NCBI GenBank assembly: GCA_029945375.1
Contig: CM057065.1
Span: 248,001 to 312,000 of the forward strand
From: Agaricus subrufescens
Taxonomy: Eukaryota; Basidiomycota; Agaricomycetes; Agaricales; Agaricaceae
DNA length: 64,000 nt
Reading direction: 5' to 3'
Both the position numbers and the translations under genes were made by a program. The notes beneath the pieces are model-generated. The model saw nothing but the letters and a program-made list of their open reading frames with translations, was not told the origin of the DNA and ran no database searches. The number at the start of each line of letters is the position of its first letter. Positions within the stretch are counted from its first letter, which is position 1. Shown here in pieces: positions 1 through 64,000 of this stretch.

Positions 1-379
1 GACGCGTGTTGTGATCAGTATGTCGTCCGGATGCCGTTCATCAACACACCAGGCCGGGCCACAAGCCGTGATGTGTATGCCGGCATATCCCGAGCTTGAC
101 ATGGTCCGGCTCGCTCATAAAGGTAAACACTACGTTCAGGAGCAGCTGAACTTATGAATGTTGGTACCACATGATGAACACATGTGTAGAAGATCAACGC
201 CACTGCAAAAATTTTCAAGGTCATAGTCATTACTTCAGCGCGTAACATAAACAGCTATTAACGAAATGAACTGGAGGTGACAATAAGCGCTGTGACTGAG
301 AAGTTGATTCATTTGAGGAATGTATACCATCATCCTGTCCTTCTTTCACCCACACCGTGTTACCTCTATTTGAATTGCA
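1..379. other. Upstream region of NACHT gene 1
   Basis: No convincing gene is seen. The stretch around 50-100 (an 'aggccgggcc..caagccgtg' block followed by 'tatgccggc.tatcccg') recurs upstream of NACHT gene 2 at about 3020-3085, so this is shared duplicated 5' flank rather than coding sequence. A small minus-strand open frame here has no support beyond being open. Confidence 0.6.
277..298 (+). promoter_or_regulatory. Conserved NACHT-array upstream motif, copy 1
   Basis: The sequence begins GTGACAATAAGCGCTGTGAC and ends 81 nt before the ATG of NACHT gene 1. The same 22 bases occur upstream of genes 2 and 4 at nearly the same distance. It contains a GTGAC direct repeat around a palindromic AGCGCT core. 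A transcription-factor site or core promoter element is inferred; no factor is identified. Confidence 0.5.
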
Positions 380-2758
380 ATGCCGGAGTCCTTCCCAGCC
401 CTATCCATGATTGACCGTGCAAAGAGGTGGATGAGGCTTTTGAAACGACGAACCCGATCTCCGTCGATCCCTTCCGATGAGAAGACAGGTCCCGGTTGGT
501 CTACCCACCCAATATCCTCTCGTAAACGTGCTAACTCAATATCTAGAAATTTTCTCCAATGCACATGACTCCACCCTCCACGGCGCCCAGTTTATCAACG
601 AACTCAAAGTCAATTATATAAATGATGTTGTATTGAGTAGGCAGGCAGGTGCGTACTTTATCACGTCGTACATGAAGGCCTGGTGTTAAGCCTATCCTGA
701 CAGTCTTCGAATTATTGGAACCATACGCATGCCTCGATGCAACAAAGGATTCTAGTGCTCGATTTCCACCACCAAAATGCCACCCTCAAACGCGATTGAA
801 AATCAGGGAGAGACTCGCGGTATGGCTCTCTAATGAGCACGAAGACCACAAGATGCTCTGGATCCGTGGGTCTGCCGGTACAGGGAAGTCTGCGGTCGCA
901 CAATCGTTTGGCGACTCCTGTGAGGAGGAAGGTACACTTGGAGGATCATACTTTTTCTCGAGGGTTGCCAGTCGAAACAAGCTCGAAACCGTTGTTCCGA
1001 CGCTCATATACCAGCTCGCTGAGAATGTCCCTGCATACCGTTCCTTCATAGCGGACCGACTCGCTGAAACCCCACTCCTACTACGAAAATCTCCCCCCAT
1101 CCAATTCCGCAAACTTATTGTTGAGCCATTTGCGGACCTTCACCGCCAACACCCCCGAAAACCAATTGTCATTATACTGGATGGTCTTGATGAGTGTGAA
1201 GGAGAGGGAGCTCAACGCGAGATCATTGACATGATCACGAACGCCATCCGCTCGAACCCAGCCCTCCCGCTTCGTTGGCTCATCTTCAGTCGACCTGAGG
1301 CCCATCTCAAACAAGCATTTTCCCGCAATCTATTATGTGGTCGAGAGGAACTCATCATTGATGCGGAGTGTCGGGAGAATGTTGAGCAATACGTCAAGGA
1401 CAGAGTTGCTGAAATCAAGGATACATACCAGGACGTAACGCCTGTGGACTGGCCCCCGCCAGACAAGCTTGAAGAGCTCCTGGATATCGTATCAGGGCTC
1501 TTTGTATTGGCATCTACTTGCCTAAACTTCATCGCCGATCCCGACGTAGCTAACCCCCCCTCACACCTCAACTATCTTCTAATATTTCTGAGGCGTTCGC
1601 AGGGCGTGGTATCTCGAAGTCCCCTGGCAGCTCTCGACCTATTGTATTTCAGGATTCTTGAAAAGATACCGTCCACGGTGTTCAAAACGACCAGGAAAAT
1701 TCTAGCGTATATGTCTCATCGAAATAAACTCGACATCAGGGAACGGCTCACCTCTGCCCAAGCACTGTGCAACTACCTTCGACTCGACCAGCATACATTT
1801 TACAATGCTGTGCGTTGGCTTCACTCTGTCATGGACATCCCAGAACCCGAAAATGCCGCTAAATCTCAACTACGATTTTATCATGCCTCATTCCACGACT
1901 TTCTTCTTGATCCTAATCGTTCTAGCCAGTTTTCTATTAGCGAGCAAGACACGCTAATGGACATCTTGCCGTTGGGTATCTATTGGTGTGAAGTTGATGC
2001 AATCCATTTCCACACCGACAAAGGTAAGTATAATTGGAAACAACAATTATAGCAACTATTCTAATATTTTTCAGGTCCAAGAATTAGTTATGTGGGTCAT
2101 CAACATGGTGTTCTACCTGGTCTGACCTGGGTGTCTGAAAATAATCAAAGCTCAATTTCCGAATCAATAATTAGTTTCATTGACGGTGGCTTATTTGATG
2201 GTGAATCGGATATGACCCTGAATACTGTGAATGAGAGTCTTCTCTCTCAACTCTCCGAGATCAATTTCAGATATTGGCATTACTGGAATGCATTTTCACT
2301 CGCTCGACTCTGCCAACTAGTGAGCTGGAGACCCATTCATGTACACTTATCACGCTGACTTGGGGCTAGGTACCTTCAACTTCGGTTGTGCGTGCAGAAC
2401 CATCCTGCCCCACCGACCACCAGTTGTTGGAGTATTTTAACTTCATAATCGGAAACGGAATTTCCACACCAGCCGAATTTCCTCTTAAAGGTGTAAGTTT
2501 ATTATCCTGATTTGTCGCTGTGTTCTGAATGACCGCTAGTCATACCCTAACCGCCCATGGGCCCGAGACTATTTTTTCATGGGATCTGGTGTCAAGTCAG
2601 TAATTGTCTGGACAACAAAAGAACCTTCTTCAAAATACTTTGGCGTATTCTCCTTTAGCAGCGAACAGGCACCATCCAAAACACAACAAGCCGCCTATGC
2701 ACAATATCTTCGACGCTGTGAATGGGATGAAGAGAGGGCCAAGTTGGAGATGAAATAA
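380..2758 (+). CDS. NACHT-domain NTPase 1 (NLR-like), intact
   Basis: Predicted STAND/NACHT NTPase of about 707 aa. Exons 380-494, 547-648, 704-2023, 2075-2319, 2370-2492 and 2540-2758 join with consistent phases. The short N-terminal exon encodes a basic helix (IDRAKRWMRLLKRR). Exon 2 encodes a small glycine/asparagine-rich segment (HGAQFINELKVNYINDVV). Exon 3 carries the NACHT core: Walker A GSAGTGKSA near residue 128, Walker B ILDGLDEC near 230, then RWLIFSRPE. A YHASFHDFLLDP motif typical of basidiomycete NACHT proteins follows. The C-terminus (exons 4-6) has no WD40, ankyrin or TPR repeats that I can see and ends in a conserved YFF(I/M)G...WDEE block of unknown function. Such proteins are thought to act in fungal self/non-self recognition and regulated cell death; this is inference from the family. 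Confidence 0.85.
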
Positions 2759-3373
2759 GCACGAACAGGTTGTTGGAGGTTTAATCCGGGCCATTTGTAT
2801 CAAGTTTCATTTTAATACGGTCTACTCTCAATGTACTGATTTGTAGTCATCCGGCGAAGAAGAGGATGTATAAACACTATTAGCTGGTGGTAAGAGACAC
2901 GAATCCCAATTTATAATTATTAAGTAGTTCTGGCACTTAACGGCTCTACTAAATTGCCCTAGGCCTGTAGAGCGATAACAAATTGTGTTCCGTTTTCCTG
3001 GTGTACGCCATCCAGAATGCCACAAGGCCGGGCCGCAAGCCGTGGTGAGCCTTCTGTATATGCCGGCTTATCCCGTCCGGATCAGGGTTTGCCAGGCTTA
3101 GTCATGGAACCAAGCACTAGATTCATCAGAAACCAGCTAATATCGGGAGCACCGTAGACAGCAACGGCCAAGATGACGGCCCGAGTGTCAGGATCTCCCA
3201 GGTAAGATTCAGAACCCTCATTCTGATTACTTGAACGTGACATATCTCACCATTGACAAATCAACCGGTGACAATAAGCGCTGTGACTGTAAAGAAGCCC
3301 TAAGTGTGAGGGAACGCATGCCATCGCGCTGTTCTTCTTTCCCTTGCATCCTATTACCTTGATTTGAATTGCG
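2759..3373. other. Intergenic region between NACHT genes 1 and 2
   Basis: No gene is supported. It holds the 3' flank of gene 1 and the promoter of gene 2, including the repeated 'aggccgggcc..caagccgtg' block near 3030 and the conserved motif at 3268-3289. Confidence 0.6.
3268..3289 (+). promoter_or_regulatory. Conserved NACHT-array upstream motif, copy 2
   Basis: Identical over 22 bases to 277-298 (starts GTGACAATAAGCGCTGTGAC). It ends 84 nt before the gene 2 ATG. Confidence 0.5.
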
Positions 3374-5761
3374 ATGGCCGAGTCCTCTCATACTTCATTC
3401 ATGATTGATCGTGCAAAGAAGTGGATGAGGCTCTTGAAACGACAATCCACATCTCCCTCGATCCGTTCCAATGAGAAGACAGGTCTAGGTCGGTCTACCC
3501 ACCCAATATCCTCTCGTAAACGTGCTAATTCAATATCTAGAAATTTTTTCCAACGCACATGACTTCACCCTCCACGGCGCTCAGTTTATCAACGAACTCA
3601 AAGTCAACTATATAAACGATGTTGTATCAAATAGGCAGGCAGGTGTGTACTCTCTCACGTCATACACGGAGGCCTGGTGTTAAACCCTGACAGTTTTCGA
3701 GTTATTGGAGCCGTATACGTGCCTTGATGCGACAAAAGATGCCAGCGCTCGATATCCACCGCCAAAGTGTCACCCTCAAACGCGATTGAAGATCAGGGAG
3801 AAACTTGCAGGATGGCTCTCTAATGAGCATGAAGAACAAAAGATGTTCTGGGTTCGTGGATCCGCTGGCACAGGGAAATCCGCGGTCGCGCAGTCATTCG
3901 GAGACTCCTGCGAGGAGGAAGAGGATTTTGGAGGGTCATATTTTTTCTCGAGGGTAGCTAATCGAAACAAGCTCGAGACAGTTGTTCCGACACTCGTATA
4001 CCAGCTCGCCGAGAATGTCCCTGAATATCGTTCCCTCATCGGACAACAACTCGCCGAAACCCCACTCCTACTGCGAAAGTCTCCGCCTGTCCAAATCCGT
4101 AAACTCATTGCTGAGCCATTTGCGGCCCTTCAGCGCCAGCGCCCTCGGAGACCCATTGCCATCATACTAGATGGCCTTGACGAATGCGATGGGGAGGATG
4201 CTCAACGAGAGATCGTCGAAATGATCACCCACACTATCCGCTCGTACCCAGACCTGCCACTTCGTTGGCTCATCTTCAGTCGACCTGAGGCTCACCTCAA
4301 GCACGCATTCTCCCGTAATATGCTATGCGATCGAGAGGAGCTCATCATTGATGCGGAGTGTCGGGAGAATGTCGAGCGGTATGTTGAGGACAGGCTTGCC
4401 AGAGTTAAGGATACGTACCAGGACATAATGCCCACGGACTGGCCCCCGCCAGACAGGCTTGAAGAGCTCCTGGATATTGTCTCCGGGCTCTTTGTTTTGG
4501 CATCGACTTGCCTGAATTTCATTTCCGATCCCAAGGCAGCCGACCCACCTTCCCGTCTCAACTATCTTCTAACGTTCCTGAAGCGTTCACATGGCGTCGT
4601 ATCCAGAAATCCTTTGGCAGCTCTCGACCTGCTGTATTCCAATATCCTCGAAAAAATTCCATCTGTTGAATTCAAGGCAACTAGACGAATTTTATCGTAT
4701 ATGTCTCATCGAAACAGACTTGACCACAAGCAAAAACTTAACTCAGCTCAGGCGTTGGCCAACTTCCTTCGACTCGACCAATTTGCGTTTTACAAGGCTG
4801 TCCGTTGGCTTCATTCCGTCATGAGTATACCAGAGCCCGAAAGTGCTGCACAGTTCCAACTACAGTTTTATCATGCATCGTTTCAGGACTTTCTCCTCGA
4901 TCCTAATCGTTCCAGCAAATTCACTATTGACGAGCAAGGCGCGCTACTGGGCATCTTACAGGATGGTATCTACTGGTATGAGGTTAACGTGACACACGTC
5001 TATATCAAAGATGGTAAGCACAATTGGCGAAAAAAAATACGATATCTATACTGACTGTTTTAAGGACATGAAATTGGGTGTGGGACACACGACGAGGATC
5101 CTCTGCACCAACTTCTACCCGGTTTGACCTGGGCGTCAAAAGAGACTCAAGACTCAGTTTCTGATTCTATATTGGACTTTATCTGGGACGGCCTATTTGG
5201 GGATCAGTTTGAACTTCATTTGGATACTATAAATGAAAATCTTCTCTCTCAACTATCCGGTATCCATTACGCATCCTGGTTACCTGGAAATGTGTATTGC
5301 CTTGCCCGAATCTGTCGATTGGTGAGCTTTAGTCTCATAACACTAATGTTTAGAATGCTGAACAGCAACTAGGATCCTTCAACCTCAATTGTGCGCACGG
5401 AACCTTCCAGTCCTACAGACCATCAGTTGCTGGAGAGTTTCAACTTCGTGATAGAAAACGGAGTTTCTAGACCAGTTAAATTTCCTCTCCAACGTGTAAG
5501 TCTGTTATCTTGACATGCCACTAGGTTCTAAATAGGAACTAGTTGGGCCCTGACAAACAATGGACTCGGGAGTATTTCTTCATTGGCCACGGTGTCGATT
5601 CAAGGATTGTTTGGACAACGGTGCCGGCTACTCCATCGGCTTACGACGTATTCTCCCTTTCTAGTCTACCGCAGTATTATCAATTGGATCAAGACATTTA
5701 TGCATTTCGTCTTCGATGCATGGAGTGGGATGAAGGGAAAGCCCGGTTGGCGATGAAATAA
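3374..5761 (+). CDS. NACHT-domain NTPase 2 (NLR-like), intact
   Basis: Paralogue of gene 1 with the same six-exon layout: exon 1 3374-3488, exon 2 starting after the acceptor near 3541, the large NACHT exon about 3693-5013, and three C-terminal exons ending in ATGAAATAA at 5761. Walker A is GSAGTGKSAVAQSFGD and Walker B is IILDGLDECDGED. RWLIFSRPEAHLK and YHASFQDFLLDPNRSS are present. The exon 2 peptide reads DFTLHGAQFINELKVNYINDVV. All splice sites compared with the paralogues are present and no premature stop was seen. Likely a signal-transducing STAND NTPase; ligand and output are unknown. Confidence 0.85.
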
Positions 5762-6256
5762 GTACGGTCAGGAGATCTGACATGTTCATATCGGGTTTTG
5801 ATCTAATGTGTTCTATCCTCAGGATTTATTTTTGCCAACTCGTGTTCAGATGTTGGGAAGGGAAGGTGCATATAAAACGCCATTTCTCTATTCTTTAAGG
5901 CTCTAGCGGTATAATACTAGTAGTTCAACTATGGAGCCTGGATAGACAACAAAATCGGAGACTTTGATCTGTTGACCCACCGGTCTCTTGTCGATTCAGT
6001 TGTAGCTTGTGTTTGAAGGACTCAACAGTTGACTGCCAATTTACAACAGATTGGCCATCACATGGCGACAGCAACTATATTTGTTCAGATACCAACAACT
6101 TTATCTCATCTGTCCTGCACCTGTCAGAAGGAAGAGCCAGGAATGCAGAGCCAGGAACCGGAATGTGAACCCCGCTACGATGGCCCGTGTGAGGGAACAC
6201 ATGTTATTATCCTATTCTTCTTTCCCTCACAACGTATCGCCTTGAATTGAACTGCA
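5762..6256. other. Intergenic region between NACHT genes 2 and 3
   Basis: No gene is supported. The 22-bp motif seen upstream of genes 1, 2 and 4 was not found here. Small open frames at 6029-6250 are not conserved in the other NACHT promoters. Confidence 0.5.
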
Positions 6257-9200
6257 ATGTCCGGGACCTCCTCTGCAACTCCATCCATGATTGATCGAGC
6301 AAAGAAGTGGATTAGACTCGTAAAAAGACGATCTTCACAGTCTCAATCGGTCCGCCCAGATGAGAAGACAAGCTTTGGTGAGTTTACCCACCAGATGTCC
6401 TATCGGTAGTGTGCTAATTTAATGTCTAAAATGTTTTCTAATGCACATGACTTCACTCTTCATGGTGCACGGTTCATCAATGAGCTGAAGGTCAATTATA
6501 TAAACGATATCGTATCGAATAGACAGGCAGGTGCGTACTCCTTCTTGTCATACATCGAGGACGAGCGTTAGACTCTGTCCTGACAGTTTTCGAATTGTTG
6601 GAGCCATATGCATGCCTCGATGCAACAAAAGATTCAAGCGCTCGATACTCACCACCAAAATGCCACCCTCAAACACGGTTGAAGATCAGGGAGAGACCCA
6701 CGGTATGGCTCTCTAATGAGCATGAACAACAGAAGATGCTCTGGGTCCGTGGGTCTGCCAGTACAGGGAAATCTGCGGTCGCGCAATCATTTGGAGACTC
6801 ATGCGAAGAGGAAGAGAACCTCGGAGGGTCGTACTTCTTTTCGAGGGTAGCCAATAGGTACAAGCTCGAAACAGTTATTCCGACGCTCGTATACCAGCTC
6901 GCTGAAAACGACCCTGATTATCGTTCCATAATAGAACGCCAGCTCGCCAAAACCCCTCTCCTCCTGAGAACGTCTCCACCTGTCCAGTTCCGTAAACTTA
7001 TCATTGAGCCATTTGCGGTCCTCCAACACCAGCGTCCTCGGAGACCCATTGCCGTCATACTGGATGGGCTTGATGAATGTGATGGTGAAGATGCTCCGTT
7101 AGAAATCATTGAAATGATCACCAATGTCGTCCGCTCGAACCCCGACCTGCCACTTCGTTGGCTCATCTTCAGTCGACCTGAGGTTCACCTCAAGCATGTG
7201 TTCTCTCGCAACTTGTCATGTGGTCGAGAGGAGCTCATCATTGATGGGGAGTGCCGGGAGAATGTAGAGTGCTATGTTAGGGACAGTGTTGCCGAAATTA
7301 GGGATAGGTACCAGGACGTAACACCCATGGGCTGGCCTTCGCCAGACAAGCTTGAGGAGTTCCTGGATGCTGTCTCTGGGCCCTTTATTTTGGCATCTAC
7401 TTGTCTAAATTTCATTGCCGATCCTAGTGCAGCCAACCCTCCTCCACGTCTCAACTATCTTTTGGCATTTCTGAGGCATTCACAGGGTGTGGTGTCCAGA
7501 AGTCCGCTAGCAGCTCTCGACCTATTGTATTTCACTATCCTTGAAAGGATACCTCCCACGGTGTTCCAAACAACCCGGAAAATTCTCGCGTATGTATCTC
7601 ATCGAAATACTCTTGAAAAGCTTCGACGCCTTCGCTCCACCCAAGCCCTATCCAACTACCTTCGACTCGACGAACATACATTTTACAATGCCGTGCGTTG
7701 GCTCCATTCCGTCTTGAATATCCCAGAACCTGCAGACGCCGCTAAATTACAATTTTACCATGCATCATTTCATGACTTTCTTCTTAATCCAAATCGTTCT
7801 AGCAAGTTTGCTATTAGCGAGCAAGACGCACTACTGGACATATTGCCGTTTGATATCTACTTGTGTGAGGTTGGCGCCATGCATTTGCATACCCACAAAG
7901 GTGAGCCCAACTGGAAAGAAGTTGTTATGATGAGTATTCTGATATTCTTCAGGGACCAAAATTGGACGACTTCCCGTAGCGTCTGGAAAAATAGAAATAT
8001 TTTCCAGATTGTGTCCCAGCTGATTGCCGGACGTGCCGTTGACTAAATCGGTGTTTGGCAAAAGCGGATCTTTAAATTCACGTCTTTCCAGACTGCAATC
8101 TGGAAGAGGCCCCCCCCCTCTTCCAGATTGCAGTCCTCGAATATTACCTCACTTTATGCATTAAAGGAGTTATGGACGTCACGAGTAAGATCCTATCTCC
8201 AATTTTCAGGTCAATATCGTGAGACACTGCTTCAGCAACTGATCATGGCTGGCTTCAGTATTCCACAGCTCAGGCGTATGTGCTTTTGAATAACGAAACT
8301 TGAGTGCACTATCATTGAAAAATGCTACGGATTGAGTGTGCATCATTGCTCAGAATGAGGTGCTCTCAGATGCCTGTGGCTCGAGTGAGGAGTGACCGAA
8401 AGAGCCCGAGTCCAAGGGTAAACGGTAAACGGTAGCTGCAACCACTGTCGTCGTTCAACCATTTATACGTAGAGGAAATATCATCTTCAGACATCTCATA
8501 ATGAGCAGAAGTGCGTGCATCAACCGTTCTGAACGCAAGCACTATCCATCCTATTTCATACTCACAGTCTATATCCCTGCCTATGTTTATTGGCCTTGAT
8601 TTATTCTAAACGGTCTACGGTTTAATATCCTGAGTATAGACGGGCGGAGTTTCAAATGAAATAAGATTTAGAAAAAATTCTGTGTTTCCAGACGCTGCGG
8701 GAAGTCGTCCATTGGTTACAGGGGACACGAGCACGGTATTTTGCCCGGTTTCCCTGGGTGTCAGAAGATAATCACCGGTCAATTTCCAAGTCAATACTAT
8801 AGATTTCATCGACAATGGATTACTCCATGATCAGTCTGATATGCAATTGAATGCTGTGAATGAAAGTTTTTTTTCCCAGCTCTCCGACCTCAATTTCGGA
8901 CATTGGTATCATTGGCATGTGTATTGCCTTGTCCGACTCTGTCAATTGGCGAGCCTAATTCCTGTATCATATATATCTGGGATGTTCATTAGTGACTAGG
9001 ATCCTTTGACCTCAGTTGTGCGCACAGAACCGTCCAACCCGACAGACCACCTATTGCTGCAGTATTTCAACTTCGTGATGAAGAGTGGAATTTCCAGACC
9101 AGCTAAATTGCCCCTTGAACGTGTAAGTTCGTTATCTTGACGTGTCACTGTTTCTAACCAGCGGCTAGCTAAACCCCAACCAACGATGGGTTCGGGAATA

Positions 9201-9387
9201 TTTCTTCATTGGCTATGGTGCCAAGTCAGCGATTGTTTGGACGACGGTGCCAGGTGATTCATCAGCTTACAGAGTATTCTCCCCTGCTAGTGGACAGGAG
9301 CCTTCCATATCGGAACAATACGTCTATGAAACTTCTCTACGATACATCAAGTGGGATGAAGAGAAGGCCATGCTAGAGATGAAATAA
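6257..9387 (+). pseudogene. NACHT-domain gene 3, disrupted
   Basis: A third NACHT copy with clear damage. Exon 1 starts at 6257 (MSGTSSATPSMIDRAKKW). The exon 2 acceptor has changed from TCTAG to TCTAA at about 6425-6429, removing the AG used in the paralogues. The NACHT exon (about 6590-7900) is open and keeps GSASTGKSA and VILDGLDEC, with Ser replacing the usual Gly inside the P-loop. Exon 4 is split by a 747-bp inverted-repeat element (7964-8710). Beyond it, exon 4 resumes with a 2-nt length difference near 8785-8800 relative to gene 1, which brings a TAG into frame. Exons 5 and 6 are still recognisable up to the TAA at 9387. A truncated NACHT protein could still be made, but the full-length product is lost. 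Confidence 0.8.
7964..8710. mobile_element. 747-bp non-autonomous DNA transposon (MITE-like)
   Basis: The ends are inverted repeats of about 26 bp: the left starts GGACGACTTCCCG and continues to ..AGCGTCTGGAAA; the right ends ..CGGGAAGTCGTCC, with one mismatch. ATT flanks both sides (7961-7963 and 8711-8713). Removing the element plus one ATT rejoins exon 4 of NACHT gene 3 in a form that aligns to gene 1, so a 3-bp target duplication is likely. No transposase is encoded. Inside are several TCTGGA/TCCAGA hairpins and a perfect 18-bp stem (8091-8108 with 8118-8135) around a C-rich loop. A 3-bp duplication fits CMC or PIF/Harbinger-type elements; the superfamily is not settled. Confidence 0.75.
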
Positions 9388-10125
9388 ATATGACCAGAGG
9401 ATTAGGGTATCATCTGGGGTGCCTATATCAGATTTTAATTTAATTCCTACTCTCAGTATCTATTTTCACCAATTTGTGATCCGATGTTGAGAAGAGGATA
9501 TGTAGGCAATACGCCGTTCCTTTATACTTTGAATAAGTCTAGCATTAAAATTATACGGGCCCGGGAACACCGTCTCCGGAGTGTTGTGTAACAAAATTGG
9601 AGATTTTTACCTGTAGACCTACTGAAGTATTGAGCTTTTATCGCCCTCAAGCCGTGTATCTTGGGTAAGAGTTCTCTGTGAAGGGTTCGACTATCAAGTG
9701 GTTCACCGCGCGTTTAGCTGTCGGCTCGTAAAATGTAAAAGAGAGGTGTTTAGACATTTTAGTCCCTGACCCGGAGGGCGATCCGAATTCTCCGACCTTA
9801 ACTCTGGTCCAGACCTACGAATGTGATGGCATCAGGCTCGGCACGGCTCGTTCCGGCATGATTGGAACTATCACTGCGCATTGTCAATGAAGTCGACATA
9901 AAAAGTTCGTCAGCTCTACCGTGCTCGTCAGCTCATACAATGCGCTGTAGAGAAGATCTCGCAAGTGAGAGTCCTCTTTTCATTCACTACTACATGAGAT
10001 ATTGACCACCATCAGTGACAATAAGCGCTGTGACTGAAGCTACAGCCTTAAGTTAATTCGTGTGAGAGCACATGTGGCGTACGCCCTGTTTTATCCCGCA
10101 ACTCATTGCTGTTACTTGAACCTCA
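9388..10125. other. Intergenic region between NACHT genes 3 and 4
   Basis: No gene is supported. It contains the third copy of the conserved motif at 10015-10036. The last about 60 bp before the gene 4 ATG are nearly identical to the gene 5 promoter. Confidence 0.5.
10015..10036 (+). promoter_or_regulatory. Conserved NACHT-array upstream motif, copy 3
   Basis: Same 22 bases as at 277-298 (starts GTGACAATAAGCGCTGTGAC), ending 89 nt before the gene 4 ATG. A weaker relative (AACAAGCACTGTGACGG) lies upstream of gene 7 near 21380. Confidence 0.5.
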
Positions 10126-12500
10126 ATGCCCGAGTCCCTACCCGTCCCATCCATCGTTGCTCGTGCAAAGGAATGGATCAGGCTTTTGACACGACGATCA
10201 CAACCTTCATCTCGGATTCGTCCCGATGAGAGGACAGTTGCTGGTAAACTTACTCATTCAGTACCACTATCAGAGGCGTGCTAATATCACGCATAGAACT
10301 TTTCTCTAATGCACAGGACTTCACCATCAACGGCGGAAACTTTATCAATGAATTGAAAATGAATTATATTAATGATGTCGTATCGAGTAGACAAGCAGGT
10401 GTGCACTCCCTCCCTCCGCTTGTGGAGACCACGTATTGAGATTTCTCTTGGCAGTCTTCGAATTATTGGAGCCATATACATGTCTCGATGCCACAAAAGA
10501 TTCCAGCGCTCGATATCCACCACCAAAGTGCCACCCTGAAACGCGATTGAAGATCAGGGAGAGACTCACTCGGTGGCTCTCTAATGAGCATGGAGAACAA
10601 AACATGCTCTGGGTCCGTGGCTCCACAGGTACAGGCAAGTCTGCGGTCGCCCAATCATTTGGTGACTCTTGCGAGGAAGAGGGTACACTTGGAGGATCGT
10701 ACTTTTTCTCGAGGGTTGCTAGTCGAAACAAGCTCGAAACTGTTGTTCCGACTCTCATATACCAGCTCGCTGAGAGTGTCCCCGCATACTGTTCCTTCAT
10801 AGCGGGTCGACTCGCTGAAGCCCCACTCCTACTACGAAAATCACCCCCCGTCCAATTCCGCAAACTCATTGTTGAGCCATTTGTGGCCCTTCACCGCCAG
10901 CGTCCTCGAAAACCAATTGTCATTATATTGGATGGCCTTGACGAATGTGAAGGGGAGGGTGCTCAACGCGAGATCATTGACATGATCACCAACGCCATCC
11001 GCTCGAACCCGGCCCTCCCGATTCGTTGGCTGATCTTCAGTCGACCTGAGGCCCACCTCAAGTATACATTCTCTCGAAATCTGTTATGTGGTCGTGAGGA
11101 GCTCATTATTGACGCGGAGTGTTGGGAGAATGTAGAACGATATGTCAAGGACAGGTTTGCCGAAATCAAGGATACCTACCAGGACATAGCGCCTCCAGAG
11201 TGGCCTCCACAAAACAAGTTGCAAGAGCTCCTCGATGCAGTCTCTGGGCTCTTTGTTTTGGCATCTACATGTCTCAATTTCGTTGGCGATCCCGATGAGG
11301 CGGATCCTCCTTCCCGTCTCGACTCCCTATTAACATTCATGAGACGTTCTCAGGGCGTTATTCTTAGCAATCCCCTTGCGGCACTCGACCTTCTGTATTC
11401 CAGGATCCTTGAAAAGATACCACCTCCCGTGTTCGCAACAACCAGGCGGATATTGGCATATATGTGTCACCGAAATAAGGTTGACCAGAGTAGAAGGTTT
11501 GACTCGGTCCAGGTACTTTCCAACTTCCTTCGACTCGATCAAAGTACATTTTACAAGGTCGTGCGTGGCCTCCACTCTGTCATGAATATACCAGAAGGCA
11601 AAGACGCTCATAAAAGCCTACTACGATTTTATCATGCCTCATTCCACGATTTTCTTCTTGATCCTAATCGTTCTAACAAGTTCGCCATCGATGAGCAAGA
11701 TGCGCTATTGGATGTTATACAACTGGGTATTTACTGGTTTGAGGTTGACGTAACGAACTTCCATACTAATGACGGTAAGCTAGACCCGAGAGAACATTTT
11801 AATTATTCTGACAATCTTTAGGGTGGAGGTTTCACTCGGATCATACACACGATAGTTTACCAGGTTTGACCTGGGTGTCGGAGGATAATCGATTATCATT
11901 TTCTAAATCAATCACCAGCTTTGTCGACTTAGACTTATTTCATCCTAGTTTTCATATGCAACTGGACGTTGGGAATGAGGGTTTACTCTCGCAGATCTCC
12001 AGTATTGATTTCCGATGTTGGTCCGATTGGAATGTGTATCTTCTTGCTCGCCTATGTCAGCTGGTGAGTCTACACTTTACCTCTTCCAAATTTTCAGTGC
12101 CGACATACAGTTAGGATCCGTCGACCTCAATTGTGCGCGTAGAACCATCCTGCCCTGCAGATCATCAATTACTCGAGTATTTCAACCTCATGATAGGGAA
12201 CGGAATAGCCAAACCGGCGATAATGCCGCTCAGAGGTGTAAGCCCTTTATTTTACTATGTCGCCGTGCTCTGAACCACCACTAGTTCTACTCCGAGGGTC
12301 AGTGGATCCGGGAATATTTTTTCATTGGCCATGGCGCTAAGTCAGTGATCATCTGGATAACAAAGTCGCCCACTTCGTCTGATGCACCATACTCACTTTG
12401 CTGTGACTCGGAGCCTTCTGGAGGTCACAAATCCGACTACGCGGAGTTTCTTGAAAGAATCAAGTGGGATGAAGAGAAGGCTAGGTTGGAGATGGAATAA
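10126..12500 (+). CDS. NACHT-domain NTPase 4 (NLR-like), intact
   Basis: Six-exon NACHT gene beginning MPESLPVPSIVARAKEWIRLLTRR. Exon 2 encodes AQDFTINGGNFINELKMNYINDVV. The NACHT exon (about 10454-11774) has Walker A GSTGTGKSAVAQ and Walker B IILDGLDECEGEG, followed by IRWLIFSRPEAHLKYTFSR and YHASFHDFLLDPNRSNKF. C-terminal exons carry DSLPGLTWVSEDN, then IVRVEPSCPADHQLLEYFN, then the terminal WIREYFFIGHGAKSVIIW...WDEEKARLEME. It is very similar to gene 5, base for base through most exons, so the pair is a recent duplication. Confidence 0.85.
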
Positions 12501-12821
12501 GTATGGGTAGGTGGACGGTGGTATCCTGAGGGGTATTTCTATCTATTTTGCATTGGATGTAGTCTATGTCTATTTGTCGCTGATCTATGTTCGCATGAGT
12601 GGAAGTTGAGGCAAAATGTTGGGTCTGTATTCCAGCGGTACAATTCAAGTTAGTACGATATATAAGGCAGTATTATAATACAATCAATGTGGCGGATACT
12701 GCATTAATAAGTCAAGACGTGTAGCAAACAGGGAAGAAAGACTATTTTTGGTCGTGTGAGAGAGCACATGCGGCGTACGCCCTGCTTTCTCCCGCAACAC
12801 ATTGCTGTTACTTGGACCTCA
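12501..12821. other. Intergenic region between NACHT genes 4 and 5
   Basis: A short spacer with no gene. The last about 70 bp (from 'gagagagcacatgcggcgtacgcc') repeat the gene 4 promoter, but the duplicated unit does not include the GTGACAATAAGCGC motif. Confidence 0.5.
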
Positions 12822-15207
12822 ATGCCCGAGTCCCTACCCGTCCCATCCATCATTGATCGTGCAAAGGAATGGATCAGGCTTCTGACACGAAAATCGCAAC
12901 CTTCATCGATTCGTCCCGATGAGAGGACAGTTGCTGGTACTAAACTTACTCATTCAGTACCAGTGTCAGAGGCGTGCTGATATCACACATAGAACTTTTT
13001 TCTAATGCACAAGACTTCACCATCAACGGTGGAAACTTTATTAATGAGTTGAAAATGAACTATATTAATGATGTCGTATCAAGTAGACAAGCAGGTGCGC
13101 ACTCCCTCTCATCGCTTGTGGAGACCACAAATTGATATTTCTCTTGGCAGTCTTCGAATTATTGGAGCCATATACATGTCTCGATGCCACAAAAGATTCT
13201 AGCGCTCGATATCCACCACCAAAGTGCCATCCTGAAACTCGATTGAAGATCAGGGAAAGACTCACTCGGTGGCTCTCTAATGAGCATGAAGAACAAAACA
13301 TGCTTTGGGTTCGTGGCTCCGCCGGTACAGGGAAGTCTGCGATCGCCCAGTCATTTGGTGACTCTTGCGAGGAGGAAGGTACACTTGGAGGATCATACTT
13401 TTTCTCAAGGGTTGCTAATCGAAACAAGCTCGAAACTGTTGTTCCGACTCTCATATACCAGCTCGCTGAGAGTGTCCCCGCATACTGTTCCTTCATAGCG
13501 AGCCGGCTTGCTGAAGCCCCACTCCTACTACGAAAATCTCCTCCCGTCCAATTCCGTCAACTCATTGTTGAGCCGTTTGCCGCCCTTCACCGCCAGCACC
13601 CTAGAAAACCAATTGTCATTATACTGGATGGTCTTGACGAATGTGAAGGCGAGGGAGCTCAACGCGAGATCATTGACATGATCACGAACGCCATCCGCTC
13701 GAACCCGGCCCTCCCGATTCGTTGGCTGATCTTCAGTCGACCTGAGGCCCACCTCAAGTATACATTCTCTCGAAATCTGCTATGTGGTCGCGAGGAGCTC
13801 ATTATTGATGCGGAGTGTTGGGAGAATGTAGAACGATATGTCAAAGACAGGTTTGCCGAAATCAAGGATACCTACCAGGACATAGCGCCTCCAGAGTGGC
13901 CTCCGCAAAACAAGGTGCAAGAGCTGCTTGATGCGGTCTCTGGTCTCTTTGTTTTGGCATCTACTTGTCTTAATTTCATTGGTGATCCCGATGAGGCGGA
14001 TCCTCCTTCTCGTCTCGACTCCCTATTAACATTCATCAGGCGTTCTCAGGGCGTGTTGCTTAGCAATCCCCTTGCGGCACTCGACCTTTTGTATTCCAGA
14101 ATCCTTGAAAGGATACCACCCCTCGTGTTTGTAACGACTAGACGGATATTGGCATATATGTGTCACCGAAATAAGGTTGACAAGGATGGAAGGTTTGACT
14201 CGGCCCAGGCACTTTCCAACTTCCTTCGACTCGACCAAAGTTCGTTTTACAAGGCCGTGCGTGGGCTCCACTCTGTTATGAGTATACCGGAATGCAAAGA
14301 AGCTGATAAAAGTCAGCTACAATTCTATCACGCCTCGTTCCACGACTTTCTTCTTGATCCTAACCGTTCCAACAAGTATGCTGTCGACGAACAAGAGGCA
14401 CTATTGGATCTTATACAAATGGGTATCCACTGGTTTGACGTTGATGTGACGGAATTTCATACTAATGATGGTAAGCTAGACCCGAAAGAAGCCTTTCACG
14501 ATGATTATTCTGACAACTTTCAGGGTGGAATTATGATATGAGTCACGTACACGATAGTCTACCTGGTTTGACTTGGGTGTCAGAAGACGATCAGTCATCA
14601 TTTTCAGATATAATCACAAAATTTATCGACTTGGATTTATTCCATCCTACTTTTGAAATGCAACTGGACGTCGTGAATGAAGGCCTCCTCTCTCAGATAT
14701 CTAGTACTAATTTCAGATATTGGTCTGATTGGAATGTGTATCTCCTTGCCCGTCACTGTCAGCTGGTGAGTCTACACGCTATATCTCTCGCAAAATTTTA
14801 AAGCTGACATACACTCAGGATCCTTCAAACTCGATTGTGCGCGTGGAACCGTCTAGCTCCACAGACCACCAATTGTTTGAATATTTCAACTTCGTGATCG
14901 GAAACGGAATAGCAAAACCTGCGATATTGCCGCTCAGACGTGTAAGTTTATTATCTTGCCATGCTGCTGTGCTCTGAACTAGTACTAGATCTTCCCCGCT
15001 GGTCGGTGGATCCGGGAATACTTTTTCGTTGGCCATGGCGCAAATTCAGTCATCGTCTGGTTAACAAAGTCACCTACTTCGTCGTCAGTTGCACCATACT
15101 CCCTTTGTTGTGACTCGAAACCTTCTGAAGGTCACAAATCCGACTATGCGGGATTTCTTAGAAGCATCGAGTGGGATGAAGAGAAAGCTAAGTTGGGGAT
15201 GGAATAA
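12822..15207 (+). CDS. NACHT-domain NTPase 5 (NLR-like), intact
   Basis: Sister of gene 4 (MPESLPVPSIIDRAKEWIRLLTRK at the start). The exon 2 segment is QDFTINGGNFINELKMNYIND. The NACHT exon (about 13150-14471) has GSAGTGKSAIAQ and IILDGLDECEGEG, IRWLIFSRPEAHLK, and YHASFHDFLLDPNRSNKYAVDE. Exon 4 encodes GWNYDMSHVHDSLPGLTWVSEDDQSS. The terminal exon encodes FPAGRWIREYFFVGHGANSVIVW and ends WDEEKAKLGME at 15207. No break was seen. Family role as for gene 1. Confidence 0.85.
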
Positions 15208-15744
15208 GTATGGGTAGTTGGACGGTGGTATCGTGAGGGGTATTCATATCAATTTTTCATTGGATGTAGTCTATGTCTAATAACTTTTTGTCGCCGATCT
15301 ATATTCGTACGAGTGAAAGTTGAGGCAAAATGCTGTTTCTCTGTTCCAGTGGTATGGTTCTGATTAGTACAATATCGGCGACACATGAAGCAGTGTTATA
15401 ATACAATCAATGGGACGGATGCTGCATCGCTAAGTTAAGACGGCTAGCAAACAGGGAAGAAAAACCGTTTTTGGCCAAGACAAGGGAGTGATAGTTGGAT
15501 GCTCGGATTTCTCCCACGCCGAGCGCTGGGTTGGTCCAACACATTCCCTACGTATCTCACTCAACCCGACAAGGAGAACCAGCAAAGAATGAGGCATGCT
15601 GATGAAATTGATGGCCCAACACAAGATGACGCCGACGAGCGGAGGATTTGATTGCCGGAGAACAATGAATACATCCCCACGCTGTCCCCATGCCTTGTCC
15701 TTGTCCTTCTTCCTCCACCATCCATTCCCTCTCCTCAAGCCTTG
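15208..15744. other. Intergenic region between NACHT genes 5 and 6
   Basis: No gene is supported. The first about 250 bp resemble the gene 4 3' flank; the remainder is the gene 6 promoter and does not contain the 22-bp motif. An open frame crossing 15652-15744 belongs to the same frame as gene 6 exon 1 and is probably 5' leader. Confidence 0.5.
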
Positions 15745-18112
15745 ATGTCGGTGCCCGTTCCTACTATTCTTGATCGTGCAAAGAACTGGATCAAGCTTCT
15801 AAAACGACGATCTCCACCGAGTCATGCTGTTGAGAGAACAGGTGCCGGTGAATTCATCTGCAAGGTGTCACAATCGCCAAAGTGCTAATGAGGTATTCAT
15901 CTAGAATTCTTTTCAAACGCGCAAGACTTCACTATCAATGGCGGGCAGTTTATCAATGAGTTGAAAGTAAATTATATCAATGAAGTCGTATCAAACAGGC
16001 AGGCGGGTGAGTACTCCTTCTGACTACCCGTGCAAATCGAGAGCTCAGATTGTCGCCGCAGTTTTCGAATTATTGGAACCGTTTACATGCCTCGACGCTA
16101 CCAAAGATTCAAGTGCTCGATATCCACCTCCAAAATGCCATCCTGAAACTCGATTGAAGATTAGGGAGAGGCTCGCGCGGTGGCTGTCTAACGAGTATGG
16201 GGAGCCAAGAATGCTCTGGGTCCGTGGCTCTGCAGGTACAGGAAAATCCGCGGTTGCGCAATCATTCGGAGACTCTTGTGAGGAGGAGGAGAAGCTCGGA
16301 GGGTCGTACTTCTTCTCGAGGGTAGCTGATAGAGACAAGCTCGAAACCGTCGTCCCAACGCTCGTATACCAGCTCGCGATGAACGTCCCTGCGTACCGTT
16401 CCTTCATTGGACATAGGCTCGCTGAAACTCCACTCCTTCTAAGGAATTCACCCCCTGTCCAATTCCGTAAACTCATCGTTGAGCCATTTGCGGCCCTCCA
16501 ACGTCAGGGCCTCCAGAAACCAATTGTCGTTATACTGGATGGCCTTGACGAGTGCGAAAGCGAAGGAGCTCAACGCGAGATTATCGACATGATCACTAAT
16601 GCCGTCCGCTCAAACCCAGACCTCCCAATTCGTTGGCTCATCTTCAGTCGTCCCGAGGCTCACCTCAAGAATGAGTTCTCGCGAAATCTGTTATGCGGTC
16701 GTGAAGAGCTTATTATTGATGCAGAATGCTGGGAGAATGTTGAACTATACGTCAAGGACCGACTTGCCGAAATCAAGACCACCTACAAGGACATAACGCC
16801 CGCAGAATGGCCTTCGCAAACCCAGTTTCAAGAGCTCCTTGACGCAGTCTCTGGGCTCTTTGTCCTGGCGTCCACCTGTCTACATTTCATTGCCGATCCT
16901 GAGGGGGCCGATCCCGTCTCCCGTCTCAACTCTCTGTTATCGTTTATGAAGCGTTCCCAAGGCATTGTGTCCGGAAATCCCTTGGCATCGCTCGATCTTT
17001 TGTATTCAAGAATCCTTGAGAAGATACCACCCCTCGTGCTTGAGACAACCAGACGAATTTTAGGGTGCATGTGCCATCGAAATAAATTTAAACGTTATGA
17101 AATATTCAAATCGGCTCAAGCGTTGTCGAATTTCCTTCGACTTGAACAACATACTTTCTACAAGGCCGTTCGTGGGCTTCACTCGGTCATGCGCGTACCA
17201 GAACCCGAGGAAGCTGGTGAATGCCAACTACAACTCTATCACGCTTCATTCCAAGACTTCCTCCTTGATCCTAGCCGCTCAAACAAGTACGTCATCACCG
17301 AGCAAAATACGCTATCGGATATGGTGCAGGTGGGCTTCCACTGGTGCGAAGTTGATGCGACGCATTTCCACACCCACGAAGGTAAGCTCAGATAGACAGC
17401 TCTCATAAAAGTTATTCTGATACCTTTCAGGGTGGGAATTTGACGCCTTGCATGAGCATGACAGTCTGCCCGGCCTGGTCTGGGTTTCCGATGACAATCG
17501 ATTATCAATTTCTGAGTCAATAACGGATTTCATCGAAAACGACCTATTTGCTGCTGATTTCACAATGGCACCGGACGTTGTGAATGAGGGTCTTCTCTCT
17601 CAGCTCGCCGGATTCAATCTTAGATATTGGAGCACTTGGAACCTCTATACCCTTCCCATCGTCTATCACCTGGTGAGCATATCAATTATATCGCGTATTT
17701 TTCCAATATCAACACATTATCAGGATCTTTCAATCTCTATCGTGCGCACAGAACCATCCAGCCCCATGGACTACCAACTGTTAGAGTATTTTGACCGCGT
17801 GACAGGAAATGGGATTGCCAGACCAGCCAAGTTTCCTCTCAGAACTGTAAGTCTTTCTCTCTAATGTGTGACTGTGCTCTGAACCCAAGTTAGTCGTTCC
17901 CTGATGGTGAATGGACCCGGGAATACTTTTTTATTGGGCACGGCATTAACTCAGTGATTGTCTGGGGAACACAGTCAGCTGTTTCACCACGTTGGTGGCC
18001 ATTCTCTCTTCGTTGTGATCAGGAGCCCTCTGAAGAACAATTATCAATTTACGTGGAATATCTTGAAAGCATCGAGTGGGATGAAGAGAGGGCCAAGTTG
18101 GAGATGAAATAA
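15745..18112 (+). CDS. NACHT-domain NTPase 6 (NLR-like), intact
   Basis: The start is chosen at the ATG matching the paralogue starts (MSVPVPTILDRAKNWIKLLKRR). Exon 2 encodes AQDFTINGGQFINELKVNYINEVV, the cleanest copy of the conserved N-terminal segment. The NACHT exon (about 16062-17381) has GSAGTGKSAVAQ, VILDGLDECESEG, IRWLIFSRPEAHLKNEFSR and YHASFQDFLLDPSRSNKY. Exon 4 encodes HEHDSLPGLVWVSDDN. The last exon ends YLESIEWDEERAKLEMK at 18112. Compared splice sites are intact. It is the immediate upstream neighbour of the hexosaminidase gene. Confidence 0.85.
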
Positions 18113-18530
18113 GTATGGACGGGCGAATTTCTGTATCATGAGGAGTGTAGATATTGAGGTTCGATCCTCTTCCGGATTTGAGTTTCTTTGTTGAGAAGAG
18201 GAACTGTTTAAATGGACCACGCGTCGTTTCTCCATTTACAAAGAGAATATAGCAGTTGCGAGTTATATATGGCGCTGAAGGACCACCGCATAAAGTGAAG
18301 TAGAGAATTCGAAGCAATAACGGGCCTCTTGCAGGCTCTGCAAAGGCGGCCATGTAAACAACCATGGACACAAGACTCCACCAATCAGCTTTCGATCTGC
18401 CGAGTACAGATCGTCAAACACTTGAACTGCGTTTTGCCAATTGAGTCATTGATTTGCTACACACGTAGTACACACGTCCCTGGATCAATGGTTTCAAACA
18501 TATTCTCACGCCAGCTATCAACATAACTAG
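18113..18530. other. Intergenic region, NACHT gene 6 to hexosaminidase
   Basis: No gene is supported. Contains the 3' end of NACHT gene 6 and the promoter of the GH20 gene. Confidence 0.5.
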
Positions 18531-20873
18531 ATGCTTCAATTCCTCGCTTTAGGAATCATTCTGCTAACACCTGTCTTTGCAATATGGCCAAGACCACAGA
18601 GCATGACTTCTGGGGCCACTCCGCTCCGCCTTTCTCCTAAATTTTCAATCAAGTTTTCCAACCGAGTACCTAGGGATCTCTCTGAAGCCGCTCAACGTAC
18701 CACTCGGTTCCTCAACACGGATCGGCTTCGGGCTCTCGTACCCGATCGTGGTGCCTCATCTTCTGATGCTGTACAATCTGCAAACACCCTGCGTGCCCTT
18801 ACCGTCAATATTGCACCGCCGAAGGGAGAAATATCGAGTCTCAGTGAAGAGGTTATGAAAGGCATCGGGAAACAGGATGAAAGCTACTGTTTGGAAGTTC
18901 CAGCTGATGGAAGCTCTGCGATACTGAGCGCGAATACAGCTTTGGGTGTTTTTCGAGGACTGACGACTTTCGAGCAGCTGTGGTACGATTTAGATGGCGT
19001 AACTTATACGCTTCAGGCCCCAATTCAAATCAGAGACGCTCCTGCATATGTAAGTCCCTCTCAAACCCTGTCCTAGTCTGGACTATTGATGAAGCTGAGA
19101 CAGCCGTACCGTGGTTTTATGTTGGATACCTCGCGTAATTTGTGAGTTGGTGGGGCAGCGCATTGATGCGACCCTTATTTTTGTTCAGCTTTCCTCTTGC
19201 GGACATCAAGCGGACTTTGGACGCTATGAGCTGGGTCAAGATAAACCACTTTCATTGGCATGTAGTTGATTCGCAGTCTTTTCCACTTGTTGTTCCTGGA
19301 TTTGAAGAGATATCGTCGAAAGGGGCGTACTCACTAGCCGAAGTGTACACGCCTCAAGATGTTGAGAATATTGTCCAATATGCGGCTGCAGTATGTCTTC
19401 TTGTAATCATCTTTTCTCCTTGCTCCCCATTTTTGACTTCCTTCTCAACGTTAGCGCGGGATCGATGTGATGGTCGAGATTGATATCCCAGGACATACAG
19501 CTGTTATCTCAAAATCGCATCCCGAGCACGTAGCATGTCCTGAAGCTACTCCATGGTCAAACTTTGCTAACGGTACATTTAATGTCTCTGTATCAATGTA
19601 ACTTGATTCAAAGTTCACTGTTGAAATGTCAGAACCACCTGCTGGTCAACTTCGCATGGCAACTCCTTCGACCGTTTCGTTTACCACCGACTTAATTCGA
19701 GCTGTTTCTTCAATGTTCCCATCTAAATTGTTCAGTACGGGTGGCGACGAGATTAATATGAATTGTTACTCGAAGGATGAGAAGACTCAAAAGGATCTTG
19801 GTGTGTCATGCAGGCATTACGAAGCCCCCGTTTTGACAGGCGTATTTTTGCAGATGAGTCTCACCAGAATATTGAACAAGCCTTGGATTCTTTTACACAA
19901 GCCACTCATTCGGCTCTAACTCGTGCAGGAAAGATTCCAGTTGTGTGGGAAGGTAAAACACTTTCACTCTAGATCACAAAACAGCTCAATTGAGGTGAAT
20001 AAATTAGAAATGGTACTCGAGCATCAGCCTAAACTCCGAAATGATACTATCGTTATGTAATGATTTCCACTCCTGCATCTGAATATTTCGCTTATTTTCT
20101 TGGTTTTAGGGTCTGGATATCATCCAATCATGCTAGAGCAGTGGCACAAAAGGGGCATAGGCTCATTCACGCTGCTTCAAATTACTTCTATCTCGATTGC
20201 GGCGGTGGAGGGTGGATGGGGAATCATATAAATGGGAATAGCTGGTGTGATCCTTTCAAAACATGGCAAAAGGCGTATTCTTTCAATCCAACTGAAGGGT
20301 TAAATGACGATCAAAAGAACCTAGTTCTCGGAGGTAAGCATTTTCTTTTTGTGTTTTTTCTGCAAGATTCATTGATGTTCTTGCTAGGCCAACAATTATT
20401 ATGGGCGGAGCAAGCTGGGCCTTCGAACCTTGACTCAATTGTCTGGCCACGTGCTGCCGCTTCAGCTGAAGTGTTTTGGTCTGGTCCCGGAGGAGCCGTG
20501 AATACCGCTTTACCGAGGTTACATGAAGTTGCATATCGATTCGTGCAAAGGGGCGTGAAAGCTATCCCACTACAACCACATTGGTGCGCTCTTAGACCTG
20601 GAGCATGCAATATGGACTCGTGCGTTACCTGTTCTCTCTATTCTAGAAAACTTACGACTAACATATCTTTTTGTTTGTTTTGATCGTGAGTTTAGACGAT
20701 TGGGGTTCTTGATGGAGATAAGGGACTTCGTGAGACTGAGGACTGGGATTGATGTAGCTGCAGGAATTGCAGCTGTTCCTACAGTCAAGGATTTAAAGCG
20801 TGCGGCTCTTGTATCCGGTTTTACACTTTTTGCTGCTGCTCTTGCATGGCTGTTTCAGAGGTACTATCGATAG
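18531..20873 (+). CDS. GH20 beta-N-acetylhexosaminidase
   Basis: Secreted-type exo-beta-N-acetylhexosaminidase of about 608 aa, expected to release terminal GlcNAc/GalNAc from chitin oligomers or glycoconjugates. Ten exons fit with all phases consistent: 18531-19049, 19104-19141, 19189-19390, 19455-19572, 19633-19800, 19854-19952, 20008-20056, 20110-20333, 20388-20619 and 20696-20873. The N-terminus is a signal peptide (MLQFLALGIILLTPVFA). Next come the GH20b-like domain and the catalytic barrel with FFPLADIKRTLDAMSWVKIN, HWHVVDSQSFP, EIDIPGHT and the catalytic Asp-Glu pair in STGGDEINMNCY. WWM-type motifs end with LQPHWCALRPGACNMDS, near where fungal GH20 proteins usually stop. This one continues about 57 residues and ends in a hydrophobic helix (SGFTLFAAALAWLFQRYYR), suggesting a C-terminal membrane anchor. 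The last exon is less certain than the rest. Confidence 0.88.
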
Positions 20874-21504
20874 CGGTTATCAAATTATAATAAATGGTTG
20901 TCGTTACACAATTGATTGACACATGTTGTAGCAATTTTGTAAATTCTAGCTGACGAACTTGCTTCCCTTCTTAGCTCTCTGCTTTAAGACCCGCCGTTAT
21001 ATAGACAGCATTGTTGGTCTGTGTGGTATCGCGGAAGTCTCGTTGGGTTAGTTTAATCACGCTTAAAAATACATCAACAATCATGAACCCAGGCCCAGTG
21101 CGGCTCTGGGTTTGAGGCGTTCGCATTCGAATAAATTCGCTGAGGATGTCTAGAACCGAAGATGGTGAGGGCATTGGCAACTGCCACGGTCCTCCATCAC
21201 GTGGTCACGACTCACACCCCTCTGAGTAAAGAGTCTTAGTTGTAACTCTGCATGTTTGATCGTGTATAGCTGGCGGTGACTCTGCATCACAGAAAAATAA
21301 AAGGCGAGGACCCATTAGCAACGCTTTCATAGTGGCACTATGCAAAAAACTCACTTGGTTTATGCAAAGGTAGGTTGTTGCAACAAGCACTGTGACGGTG
21401 GACTGACAGTTAGTCACTAAACCATCAATACGCTTTAATGCCGATCCTTCTTTCTTCCGTATCCCCACCATCTCATCACTAGTCATAACCTAGATACGAT
21501 CTCC
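20874..21504. other. Intergenic region, hexosaminidase to NACHT gene 7
   Basis: No gene is supported. Contains the GH20 3' flank and the gene 7 promoter, with a diverged version of the array motif (AACAAGCACTGTGACGG near 21380). Confidence 0.5.
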
Positions 21505-23853
21505 ATGTCTCTCCATGTCTCTTCTATCCTGGGTCGTACAAAGAATTGGTTTTTGAGACGCCCTTCGACTCGTGGTCAACAAGAGCCTAGGGGAGGTTCT
21601 GGTATGATCATCGTCTACCATCGATGTCGCCACCGATAGCATGCTGATGCATATTCGCAGGTGTACTCAACCAGGCGCGGAACTTTACCATCAATGATGG
21701 TCAGTTCACCAATGTAATGAACGGCGCCACCTATGTGAACAACGTTATATCGAACGGAGCAGCAGGTGTGTATTATTTTTTGATGGCCATGGAATTGAGT
21801 ATGAACTGCCAGGACAGTCTTCAATCTCCTGGAGCCATATACCTGTCTCGATGCCACGAAGGATTCCAGCGCACGAGATCCCCCACCGAAGTGTCATCCC
21901 GGAACGCGATTAAAGATTAGGGATAGACTTACCCAATGGCTCTGCGACGGGAGTGATGAATGGAAAATGCTTTGGGTTCGGGGTTTTGCCGGTACTGGGA
22001 AATCTGCCGTTGCACAATCGTTTGCTGATTCGTGCGAGGAGAAAGCGAAGCATGGAGGGTCATACTTCTTCTCTCGGATAGCCGGCCGGAATAAACTCGA
22101 AACCGTCGTACCCACCCTTGTGTATCAGCTTGCAGGAGCTGTCCCAGAGTACCGATGTCTCATAGAGAATCAACTCGCTGGGAACCCGATTTTACTCCGG
22201 AATTCGCCACCTGTTCAATTTCGAAAACTTATCATTGAACCGTTCGCCATCCTACAGCACCAGTCCCATCTGGAGCCCATCGTCGTCATCCTGGATGGCC
22301 TTGACGAATGTGAAGAGGAGGATCTCCAACTGAAGATACTCGAGATGATCACGAATGGCCTTCGTACGAACCCTGATCTTCCGCTCCGGTGGCTGATTTT
22401 CAGTCGCCCTGAAGCTCATCTCAAGGACGCATTCTCGAAACTTACAAGTTGTGGTCGTGAGGAACTCATCATTGACGCAGAATGTCGTGGAGACGTAGAG
22501 AGGTATGCTCGGGAACGCATTACGCAGATTAAGGACAGGTTCAGAAATTTCGTCTCTCCTGATTGGCCACCCGAAGATCAATGGACGGAACTCGTCGACA
22601 GGGTTTCCGGACTATTTGTTTTGGCATCTACGTGTCTCAATTTCATCGGCGATCCAGAAGAGGCTGATCCGCAATCTCAACTCGACGCTCTACTAATGTT
22701 TTTGCGCCGTTCGCAGGGGGTCTTATCCAGAAACCCTCTGGCAGCACTCGACCTTCTCTATTCACGGATTCTCGAGAACATATCATCAACGGTATTCAAA
22801 ACGACTCGGCGGATTTTAGCATATCTATGCTATAAACGTCAAATCGACGAATACGAAGACCTTAGCTCTGCTCAGGCGCTCGGTAACTTTCTCCGGCTCG
22901 ATCAACGGGCTTTTTTCAAGGCCGTACATGGACTTCATTCCGTCACGAGTATACCAGACTTAAAAGACGCCTCCCAACTTCAACTACACTTTCATCATGC
23001 CTCGTTCCAGGATTTCCTTCTCGATCCTAATCGTTGCGGAAATTTTTTCATTGACGAGCGGATGGCGCTAATGGAAATCATACAGTCTGGTCTCAAGTGG
23101 TTTGAAGTTCGGGTGATGGACTTTCACGTACATAATGGTAAGTCTAATTCTCATCCGGGTGCAAAATTTGCTCTAATGGCCTTTAGCGTTGGTCGCTAGC
23201 AAGCAAGACAATACCGATGATTTGACCTGGCCCTCAATCAACCACCAGATGCTGCTCTCTGGCGCGATTATGAGATTCATTGAACACAATGTATTTTATC
23301 TGTTTTTTGAACGACTTTCAGACGAAGAACTCCTTTCGCAACTCTCGAATATCGATTTCCGATATTGGCCTGCTGATAACGTGCTTTACTTGGCCGCTAG
23401 ACTTGGTCGACTTGTGGGCTTTGTTCCTATTCCACGCTTCTCGTGAATACTAACTTGCAATTAGGATCTTCCAACTTCTGTTGTACGCACAGAGCCATCA
23501 GGTTCTGAAGAACATCAACTCCTACAACGTTTCAACATCGTGATAGATAATGGACCCGCAAAACCGGCTATATTACCCCTCAGAGATGTAAGTCCATGAC
23601 ATTGACGTTCCACTCTGTGCTGAACCGCCTTCAGCGGCTACCTGGGAGTCAGTGGATCAGGGAATATTTCTTTATCGGGCACGGCACCCACTCAGTGCTC
23701 GTCTGGAGAACAAAGTCGCCTGCCTCATGGGATCAAATCACGTATTCACTTTGCGATGACCAGAAGCATTCCGATGCACAGGTGTCCCAGTACCTGAGAG
23801 GTCTTCGAACGATCGAGTGGCATGAAGGAAGAGCCAAGAGGGAGATGGATTAG
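21505..23853 (+). CDS. NACHT-domain NTPase 7 (NLR-like), divergent, intact
   Basis: The most diverged member of the array. It starts MSLHVSSILGRTKNWFLRR. Exon 2 encodes ARNFTINDGQFTNVMNGATY followed by VNNVISNGAA. The NACHT exon (about 21820-23138) has FNLLEPYTCLDATKDSSARD, Walker A GFAGTGKSAVAQSFAD, Walker B VILDGLDECEEED, LRWLIFSRPEAHLKDAF and HHASFQDFLLDPNRC. C-terminal exons give DDLTWPSINHQ, then LPTSVVRTEPSGSEEHQLLQ, then WIREYFFIGHGTHSVLVW and a TAG at 23853. No break was seen. It is separated from the rest of the array by the GH20 gene. Confidence 0.83.
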
Positions 23854-24205
23854 CATGGACGAAGGCGCGATCAGAAGAATGATTGTATGAGGCTAGCGAT
23901 GAGATTGAGGGCGTTGGCCCGTTGGGTGACTTGGGTCTTCTCTGAGGGGCATGACCGTGTGAATGTTTTTACAATTGAATTTGTTTACAAATACAGACTG
24001 CTTCGTTTTCCACATGCCACTTAGCCCACACGGACAAATTTCACAGGTCGTTGTGCGACCAGATTGCGTTCTATCGTCACGCCTACAGCGCTGGAGAGCG
24101 TGGTTTTCCACGACTGTATTCTATTCCCTTCCTGAGGAAACCAATACCTCCGCTTTTTGTTCTACAACGATCTGTATGTTGACCGTTTTAGCACTGACTT
24201 AACTA
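23854..24205. other. Intergenic region with 3' remnant of a kinase-array unit
   Basis: No gene is supported. The last about 100 bp (from 'gactgtattctattccc' to 'gcactgacttaacta') match the spacer that follows kinase-like genes 1-3 (for example 40650-40730). The LINE therefore inserted into the spacer of the kinase array, whose left edge lies here. Confidence 0.55.
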
Positions 24206-24220
24206 ACGTGAGACCTAGGT
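24206..24220. repeat. LINE target-site duplication, left copy
   Basis: ACGTGAGACCTAGGT, a perfect 15-bp match to 38643-38657, directly abutting the poly-T (poly-A of the minus strand) end of the LINE. Confidence 0.9.
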
Positions 24221-24884
24221 TTTTTTTTTTAAAAAAATCAAGTTTTATTAAGCGCTGCCCGATCGCGTAGCGCTCCTGACCGGAGGTCAGGAAAAAAGGT
24301 AGGAAAAGAACATATACCCGGTCAACAAAGGAGAGAAGAATAAATGAAAACAGGTCTCCGAACAACATATCTAAATTAACACGGACAGGTGCCCCGGGCG
24401 ACATGTGGAGGCTGAGGCGAACTGAAAGAGAGGAGAGATTTAGTTTATAGAACATACCCGTATCATGAGACGCATGTATGAGGAGAAAAAGTGGAAAGGG
24501 GAAATGGGGACAGGAATGAGACCGGAACCAGAAAGGGGTCAGAGCATGCTCTGGGGGATTCAGGACGGTTAGGAACCGATTACCGTTACAGGACCTGAAT
24601 AAGTGTGACATGGTCCAAAGACCGCCGAGCCAATAAGGACCTTCCTCGACTGCCTTATTCGCAACTCGGTAAAGTCTAGGCATGAGGGTTGCCGCCCTTA
24701 GCCTTTTGGAAGGATTCGTACTCCGCTGCTGGGACGGGGCGAACTTCGACGAGTTTGTCGGAATGAACGATGATGACAGGAACGAAAAGTCATCAGCAAA
24801 AGGTTTGGCCACTTGAAGCTACTTGAAGCTACTTGAGGGCTACTTGAGAATTTTCAAATAGCCCTCAAGTGGCTTCAAGTAGCT
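24221..24884 (-). other. LINE 3' untranslated region and tail
   Basis: Runs from the ORF2 stop to the A-rich tail. Near the tail the minus strand has TTAATAAAAC (polyadenylation-like) and a 7-bp hairpin CCTGACC-TCC-GGTCAGG. Such 3' stem-loops are often recognised by LINE reverse transcriptases; that role is inferred. A long open frame through this region (to 24812) has no recognisable domain and is taken as chance. Confidence 0.55.
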
Positions 24885-24910
24885 TCAAGTGGCCAAACCT
24901 TTTGCTGATG
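24791..24910. repeat. 120-bp near-perfect palindrome at the LINE ORF2 3' end
   Basis: 24791-24850 is the inverted complement of 24851-24910 with 57 of 60 positions matching and no spacer. It contains tandem ACTTGAAGCT-type 10-bp repeats. The right arm encodes the last residues of ORF2 (SAKGLAT then TGA); the left arm is untranslated. The pre-rearrangement end of ORF2 may be lost. Palindromes with no spacer are also prone to assembly and cloning artefacts. Confidence 0.8.
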
Positions 24911-27900
24911 GTTGGGCGAATGTAGGTCCCGGTTTTTTGTGTATGAAGATGGGGATTGTGTGAGGTATGGGGTCTAGTCCTAGAAGACTGCGCCGGTGGT
25001 TTTTGAGGCGATGCATGTATTCCACATGAACGTTCCACTCGTCTTCCTCTTTCCTGGGGCATGAGGGGCCTTGGAAAGAGAAAGCCTTGGGATTGTCGAT
25101 GAGGAAGGAGATGACGTCCTCGATTCGGTTGTAGTCGTGATCAATGCGCCTTGCGTACCAAGAGCACTTGTTGAGAATATGTCGCCTCGTTTCAATGACG
25201 TGGCTGTGACAGGGGCATGTGATGGATGGGGGTGGGTTCGTGTCAGAGAAGAACCTTTGGCGGTATTCTCCTATGGGCGCGTGATTAGAGATGGCTCGGC
25301 AGAATCTGGCGTAAAGTTGGGTAGATGAGGTGGCTGTGATGAATTGGTACGTGCCCATCCATGGGCTGTTGCCGTGGGTGCTTGGGACGAGGTGGTCGTC
25401 GGACTCGCCATCTGTCATGGGGAGGAATTTTCGTCCTTTGAAGAAGCCGGACTTGGGGTTGAGGAAGTCTGTGATCCATTGGGTCTGGGCTTCAGCTTCG
25501 ATTGAGTGATGTCATTTTTGTAACGTTTGAGAGGGGGGGAAGACAGTTTTGTGATCGAATTTGGCGTGTCTGGCTGATGTGGCAGTGCGTTTGGCTATGC
25601 ACAATGCGCATTTCCGATCGAAAGATTTATGGGGGCATCTGGGCATACTAGCGGCCCGGAAGCCCGTGATGGAAATGTGGATGTGGGGGGCGACTTCGAC
25701 CAAGTCGTTGAGGGCTCCGGCAAGAGCGATGTTGATTGAGCGGCCTTTGTGAGACGCACTATTGAAAAGGTGTCCTCTGAGGACCGGGACGCATGGAGAG
25801 AGTAGTTGGACGTGTTTGATGTTGTGATGGGGGTGTAGTCGTATGTGTTCGGTGATTTTAGTGATGGCCATGATGGCGGCCCAGGTGTGGGCGTTGGCGA
25901 TTGACATGCGGCGTCCGGCTGGTAAGGTTTTGGAGTATATCAGGGTACCTTTGTGAGTGATAGAGTACGCAGAGTGACAGTGGAGGGGGAGAGATGGGTC
26001 GCCCGATTCTTCCTTCTGTTTCTTGCCACTCATGATGGCACAGATAGAGTGGTCCTCGGGGGAGGAGATTATCTTGTTCATGAGCTCATGGTGTGCTTCA
26101 ATGATTTCTTTGGGTGCCGAGAGGGAAGGGGGGGGGAGAGTGAGGGTGAGTTTGTCGTGGTGGATGTCCATGAACCTCGATCCAGGGGTGGCTTTAGGGT
26201 GGGTGGGGTGGAAGGTTTCAGCGATGGTGTCAAGATTGCTAACATCTAGTGGGGACTTAGCGGTCTTCCTTTGTGTTTTAGACATCAGCTCTATGCTCTC
26301 TGGGTGCGGTTTGGTGCCCTGGGCCATGTGGCGGTATGTGAGGGCGAGGATAGGGTGGCCGCGATGAAGGGTGGCGAGGCAGGCGACTGATTTATCATGG
26401 AGCTTTTTGAGCGTTATGTGCATTGGGACGAGGCCTGCCATAGCCATGGTGCCGCCAGTGGGGGTAGTATGGAATGACCCGGTGATCCATAGTGACGCGG
26501 CGCGGTGCATGCTATTGAAAGTTTTGGTGTTGGTGGCGAAGCCTCTGGTGCCGGGGCGGTACCAGCACCTGAGACTGTACGTGGCGATGGGGATGACACA
26601 TGAGGTGTACAGTAATTTTTTGTGGTGGGGGAGGAGACCTTGAGCAGAATTGCCTAGGATCCGAAGGCATTTAGCAGCAGAGAAGGACCTGGTCGCATAT
26701 CTCTTGATGTGGTCTTTGAATGTGAGGGATCTGTCAAAGAAGATGCCTAGGTATCTCCAGACGGTTTTGGCGGTGAGGGGGTGGTCGCCTGTGTATGGTT
26801 CAATGCCGAGGTCAATGGGAGGGTTGGGGTCGCCTGGTTTTTTGGCGAAGTTGAAAAGCTCTGTTTTGGTGTGTTCCATGACGAGCCCAAATTCTGTGAA
26901 AAGATGAGAGATGTGAGTGTACGCGCGGAGGAGGGATTCGTGGGTAGAGGAATAGTCCGAATCTGTAGCAACAAGGAGACCGTCATCTACATATGATAGA
27001 AAAGAGGAAATGGGTTTGGTAAACGAGTCGTCGTGCAAAATCCACTGATCCAACAAATGAAAAATAGGAGAAATATAGAGTGCAGATAGGATAGGCGATA
27101 AAGCGCTTCCTTGTCCGACTCCTACGTTGCATGCGTATTTTTTTGATTTTTTGTTATTGATGTTATACAAAGTGAATCTGTTAACTAAATAGTTCTGGAA
27201 AAAGGAGACAATCTGTGGGGGATATCCAAAATGAGTGAGTATTTCGCATAAGATAGAATGGTTGAGGGATGGAAAAAATTGGGCAATGTCGAATGCAAGA
27301 ACGGAAACTACTTGTTTACAACTCCATGTGTTTCTGACTGTGTGAGTGATAGTGACAGCCGCATCCTCGGTAGATCTTTGGAGGATACCCCCAGTTTGGC
27401 ACGGGTGGATGATGTTGTGTGAGATGCCATTGAACTGGAGGCGGGTGGTGATGATCTTCTCGAATAGTTTGCCTGTAGTGTTGAGGAGGACGATGGGGCG
27501 GAAGGATTTGATTTTGTTGTATGTCAGTTTGTTCAGTTTGGGGATGATGACTGAAATGGACTCTTTGAAGTGTGAGGGCCATACTCCGTGTTGAACGCAG
27601 GAATTACATAGGGAGACGAGGGTGGCCATGAATTCTGGGGATGATCTAATGATTCTCTTGAGGAGATGCCACAATATGTGGTCCGGGCCTGGGGCGGAGT
27701 TCTTAGAGCAGCTGCGTAAAGCATCAGTAAGTTCAAGTGGGGAGAAGGGGTTCCATTGGCAGGGGTTGAGGGGGGATAGATGTTTTGTGACGCTATCAAA
27801 AGTGACCTTGCAGTCATTAGCGGAGTTGAAGGTGGAGTGGATGGCGTTGAATAATGAGTCATCATTGTTGCATGGGTTACCATTTTGATCAGTGATGGCT

Positions 27901-29167
27901 TCGGTAGCAGGGAGTCTCCGCTCGCGTGTCCAGTCGATGAGGTCCCATGGTCTCTTTTTGTCGACCGCCGTGTATTTGATGGCTTTGCTATAGTGGGCAT
28001 TTCTCTTAGCTTTCGCTACCTTTCTAAGATTAGTGTATTTAATTGGGTCGCGTCTTTGACGTTGTTGGCGGTTACGCCTCATGTCGTTAAAGAGAGCTTT
28101 ACACTCTTTGTCCCACCATTTTTTGGAATGACGGGACCGTTTAGCCATAACGGCGTGGCAGTTCCAGGCCTTAGTGAGGATGGAAGCCATACCTGTGGTG
28201 AACGTTTCGATCTGTTCTTTATCAGTAGGTAGGCCCATTTCCATTCTGAGGGAGTTAGTTTCTTGGATGACGTCCGCGATGAACGCATCTTCTTCTCTAG
28301 AGTATCGATCAATAAACATTTTACCTATGGTGTCATCTTGGCCTTTGTTTGGGATCTTGATGAAGATAGGGTTGTGGTCGGAGTTAAGCCTGCTTATGTC
28401 GTCATCTTGTGTTGTGATGCCGAATTTAGGATTTTCGATGAGGTGGGGGGAGGCGAAGCATAGGTCTATGATGGATGGTCATACCCCTTCCTTTTGGTGG
28501 GGGACGTGGGTAGGGGCGTCGGGATTGGATGGGATGGTGCGTAGTGTGCCAAGGGAGCTGGTGGCGTTAGTGAGTCTCGAGCATAGAGAGTTTGAGCCAT
28601 AATGCGCTCTGGCGCCCTGGTCCCATTCAGCGTCTTGAATATTGAAGTCTCCTGCGCATATGTCGATGTCTGGGAATCTATGCAGGTTGGTTTTGAGGGC
28701 GATGAGCCCTTCTAAGGTCCGACTGTCATTGTAAACATTCAGGATGTTGGTTGATTGTCGTAGGGGCCCTGGATGTTTGAGGGTGGCAAGAGAGACGTCT
28801 TTGTGTTTGATGATGTCTGACCAGAATTGAGGGTTTAACGACTGTAGCCTTTTGTTGATATATGTGAGAACCCGTGGGTGAAAGGCGTCGGGATTGGTGT
28901 TGTCGAAAGCAGGGAGGAGGGGAATCCAAGATGGGTGAATAGGAGGGCCGTATGTGTCGTCGCCCTCGCGGTTAGTGGTGGATGGTTGGGCATGAATGCG
29001 TTTCCAACCTGGTTCCTGGAATAGAATAATATCGATGAAAGAGGCGCATCGTTCGAGCGTGAGAGATGTGTTCTCCCAGCTTTTGTTAGCATTATATGAC
29101 CATATTTTAAAAAGGGGGGGGCAAGTATTCGACACTCGTCGGGGTTCGTATTAGGTGTATTATTCAT
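24885..29167 (-). pseudogene. LINE ORF2: endonuclease-reverse transcriptase (broken)
   Basis: Starts at the ATG at 29167, two bases after the ORF1 TAA. An 8-G tract at 29114-29121 causes one frameshift. From there one frame runs to 24885 with two TGA stops (28479-28481 and 25512-25514). The apurinic endonuclease-like domain shows NANKSW, LFQEPGWK, GDFNIQDAEWD and LNSDHNPIF. The reverse transcriptase shows FRPIVLLNTTGKLFEK, AFDIAQFFPSLNH, GVGQGSALSP and the catalytic YVDD in SYVDDGLLVATD. An RNase H-like segment (AYSITHKGTLIYSK onward) is weak and may have lost acidic residues. The C-terminus has a CPCHSHVIETRRHILNKC zinc-type motif common in LINE ORF2 proteins. Confidence 0.87.
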
Positions 29168-29168
29168 A

Positions 29169-32142
29169 TTAAGCACTTACCTTCGTTTGAGTGGCTTCGG
29201 CAATAGCCGCCTTAGTGTTCTCGAGTCTCTTGATTCTATCCTTGATGGCGCGGGCGCAGTGCCATTCTTTGTTGTGTTGGTTCTGTTTATAAATGCACGT
29301 GGGGTCATTAGCAGGGTGGTTTTCGCCACAATTTCTACAAGATGAGGGGTGGGGGCATTCAATGGGTTTACCTATTTTGTTGCACTCTTCAGCGCAGCAT
29401 TCCGCGTGGATATCGTGGTTCTCGGTGCGGTGGCCTCCTCTACATCACGCACATCTGTCATGGTTAATGCGGCAGGTCCTGGTACCGTGGGTCCAGGACC
29501 AGCATTTCTGACATTGGGGGATGAATTCCCTGGGTCGGGCGTACTCAATTCTGATGAACTTACCCACAATGTGGTATACTTTGTTGACGATGTTTCGGGT
29601 GACAATGCCATTTTGGGAATCCCAGACATCGACAAAAGCGACAGCCGTATCGATGGATCCTTTGGATTTGACTACACAGGGAGCGTGGACACATGTAAGT
29701 CCGTTGAGGCGTGAACACTTACTGAGGTGATCGATGACTTGTTCACTGGTGAGTTGATCTTCGGGTCTAGTGCTGAACCAGGTGTTGTATAGATCTAGAT
29801 TTTTAAGTATGAGGTGAGCTTCGGATTGTGGGGCAAATGGTAGGGGGTAGAAATCAGGGTCGCCCATGAGGTCTAGGGCTGACATGACGGCATTGCGGAG
29901 GAGAAGGAAACCTCCTTGGTTGGGTACTTCATTGAGGAAGACGTGAGCGGATTCAGTTGTGACTTTAATGATTTCCACCCGCATACTGCTTTCTGCGTCA
30001 GAGAGATACTTATTAATACCTTCAATAACATCTGCGGGGCTGGCAAAATGAGTGTCGAGGAGGTTTCCGTCTAGAGGGAATATAGCCGATTTCCGGCTTG
30101 GGCCTTTAGATATGGCGACAGAGCGAGGGGTGGGGATGGTCTTGGGGTTGACTTTTTTGGGGGCTGGTTTGGGGGCGGGGGGGGGGGGAGACGGGTGAGG
30201 CCACCTCCAGTGATTTCCATGACATGGTCCAGTGTCATGCCTTGTTCGAGGCATGCTTTGATAATATTCATGGCCTCAGGAGTGAAGGCGCCTTGCGCGG
30301 GGGGGGTGGGTTTGGCGGCCTGGGCATATGAGACTTTGGGGGTAGGTATGGCGGGTTTTTTGTTTGGGGGATTGGGGGGGTTGGGTTTAATTCCTCCGTA
30401 TTTCTCTTTGTGAATGCGGATATGTTCCTGGATGGCTGCTTTCTCTTTTTCGTGTGAGATAGCACCAATAGCGACACAATGATCTTTGTGGCTTTGAGCG
30501 ATCGCGATTTTGAGGGAGGTGACTTGGCCGGTGACGCTTTTGGCGGCTAAAGCGTTTATTTCGGCCTTGGAGAGTGGGGAAGCGATGCTGATGGAGTGAG
30601 AGGTCGTTTGAGGGGTAGATTTGGGGGGTTTTGCGGGAGCCGCAGAGGGGAGGGGGCAGGGGGAGCCCACTTTGAAGGGTTGGGGGGCGGGTTTCTTTAG
30701 GGTGGGTGCGGGTTTGTTACCCGCATTGCCGGGGGCAGGCAAGGGGGGGAAGTTAGGGTCAGTGGCATTTTGGGAGGGAGGGTCGGCATATGACAATGTG
30801 GGGGAGGGAGGGGGGCCCGACGGGGCTTCATTAGCATGGGAGGGAGCGGGATCTTCGCTTGTATCCATTTTATGCAGGAGAGATTCAGTAGGGGGGACAG
30901 AGGGGTTGTTACCTTTGTATAGGTCTTTGGCGTTGCCGTGGCCAACCTTGACCGTAGCCCATTTGGTTTTTTCATAGAGTTTGATGAACATGTAGGTGGG
31001 CTCTGCTAGCGTGTGAGTGTTAGTGATGCGGTCAGGGTCGAAGTTGGCATAGTATGTGGCGAGCTCAGACCATATTTCCCTGATGTGGGTGAGTTCTTCG
31101 AACGAAAAAGTGTCCTTGGTGAGCGCTGGGGAGGGGGATACCGGGCGAGTGAATTGTTGGTTCTTGATATGGTCCGTTTGGACCTTGCTCATCATGATGG
31201 CTGCTTCGAAGTCGTCTGCTGCCTGGGAGTTAGTAATAAGCATGGGGTTTACGTCTTTGTCAGTTTGTTTGAGAGCCGCGTAGGTAGCCTGGTCGACTGC
31301 TCGGATGGTGGGTGATCGGGGGGTTCTATCTGTGTTGATAAGTATATGTTTGTTGGTGGGGGGGGTTTTGGGGGTAGGGGTGGTGAAGGGTGTTGTGTTA
31401 GCATCTTCTCTAGCCTCCATGACGTATTGATTCTTGATCTGTTCTTCTGAAAGATTGCCTAGGTTTTTGTTTTCTTCTTGTTCCGCTCTGACTCTGAGTT
31501 GTTCTGCAGATTCGGATTGGGAGGGGGAGTGGGTTTGGGGTCGGGGTGACGGGGAGGGGGCGAGGGACCTGCGTGCCTGTCGTTCCAGGTGTGCCTGGAT
31601 CTCTTTTTCGTTCATTTGTTGGAATTTTTCTTCTTCCACTTGTTCATGGAAGGTGTGGCGTATGTCTTCGTCGGACATCTTGCCATAAGTTTCGGGCATG
31701 CTGCGCTGAGCCTCGGCGATGTCTGAAGGAGTTAGTGATGCGACAGATGATTCTGAAACGCTTGAGGGGGCACGAGGGGGGATGATAACGGAAGTGGGTC
31801 TGGAGCGACCTCGTGGGGACCCCGTGGGGTCCTCATGTGTGGCTTGGCTGTGGGCGAGGAGGTTGTCCTCGGTTAGTGCATTAGAGTGTGTGTTTGGGGT
31901 GGGGGTTCTCCTGACGGGGATGGCGGACGATGAACGGACACTACTCGCCTTGGACCTGCTCTTCTTTCCGAGCATGTCATTTTTTGGGTTGTACCCATGT
32001 TCAGCAAGGTCCCGCATTTGGGCTCTGATAGCTTGTTTGGCAGCTTTGGCTGCTGCTCGTTCGGATTGGCGTGCCTGTATGTCAGGCATATCGGGAGGGA
32101 GAGGGGGAGGGAGGGAGGGCTGGGAGTCTGGGACGAATGGAT
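29169..32142 (-). pseudogene. LINE ORF1 (gag-like, CCHC knuckles), split by copia insertion
   Basis: Nucleic-acid-binding ORF1. The original ATG lies at 38550 on the far side of the copia element. After 38550-38544 the frame resumes at 32142 (MSDP then FVPDSQP), so the copia hit codon 4. A long proline- and charge-rich region follows, including predicted helical stretches near 31,700-31,400. A 12-G run at 30177-30188 produces a frameshift. Near the C-terminus come Cys/His knuckles: CQKCWSWTHGTRTC, then one interrupted by TGA at 29445-29447, then CRNCGENHPANDPTC. The ORF stops at 29169. The role in the LINE ribonucleoprotein is inferred from the family. Confidence 0.82.
32138..32142. repeat. 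Copia target-site duplication, left copy
   Basis: TGGAT, repeated at 38539-38543 immediately outside the other LTR. It lies inside LINE ORF1. Confidence 0.9.
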
Positions 32143-32599
32143 TGTCGAAACAGCACCGTAGCTTGCGCAATGGCAGGGACTCAATTACACACCTGTAGAG
32201 AATATAGATATACTGAATAGAACTTTGTAAGTCTTTCAGATAGATTGTAGACGAAATATGTGAGAGATATTCGAGCTGTCTTTCATATTCATAACATAGA
32301 GCTTATATACATGTAGCATAAGTTTGATATAGATAAAGTGACGAGTAGATCGTCTCATAAGATGTGGTGCGAGGTAGACATTAATCTCGAGCAGCATAAG
32401 CAGCTCGAGACGATTGGTCGGAATATTAATGAGGGTCTACTAGTAGCTTAGTAGAATTCTGGATATGCGTTCCAAGAATGATCTGGAACGTTCTAATTGT
32501 TCCTACTATGTGTGGGGACTTAGTCAGACGTTATAATAGAGTCCTGGATGTTTAATGTGTGATGGGTATTCGGGGGAAGTCAGTAGTCTGACTTTAACA
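32143..32599 (-). repeat. Copia 3' LTR
   Basis: 457 bp, TG...CA. Compared with the other LTR it differs at 32183, 32371, 32460 and 32545. At three of these (32183, 32460, 32545) this copy carries the deaminated CpG; at 32371 the other copy does. Confidence 0.95.
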
Positions 32600-32641
32600 C
32601 TCCCCCTCGCTACAGATAGTAGGAAAAACGGAATGTCGAGT

Positions 32642-35600
32642 TTAATAGAACTCCATTCCTAATCGTCCTCTGAACTTATTAAATTTCTCGAGGGCCAGTG
32701 ACTTAGTAAAGAGATCTGCAGGATTCTCATTACCATCTACATGGATTGCCTCGATCTTGCCTTCTTCAATACATTCACGGAGATAGTGGAACCGAACGTC
32801 AATATGTTTGGTTCGGCGTTCCTGAACAGGGTTCAATGCTAAGAATATTGATCCTTGGTTATCTCCGTAAATGGGAACCGAAGGCAAGTGAAATCCAAGT
32901 TCTCGAAGAAGCGATTGGATCCAGATCACTTGACGGCTGCAATCAGACATGGCCATATACTCGGCCTCTGTTGAAGACAGAGCGACTGTCTTTTGTCTCC
33001 TACTCAACCAGGAGATCGGTCCGCCAGCCAAAGTGATTAGATAACCCGTTGTTGATCGACGCATTATTGGGTCAGATGCCCAGTCTGAGTCACAATATGA
33101 AAGTAATCCTTCATTTGATCCTCCATCAAACACTAGCGCATAATTGGATGTTCTCAAGAGATAACGACAAACATAGAGTGCCTTATCTATATGATCGTGA
33201 GTGGGCTCTGCACTGAACTGTGACAATTTGATAACCGCATATGCGATATCAGGTCTAGTTCCGAGCATAATGTACAGCAGGGATCCGATAATCTGCTGAA
33301 AGCGTCGACGGGTTTCGACATCGGAGTGTGTAGGATTGGGTAGTGGTTTGTAGCCGGCAGGTAAAGGTGTATTTGTGGGTTTATGGGATATGTTGAAGCG
33401 ATCAAGAACTTTGTCAAGGTAAGTTCGTTGGTCAAGATATAGTATTCACTTTTTCCTGTCTCTTGTTATCCTCATTCCCAGGAATTCTATCGCACTTCCC
33501 AAATCACGGCACTCCCATCTCTGCATGAATTCGGCTTTCTTTGACATGAGGAGTTTACGGTCATTGCCCATGAATAGAGCATCGTCAACGTAAACGATAA
33601 CAATGACGATTGCCTTTCCATCTTGGTACATGAACACTCCAGCATCCGAAGATATTCTCCTAAAGCCTAGTAATTTCATTGACGCATTCATTTCGCGCCA
33701 CCAGGCTAAGCTGGCTTGTTTTAGGCCATAGAGAGCTCTATGTAATCTCCATACGAGATGTTCTTTTCCAGGTATGGGGAATCCTTCCGGTTGTTGCATA
33801 TAAATCTCTTCATCTAATTTTCCATAGAGAAAAGCAGTTTTCACGTCTAGTGCCTCGAGATCCCAGTCCTCAAGAGCAGCTAGTGAAAGTAATAAGCGCA
33901 CAGTCTCAAACCGTACAACCGGAGAGAATAATTCGTCAAAGTCGACACCCTCAACCTGGGAAAATCCTTTTGCCACTAGGCGAGCTCTTTTTCTGCCATC
34001 AGACTTCACATTGAAAACCCAGCGATTCTTAATCGCAGTTCTGTTTTTGGGTAGAGCTACTAACTCATAGACACCTCGAGTCCTTAACGCCTCAAGTTCC
34101 TCTTTACAAGCACCTTGAAGCCATTCATTTTTAAGATGTTCTGGTAATTTCAAAACATCTTTGAATGTTTGGGGTGTGTATTCAGCTTCAGCGTTATGAG
34201 CAACCGAAAGAAGATGATTAATAAATGATCCTCCCCCTTCTTGAACGAGTTTAGAGATGTCTGCATGTTCTAGACTCGTTTCAGGAAGATTATCTTCTCG
34301 GTTACCCAAAATATTGACTGGGACATGTCTATCACCATGTACATTCCCAAGTCTTTGTGGAGGACGAATGGTATGACGAGGGCGTAATACACGAGCAGGG
34401 GGTGTAGGAGAAGGTTCTCGTTCTGCTCGGCGTGTGGTGGTCTCGTTGTTGATGGGTGCGAAGGTGATTTTACGAGGTAAGACTCGTTTTGGTTCTGGCT
34501 TTCCAGGTGGTGACACTTTGCTGTCAGCTCTCCCCCTTGTTTGTTTTTGTGGTGTTTTGGGCGTTGTCGGAGACTTAGTACCGCTATTATTGGGGACATG
34601 ATCATTGGATGGGCGATTCGAAGGAAATGTATGAATCGGTGGATCCATGATCAATTGATCAGTGTCCCCCAGGTTAGCAGGTATGTCGTCTCTGAGTTGT
34701 CCAAACCCAGGTCGGGGTTTATCTGAGGATTTAGGAAACCAATTCTCATCAAACAGGGCTGTCGGTCCAACATGAATGGAATTTCCCTTTTGCATTCGCA
34801 TGAAACGATATGCTTTCGAACCGGGCTCATATCCGATGAAGACCATCAGTTCTGAGGATGGCGATAATTTGTTCTGTCGCTGATTCGGTGGAATGAAAAC
34901 GTATGCAGCGCAGCCAAAAACCCTCAGGTATGATACATCTGGTTTGTTGCTACTCCATAATTCAAAAGGAGTAATCCAGTTTCTCCTGGTAAGCGGGGTG
35001 CGATTGTGGAGATGTACTGCCGTTTCAAGTGCAAACTCCCAGTATGACTCGGGTAATGAGGCATCCAATCGTAAGCATTGGGATTTTTCTCGTAAAGTAC
35101 GTATCATGCGCTCAGCACGTCCATTTTGCTGATGGATGTCTGCTGCGCTTGTCTCATGTAGGATTCCGTTGTCGTTAAGGAAAGATTGGAAGGAGTTAGA
35201 TAAAAATTCTCCCCCTCGATCGGTACGAAAACGTTTGATCTTTAGGTTCAGGGCATTTTCGACGATAGATTTAAAAATTTTGAATGCCCCAAACGTACCC
35301 GATTTTTCCTTAAGGAATGCCACATGGACATATGACGAGAAATCATCATAAAAGATGACTACCCACTTATAGCGGTGATAAGATAGTGTCGGAAATTCGA
35401 TCAAATCCGAATGTATCAGTTCCAAGGGTCCTTTGGCCCTTTTGGTGGACTCAGGGAAAGACTTCTGCGTCATTTTTCCTAGCGTGCACCCTGAACAGAT
35501 CCGATCCTTGACGTTATCACGCAATTGATCCGGCATTCCTTTCACATGCTGAGGTGCATGGCGAAGGATTTTTGTTGAAGGATGTCCAAACCTTCTATGC

Positions 35601-37885
35601 CAAGTGTGAATGTGATCAACGGTGATATTCCCGACCATCCCTAGTTCCTTACTCTGAAGAATTTTGGAGTCTAGGTAATGTAAGGTTCCTTTTCCGCTTC
35701 CTTTTAGAGCAACAAAAACCGGATTTCCAGTCATGTCATAGACGGTCGTGTTTTGAGCATTTGAAGTGATAGTCAAGCCATCCTTCGCTAGTTGTCCAAT
35801 GGACATAAGTCGCTGGGATGATCCTGGCATGTGCATGACAGGCCAGAGTTGTGAAGTACGTGGGATACGCTGTCCATTCTGATGCACCTCATGTTTGATC
35901 ACAACCGTTCCCATTCCAATGATTTCCAATGGAGCGCTTTTATTGGCGGTTTCAACAACTATAGGCTTAGATAGCTTTTCATATTCAATGAAATCATCAC
36001 GTCTGAATGTAAAGTGTGAAGACGCCCCAGAGTCAAATAGCCAACATGCACGATCGCATATTTGGTTGTTTTCGCATAAATAGCATGTGTGATAAGAAGA
36101 ATCACCATATATTTGCGCAGGTTTTGCTACGTTAAAATCTAAGCTGTTTGTACATTTTGATATGCCTTTAAGATAGTCTACATCTGAATGTCGGGTGAGA
36201 CGATTGGGAAGCAATAGTCTTCCTCGTCGTCGTAGTAGACAGGTCTGTAGATGGCAATCATAAGTACCAGCACATTGGTGATACAAAGGTGACACTTGCA
36301 TATCATATGCGTTTGCTGCGATCGCTTCGCTAGCTTCATTGAAAGTGTCAACCGTTACGAACGCTCCTGGAACGTCAGGTTCAGAGGTGAATGACGGTTC
36401 TTCGAGATGTCTGGTGACCACATCCTCTGAGTCACTGCTCGCTTCCTCTGAATCAGAGGGACCGATCTCAGATGAGAATTCCCCTTGTTCCTCCTCATCA
36501 CCGATGATTACAGCGTCATCATCGTTGACATTGACCCAAGGAGGTTGAATAGGGGCCTCTCTGTTCATCTCATCATCCTCGCTTTGATCATTATTATCAA
36601 CATATGCAACATTGGCATTATCAACTTCCTCTGATAAAGGAATGGAAGTGATTTCCGGAAATGGTTGCGGTTGTTGATGATCAATATAGGAATTTGGTGG
36701 AGATGATGAAAGTCTTTCTATTAGAGGAAGTGAAGAGTGAGAAGAAGTAGGGCTTGGCTGAGGACCGGGGAAGATGCGGTCAATCAGTGCTCCAAGTCCA
36801 GACGAGTCGTTAGAGAGGATGGAGGTGGAGCGAGACTTCCTTTGAGCTCGGGTAGCCCTAAGCTTGCGGAGGCGAATCTCATGCGCTGTGAGCGAGGGGT
36901 GATAGTGGGATGGAAGGTCCGCGGTCGAGGGAGTAGGAAAGAGGGTATGGAAGGCAGCAGGAGAGGCGAACTCGACGTCTGGAGTGTAAACCATATGAGA
37001 GTGATGTTGATGCGATTCTCCATGTTGGTTGTGTTGGTTCTTTCTTCCCCGATTATTTCCACGTCCGCGGTATGATCCTCTCCCATTGAATCGTTTACCA
37101 CCACGAGAATTGTTGTGGTGATTATTTAACCGGTTATCTCCAGTATGATCCTTGGAGCCAGCTTTAAAATTCCCTTTCTGGTTATTCCAGTGTGGGTTAT
37201 AATCACCCTTGCGTTTGAGACCTGAGATCCGGGAAACGGATGCCGATTGAGCAGAGGAAGACCGCCGAACGAATTCTTCCTTGATTGCTACCGCAACATG
37301 ATCGAAATTTAAGTCGGATGACTTTGTGGTAGCTAGGATGGTGGAGGAAACTCCATCCCAATCGGAAGGCAAGGCAGCGAGTAAGATCATCGCTTGCAGC
37401 TCTTTGGCGATCGTGTATTTGGAGTCTGCTGCGGTGAGACGGCTGAAGGATGCTCTGAGACTGTTTAAGTCCGGAGTAGGATCTCTATCACTGGCAATTC
37501 TCATGCGCATGATATTCTGGAACTCGGAATAAATGAGAGCCGTTCCCGGAGTTCCATACGAAGCAAGGAGGGTGTCCCAAAGGACTTTGCTAGTGGTATT
37601 GGTGGAGACATGATGCAATAAGGATGAATGAAGTCGTAGGGTGATGAAACCGGCGGCTTGTTCATCCTTGCCTTTCCACTCGGCAAGTTCGTCTGCATTG
37701 GTGGGTGAAGCCACGGATCCTGAGGGATATCCCCAGAGATTGTGTGACTGCAAAAAGGCGCGCATCTTGATGTTCCACTCGGCGTAGTTAATGCCGGTGA
37801 GCTCAGGGATGCTCGCTGATACACCAGAAGTAGTATTGGCCATCTGTAGAGAACGGCGAGTATCAGCATTATTGCTTTGTCTCAA
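32642..37885 (-). pseudogene. Copia gag-pol polyprotein with one premature TGA
   Basis: One reading frame from the ATG at 37885 (or 37843, MANTTSG) to the stop at 32642, broken only by TGA at 33446-33448. In order: gag-like UBN2 region (ELTGINYAEWNIKMRAFLQ); a basic R/G/N/H-rich segment with no CCHC knuckle visible; aspartic protease DSGASSHF; GAG-pre-integrase WHRRFGHPS...CSGCTLGK; integrase with HSDLIEFP, FYDDFSSYV, FRTDRGGEF and GRAERMIRTLREK; reverse transcriptase LDVKTAFLYGKLDEEIYM and YVDDALFMG; RNase H with CDSDWASDP, SSTEAEYMA and ADLFTK. The frame continues directly across the TGA (RDRKK, stop, ILYLDQRTYLDKV), so it is a single nonsense change. Confidence 0.93.
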
Positions 37886-38081
37886 AAATAGAACAAAGGA
37901 ACGAGAATGTGATGAGGTATATCAACTATTCCCATTTGTGCCGAACAATTGAATGTCGGCGTTACGATACAGGCAACGCTTCCTTGGGAAGCGGATTCCG
38001 AGATCGACGATCTGATAAAGAGATGTCTATCATCGGGTCATGATCTGTAGAGTCCCAATCGGCCCATCGGGGCCCATAACC

Positions 38082-38538
38082 TGTCGAAACAGCACCGTAG
38101 CTTGCGCAATGGCAGGGACTCGATTACACACCTGTAGAGAATATAGATATACTGAATAGAACTTTGTAAGTCTTTCAGATAGATTGTAGACGAAATATGT
38201 GAGAGATATTCGAGCTGTCTTTCATATTCATAACATAGAGCTTATATACATGTAGCATAAGTTTGATATAGATAAAGTGACGAGTAGATCGTCTCATAAG
38301 ATGTGGTGCAAGGTAGACATTAATCTCGAGCAGCATAAGCAGCTCGAGACGATTGGTCGGAATATTAATGAGGGTCTACTAGTAGCTTAGTAGAATTCCG
38401 GATATGCGTTCCAAGAATGATCTGGAACGTTCTAATTGTTCCTACTATGTGTGGGGACTTAGTCAGACGTTATAATAGAGTCCCGGATGTTTAATGTGTG
38501 ATGGGTATTCGGGGGAAGTCAGTAGTCTGACTTTAACA
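38082..38538 (-). repeat. Copia 5' LTR
   Basis: 457 bp, TG...CA. On the minus strand the U3-like side includes CTATTATAACG, a TATA-like stretch. The single position where this copy has the CpG-derived base is 38310. Confidence 0.95.
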
Positions 38539-38543
38539 TGGAT
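38539..38543. repeat. Copia target-site duplication, right copy
   Basis: TGGAT, matching 32138-32142. Confidence 0.9.
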
Positions 38544-38642
38544 CGCTCATACCGTGGCTTGTGGGCTGAAGAAACACAGTGTATTCCAATAATGCGCTAC
38601 TTTTTCACCAGGATGATGAAAGTAAGAGGCAAAAGAGGAATG
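38544..38642 (-). other. LINE 5' end: leader and first codons of ORF1
   Basis: The minus strand reads from the target duplication into about 90 bp of leader, then ATG at 38550 (MSD...), which continues across the copia insertion into ORF1. It marks the true 5' end of the LINE. Confidence 0.75.
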
Positions 38643-38657
38643 ACGTGAGACCTAGGT
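38643..38657. repeat. LINE target-site duplication, right copy
   Basis: ACGTGAGACCTAGGT, identical to 24206-24220. The sequence that follows (GTGTGACAAATGTCG) continues the kinase-array spacer that was cut at 24205. Confidence 0.9.
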
Positions 38658-38760
38658 GTGACAAATGTCGAGCTTTTAATCAACGCACGTCATGTGTTGA
38701 GTGAGTGACCCTGATCTACGATTTGATACGCATCGTGATGCATGGTTTGAACCATAGTTA

Positions 38761-40347
38761 ATGCACCAGCCCAGAGAGCAAGAACCAACATTGTTGAATA
38801 TGTCTCAACTGAAAGAGGTAAGTGGAGTAAACCAACGGAGCTTGTGTCTGCCCTCTCTGATTAAAATTTTACCTTGTGTAGATTGTGGTGTCACTTTCAG
38901 ATATATTGCTGGACGACAAAAAGAGGGAGGCACTATTTAAATTAAGAGGCTGCCATGCTCAATGTTTGATTGACTTTGTCGATTACGTGCGCTATCGTGT
39001 TCTCATCCCCAAAAATTGTCATTTGACAATGGCTAGTTTCTTTCAGATCCTGAAGCCCGGAGTACGATAGACCCTCAGCTGCTCCAGCTGCCTGTGACTG
39101 TCTTAAGCAGACTCTGTGAAGTATCTACGTTACATCCTACCAGTTTTGTTCTCAGCGGCATCCGGGATGTGTCCTTGAAGTTGGTAGGAGGCTTTTGCAA
39201 TGTCTACCAGGGACGTTATAATAGGCAACATACTTGCCTGAAGGAGATACACATAAACCTGGTGCAAGATCGACATAAGTTACTAAAGGTATAAAGTCAC
39301 CACTCATACTTGTAACTGCTAACTTACCATGTACCAATAGACATTCGCTAGAGAGACAATTCTTTGGAGTCAACTTGACCATCCTAACATCGTGCCATTC
39401 TACGGAGTTTTCGAATTGAAGAGGAAAGAACGGATTTGCTTCGTGACGCCCTGGATGAAGAATTCCGATATCAAGGCATATCTGCGGTGCGCGCCCAAAG
39501 CTCCACGGATGCCATTTGTTAGTTTTCTTTTGCTTCGATCCTTACGTACATTTGCCCACGCTCTTTCAAGATCTATGACATCATAAATGGCCTCCAGTAC
39601 CTCCATGCCATGAATATTATTCATGGGGATCTTACAGCGGTCAAAATTCTATACGAAATTATTTACTTCTATGTTGCTTACTAAAATTCTTAGCGCAAGG
39701 TCCTGATTGATGACAATCTAAACGCTTGCTTGACAGACTTCGGGATATCAAGTGTTGTAGCTGGACGTAATATGTCAACTCTTCGTTGGGCTTCTCCTGA
39801 GCGCTTAGAACATGATGCACCTATGACTCGTGAAAGTGATATATGGGCATTTGGATGCATATGGTACGAGGTGTGCACTAACTGACCTTCATATTACACG
39901 TATCGACAATTTACATTCAACCCATCTTCATCTTACGCATTAGGTCATGACTGGAAAAGTATTGTTTCCAGGGTCTTCCGACTTTGGAGCACTCCGCAGG
40001 TTGATCCAAGGAGAACCACCAGCTCAGCTTGAGGACGCGAAACTTGATGCGAACGAGGATTTGAACACAAAATTGCGTGAATTATTGGGAAAATGTTGGT
40101 CATTTAAACCAAAGGAACGTCCTGAATGCTCAGAACTTTTACGGGAAATCTGGAATGTCCCCACCGCACACCGAGATTCTAGTCACGTCGCCACACCAAA
40201 GAGACATAGTCGCCCTGGATTTCAACTCAGAGCTCCAGGATCAAGTTTTTCAAGTAACTTAGGCCGGGGGAAGAAGATTTTAGATGATCTTTATCACGGT
40301 TCGCTACACCAATTTCATATTCACGATTTTCTTTTTTAGGAAACTGA
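38761..40347 (+). CDS. Kinase-like protein 1 (probable pseudokinase)
   Basis: Eight exons with consistent phases give about 399 aa: 38761-38817, 38882-38986, 39037-39288, 39341-39517, 39571-39639, 39694-39870, 39944-40298 and 40340-40347. The fold is a Ser/Thr or Tyr-like protein kinase. A glycine loop (VGGFCNVYQG) and ATP-site lysine CLKEI (about residue 123) come first, then HPNIVPFYGVF and WMKNSDIKAYL. The catalytic loop is HGDLTARK at 215-222, then DFG at 235-237, then RWASPE, DIWAFGCIWYE and a C-lobe ending LLGKCWSFKPKERPECSELLREI. The catalytic-loop Lys is Thr and the metal-binding Asn is Lys, so phosphotransfer is doubtful. The N-terminal about 85 residues are conserved in all copies and of unknown role. 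Confidence 0.85.
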
Positions 40348-40884
40348 TCAGCGTTTTTGGTAGGGATTCCAGTGGTTCAGAATGATTCCAACGCATTACG
40401 CTGAAGCAACTTCGGTCAATACTGATCAACTGGATCCGGATTGAAACTTCTAAGGTGGTGAATGGAGTGCAGTGCAGAGGGCTGACAATGATTCTTGAGA
40501 AATTTGTTGTCGAGTGATTCCAAAACTTTCTTAAGTCACTTATGCCTTGTCTTGGACCACTTTCTGCTACTACGAGTAGGATTGCGCGCATGAGCTTGTC
40601 TAAAGCCCGTCTTGTTTTTTTTCTTGAATTACATCTATATATCACGATTGTATACTATTCCCCTCCTGATTGAAGAAACTAATATCTCTTTGTTAGGGTG
40701 TTAGACTGACCGCTTTAGCACTTACTTGACTAACGTGATGTTGATGACTGCCTGATGGGAGTCAGGCGTGACAAATGCCGAAGACAGAGGCGCTAATCAA
40801 TGCAGGTCATGTGCTGAGCAAGTGACCCTCATCTAGTATCTACGATTTGATACGCATCGTGATGCGTGGTTGGAACCATTGTTG
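40348..40884. other. Spacer between kinase-like genes 1 and 2
   Basis: Repeated spacer of the array with no gene. It includes the 'gaccgctttagcacttacttgactaacgtgatg' type sequence that was the LINE target in another copy. Confidence 0.6.
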
Positions 40885-42460
40885 ATGCACCAGCCCATAG
40901 AGCAAGAACCAACATTGTTGAATATGTCTCAATTCAAGGAGGTCAGTGAAGTAATCCAACGAAGCCTATATCTGTCCTCTCTGATGAAAGGTTTACCCTG
41001 TGCAGATTGTGGTGTCTCTTTCAGATATATTGCAGGACGACACAAAGAGGGAAGCGCTGTTTAAATTGAGAGGTTACCATGCTCAATGTTTGATTGACTT
41101 CTTGGATTATGTACGTGATCGTGTTCTGCTTCCTATCATACTCATTTGACAATGTGCAGTTTCTTTCTGATCCTGAACTTCGGAGTACAACAGACCCTCA
41201 GCAACTACAGTTATCCGTGACCGTATTAAGCAGACTCTGTGAAGTTTCAATATCACACCCTACCAGTTATTTTCTCAGTGGCATCCGGGGTGTATCCTTG
41301 AGGATGGTAGGACGCTTTTGCGATACCTATCAGGGGCGTTACGATAGGCAGCATCTTTGCCTGAAGGTGATACAGGTAAACCAGGTGCAAGATCGACATG
41401 AGTTATTAAAAGTTTGGAGTCACCAGTTATACTTTCAATTGCTAACTTACTGACATATAACAATAGGCTTTCGCCAGGGAAACAGTCTTTTGGAACCAAC
41501 TCAACCATCCCAACATCGTGCCATTCTACGGGATTTTCGGTTTGAACAGGGAAGAATGGATCCGCTTTGTGTCGCCCTGGATGAAGAATTCCGATATCAA
41601 GGCGTATCTGCGGGATGTGCCTACAGCTCCACGGATGCCATTCGTTAGTTTCCTTTTGCTTCAATTCCCACGTACATTTGCCTACGCTCTTTCAAGATCC
41701 ATGACATTATCAATGGTCTCCAGTACCTTCACGCCATGAACATTCTTCATGGGGACCTTACGGTGGTCAGGTTTACAAGGAATTTTTTGCTTTCGCATTA
41801 CTTACTTACATATGTAGCGCAAGATCCTCATTGATGACCATCTCAATGCCTGCTTAGCGGATTTCGGGATATCAAGTATTGTAGCGGCTGAACGCTTGAA
41901 TTCCACTGTTCGTTGGGGCTCTCCTGAGTGTTTGAAGAATGCACCTATGACTCGTGAAAGTGATGTATGGGCATTTGGATGCATATGGTACGAGGTACGC
42001 ACCAGCTAACCTTCATATTACATACATGTGTCGACAATTTGTATTCAAATTACTTAGGTCATGACCGGGAGGTTACCGTTTGCAGGATCTTCTGACTTTG
42101 AAGTGATTTCCAAGTTGACGAAAGGGGAACCACCAGCTCAACTTGAGGACGCGAAACTTGATACAAACGGGGATCTGAACACGAAGTTACGTGGACTGTT
42201 GGGGAAATGTTGGTCGTTTAAACCAGAGGAACGTCCTGGATGCTCAGAAATCATACGAGAAATCAGAAATATCCCCGCTGCACACCGGGGTCCTAGTCAC
42301 GTCACCACACCAAAAAGGCCTAGTCGCCCTGGATTTCAACTCAGAGCCCCGGGATCGAAAATTTCAAGTAACTTGAACCGGGGGAAGAAGATTTTAGATG
42401 ATCTTTATCGTGGTCCGTGACAACAATTTAATGTTTGTATTTTTTTCCCTAGGAGACTAA
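40885..42460 (+). CDS. Kinase-like protein 2 (probable pseudokinase)
   Basis: Same eight-exon structure and 399-aa length as gene 1: 40885-40941, 41006-41110, 41160-41411, 41467-41643, 41697-41765, 41818-41994, 42058-42412 and 42453-42460. The glycine loop is degraded (VGRFCDTYQG). The ATP-site lysine is kept in CLKVI. The catalytic loop is HGDLTVRK (Thr for Lys, Lys for Asn). DFG is kept (LADFGISSIV) and the APE-like motif is SPECL. The C-terminal tail RPGFQLRAPGSKISSNLNRG is shared by all copies. Likely a signalling or scaffold pseudokinase; partners unknown. Confidence 0.85.
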
Positions 42461-43088
42461 TCAGCATCTATGGTAGGGATTCAAGTGGTTCAGGATGATT
42501 CCAATGCATTACGCTGAAATAACTTCAGTCAATCCTGATCAACTGGACGGGTTGACGGTGACCCATGAGGAATTATTGACAAGTGATTCCAAATACTTTT
42601 TCAGTCTTTTTCAGTCAACTTATGCTTTGTTTTGGACCACTTTTGGCTACTGCAAATAGGATTGCGCGTACGAGCTTACCTAGAGCCCGTCTTTCTTTTT
42701 TCTCAGATCATGTCTACATACTACGACTGTATGCTATTCCCCTCGCCGCCAGGACGGTGTGAAGTTGCTAAAGGGAGGAACGACACCTCCCCATCAAGAC
42801 CCCCATTTCTTGAAAAATACGGAAATCGACCAGACCAACGGGACAGGCAGCCCATGGCGAAGCGTAAACTGGAGGGAAGCTACAAAAGTCCCCTCCCGAA
42901 GGAAGAAACCAATATCACTGTTAGGCTGACCGTTTTAGCACTCACTTGGCTAACGTGATGTTGATGACTTGCTGATGGGAGTCAGGTGTGACAAATGCCG
43001 AAGAGCTTGAGATGCACGTCATGTGCTGAGCAAGTGACCTCATCTATGACTTGATACACATCCTGACACACGGTTTGGACCGTTGTTA
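42461..43088. other. Spacer between kinase-like genes 2 and 3
   Basis: Array spacer, no gene. A small open frame around 42632-42958 recurs in the spacer after gene 3 (61312-61709) but is not preserved in length, so it is treated as non-coding repeat. Confidence 0.6.
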
Positions 43089-44144
43089 ATGCGCCAGCCC
43101 ATAGAGCAAGAACCAACATTGTTGAATATGTCTCAATTCAACGAGGTAAGTGGAGTAAACCAATGAAGCCTGTATCTGTCCCCTCTGATGAACGATTTAT
43201 CTTGTGTAGATTGTGGTGCTGCTTTCAGATATATTGCGAGATGAAACAATGAGGGAAGGACTATTTAAATTCAGGGGTTATCATGCTCAATGTTTGATTG
43301 ACTTCTTGGATTATGTGCGTGATCATGTTCTCATCAAGAATTAGCATTTGACAATGTCTAGTTTCTTTCAGATCCTGAACTTCGGAGTACAATAGACCCA
43401 CAGCTGCTCCAGCTGTCTGTGGCCGCCTTGGGCAGACTCTGTGAAGTTTCAATATTACACCCTACCAATTATGTTCTCAGTGGCATCCGAGATGTGGCCT
43501 TGAAGTGGGTAGGAGGTCTTTGCGATGTTTACCAGGGACGTTACAATAGGCAACATCTTTGCCTCAAGGTGATACAGGTAGATCATATGCAAGAGCGACA
43601 TCAGGCAATTAAGGTACGAAATCACCGGTCCTGCTTCTAGCTGCTTACTTATCGCCATGTGCTAATAGGAATTCTGTAGGGAAACAATCTTCTGGAATCA
43701 ACTCGCCCATCCCAACATTGTGCCGTTCTATGGTATCTTTGATTTAAACAGGAGAGAACGGCTTTGCTTCGTGTCGCCCTGGATGAAGAATCTAGATATC
43801 AAGGCATATCTGCGAAGTGCGCCTAAAGCTCCACGGATACCATTTGTTAGTTTCTTTTGCTTTTATCCCTAACATAGAAATGCCCGCGTTCTTTCAAGAT
43901 TTATGACATTATCAATGGTCTCCAGTACCTTCACACTATGAACATCATTCATGGGGACCTTACAGTGGTCATTATTCTACACGAAATTATTTGCTTCTGT
44001 GTCACTGACTAGCTTTTTTAGCGGAAGGTCCAAATCGACGACTATTTAAATGCTTGCTTAACAGACTTCGGGATATCAACTGTTGTAGCAGCTAAAGGCC
44101 TTGACTTTACCGCACGTTGGACTTCTCCTGAGCGTTTGGAGGAT
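43089..44144 (+). pseudogene. Kinase-like gene 3, 5' part (split by DNA transposon)
   Basis: Exons 43089-43145, 43210-43314, 43362-43613, 43669-43845, 43899-43967 and the first 123 nt of exon 6 (44022-44144). The coding frame is undamaged: CLKVI lysine kept, catalytic loop HGDLTVRK, and TDFGISTVV. The frame then runs into the 16.5-kb element after the codons for ERLED. Transcription would have to cross the element, so the gene is presumed inactive in this allele. Confidence 0.88.
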
Positions 44145-44992
44145 GTCGGAAAATTCTAAACGGGGTATTTAGGTGAAACTCCCTGAACTACCCTTTTAAG
44201 GCCTTGCCGGCCGGCTCTAGTACCTAAATATTTACCGTAACCACAATTATGTCTTTTTACCACACTGTACGTACAATAATGTTTGGTTCTGTCTGAATAG
44301 ATCTTAACAGACTAAATAAACCCTAAATATGGAATGTGAGGGGGACCTACCCTCGAAAAATAGTTAAGCCTTAACCGTGACCGGTAAGACTTATGGAACT
44401 GAGTTACAGTGCCAACATATCAATGCTACAACATGACGTATCTGTAAACGAAACAGATACATGTTTGTCATCCATCAGTGTCAGTGCATTGGCGCCATGT
44501 ATATTTTAAACCAAGGTTTCAAAATAGATTAGATGTTATGATGATTTCACAAAAAGAAAGGCGGCGCTATGAGCTACAAGTCGAGATTCAATAAGCGGTC
44601 ACCGCAGATGTAATGAGGCGAGCAGTGCAAGCTCATTTTGTCAATTTAGGCCGACTACTACGAAACGCGGACTGAGAACGCGTAATTTCCTTCCACTCGT
44701 TCTTCTCCATGGTAAGATTCCTTGTTAATACCTCCTTTAAAAGTCGGCGGTACATTAGAATGTTTTGGGGCGTGTATACCCCCTACATGGCGGCCGTAGC
44801 TGTCAAACACACGAAGGGTTGCATGAGAGTGGTTTGAAACGGAACCAGGGCAACCAGAGCGGTGAAACCCACATCTGGTGGGAGATAAGAGATCATAATA
44901 AAAAGATAAAAGGACTAACCACGAACCTGATTTGGCACCAAAGAGTGCCCGCAACCTTTTTTTTTTTTGCATATGTCGTTACCTTCGGCCAT
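44145..44992. other. Left terminal region of the Plavaka element
   Basis: Non-coding. Holds the left inverted repeat (44145-44165), a GCCGGCCGGC palindrome near 44209, and CCTAAA/TTTAGG words shared with the right end. An imperfect hairpin lies near 44440-44465 (GTATCTG...CAGATAC). Confidence 0.6.
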
Positions 44993-45204
44993 ATTTCCTT
45001 CAAACCACGTTGTATAGCGTCATCCAATTCACTCATATTGGTACTCGATGACGCTAAGCGATAAACCCGGACCACTTGCTGATCGAAGTTGGCTGCAGGT
45101 GTCGGAACGAAAGTAACCCAGCGAATAAAACATCGTGGGTTGTTGCAGAGGTGGGTGCGGAGATGCCTATAAAGGTTCTGCATTTGACGGGCTGCAACGT
45201 ACAA
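44993..45204 (-). CDS. Possible exon of an unidentified minus-strand gene
   Basis: The open frame reads RQMQNLYRHLRTHLCNNPRC, then FIRWVTFVPTPAANFDQQVV, then SELDDAIQRGLKEIWPK. It ends at a plausible donor (AAG|GTAACG). Composition looks coding but I recognise no family and cannot join it securely to other exons. It could be the 3' part of the SPT7-like gene upstream or an independent remnant. Confidence 0.3.
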
Positions 45205-45547
45205 CGGAGATGGCAGTCGAGGGAGGGAAGATAATGGTCAGTGTGAGTGAAAGAATGAGGCTAAACACGGACGTGCCTTAGGGATTTATCAGCTCAAATA
45301 GTAGCGTACAAAAGCTGAGGACAACTTCAAGATAAACGCGAGTGTCCTACTTCATATATTCTTCAAGTTGAGCAGACAGATGCACGGCGGTACTTTGAGT
45401 ACACCTCCCAGGTAAATGCATCGCATTTGGCGACAAGATCAACACGACATTATATGTGGGTACGTAGGTACGCTCCAAATCCACCCTCTCAATTTCTTTA
45501 ATACTCATCCTTAAGCTTTGTCAATGTTGTACGAAGAGCCTCGGAAT

Positions 45548-45769
45548 CTATGGAACGGTCATAGAGCCTGAGGCTTTTCCATTGCATGGCTGTATACCGT
45601 TGTTGGTCCAAATGCACACCCAACTCTTAGTCTGCTTTTTGACATGTTCGGCATCAATACCTACCTGTCTGTTGAAACGATTTCCGAACTCCCGCACCAC
45701 TTGTGAGCTCAGTTGAAATTGTGAAAGCGCATACATTATTGATTCGTTGTGCTTAATATTGGATACCAC
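45548..45769 (-). CDS. Possible exon of an unidentified minus-strand gene
   Basis: The open frame contains SSQVVREFGNRFNRQVGIDA, then EHVKKQTKSWVCIWTNNG, and stops at 45548. Codon use looks protein-like; no domain is recognised. It lies between the exon at 45204 and the bromodomain fragment on the same strand. Confidence 0.3.
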   Translation of the reverse strand: MVSNIKHNESIMYALSQFQLSSQVVREFGNRFNRQVGIDAEHVKKQTKSWVCIWTNNGIQPCNGKASGSMTVP

Positions 45770-46002
45770 CAGAAAACCCAGAGCGCGTAGCGAATGTGAT
45801 CGATGAATGATTTATGGAAAGATTTGGATTTTTGCTTGTGCACTGTAACACAGAGCGGAGATCATTGAGGGCAGCGCAGACTTTGTCAGGCACTATACCT
45901 CACCAACTGCGCAGCAAGGTACGAAGCCCCTACATACAACGAGCGCGGTAACTCATTCGAAAATTTGTCATGAGATATGGAAGTAGGGCGAAGATGCCGT
46001 TT

Positions 46003-47085
46003 CTAGATCCTTCTTACACCCAAGGGTAGTCTATGACTTGGTAGCTGTCTGCGGCCACTAGCCGTCTTATGATACAAAAGGCAGGAGGGGCAATGGGGTG
46101 CGGTCCCCTCCAAACAGATGTTTGAGACGATGACAGAAGGCCTATCGTGTGACAAGTAGGAGTTTCTGGCATAGGAGTGCGTTAGGCGAAGAGAGTACAT
46201 GGACGGTGGAGCTACATCTTCTGGCCCATCCGTATCTGGCAAAGCTAAATCCTTCAATTTTCTGTAAGACTTGGTGATTAGGTTTCTTGAATTCCAATAT
46301 AACGTCTTAGTCCAATTCGTAGAAGGTACCCATTCCCTCCGGCGTTCGGACGATAGCAGGACTTTCTTCAAATTGAAAGGGGATAATGGATGCCGTGATA
46401 GGGAGCTCGAGGACGAGGATTTGACAGTCGCTAGACCCGGGGTGCTGGTTTTTATCGAAGAATATGAGGGAGAGTGAGTGTGGGTTCGACTTGTGCCATT
46501 CACTTTGGGTAAATATCTGGTGCCAAGCTCTGGTGGAATGTATGGGTCGGCGCGCTCGCATTGATCGGTGACGTGATTGGACAAACGTTCCGTCTTTGCT
46601 TTGAGCCGTTTGACGCATTGCCTGAGGGGATGATTCTAACCACTGTTCTCAGCGCCCAGGAAAAACAACATTAGACCTCAAGACGCACCTCAGAGGCATT
46701 ATACGTATAGTAATTTGACCATATAAGCTCCAGGTCGTCTTTGAACTCGCGCTTATGTTTGTAATCCTTCAATTTGACCTTCTTCTGCATTGTTTGAAAG
46801 TCCATTGGGTTTGAAATGACTAATTGGAGTTGTCCGTCAGTGCATGATGTGAGATGCGATCAATGGTTAATAACAAACCGTCATAGTAGTCTGGAACTTC
46901 GGCCTTGGACACCGACTTCAAGAATGCATCTGCATCACGGTTATCCTGGAGAAACAATACCATGAGTGTAGTGTATGTCGCGAGGGTGGTGGGGCACGGA
47001 CGAGGGTCACAGTCTTAAGGTCTGCCAACACCCCATCTAGGGCATCATAAAATGGGTCTGGGGGCTTGTTGTCGACGCTCTGCTT
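46003..47085 (-). pseudogene. SPT7-like bromodomain gene fragment carried in the transposon
   Basis: Exons 47085-47002, 46945-46879, 46819-46689 and 46635-46003 join with consistent phases across GT...AG introns. The product includes PFYDALDGVLADLKTVTL, DNRDADAFLKSVSKAEVPDYYD, NPMDFQTMQKKVKLKDYKHK and EFKDDLELIWSNYYTYNASE. This is the bromodomain with the acetyl-lysine-binding Asn in YNASE, closest in my judgement to fungal SPT7 of the SAGA complex. HPLRQCVKRLKAKTERL and DPYIPPELG follow, also SPT7-like. After about 46,460 the similarity stops and an unfamiliar tail runs to 46003. The N-terminal part and the SPT7 histone-fold region are not found, so this looks like a captured, truncated host gene. 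Confidence 0.7.
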
Positions 47086-47776
47086 CTAGATTGCACTAGT
47101 TAGCGGGGGATATAGTGGCCTGTGTATCGATTGCACTCGCAGAAAGAAGGGCATACAAGAATGAATTGACGAAGTTGAAGGACAACGTGGGATGATAGGG
47201 AGGAGCAGACGGAGGAGCCACAGGCGACCGAGTTTGATAGAGGGCTTGGGTATCACAGTGTCAGACCGAGAAATGCAAAACAAAAGAGGCAATGTCATTG
47301 CATCATAGTGGTCGATAGATGTCGCAAGCACCGTCGGATCCTTGCAAGAGAATGTTGATTCCCATATAAAGCAATCGGTAACCTCATAACTTCAATACAT
47401 AGTCGTTCCAAACGACCATATTCCACATAATGGTCAACCCAGTCATCATTTGAAGAAGTGCTTGTACTTACATGACCGACCTGTGGGCTCGTTTGACCTT
47501 TTAATCCCAAGAAATTGAAAACGGGCACTCGTAGCATTCAGTGCTATCTTATAGCACCATTCCGTCAATCGCTCACAACATACCAGCCAAATAGCATATA
47601 TAACATTATGTAATTACTAGAGAAGCATATAATGGGCATTAGCAGGAGATAACTTGAAAGATAGAAACTTACCACAAGAGTATGAGCTCAGGGACATACG
47701 TAAGTAAATATATAAAAAAGAGTATTAGTCGCCCCGAGTTTGCAAGAAAAAAATGCCGATGAAACAGTCCCACACT
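47086..47776 (-). other. Region upstream of the bromodomain fragment
   Basis: Possible 5' exons on the minus strand (for example HYVEYGRLERLCIEVMRLP around 47330-47450) but no reliable model. It separates the bromodomain fragment from the 3' end of the 912-aa gene. Confidence 0.35.
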
Positions 47777-50568
47777 TTAGCCACAGTATGTATTGATGAA
47801 ATCCGTGGACCACTTCTCAACGGATGCAGTGGCTCTTCTGCTCTCCCCAAATCCTCGCATCTGTCTTCGCCACTGCGTCGCTGTTAACAAAAGGCTGGAA
47901 TCGATTCTATCTCTGTTGATGATTGAGGCCTCGCGCTCCTTGAATTGACAGTCTAGCCGCGTGTGCCAGCGTCCTTGATCAGCCCCGCTGCCTTCAAACG
48001 TGGTAACGAGAGGAAACCATGATTGCTTCTTGATGTTAGTACCAGGCCCTACAGCACAAGTCAGTATTCAATACTATGGATTGATGCATTGTAAAACTGA
48101 CCGGGAAAGCTTTGGTAGATGCCGCATAAGAGGTCGAGTTCGTCAGCAGTGAGGTCGTCGTCAACGTATTCGATTCCGTCTTTATCCCACACACAAAAAT
48201 TCAAGGCAGGGTTTTGGTGCAACCCCGAAGGCCCTTTCAGTGCTTCGCTAACCCCCACGCCCTCTGCCAACGCCAACCGCCGGACATATCCACCACGTAA
48301 AACTGCGGCGCGACCACGCTGAGAGAGCAAAATGGACTCACACCTCTGCTTCCAGAAGTCATAATCGTTGCGGGTGAATACATGATCCGAGAATACCATT
48401 GGAATCATGGAGCATGGCAAGTCATCACGCAAGACACTGAGACCAATTCGTCTGGACAAAGTGCGAAATGGGACTCCTGATAGAACCAATTCGACAGCAA
48501 TGTCTTGCTCGTTGAAAGTTTCGGGAAGACGACAAATCATGAGGGCAGCGGCGGCCGTGTACACAGCGATGCACCATGTGGCAGTTGACAAACCGCCGAA
48601 GTCAAACATATACAAGTTTGTCTTGGTCCCTCGAACCCGTTTGATGAACCGCAAGCGGCGGCAGAATTTGAGAGGAGAGGGGGAGTTGGGAGCCAAGTCC
48701 CAAATAGTGGCAGGAGGGTCCTTTTTTTCCTTGTCATCGAGGTGTAGCGCAAATTTAATACAAGCTTTGCCCATAGGCGTTGCCCATAGGGCGCTGTTAA
48801 TTTTGACGAGGGCTGTACCGGTGATGGTAAGGAGCACTCTGATGTCGGCGAGTGGTGCCAGTAGACCCTCCTGCATGGACAGCCCATGTGGGGGTATAAA
48901 CCCGTAGAATTTGGTAAGTATATCCAGTACTTCCAGACGTGACCGCTCCTTCTCATCCACAGGTACGGGCACCATTACATTGCGCAAAGAAGAACTTGGA
49001 GGGGGATTTGTCGAGCCGGTGGTGGATGGTGAAGGACACGCAGAGCTGGATGTAATAAGAGGGGCGTTTGAGAAGATAGTAGTTGAAGATTGGGGTCGCT
49101 CAGCCGAAGCTAACTCTCGGTCCCCTGCAGTTGGTGCATTGGATGAAACCTGCCCTTCTTCATCATCCGAGGCCTCATAAGTATCGTTGACCCATTCATC
49201 GCAGACATTCCACTCATTGCAAAATGCGTCGTAGCGGGCCTCTCCCGGGCGGGCATCTTCTAGGGTCTCACCGCGATCACGCTTGGGAACCAGAGTTCGC
49301 GTGAATTTGGGCGGAGTATCCAAGTTCCAGTCCCAGACATAAACTGCAGCACTTGCAGTAGGAGGCTCTCTTTCGCGGTTGAGCCTGCTTTGACGAGCTG
49401 CCGGACTTTCTTTAAGAAGCATCTTTTCGTGACGCTCTTCATGATCGCGTAGAAACGGCCCCCAAATACTTTTACCTGACTTGACAATAGATTGAAGCCG
49501 GCCACCTTTCCAAACTACTTTGCTTAGTTGAGAAGGAGAGGACGGGGGCGGAGAGGAGGGGGAGATAGGGGCGGGATCTACGGCGGTAAAAGGAGATGGG
49601 CTCGCTGGCGTGTACTGATACTCTGTCGGAACATATGAGACGATTGTAAACTTAGAAACCATCAAGGACGTACCGTTTGAGAGCATATGGTCCCATTCAT
49701 TTTCAGTATTGTGGGTAGACGAGAATGGGGAAGTGGATATGACGGTTGTAGCGGCTTGGAGTACTTCAGGAGGTGGTGTCATCAATGGGAAGTTGACATC
49801 TTGGCTTTGCGCGATCTCTCTACAACCCCAGCGATACCACACCGGGACTCCGCAATGATCCAACCACGATGGCGACGGTTGGAGGGGCTGGTCATCGGGG
49901 TTATGTAGAAAAACGCCTGCCCGATTTGCGTCCCAAAAGCGCTGAAGTAAAGGGGCGCAGCATAAGGACTCCCATACACTGATCCGACTCTTATCCCACA
50001 TGACCAAAATCTTGTACCACTCTGTCGGCGAGATGCCCTCCAGATATTTGGGATCTTCCGGTACCATCTTGAGCATCCAGTATAACAGCGCGATCCACAT
50101 CGTGAACCAATCACGACCCTGATGGGCGTGGTGCCACGTCTCGCCCTCTGAAGGATGGCCATTCGTATATCCCCATTTTCGCGTTGAATACGGCTCCAAA
50201 TAATCTATGTTGAACCATCGTGACAAGATGCCCAGTACTTCTCTAATTAAAGTCTCCACGGCCAACCATCGGTTCTGGGAAAGAAACGGTAGCATTCGTT
50301 GGCTACCTTCAGAATTTACGAGCAAGTGTCGGGGCATGTATCCGACATCTTCCACCAGGGCGCCATTCCAGCATACGGGGCGACGCGGCACAAATCCCAA
50401 CCATGGTATTCTGGGCGACCACCAATACGGCTCCTCAAATTTCTCCACGCCAACATTGTTGAAAAACTTGATGTCGTCTTCCAAAAGTTCACCAGGTAGC
50501 TGTACGTCTCTTTTACAATTGGGCGAGTAGTATATATCTCCTCCAATAACATAAGCGCGGCCTGGCAT
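47777..50568 (-). CDS. Large basidiomycete protein of unknown function (912 aa)
   Basis: Two exons: 50568-48102 and 48048-47777, with a 53-nt intron. The intron model replaces an otherwise premature end at 48061 and adds 90 residues (TNIKKQSWFPLVTTFEG and onward). Recognisable blocks are EPYWWSPRIPWLGFVPRRP, GETWHHAHQGRDWFTMWIALLYWML, AAVYVWDWNLDTPPKF, YDAFCNEWNVCDEW and WFPLVTTFEGSG. A low-complexity Ser/Pro-rich linker lies around residues 330-400. I recognise it as one of a large, repeated family of uncharacterised Agaricomycete proteins; no catalytic motif or membrane segment is evident. Its place inside the transposon, divergent from the TET/JBP gene, suggests mobile cargo. Function unknown. 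Confidence 0.75.
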
Positions 50569-51330
50569 CTCGTAGCGATTTTACAGTTATGATTAGGTTG
50601 AGGATGATTCGCAGAAAGCCCGAGAATGAAAGGGGGTTGTAGTTCGCAGGAGCCCGTGAACTTGATAGAAATGATGATCCCAGGAGCCTGAGATCAATGA
50701 AAGCGCCTGTGTACGGTGATTGCGCGTTGTGGAAGAGATCACTGTACAAGGGCAAAGAGGTTGCCATCAAACAATGATCGGAACGCAGCCACAGTTGCAC
50801 GTGGTCCGTTCTGTTGATCCGGCCCGAGGTGACATGTGTGATGAGTGACGACCGTTGCTATCCCTTGTATGCCTCGACGTACGGTCGCTCAACCCCGAAC
50901 TCCATCTATCCTCTGGTAGCCCTGGCAAGTCTTTACCGTAGATTCCTATCTCACTCACTAACCCTCTCCTACCTCTAGAAGACATCTCTGGCCGATGTGG
51001 ATCATCATGGCGGTGCTTGGTTCCTCTTCCTCAATGGCGCTGGGCTCTCTAGTGTCTCACATTCACTATAGCAGGCTCCTGCTATAACACCTCCCTCTCA
51101 CATCTCTCACTCTTATTCGCCTCCGCGTAACAATTCCTGATGCGCACACGATGTAGATGACGTAGTGGGCGATGATGCTGCATTCTTCTTTACATCAACG
51201 TCTGGGCGTGCGGTATAAAAGTCGTGGTGCTGTTGACGCGCACTGCATCTCCCCGGCTCACCAAAGACTGCTCCGCGGACCTAGTAGGCTGGTGCAGCGT
51301 GCGGATATACTGCTGCAGTCCTACCGCACG
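50569..51330. promoter_or_regulatory. Divergent promoter region of the 912-aa and TET/JBP genes
   Basis: A 762-bp gap between head-to-head genes. On the plus strand a TATA-like TATAAAA lies at 51214-51220, about 110 bp before the TET/JBP ATG. Inverted 'caggctcctgc' words occur near 51072. No other gene is seen. Confidence 0.45.
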
Positions 51331-52882
51331 ATGTCCGCACCACAGTATGTTGTCAGCAAGGTCAGTTCCGATAACATTCGACGCTCCTTGGGTTATATTG
51401 ATGGGCTACTTTTCTAGACCCGTCGCGGGCGTGAATATGTGGGCAACGCATGCTACATGTCATTCCCTAAGCAGCATCTCGTTCGCCTTTTGCAAGAAGT
51501 GATCGAGATAGAGAACTGTACAATTGACTCGGAGGTTCTCACCCATGAAAGCGCCATGCCACCACTGAAGAAACGCGCTGCATCACCAACCCTCATAGAT
51601 GACAGTGAGGCTCCACGAGAACCACTCAACGATTTAACACCTCTCACTGCTCCTCGAAAAAAAAATGGTTCACACTTACGTCGCCAGAAGAAGAAAAAGT
51701 TGAGGATAGAAGAACAACGTAAAGAAACGCTTGCGCTCAGTGCCCCTCCCATGACATCGATAATGCCGTATAATTCAGACCACATGAAAGTTCAATCCAC
51801 CGGTTATTGTGCCATGACAGGACAGGAATCTTACCCGCAAATAGATTTGGAAGGATTAAAAAATTCAGGATATGTCGTTCAATCGTGGGATGGTACGCTT
51901 TAAGTTTCTACACGGCTGGACCACCGTCTTACTTTTAAGCAGGTATACGGCCTCTACCGCTCACCGATGATAGTGGCACCGTATATGCTGTTTTCGCCGG
52001 GAGGCCGAAGACTGAAGACTATCTCAACTGCTGTCACCGTCTGTTTGAGGCCCTTGCGGACATGCCGGAACGAGTCAATTTTTCTGATAAACAGCTCCAC
52101 CATCGTCGCGGCAACTATCCTTCGGTAGACTTTGGTATCACGGCCGATCAAGGTCAACCAGAACCGGTTAACTTACACGTTCCGCCAAACATTTCTAAAA
52201 GAGCTAGTCCTATAAATGATTCTTTTGAGATGAAAAGAATCGTGAGATTCTGTGACAGTAGGTAGAGCTCTCTTACCTGCTCATACGATCACTTATGCCT
52301 TATCTAGCTTCTTTTCAAAAGTGGGCCCCACGTTTGCATGCCTATTACGGGGAAACAATGAACAGGCTAGCCAAGCACCCAAAACATAACCACCTCACAA
52401 AACCTAGCTCCGACTCCGTCTTCAGTTCTATGTCTCACAACTATGGCCGTTCCGTGGTAACGGTACCACATCGTGACTACAAAAACCTAGCTTTTGGATG
52501 GTGTGCGGTAGTGGCTTTAGGAGAGTTTGACAGCCAAAGCGGCGGCCACCTAGTGCTCCATGAACCACGCTTAATAGTAGAATTTCCCGCGGGGTCCGCC
52601 GCTTTGATTCCATCCGCAGTTTTAACACACAGCAACGTGGCCATTGGGCCTACTGAACGCAGAGCGTCAGTGACATTTTATAGCTCTGGTAGCGTCTTCC
52701 GGTTTGTGGAGAACGGTTTCCAGACGCTCACCTCACTCAAGGCCCGTGATCCAGGAGAGTATGAAAGACGGCGGGGGGAAATGGAAGGCGGAGTAGGTAA
52801 AGGAAGGTGGGAGATGGGCTTGGAGTTATATAGCACGCTAGAGCAGTTGAAGAATGATGTATTTGAGGCGCTATCTGTGTAG
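51331..52882 (+). CDS. TET/JBP-family Fe(II)/2-oxoglutarate dioxygenase
   Basis: Predicted nucleic-acid base hydroxylase of 464 aa; TET/JBP enzymes oxidise 5-methylcytosine or thymine in DNA. Exons 51331-51360, 51418-51892, 51943-52257 and 52308-52882 join in phase. The first intron removes an apparent TAG at 51415. A basic, Lys-rich stretch (RRQKKKKLRIEEQRKE) suggests nuclear localisation. The conserved upstream block LHHRRGNYPSVDFGI precedes the double-stranded beta-helix. The iron ligands are His328 and Asp330 in VPHRDYKN and His381 in SAVLTHSN. Arg391 or 392 (PTERRASVTFYSSG) should bind 2-oxoglutarate. GEFDSQSGGHLVL and FRFVENGF match mushroom TET/JBP proteins. All catalytic residues are present and no stop interrupts it. 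Substrate is inferred, not shown. Confidence 0.85.
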
Positions 52883-53074
52883 GGTAGCTGCATCAACCTT
52901 CTATCAGTCAACTAATAACATACGATGAAAGCCCTTGTCCTCTCATTGTCCAGGGCATCCAGACTTTCCTTCCTCCGACAGTCACGTTATCATATCTAAT
53001 CGATGTGGTGGTATAAGCAATCAGTCACACGCTCGTTTTCTTACACTTGTTCCCCACAATACCACACTATCAAA

Positions 53075-56000
53075 ATGGAGCGCCACTGCGACTTGTGTAA
53101 CAAACACTTCAATGCTCAAGGATACGGTAGACATCGGATAGCCTGTCTCAAGACCAAAAACAATGCAATGGCTGCAAATGCCCTCAGGGAAGAAGGTACG
53201 ATTACTACTCATGTAATGGTCCATTTTTTGAATATACTGAGCAGTAATACACAGGTAAAATACTTACATATCCAACTATGGTCTACGCTCTCATCTGGAA
53301 AAGGAATTATCGGAGCAGTCAACGATGCTAGGGGCCAAAGCATGCCGTTGTCGTCCTTCAACCCAGTTGAGTATTTGAGAGGAAGTGCGATGTATGAGTA
53401 AGTCATTCCGTTGAATTTTTTATTTAGTTGATACTAGTCATTGTTTTTTACTTTCTTATAAGAAACTCTGATCCGGTTTCTGGTCGTTCTGCCCCGGATA
53501 TACCAGCTGCACAACTCTGGGATGTTGACGGACATCATGATATAGGCGATACTGTAGACGGCACTACAGTAGATCAAAACCTGGTTGGCTGTAAGTCAAA
53601 AAGAAACGGTCAGCTGCTATGTAAATTCACTTGTTTTAGATGATGTAGTCCAAGAAGATCGGCCATGCTATCCTTCCGGAAAAGTAATGGAGGACATTCC
53701 TGATATCGATTCTATCTACACGGAGTATCACCCCTCTTCTGGGAGGTTACCAGAGGTCAAACCGCTACATGAATACAACTATAGACGATTTCCAAAATCG
53801 GCTCCGGTTGATCAGCCATGGAAGCCATTCAAGACGCGCTTAGATTTTGAAGTTCTAGAGTTTGCGATGGAATCCGGATTCAATAACCAACAACTCAAAA
53901 AATATATCAGTCTTTTTCATCGAGCTATAGCGGCAGCCGGGAATGAGGAGGAGAACTTTACGGTGCAAAGTTCAAAAGAAGCGACTAATCTATGGGCGCT
54001 AGCATCTATTAGACGTGTGAAGGCGAGTATTAAGCAATCTGTTTTATTTTCGCTTTGTTACTTATAAACTGTCCAGTTTCAAAAAGTCATGATTGAGCAA
54101 CAGTACCAACAAGAGAAGGAACCGCGATCCTTCCAGTTTTGGTACCGAGAACCATGGGACTGGGCGCTGGAGATAATAAAGGAACCCCGCCTCAAGAATC
54201 ATATTGTCTGGGATCCGGAGAGGAGCTACAGGTGGGACGGGGCAACTTGGGAGCGTATTTACGATGAACCGTGGTCTGGCGATGCATGGTGGCGTGCCCA
54301 GGTAAGTCTGTAAACACTTTATTTATTCCAAACTTCGGTTAACGGCAAAATAATTAGACAACGCTAATGGAAAGCGGGGCACCACAAGGATCGAAGCTTG
54401 TGCCACTAATTCTATACGCTGATAAAAGCAAACTCTCATCATTCGGCACCGCAATGGGCCACCCAATCATTGCTCGTCTTGCTAGTCTTCCCGCTTCCAT
54501 CCGGAACAATGAGGGTGTTGGGGGAGGAAGTGTAGTTGGTTGGCTTCCAATTGTACGTATCATTTACTTAACATGAGACTACATATCAGCTTTGTAATCT
54601 TTGTTCTAGATGAAAGAAATAACATCCGAAACAGGAAAACCTGCCTTTGTACAATTCAAGCATGCAGTATATCATTCGTCCTTCAAGAAGTTTCTCGAAA
54701 GAATTGCCCAACTATCAAATGTGGGCTCGAATACCAAGTGTGGTGATGAGATATTCCGGCCTTTGTGGCCCTTCATCCTAATATTGGCGGCGGACTATGA
54801 AGAATTGTAAGTAATTTTGCTCTCATATGTTGTTCGTAGCTCTGACCTTGCTTTGTACAGTTCGGTTCTGACTCTCATTCGTGGGCATCAAGGTCTATTT
54901 CCCTGCCCCGTATGCCTCGTGCCAAAGAAAAATCAATGGAATTTGTCAATCGACTTCGAGTCACGCACGCAAGAAGACACAAAGAATTTTTTTTTTGAAG
55001 GAATCACTTTACCAACACGAGAACTGCGGGAGCAGCATTTTAAATCAAAATCACTTCGTCCTGTCGAGGTATGTGTTGCACTCAATATGTTCAAATGAAC
55101 TAAATGCGATGATCAATCTATAGAACGCCTTCTGGTCTGTCAACTTGACTGACCTACACTCAGCCGTATCTTACGACTGCCTACATTCGGACGATAATGG
55201 GTTATGGGAAGATCACCTGTTTCCCATCTTCAAGAACCTTGCAAAGGAACTTGGGTGTGCGGCAACATCTAGTATTGATGCTCAGTAGGTCCCTTATTAC
55301 AATTGTGTTCACCTTTCATTCAATTTCTCCGTAGTTTCCGTTCAGTACCCCGATGGAATAATTTGAATCATTTCGATTCTGTAATGAACATCACGTTCAA
55401 CGACGGATCTAAAAACAAGGATATATCAAAGGTACTGATGCGATTATAGATTTTTCAATAGCTTCTTATGATCACTTTTCAAAAGATCTTTTTATATGCG
55501 TCGCAAGCCATTTTTACACGCAACCGAAAATCTGAAGGGTATTACCTTCTTCGCTGCCTTCGACATTATTTGAATGTTAGGATGTATGCGGATTTTGATT
55601 TACACACAGAGTCGTCACTGGCTGCTGCTCAAGTTGAACTTGAACAGAACTTTTACCTTGCTCTCAAGGTAGTCGAGTTTGCTTGGTTTTCAAGCAAATA
55701 TCTACTTACTCTGTTATCAGGAATACTTAGATCACGTTGGAGTCCTTGACGCTCTGACCACCGGGGTTATGGACGAACAGTCTGATCAGAAATCATGGAA
55801 CTTTCCAAAGATACATCTTCGAAAACATCTTGTTCGCGACATTCGTGATAAGGGGGTAACAAGAAATTATAGTACCAAACCAAACGAGAAAATGCATGGC
55901 CCGATTCGAAAAATCTATCATCGCCGAACTAATTTCAAAGATGTGTCTGACCAGGTATCTAACATTGATCTCAACTAATCCCGTTCAATGTTCTAACTCA

Positions 56001-57026
56001 TTAGTGGATGACAGATTCTTCGTGTTGTCCATCACATTGCTGTTTCCCAATCCATACGTAACGAGCTGGATCTCCTAGATGATTGTCACAAGTCGGAGAA
56101 CCCTTCTACTACTGATAGTCCGTCAGAATCTGATTCAGGTTTGTATTGTTACTTCCATTAAGTAGATCAACCGTTGAATTGATTTCAGATGATGAAGACT
56201 CAATCTCAAGCTCAAATTCCATTACACGTCAACTCAATTACCAGGACTTTACGAACTACCGCAAGCTCAAGGCGCCTCAGCCATTATGCTCCTTTGATCA
56301 ATTTGAGGCATTACATCAGAGCGACACATTTTTGTCATTCCGGACACGCCTTACTGGTTATTTGAGAAGCAATCTTTCAGCTCTCGGCATCGCCTTACCA
56401 TTTGGGGCACAAAGATTGGTGTTAAAAGGTTCCGACAAGGTAAGACTTTGGAAATTATATTTAATCACATCCATCGTCTAATATCTAATCAGTTAATGGA
56501 ATGGCATTCGCTCGAAGTTCAATATACGTGTTCTGCTGATTGGGAACTCAAAGCAGACATTTTGAGATGTAACCCTTGCTTTCATCATCATCCAAGATAC
56601 GATTGCGTCCTTGTTCAAAAGAGTCCAACTGACTCATTTTTTGCTCGGCTTCTGGCTCTTTTCACAATCACTATCAATGACCATAATCTTAACCTAGCCT
56701 TTGTTTCACCATTTGAGCCTGTATACAAACACCGAAACCGTAAAATAAGCGACAGGGAACTAGAACTACTTCGACTTCGAGAAACTTCGGCAGCCAACAC
56801 TACATTTGTGTCTATTTACTCAATCATTCGAGGCGCCGTCATAATCCCATCAGGAGAAGAAGCTACTACTCATGCTCCGGACCATCTTCTATTTGATGTG
56901 CTAGACGCTGATATGTTTTTACGCAGTCGGGAGATCTTGGGAACGTAAGTTTGCAATTTTTTGATATTGATCATACCATAATTCATTATTGTTAGTCTTC
57001 TTGAAACAAGCGCAGCAAATGATTGA
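53075..57026 (+). CDS. Plavaka-type DDE transposase (1061 aa)
   Basis: Fifteen exons, all in phase: 53075-53397, 53463-53590, 53640-54016, 54077-54301, 54358-54552, 54610-54806, 54861-55068, 55124-55284, 55335-55431, 55486-55668, 55721-55954, 56015-56138, 56189-56439, 56493-56944 and 56996-57026. The N-terminus has a zinc finger (CDLCNKHFNAQGYGRHRIAC). The core has the Plavaka signature LILYADKSKLSSFGTAMGHP, IIARLASLP, VVGWLPI, FILILAADYEEL, then CPVCLV. Downstream, KSWNFPKIHLRKHLVRDI and NYSTKPNEKMHGP match the usual C-terminal part. The end is VYSIIRG-type sequence with DVLDADMFLR. The acidic residues in YADK and AADYEE are candidate catalytic sites. No stop or frameshift was found, so it may be functional. 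Exon 1 could hide a further intron. Confidence 0.88.
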
Positions 57027-57495
57027 AACGCATTGCAGGATAAAGTCGACAGGGGATTTGTTGTTGTGAGTGCCCCTCCCACGTAAAATCACTTAATGCA
57101 TATTCTAATCATAACGTGCAGACCATGCAGCTGTTTAGATAATAAGATCGATATCATGACATTAATGAAACTGGCAAAATAGTGACTACCATAGCTCGGT
57201 AGGAGTTCTGGAATCCCCTTGACAGTAAGAACGTTATCAAAGATCTTAACTCAGTTGAATAACCCGCTTACAGCGGGCATGTAATGTCATTACTATATAT
57301 GCAAATCAGTGAGATCTCAATGATCTGCAGAAACGCCAGAGGTAATTGTATTGACAACTGAGTAGGCTGGGGACACTGATATTACTCCCGCTCCCACCTA
57401 ACAGCTTGAGTGTCACACCTAGGTGCCAGGGAGAACTATTTAAGAACGTTCAAGGTCAAATTACCCCGCACCCATTCTCACGTCACAGTCGCACT
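57027..57495. other. Spacer between transposase and DUF6698-like gene
   Basis: No gene seen. Contains a short palindromic AACCCGCTTACAGCGGG near 57259 and the promoter of the next gene. Confidence 0.5.
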
Positions 57496-59728
57496 ATGGA
57501 ACGTACACACACAACACCTGTTTCTAGTACCATATCAAGCTCTCAAACGGCGACAACAATTGCCAACTTGCAAGCTGTACGTTCCATTTCACGAGTTTCT
57601 ATCTCAAGGGGAAACATATTTATTGACATTTGTTCACAGGCTTTGATGGACTCGCAAGCTACCATCAGCATTTCAAATGAGGAAGTCCAGTCTCTTCGTC
57701 TGACAAATGCTAGGCTCGAAGCCGAGGCCGCAGCGGGACCCAGAAAACACAAGGGAAACAAGAAGCTTGCTCTCAGTTCTGCTCTTGAAGAGTATTCCGA
57801 CGAACTTCGTAAATTTGCCAACATGTTTACGCTAATGGACTTTCCTTGGGTTGAGCCCAAAGCATTTTTGCAGCCCCGCCCTCTGGTCCCAACCTTACCA
57901 CCCGATCAACGTTATCAAGACGACGCGTCAACACTGTTGCACATGCAACACCGCCTCTACGATAGTTGTCCACCTCACTTATGTATCTACATTGAGAAAC
58001 TAGGGGACTTTGGTAGCAATGTAAGTGCAAGTCTTGCATTCACGGAGCTTGTTTATTGACATTCCGTTTCCTTAGTTCTTGTTATATCAATCCATTCAAC
58101 GTTCAACTGCAATAACAAAGATTCATCGACACGCATACGATATTCTCTCTCCCCAGTTTCCTGATATTACTCGTAATCTCTGTGGTACCGCAGCTCATGG
58201 GTCCCGCGCTGCAAGCGACGCCTGCAAAAACCTATACTTACATAAAGATTCAAGGGGCAACTTTATTTTTAAAGAGATCCTGGCGCCGATTATATACTGG
58301 GAGTGTATAGTTGATGCGAAACACATCTTTCAGAATGAAGCTCTTTTTCAAGTACGTTTATTTACTTGTCAGCTTCATTGATACTTCTCAACAAATTAAT
58401 TTCCCTCATCCGACTAGATTGGTCTTCTAACTCTTTTCGGTCCTTCTGCTCTCACTGGTAGAATTGCGAAGAATAGCCAAGGCCGGAGGTGGAAACTCAA
58501 AGGAGTTTCTTCAGGATTAATTGCATGGTGCTGTATCGTGGTAAGTAATTTATGTCATCATATTTGTAGATAAGCTGTACCACTGACGTTCTCTTATAGG
58601 CGATATATATTTTATCACACGATCGTCAGTTTGAGGAACATGGACCAGACACGGATATTGATTATAATTCTGCCTTCCTGCAATACAAGGAACGGATCGA
58701 GAAACACGAAAGCACCGCTCTCTTCCAACAAATCTTCCACAAATGGAATCAGCGTCTCTTCAGCTATGAGGACTCTACCACCGCTGAGGAGCATCCTCTA
58801 GAGGCAGATGATGTCGCTACACAGTCTGCTATGATTGATGCCGCTTTAGCTTTGGACAATGTTGAGGCGGAACAGACTAACACTCACTTTTCTTTTGAAG
58901 ATACTAATTGTGGTATATCTTCCCAGTATGAGCCGCCTGGTGGGTACTTGTTTCATCTGAAAACTTCTTTCGCTCTGACATGGTAATGAAAATCTAGAAC
59001 CAACTCATGTTCACTTACTCTCCGAATCTAGAGTAAATGAACATCTTGCATGCGCCACACCTGTCACACCTGCCATACATACCATGCCTATTGCACCTGT
59101 CATACCCATTGCGCCCGTTGCGCCTGTTGTACCCGTCGCACCCGTCGCATCCGTCGCACCCGTCGCACCCGTCACACCCGTCACACCCGTCACATCCATC
59201 GCACCCGTCGCACCCACCATACCTGCTACATTGGCAGGTGTTATGTCAGTACCGCCACACATTCAGTCTATTCCTTTGCTTCTTCCGTCACGATCAGGAT
59301 CCGTCATTTCTCTCAATGACCATGAGCAAGATGATCCATCAGGTGATGATTCTCAGTCTGACACTAGATCCAACACCGATAAACAAGGTTAGTCCCTATC
59401 ATCACCGGATTTCAATTTGATCATGTTCTCAATTTCTTTAGATATGGTCACCCTCAACCCAGGGTTGACCTTCAATGCGGCTCCTATTGTGCCTCCACGC
59501 CGTCTTACTCCTTCCCTTCCTAGTACTCAATCAATCTCTCAGACAGGCTACCAGCATATCAACACTACTCTTAGTGCCCAGATGAACAACTTGACCGTGG
59601 GTATACCAGAGAGTAATAGTGCTGAAAAGCAACCTCGGAAGGGTAGAAAACCATCAAAGAGAGGTGGCAGTAGCGTCACCACTCAGCAGACTAGACGCAG
59701 CACTCGTATCAATCACTCATCTAATTAG
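57496..59728 (+). CDS. DUF6698-like transposon-associated protein (625 aa)
   Basis: Seven exons, in phase: 57496-57576, 57640-58020, 58076-58351, 58418-58540, 58600-58939, 58998-59387 and 59442-59728. The central region ([60 protein letters not shown]) resembles DUF6698 proteins that are abundant in Agaricomycetes. A Ser/Thr-rich N-terminus and a predicted helix ([20 protein letters not shown]) come first. Exon 6 holds an A/T/P-V-rich repeat tract. The basic C-terminus ([14 protein letters not shown]) may bind nucleic acid. It lies just downstream of the transposase on the same strand, so an accessory role in transposition is plausible but unproven. Confidence 0.75.
59075..59220. repeat. 9-bp coding minisatellite
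   Basis: About fourteen tandem units of the CACCCGTCG/CACCCGTCA type encoding APV/TPV tripeptides in the DUF6698-like protein. The array is imperfect at both ends and keeps frame because the unit is 9 bp. Confidence 0.8.
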
Positions 59729-60644
59729 TCTATAGTATACACCAATTTGATCACAGATTTGATTGTGATTTATAAGCCTGGGAAGATCCCAGCTTCGTGG
59801 GAATTTATGTTGAACACTCTTGTATTTTAGGTCGTTCGTCTTTTAGCTTCTCCTTTCACCGTCTCCACCATCTCCCCCATCTCCCCACTTCTTTTTAACC
59901 TACCTTCTCCGTTTTCCCCGTGCATCAGTAAGTTCAGCACTCCATAATGCACGTTTATTATTCTGAACATTCTTTTCAATAGTGTGGTATTTTGCCTTCA
60001 CCACCATGCACAACGAGCAAAACTAGGTACGCCCTCACCCATCTTGAAATGCTTAATACTAACATGATATTATTAGGTGTACCTAGCTATTTGAACGTGT
60101 CCATGTTTCAGCATCACATCCATGTTGTCGTTGCCAGCAGCTGCTTATTTTTGAGTGCCGTGTAGCTTGTAGTTAAATATTACATAATGAAGAATTGTAT
60201 AATCCAGAGAAAATAAAGAATTATATAATCGGGAGGAAATTAGAAAAAGTCACCTGATTTCACCTAATAACACCCGATATTTGTGTAGACCCTGAAATAT
60301 GAACCAAACTAATGCTATTATGGTGGGCTTTTAGGCCTAAAAAGGCCTTTATTGTATTGGACAAAAACATCTTATTAGAGCCCTACTGGCCATTTTAGAT
60401 GTCGTATGCGGCTTATTAGGCGACCCCCTCAAACGAAAAGGGTCTTATTAGGGTCCTACTGACCATTTTAGACAGCTTGCCTGGCATTTTAGGTACCCAT
60501 ACACCTTATTAGGTAATCCCTGTCACTAATTAGGGTTCTTGGCATTCTAAACAGGAAACGTTTTGCTGTTTAAGCCTAAAAAGACCCCTAGCCTAAAAAG
60601 GCTTGATTAGGCCTTATCACGTTGTTAGGAAATTTCCGACAGAA
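59729..60644. other. Right terminal region of the Plavaka element
   Basis: Non-coding. From about 60320 it becomes a dense array of subterminal words: CTTATTAG (four copies), TTTTAG and GCCTAAAAAGG (three copies). A 30-bp direct repeat (60371-60400 and 60444-60473, 26 of 30 matching) contains CTTATTAG and CCATTTTAGA. The right inverted repeat is at 60620-60640. Such arrays are usual transposase-binding sites in CMC elements. Confidence 0.65.
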
Positions 60645-61174
60645 GATGCACCCAAGACTCGTGAAAGTGATGTATGGGCATTTGGATGCACATTTTACGA
60701 GGTACGTACCAACTGATTTTCATGTTACACGTGTCAACAATTCACATTCAAGCCATCTTGATCTTATGAATTAGGTCATGACTGGAAAGTTACCGTTTAC
60801 AGAGTCTTCTAACCCTGAAGCTCTCCGCAAGTTGATCCCGGGAGAACCACCAGCTCGACTTGAGGACACGAAACTTGATGCGAACGAGGATCTGAACATG
60901 AAATTACGTGAACTATTGGGGAAATGTTGGTCATTTAGACCAGAGGAACGCCCTGAATGCTCAGAAATTGTACGAGAAATTGGAAATATCCCCGTGGCAC
61001 ACCGAGATCGTAGTCATGTTGCCACACCACAAAGATCTAGTCGGCCTGGATTTCAACTCAGAGCTCCAGGATCAAAAATTTCAAGTAACTTGAACCGGGG
61101 GAAGAAGATTTTAGATGATCTTTATCATGGTCCGTTGCAACAATTTCATGTTTGTATTTTTTCTAGAAGACTAA
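60645..61174 (+). pseudogene. Kinase-like gene 3, 3' part (split by DNA transposon)
   Basis: Continues exon 6 from the GAT duplication (60645-60647 repeats 44142-44144) to 60701, then exon 7 60775-61129 and exon 8 61167-61174. Joined with 43089-44144 minus one GAT, the gene would encode 399 aa, the same as genes 1 and 2, with no other lesion. KTRESDVWAFGCTFYE and LLGKCWSFRPEERPECSEI are conserved. Confidence 0.85.
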
Positions 61175-61861
61175 TCAGCATCTCTGATAGGGATTCAAGT
61201 GGTTCAGAATGATTCCAACGCATTACGCTGAGGTAACCTCGATCAATATTGATCAACTGGATCCGGATTGAAACACCTAAGATAATGAATGGAGCGGGTT
61301 GACGGTGACCCGTGAGAAATTGTTGTCAAGTGATTCCAAAAAAAAATTTCGGTTCACTTATGCTTTGTCTTGAACCACTTTCGGCTGCTGCAAATAGGAT
61401 TGTGCATACGAGCTTGTCTAGAACCCGTCTTTTTTTTCTTAGATCATGTCTACACACTACGACTGTATGCTATTCCCCTCGCCTCCAGGACGGTGTGAAA
61501 TTGCTAAAGGGAAGAACGACCTCGCTCGATATCCACCTCCTCATCAAGACCATTTTCTGGAAAAATACGGAAATCGACCAGACCAACAGGACAGGAGACA
61601 CATGGCGAAGCATGGACTAGAGGGAAGACGACACAGAAGTTCCCTCCCGAATGAAGAAACCAATATCTCTCTTAGACTGACCGTTTTAGCACTCACATGG
61701 CTAACGTGATGTAGGCATGACAGTCGAAGATAGAGGCGCTAATCGATTCACGTCATGTGCTGAACCAGTGACCTTCATCTATGATTTGATATGCATCGTG
61801 ATGCATGATTTGAACCATTGTTAATGCCCAGCCCATAGAGCAAGAACCAACGTTGGTGAAT
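61175..61861. other. Spacer between kinase-like genes 3 and 4
   Basis: Array spacer with no gene. The ATG used by the other copies has lost one base after it here (ATGCCCAGCCCATAG at 61824 runs to a stop), forcing a later start. Confidence 0.6.
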
Positions 61862-63412
61862 ATGTCTCAATTCAAGGAGGTAAGCGGTGCAAGCCAACGA
61901 AGCCCGTACCTGCCTTCTCTGATGAAAGGTTTACCTTGTGCAGATTGTGGCGTCTCTTTCAGATATATTGCAGGACGAAGCAAAGAGGGAGGCGCTATTC
62001 AAACTGAGGGGTTATCATGCTCAATGTTTGATCGACTTCTTAGATTATGTGCGTGATCGTGTTCTCATCCCTACTAACAATCATTTACCAATATTTAGTT
62101 TCTTACTGACCCTGAACTTCGGAGCACGATAGACCTTCAGCAGCTACAGCCGTCAATGGCCGCCTTGGGCAGAATCTGTGAAGTTTCCATATTACACCCT
62201 ACCAGTTATGTTCTCAGTGGCATCCGAGATGTGTCCTTGAAGCCGACGGCCGGCCTTTGGGATGTCTACCAGGGACGCTACAACAGGCAACATCTTTGCC
62301 TAACGGTGATACGGGTAAATGATGTAGGAGAGCGACATCAGGCAATCAGGGTACGAAGTCACTAGTCGTGCTTGTAGCCGCTAACTTACCGACGTGTGTT
62401 GATAGGATTTCTGTAGGGAAACAATCTTTTGGAACCAACTTGACCATCCCAACATTGTGCCATTCTACGGAGTTTTCTATTTTAACAGGAAAGAGCGGAT
62501 TTGCTTCGTGTCACCCTGGATGAAGTACGGCGATATCGGTAAATATCTGCGGTATACGCCTGACGCTTCACGGCTGCCATTTGTTAGTTTTATCCTGTGT
62601 TAATCTCTAGCATACAATGTCCCACGTTTTTTTTCAAGATCTATGACATTATCAATGGCCTCCAGTACCTTCACACTATCAACATCATTCATGGGGACCT
62701 TAAACCGGTCAATATTCTACACTGAATTTTTTGTTTCTTATTACTTACTAAGGTTTTTTAGTCTAATGTCCTAATTGACGACAATCTAAATGCTTGCCTG
62801 ATAGATTTCGGGATAACGACTGTTATAGCTGGTTATACCATTCGTTGGGCTTCTCCTGAGATGTTGGAGGCGGATGCACGTCACACTCGTGAAAATGATG
62901 TATGGGCATTTGGATGCATATTGTACAAGGTGTGCACCAACTGACCTTCATATTACACGTGTCGACAATTTACATTCAACCCATCTTCATCTTATGCATT
63001 AGGTCATGACTGGAAAGTTACCATTTGCTGCAGAATCTTCTGACATTAAAGTGCTCCGCAAGTTGATCCAAGGAGAACCACCAGCACGACTCGAGGACGC
63101 GAAACTTCATGCCGACGAAGATCTGAACACAAAACTACGTGAATTATTGGGGAAATGTTGGTCGTTTAAACCAGAGGAACGTCCTGGATGCTCAGAACTT
63201 TTACGAGAAATTGGAAACATCCCTGCCGCACACCGAGATCCTAGTCACGTCGCCACACCAAAGGGACATAGTCGCCCCGGATTTCAACTCAGAGCTCCAG
63301 GATCAAGTTTTTCAAACAACTTGAACCGGGGGAAGAAGATTTTAGATGATCTTTATCACGGTTCGTTGCACCTATTCCATGTTTTTACTTTTATTTTTTG
63401 CAAGTAGACTGA
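61862..63412 (+). CDS. Kinase-like protein 4 (catalytic loop kept, ATP-site Lys lost)
   Basis: Eight exons in phase: 61862-61879, 61944-62048, 62099-62350, 62406-62582, 62639-62707, 62762-62929, 63003-63360 and 63405-63412, giving 384 aa. The start is moved to MSQFKE because of a 1-nt deletion in the usual leader. Unlike copies 1-3 the catalytic loop is canonical, HGDLKPSN (Lys206, Asn209), with IDFGITTVI. However the ATP-anchoring lysine is Thr110 (CLTVI) and the glycine loop is altered (PTAGLWDVYQG). Activity is therefore doubtful for a different reason from its neighbours. Confidence 0.82.
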
Positions 63413-64000
63413 TCAGCGTCTTTATTCAGGGATTGAAGTTGCCCCAAGTGAATCCGACGCATTGCACTCGGGATCTTCAGAAGTAGGAAGTACAACAAAG
63501 GATTAGTCTCATCTTGCTATACAATTTGGTCACGCTTGCGACGGGAAAATGATGAGTGTTAATTGACGTCGACAACCGGACCGGGGGGCTGAAACACCTA
63601 AGGAAGAAGTGAATGGGGTGCAATGCAGGGGGTTGACGGTGACCATGTGAATTTTGCTATCGAGCCATTCCAAACTTTTCTCAGTTCATTTATGCTTTGT
63701 TCTTTGACCACTTCTTGTTACTGCGAGTAGGATTCCACGTATGAGCTTGTCTAAGACCCGCCTTGTTTCTGTTTTCTCGAATTACGTCTACATAGTACCC
63801 CAATTCCTCTATCAAAATCATCAGTTATAAATTGGCTTGTCCTCACTGCGTTCACTTCAGATGTTCTGGGCCTTGTACACGCGTACAAAGTCGCGTTCTA
63901 GCGCATGTCAATATGTATCTAGATATGTATTGAATCCCTGATCAGAAGTACTACTCGGTTCCCTGACATCAGCGGCGAAACTGGTCACGAGTCATGTGCT
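63413..64000. other. Spacer downstream of kinase-like gene 4
   Basis: Starts as an array spacer and diverges after about 63500. No gene is seen to the window edge. It contains a small TGTACACGCGTACA palindrome near 63875. Confidence 0.5.

Follow-up and report, generated by a model that had tools for sequence, protein, structure and literature searches.

A Plavaka transposon with selected accessory genes, including a putative TET/JBP-like dioxygenase, in an Agaricus-like mushroom genome

Why would a mushroom DNA transposon carry a TET/JBP-like dioxygenase gene, and which of the other genes between its ends belong to it? We addressed this for a 64,000-nucleotide stretch of DNA (the window, to which coordinates refer unless a contig is given) from an Agaricus-like mushroom genome, whose best-scoring matches among named proteins come from Agaricus bisporus. 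The stretch contains a Plavaka DNA transposon of 16,498 bp at 44144-60641, which corresponds to C9:292144-308641. We consider it probable that this is an autonomous cut-and-paste Plavaka (CMC/CMCT clade) with PlavakaA-type ends and three selected accessory genes, among them a dioxygenase that would counter silencing. The features of the element are as follows:

44142..44143, no strand: target-site duplication, left copy (GA, 2 bp)
44144..44543, plus strand: left terminus TGTCGGAAAATT, with three subterminal T[TA][TA]TTAGG repeats within 400 bp on the two strands together
46212..47112, minus strand: captured host-gene slice with an SPT7-like bromodomain (902 aligned positions, introns kept)
47777..50568, minus strand: 895-aa protein, 3 exons (50568-49674, 49622-48102, 48048-47777)
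51331..52882, plus strand: putative TET/JBP-like 2OG-Fe(II) dioxygenase, 464 aa, 4 exons, HRD...H...R motif
53075..57182, plus strand: Plavaka transposase, about 1030 aa, 15 exons to 56944 and a putative short last exon
57496..59728, plus strand: DUF6698-like protein, 625 aa, 7 exons, internal 9-bp tandem repeat at 59066-59233
60142..60641, plus strand: right terminus ...TTTCCGACA, with eight subterminal T[TA][TA]TTAGG repeats in 500 bp
60642..60643, no strand: target-site duplication, right copy (GA, 2 bp)

The paired inverted ends (TGTCGGAAA/TTTCCGACA) that a preliminary description of the locus had recognized are confirmed, and the T[TA][TA]TTAGG motif occurs once in the 15.6 kb between the two ends. 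That description had placed the element at 44145..60644 with a 3-bp duplication; its ends instead lie at 44144 and 60641, with a duplication of 2 bp, GA. In the window copy taken alone, the interrupted reading frame, that of a kinase gene, is restored by a 2-bp or a 3-bp duplication alike, so that the flanks of the other copies (CA, AG, TA, CA) decide the length. The longer candidate, GAT, fits the window copy only and was ruled out. Two-base flanks match in all five complete copies (GA, CA, AG, TA, and CA), four of which start with TGTCGG and one (C9b) with TGTTGG, and all five end with CCGACA. All five thus have the TGT..ACA termini and 2-bp duplications of PlavakaA, and the element lacks the CATCA..TGATG termini of PlavakaB. 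By its ends the element is PlavakaA-type, an assignment that rests on the termini and the duplication length.

The transposase places the element among Plavaka transposons, with a PF18759 match of 167.9 bits (E = 4.3e-49, cut-off 26.3). Its translation, read by eye, contains CPVC, which fits the C(2)C motif, and HLRKH, which fits the H(3-4)H motif; Plavaka has both between the second D and the last E. The preliminary description of an intact 15-exon transposase holds for the 15-exon core, whose frame is uninterrupted and has the same length in the window copy and in C3, C5, and C6. Within the genome's Plavaka tree this transposase forms a deep separate branch, with 17-24% identity to 22 other Plavaka sequences.

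When the 301-bp terminal segments of both ends were used as queries, four further complete copies (C3, C5, C6, and C9b) were recovered in addition to the window copy. C3 is 99.86% identical to the window copy over 16,502 bp, ungapped, and C5 is 99.1% identical over 16,541 bp; C6 and C9b are diverged relatives, with 83% and 73% identity of aligned positions. That 16.5-kb copies of nearly the same sequence occupy unrelated sites, with a 2-bp duplication at every one, shows that the element has moved with its cargo and was recently active, which bears out the initial proposal of a mobile Plavaka element with the dioxygenase inside. None of the five copies with both ends found by these searches is free of cargo; a solitary left end of 351 bp, lacking cargo, is present on C38. 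C6 and C9b keep the gene order of 895-aa protein, dioxygenase, transposase, and DUF6698-like protein, and all four reading frames are uninterrupted in the window copy, C3, C5, and C6, four of the five copies. The C5 transposase and the C6 895-aa protein were considered as broken genes and rejected as such, since their stops vanish once in-frame introns are spliced out.

The DUF6698-like protein, correctly named from the start, matches PF20414 at 30.9 bits (E = 2.8e-7, cut-off 23.7), and its gene is open in C9b as well as in the other four copies. The protein of unassigned family first described as 912 aa is present, but an additional in-frame intron at 49623-49673 reduces it to 895 aa. A Pfam search with the 912-aa reading gave no match at E up to 1. 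The genome holds at least 34 loci related to this protein, and a Pfam scan of six of 34 relatives gave none over the cut-off. Its gene is divergent from the dioxygenase gene, with 762 bp between them, and both are open in the window copy, C3, C5, and C6. Relatives of the two are also paired about 7 kb apart at two places on C11, neither with a listed Plavaka match within 19 kb, the Plavaka list being a lower bound.

The four genes are under purifying selection. Across the four genes and three pairs of copies, dN/dS is 0.08-0.25 (0.11-0.16 for the 895-aa protein, 0.12-0.16 for the dioxygenase, and about 0.08 for the transposase core), and in resampling (34-40 each) all values stayed below 0.33. 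Together with the open frames in four of five copies, this selection indicates that the four genes belong to the element. Between the window copy and C6, dS is about 0.5, dN/dS is far below 1, and the frames are open in both, from which long maintenance of the four genes follows.

The left region of the element is a patchwork with host-derived slices. The SPT7-like bromodomain, which had been taken for conserved cargo, is a damaged slice of a host gene: it is 93.5% identical to its source at C3:3900079-3900979, yields a bromodomain match (E = 2.4e-20) once spliced by eye, carries an in-frame stop and 1-bp indels downstream, and has no match in C6 or C9b. Its origin by capture, this damage, and its absence from the two diverged copies rule it out as functional cargo. 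The left side appears to pick up host-gene slices without evident use. Pack-type transposons capture slices of host genes, and the bromodomain slice resembles such captures in being genomic, with introns retained, and in moving with the element; unlike Pack-type transposons, the capturing element here is autonomous and large.

The dioxygenase gene is intact, as first described, but the putative TET/JBP assignment is weak by profile: the Pfam Tet_JBP match scores 14 bits (E = 0.031), under the cut-off of 34.9. The protein has the HxD...H triad and downstream R of TET/JBP enzymes, with the iron-binding residues named by analogy. Among 21 aligned family sequences, H328 is invariant and D330, H381, and R392 are at least 90% conserved. 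Of the 30 loci with a related dioxygenase, 10 have a Plavaka match no more than 5 kb away, against 0.48 expected; the other 20 have no listed Plavaka match within 5 kb, the list again being a lower bound. KDZ matches are found near these 30 loci in no case within 5 kb and in one within 15 kb, against 1.31 expected, and none of the genome's 94 matches to the KDZ transposase model PF18758 falls inside C9:292144-308641.

The preliminary comparison, in which mushroom TET/JBP genes were linked to KDZ transposons, is out of date, since TET-positive Plavaka transposons have been published from Agaricus bisporus and Gymnopus confluens (Kojima 2025, PMC12730594). The window element resembles these in combining a transposase and a remote TET/JBP-like dioxygenase in one Agaricales element. 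The published TET-positive elements are all stated in that paper to be PlavakaB, with CATCA..TGATG ends, and its PE-type TET/JBP enzymes are marked by HxE; unlike them, the window element has TGT..ACA ends, a 2-bp duplication, and an HRD enzyme. A second Plavaka lineage in this genome likewise has HRD, rather than HxE, in its C10 and C7 copies. The same account shows TGT..ACA termini and 2-bp duplications for PlavakaA, as here, yet reports PlavakaA without TET; membership of the window element is read from its ends. KDZ (Kyakuja/Zisupton) elements with AG-type TET are likewise mushroom DNA transposons with a TET/JBP enzyme, but their transposase is a different one (PMC12730594). DUF6698 does not occur in the main text of that paper. 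TET-type cargo is thus extended to a Plavaka class without TET in the one published survey (PMC12730594), and two further conserved accessory genes are added to it.

We propose that the dioxygenase would oxidize 5-methylcytosine, or a different methylated base, in the element itself or in DNA close to it, and that the transposase gene and ends would thereby escape host silencing, with the 895-aa protein as a possible partner or targeting factor. As judged from sequence, the dioxygenase may protect the element from methylation. In the genome, four DNA-methyltransferase-like matches exceed the Pfam cut-off. With near-identical, intact, and diverged copies all in one genome, the methylation of carriers and non-carriers becomes directly comparable, and the claim that transposons use TET against silencing becomes testable.

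The enzyme could instead be another 2OG oxygenase, acting for example on protein or RNA and aiding transposition differently, with TET/JBP as a superfamily resemblance only. The low Tet_JBP score fits this alternative, as does a scan of ten family members singly (E < 0.1), in which two matched Tet_JBP, five the general 2OG-FeII_Oxy_3 model, and four neither (P0003, P0012, P0015, and P0017 matched no family; P0019 matched another). A profile search against solved structures points the same way, its six weak matches including no dioxygenase and no TET. Across the 21 family members, eight match 2OG-FeII_Oxy_3, but six match Tet_JBP (best E = 1.8e-4). Remote profile similarity also characterizes the published PE-type TET proteins carried by Agaricus transposons, whose acceptance was based on their predicted fold (PMC12730594, section 3.2.3). 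We regard a different 2OG oxygenase as rather unlikely.

Alternatively, the cargo may be useful to the host and merely ride along, since purifying selection is expected for whatever function benefits either the element or the host and by itself has no power to separate the two; this is improbable given that several diverged mobile copies have kept the genes and that a related dioxygenase is present in the second, distant Plavaka lineage. That the genes are passive passengers, recent captures that have had no time to decay, as the host-derived slices of the left region might suggest, is contradicted by the selection test for all four (dS about 0.5 between the window copy and C6, with open frames) and is highly improbable.

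The two halves of the element have different histories, since in C9b dS is 1.4-2.1 in the half with the 895-aa protein and dioxygenase versus 0.45-0.54 in the half with the transposase and DUF6698-like protein, roughly a threefold difference. In the second lineage, the transposase is 21% identical to that of the window element and the dioxygenase shares 53% identity across 147 residues in its catalytic part. Based on the half-specific dS of C9b and this related dioxygenase, we tentatively suggest, with less than even confidence, that the 895-aa protein and the dioxygenase may form a portable anti-silencing block, of an HxD type outside PU, AG, and PE, that passes between Plavaka lineages separately from the transposase. 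As a separate observation on the second lineage, its left border lacks CATCA and its right end carries TGATG.

The Plavaka element occurs in five complete copies. They emerged when its terminal sequences (301 bp from each end), the check proposed with the preliminary description, were searched against the genome (44.65 Mb in 44 contigs, with the window at C9:248001-312000); the left end was found at six places and the right end at five, window counted.

Complete copies of the element
Window copy: 44144 (TGTCGGAAAATT) to 60641 (AAATTTCCGACA), 16,498 bp, GA flanks on both sides
C3 copy: C3:3764269-3780766, flanks CA/CA
C5 copy: C5:2497898-2514425, flanks AG/AG
C6 copy: C6:83098-97746, flanks TA/TA
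C9b copy, a second one on C9: C9:466378-482576, flanks CA/CA

Rejoining the window flanks with a single GA restores an open reading frame with similarity to protein kinase models (PF07714, E=1.3e-18). Because the 3-bp duplication proposed earlier is likewise in frame, the remaining copies decide: 2-bp flanks match in all five, expected by chance about once per million ((1/16)^5, assuming equal base use), and the duplication is 2 bp. On C38, the sixth left-end place has a 351-bp stretch of that end; the 1.7 kb between it and the contig end had no match among the other sequences compared. Against the window copy, the C3 copy has 24 mismatches over 16,502 gap-free positions, and the C5 copy 99 differences and 7 gap openings over 16,541 positions. 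Near-identical complete copies with matching flanks show that the 16.5-kb element is real and that the whole unit, cargo included, transposed recently.

From the left, a patchwork region is followed by four genes, given here as refined models:

Minus strand: 895-aa protein, 3 exons
Plus strand: dioxygenase, 464 aa, 4 exons
Plus strand: transposase, about 1030 aa, 15 exons and one short, putative last exon
Plus strand: DUF6698-like protein, 625 aa, 7 exons

All four are open in the window, C3, C5 and C6 copies (in the case of the transposase, this refers to its 15-exon core), in line with the intact transposase and dioxygenase originally described, and the 912-aa protein is present and open too, with its length revised to 895 aa. 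In C9b, the DUF6698-like gene is open, two internal stops interrupt the gene for the 895-aa protein, the catalytic part of the dioxygenase is retained though its C-terminus is lost, and the transposase has two stops within a 425-codon core. The DUF6698-like gene contains an in-frame 9-bp tandem repeat (window 59066-59233); relative to the window copy, the exon with this repeat is reduced by 72 bp in C6 and by 54 bp in C9b.

Pairwise dN/dS over the window copy, C6 and C9b (34-40 resamplings each) was 0.08 for the transposase core, 0.12-0.16 for the dioxygenase, 0.11-0.16 for the 895-aa protein and 0.22-0.25 for the DUF6698-like gene. The three cargo genes are thus under selection and maintained, as the transposase is, in a unit that is mobile as a whole and has an open transposase gene. 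Across the four genes, dS between the window copy and C6 is 0.45-0.57. When C9b is compared with either of these copies, it is 1.37-2.08 for the 895-aa protein and dioxygenase versus 0.45-0.54 for the transposase core and DUF6698-like gene; fourfold sites agree (55-61% versus 24-33% differing). Just past the dioxygenase, across roughly 52.6-53.6 kb, the window copy and C9b go from about 70% nucleotide identity to more than 83%. The two halves of C9b therefore differ in history, and by these sequence comparisons either the 895-aa protein and dioxygenase were exchanged jointly or the right half was.

The SPT7-like bromodomain fragment described in the element lies in the patchwork region, where window 46212-47112 is 93.5% identical to C3:3900079-3900979 over 902 aligned positions, introns included. 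After splicing by eye it gives a Bromodomain match (E=2.4e-20, compared with 1e-23 for the host version), and its bromodomain exons can thus still be read. Against solved structures, the host version matches Spt7-named chains (E=3.6e-22 and 1.6e-16), with polybromo-1 and TAF1 scoring higher; SPT7 is likely the name of the source gene. Further downstream, an in-frame stop interrupts the piece, its alignment to the host version contains two 1-bp gaps, and no match to it was found in C6 or C9b, which rules it out as conserved cargo: it is a captured slice of a host gene and no conserved reader. Further slices at window 45530-45918 resemble other genomic sequences (69-78%), some of them multi-copy, which suggests that the left region holds additional captured pieces.

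By profile, the assignment of the dioxygenase to TET/JBP is weak. The window protein scores 14 bits against Tet_JBP (cut-off 34.9); 6 of 21 family members match this profile (best 1.8e-4) and 8 of 21 match 2OG-FeII_Oxy_3 (best 0.0027). HRD...H and a downstream R are conserved across the family, with exceptions in single sequences. The enzyme belongs to the 2OG-Fe(II) dioxygenases and is probably TET/JBP-like. The canonical Tet_JBP profile matches only three loci in the genome, with equal scores (C2:3846077, C7:2235142 and C14:163711), none of them within the 30 dioxygenase loci (58 grouped matches); compared by eye, they have no KDZ or Plavaka nearby among the matches listed.

At least 10 of the 30 dioxygenase loci lie within 5 kb of Plavaka (0.48 expected) and at least 12 within 15 kb (1.43 expected), given at least 135 Plavaka matches in at least 71 loci (123 of 153 candidates scored). 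None lies within 5 kb of KDZ (94 matches, 65 loci) and one within 15 kb (1.31 expected). DUF6698 gave 20 matches in 9 loci, with none of the element family's five copies among those listed; all nine lie within 15 kb of listed Plavaka matches (0.43 expected), although just one is as near as 5 kb, and all of them are more than 15 kb from any of the dioxygenase loci. The 895-aa protein gave at least 61 matches in at least 34 loci (55 of 107 candidates scored). Its relatives P0042, P0044 and P0050 carry a precomputed PF28437 label that the Pfam scan did not return. At two mirrored places on C11 (2123373-2131513 and 2179196-2187337), relatives of the dioxygenase and 895-aa protein stand divergently about 7 kb apart, with no Plavaka within 19 kb among the matches listed.

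Five of the ten Plavaka-adjacent dioxygenase loci are the element's own family, and the other five (C2, C5, C7, C10 and C14; L052-L063, L049-L063 region) form a second lineage, counting as fewer events since C2, C7 and C14 have common flanks. Its transposase is 21% identical to that of the element (288 residues) and its dioxygenase 53% (147 residues), even though within the element's own family the transposase core evolves more slowly (92.5% amino-acid identity between window copy and C6, versus 80.9% for the dioxygenase). The closer relationship of the dioxygenases points to transfer between Plavaka lineages. The second lineage has a common right border, TGATG, like the right end of PlavakaB, while its left border, AGCACGAGTGGC, shows neither an inverted repeat nor an evident duplication.

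Reference 21 of Kojima 2025 is presumably Iyer and colleagues 2014. Kojima 2025, in its main text, describes a Plavaka-TET/JBP association as implied earlier, in that reference, and reports TET-positive Plavaka in A. bisporus and G. confluens, every one of them belonging to PlavakaB, with a PE-type enzyme (hallmark HxE); PlavakaA has TGT..ACA ends and 2-bp duplications (PMC12730594). Compared with these, the element joins PlavakaA ends with an HxD enzyme. Going by titles and abstract openings for 10 of the 11 papers found that name Plavaka, Kojima 2025 alone deals with TET in these elements. Fungal transposons are suppressed by DNA methylation, and TET enzymes oxidise 5mC (PMC12730594); the dioxygenase might keep the element's own genes or ends accessible. 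Subterminal T[TA][TA]TTAGG repeats, plausible candidates for transposase-binding sites, occur three times in the left 400 bp, eight times in the right 500 bp and once in the 15.6 kb between. The motif is CpG-free, so any methylated site would fall in adjoining sequence.

Elsewhere in the window, positions 1-24000 hold NACHT (NLR-like) genes arranged in tandem. The best-scoring named match of one of their proteins is from Agaricus bisporus (72% identity, 91% of query), and certain metagenome proteins show higher identity across less of the query (78% over 81%, 90% over 54%). The host is probably a member of the Agaricaceae near Agaricus. At 24885-37921 lie reverse-transcriptase ORFs that look LINE-like (988 aa) as well as an ORF of 1491 aa resembling Copia, all named by eye.
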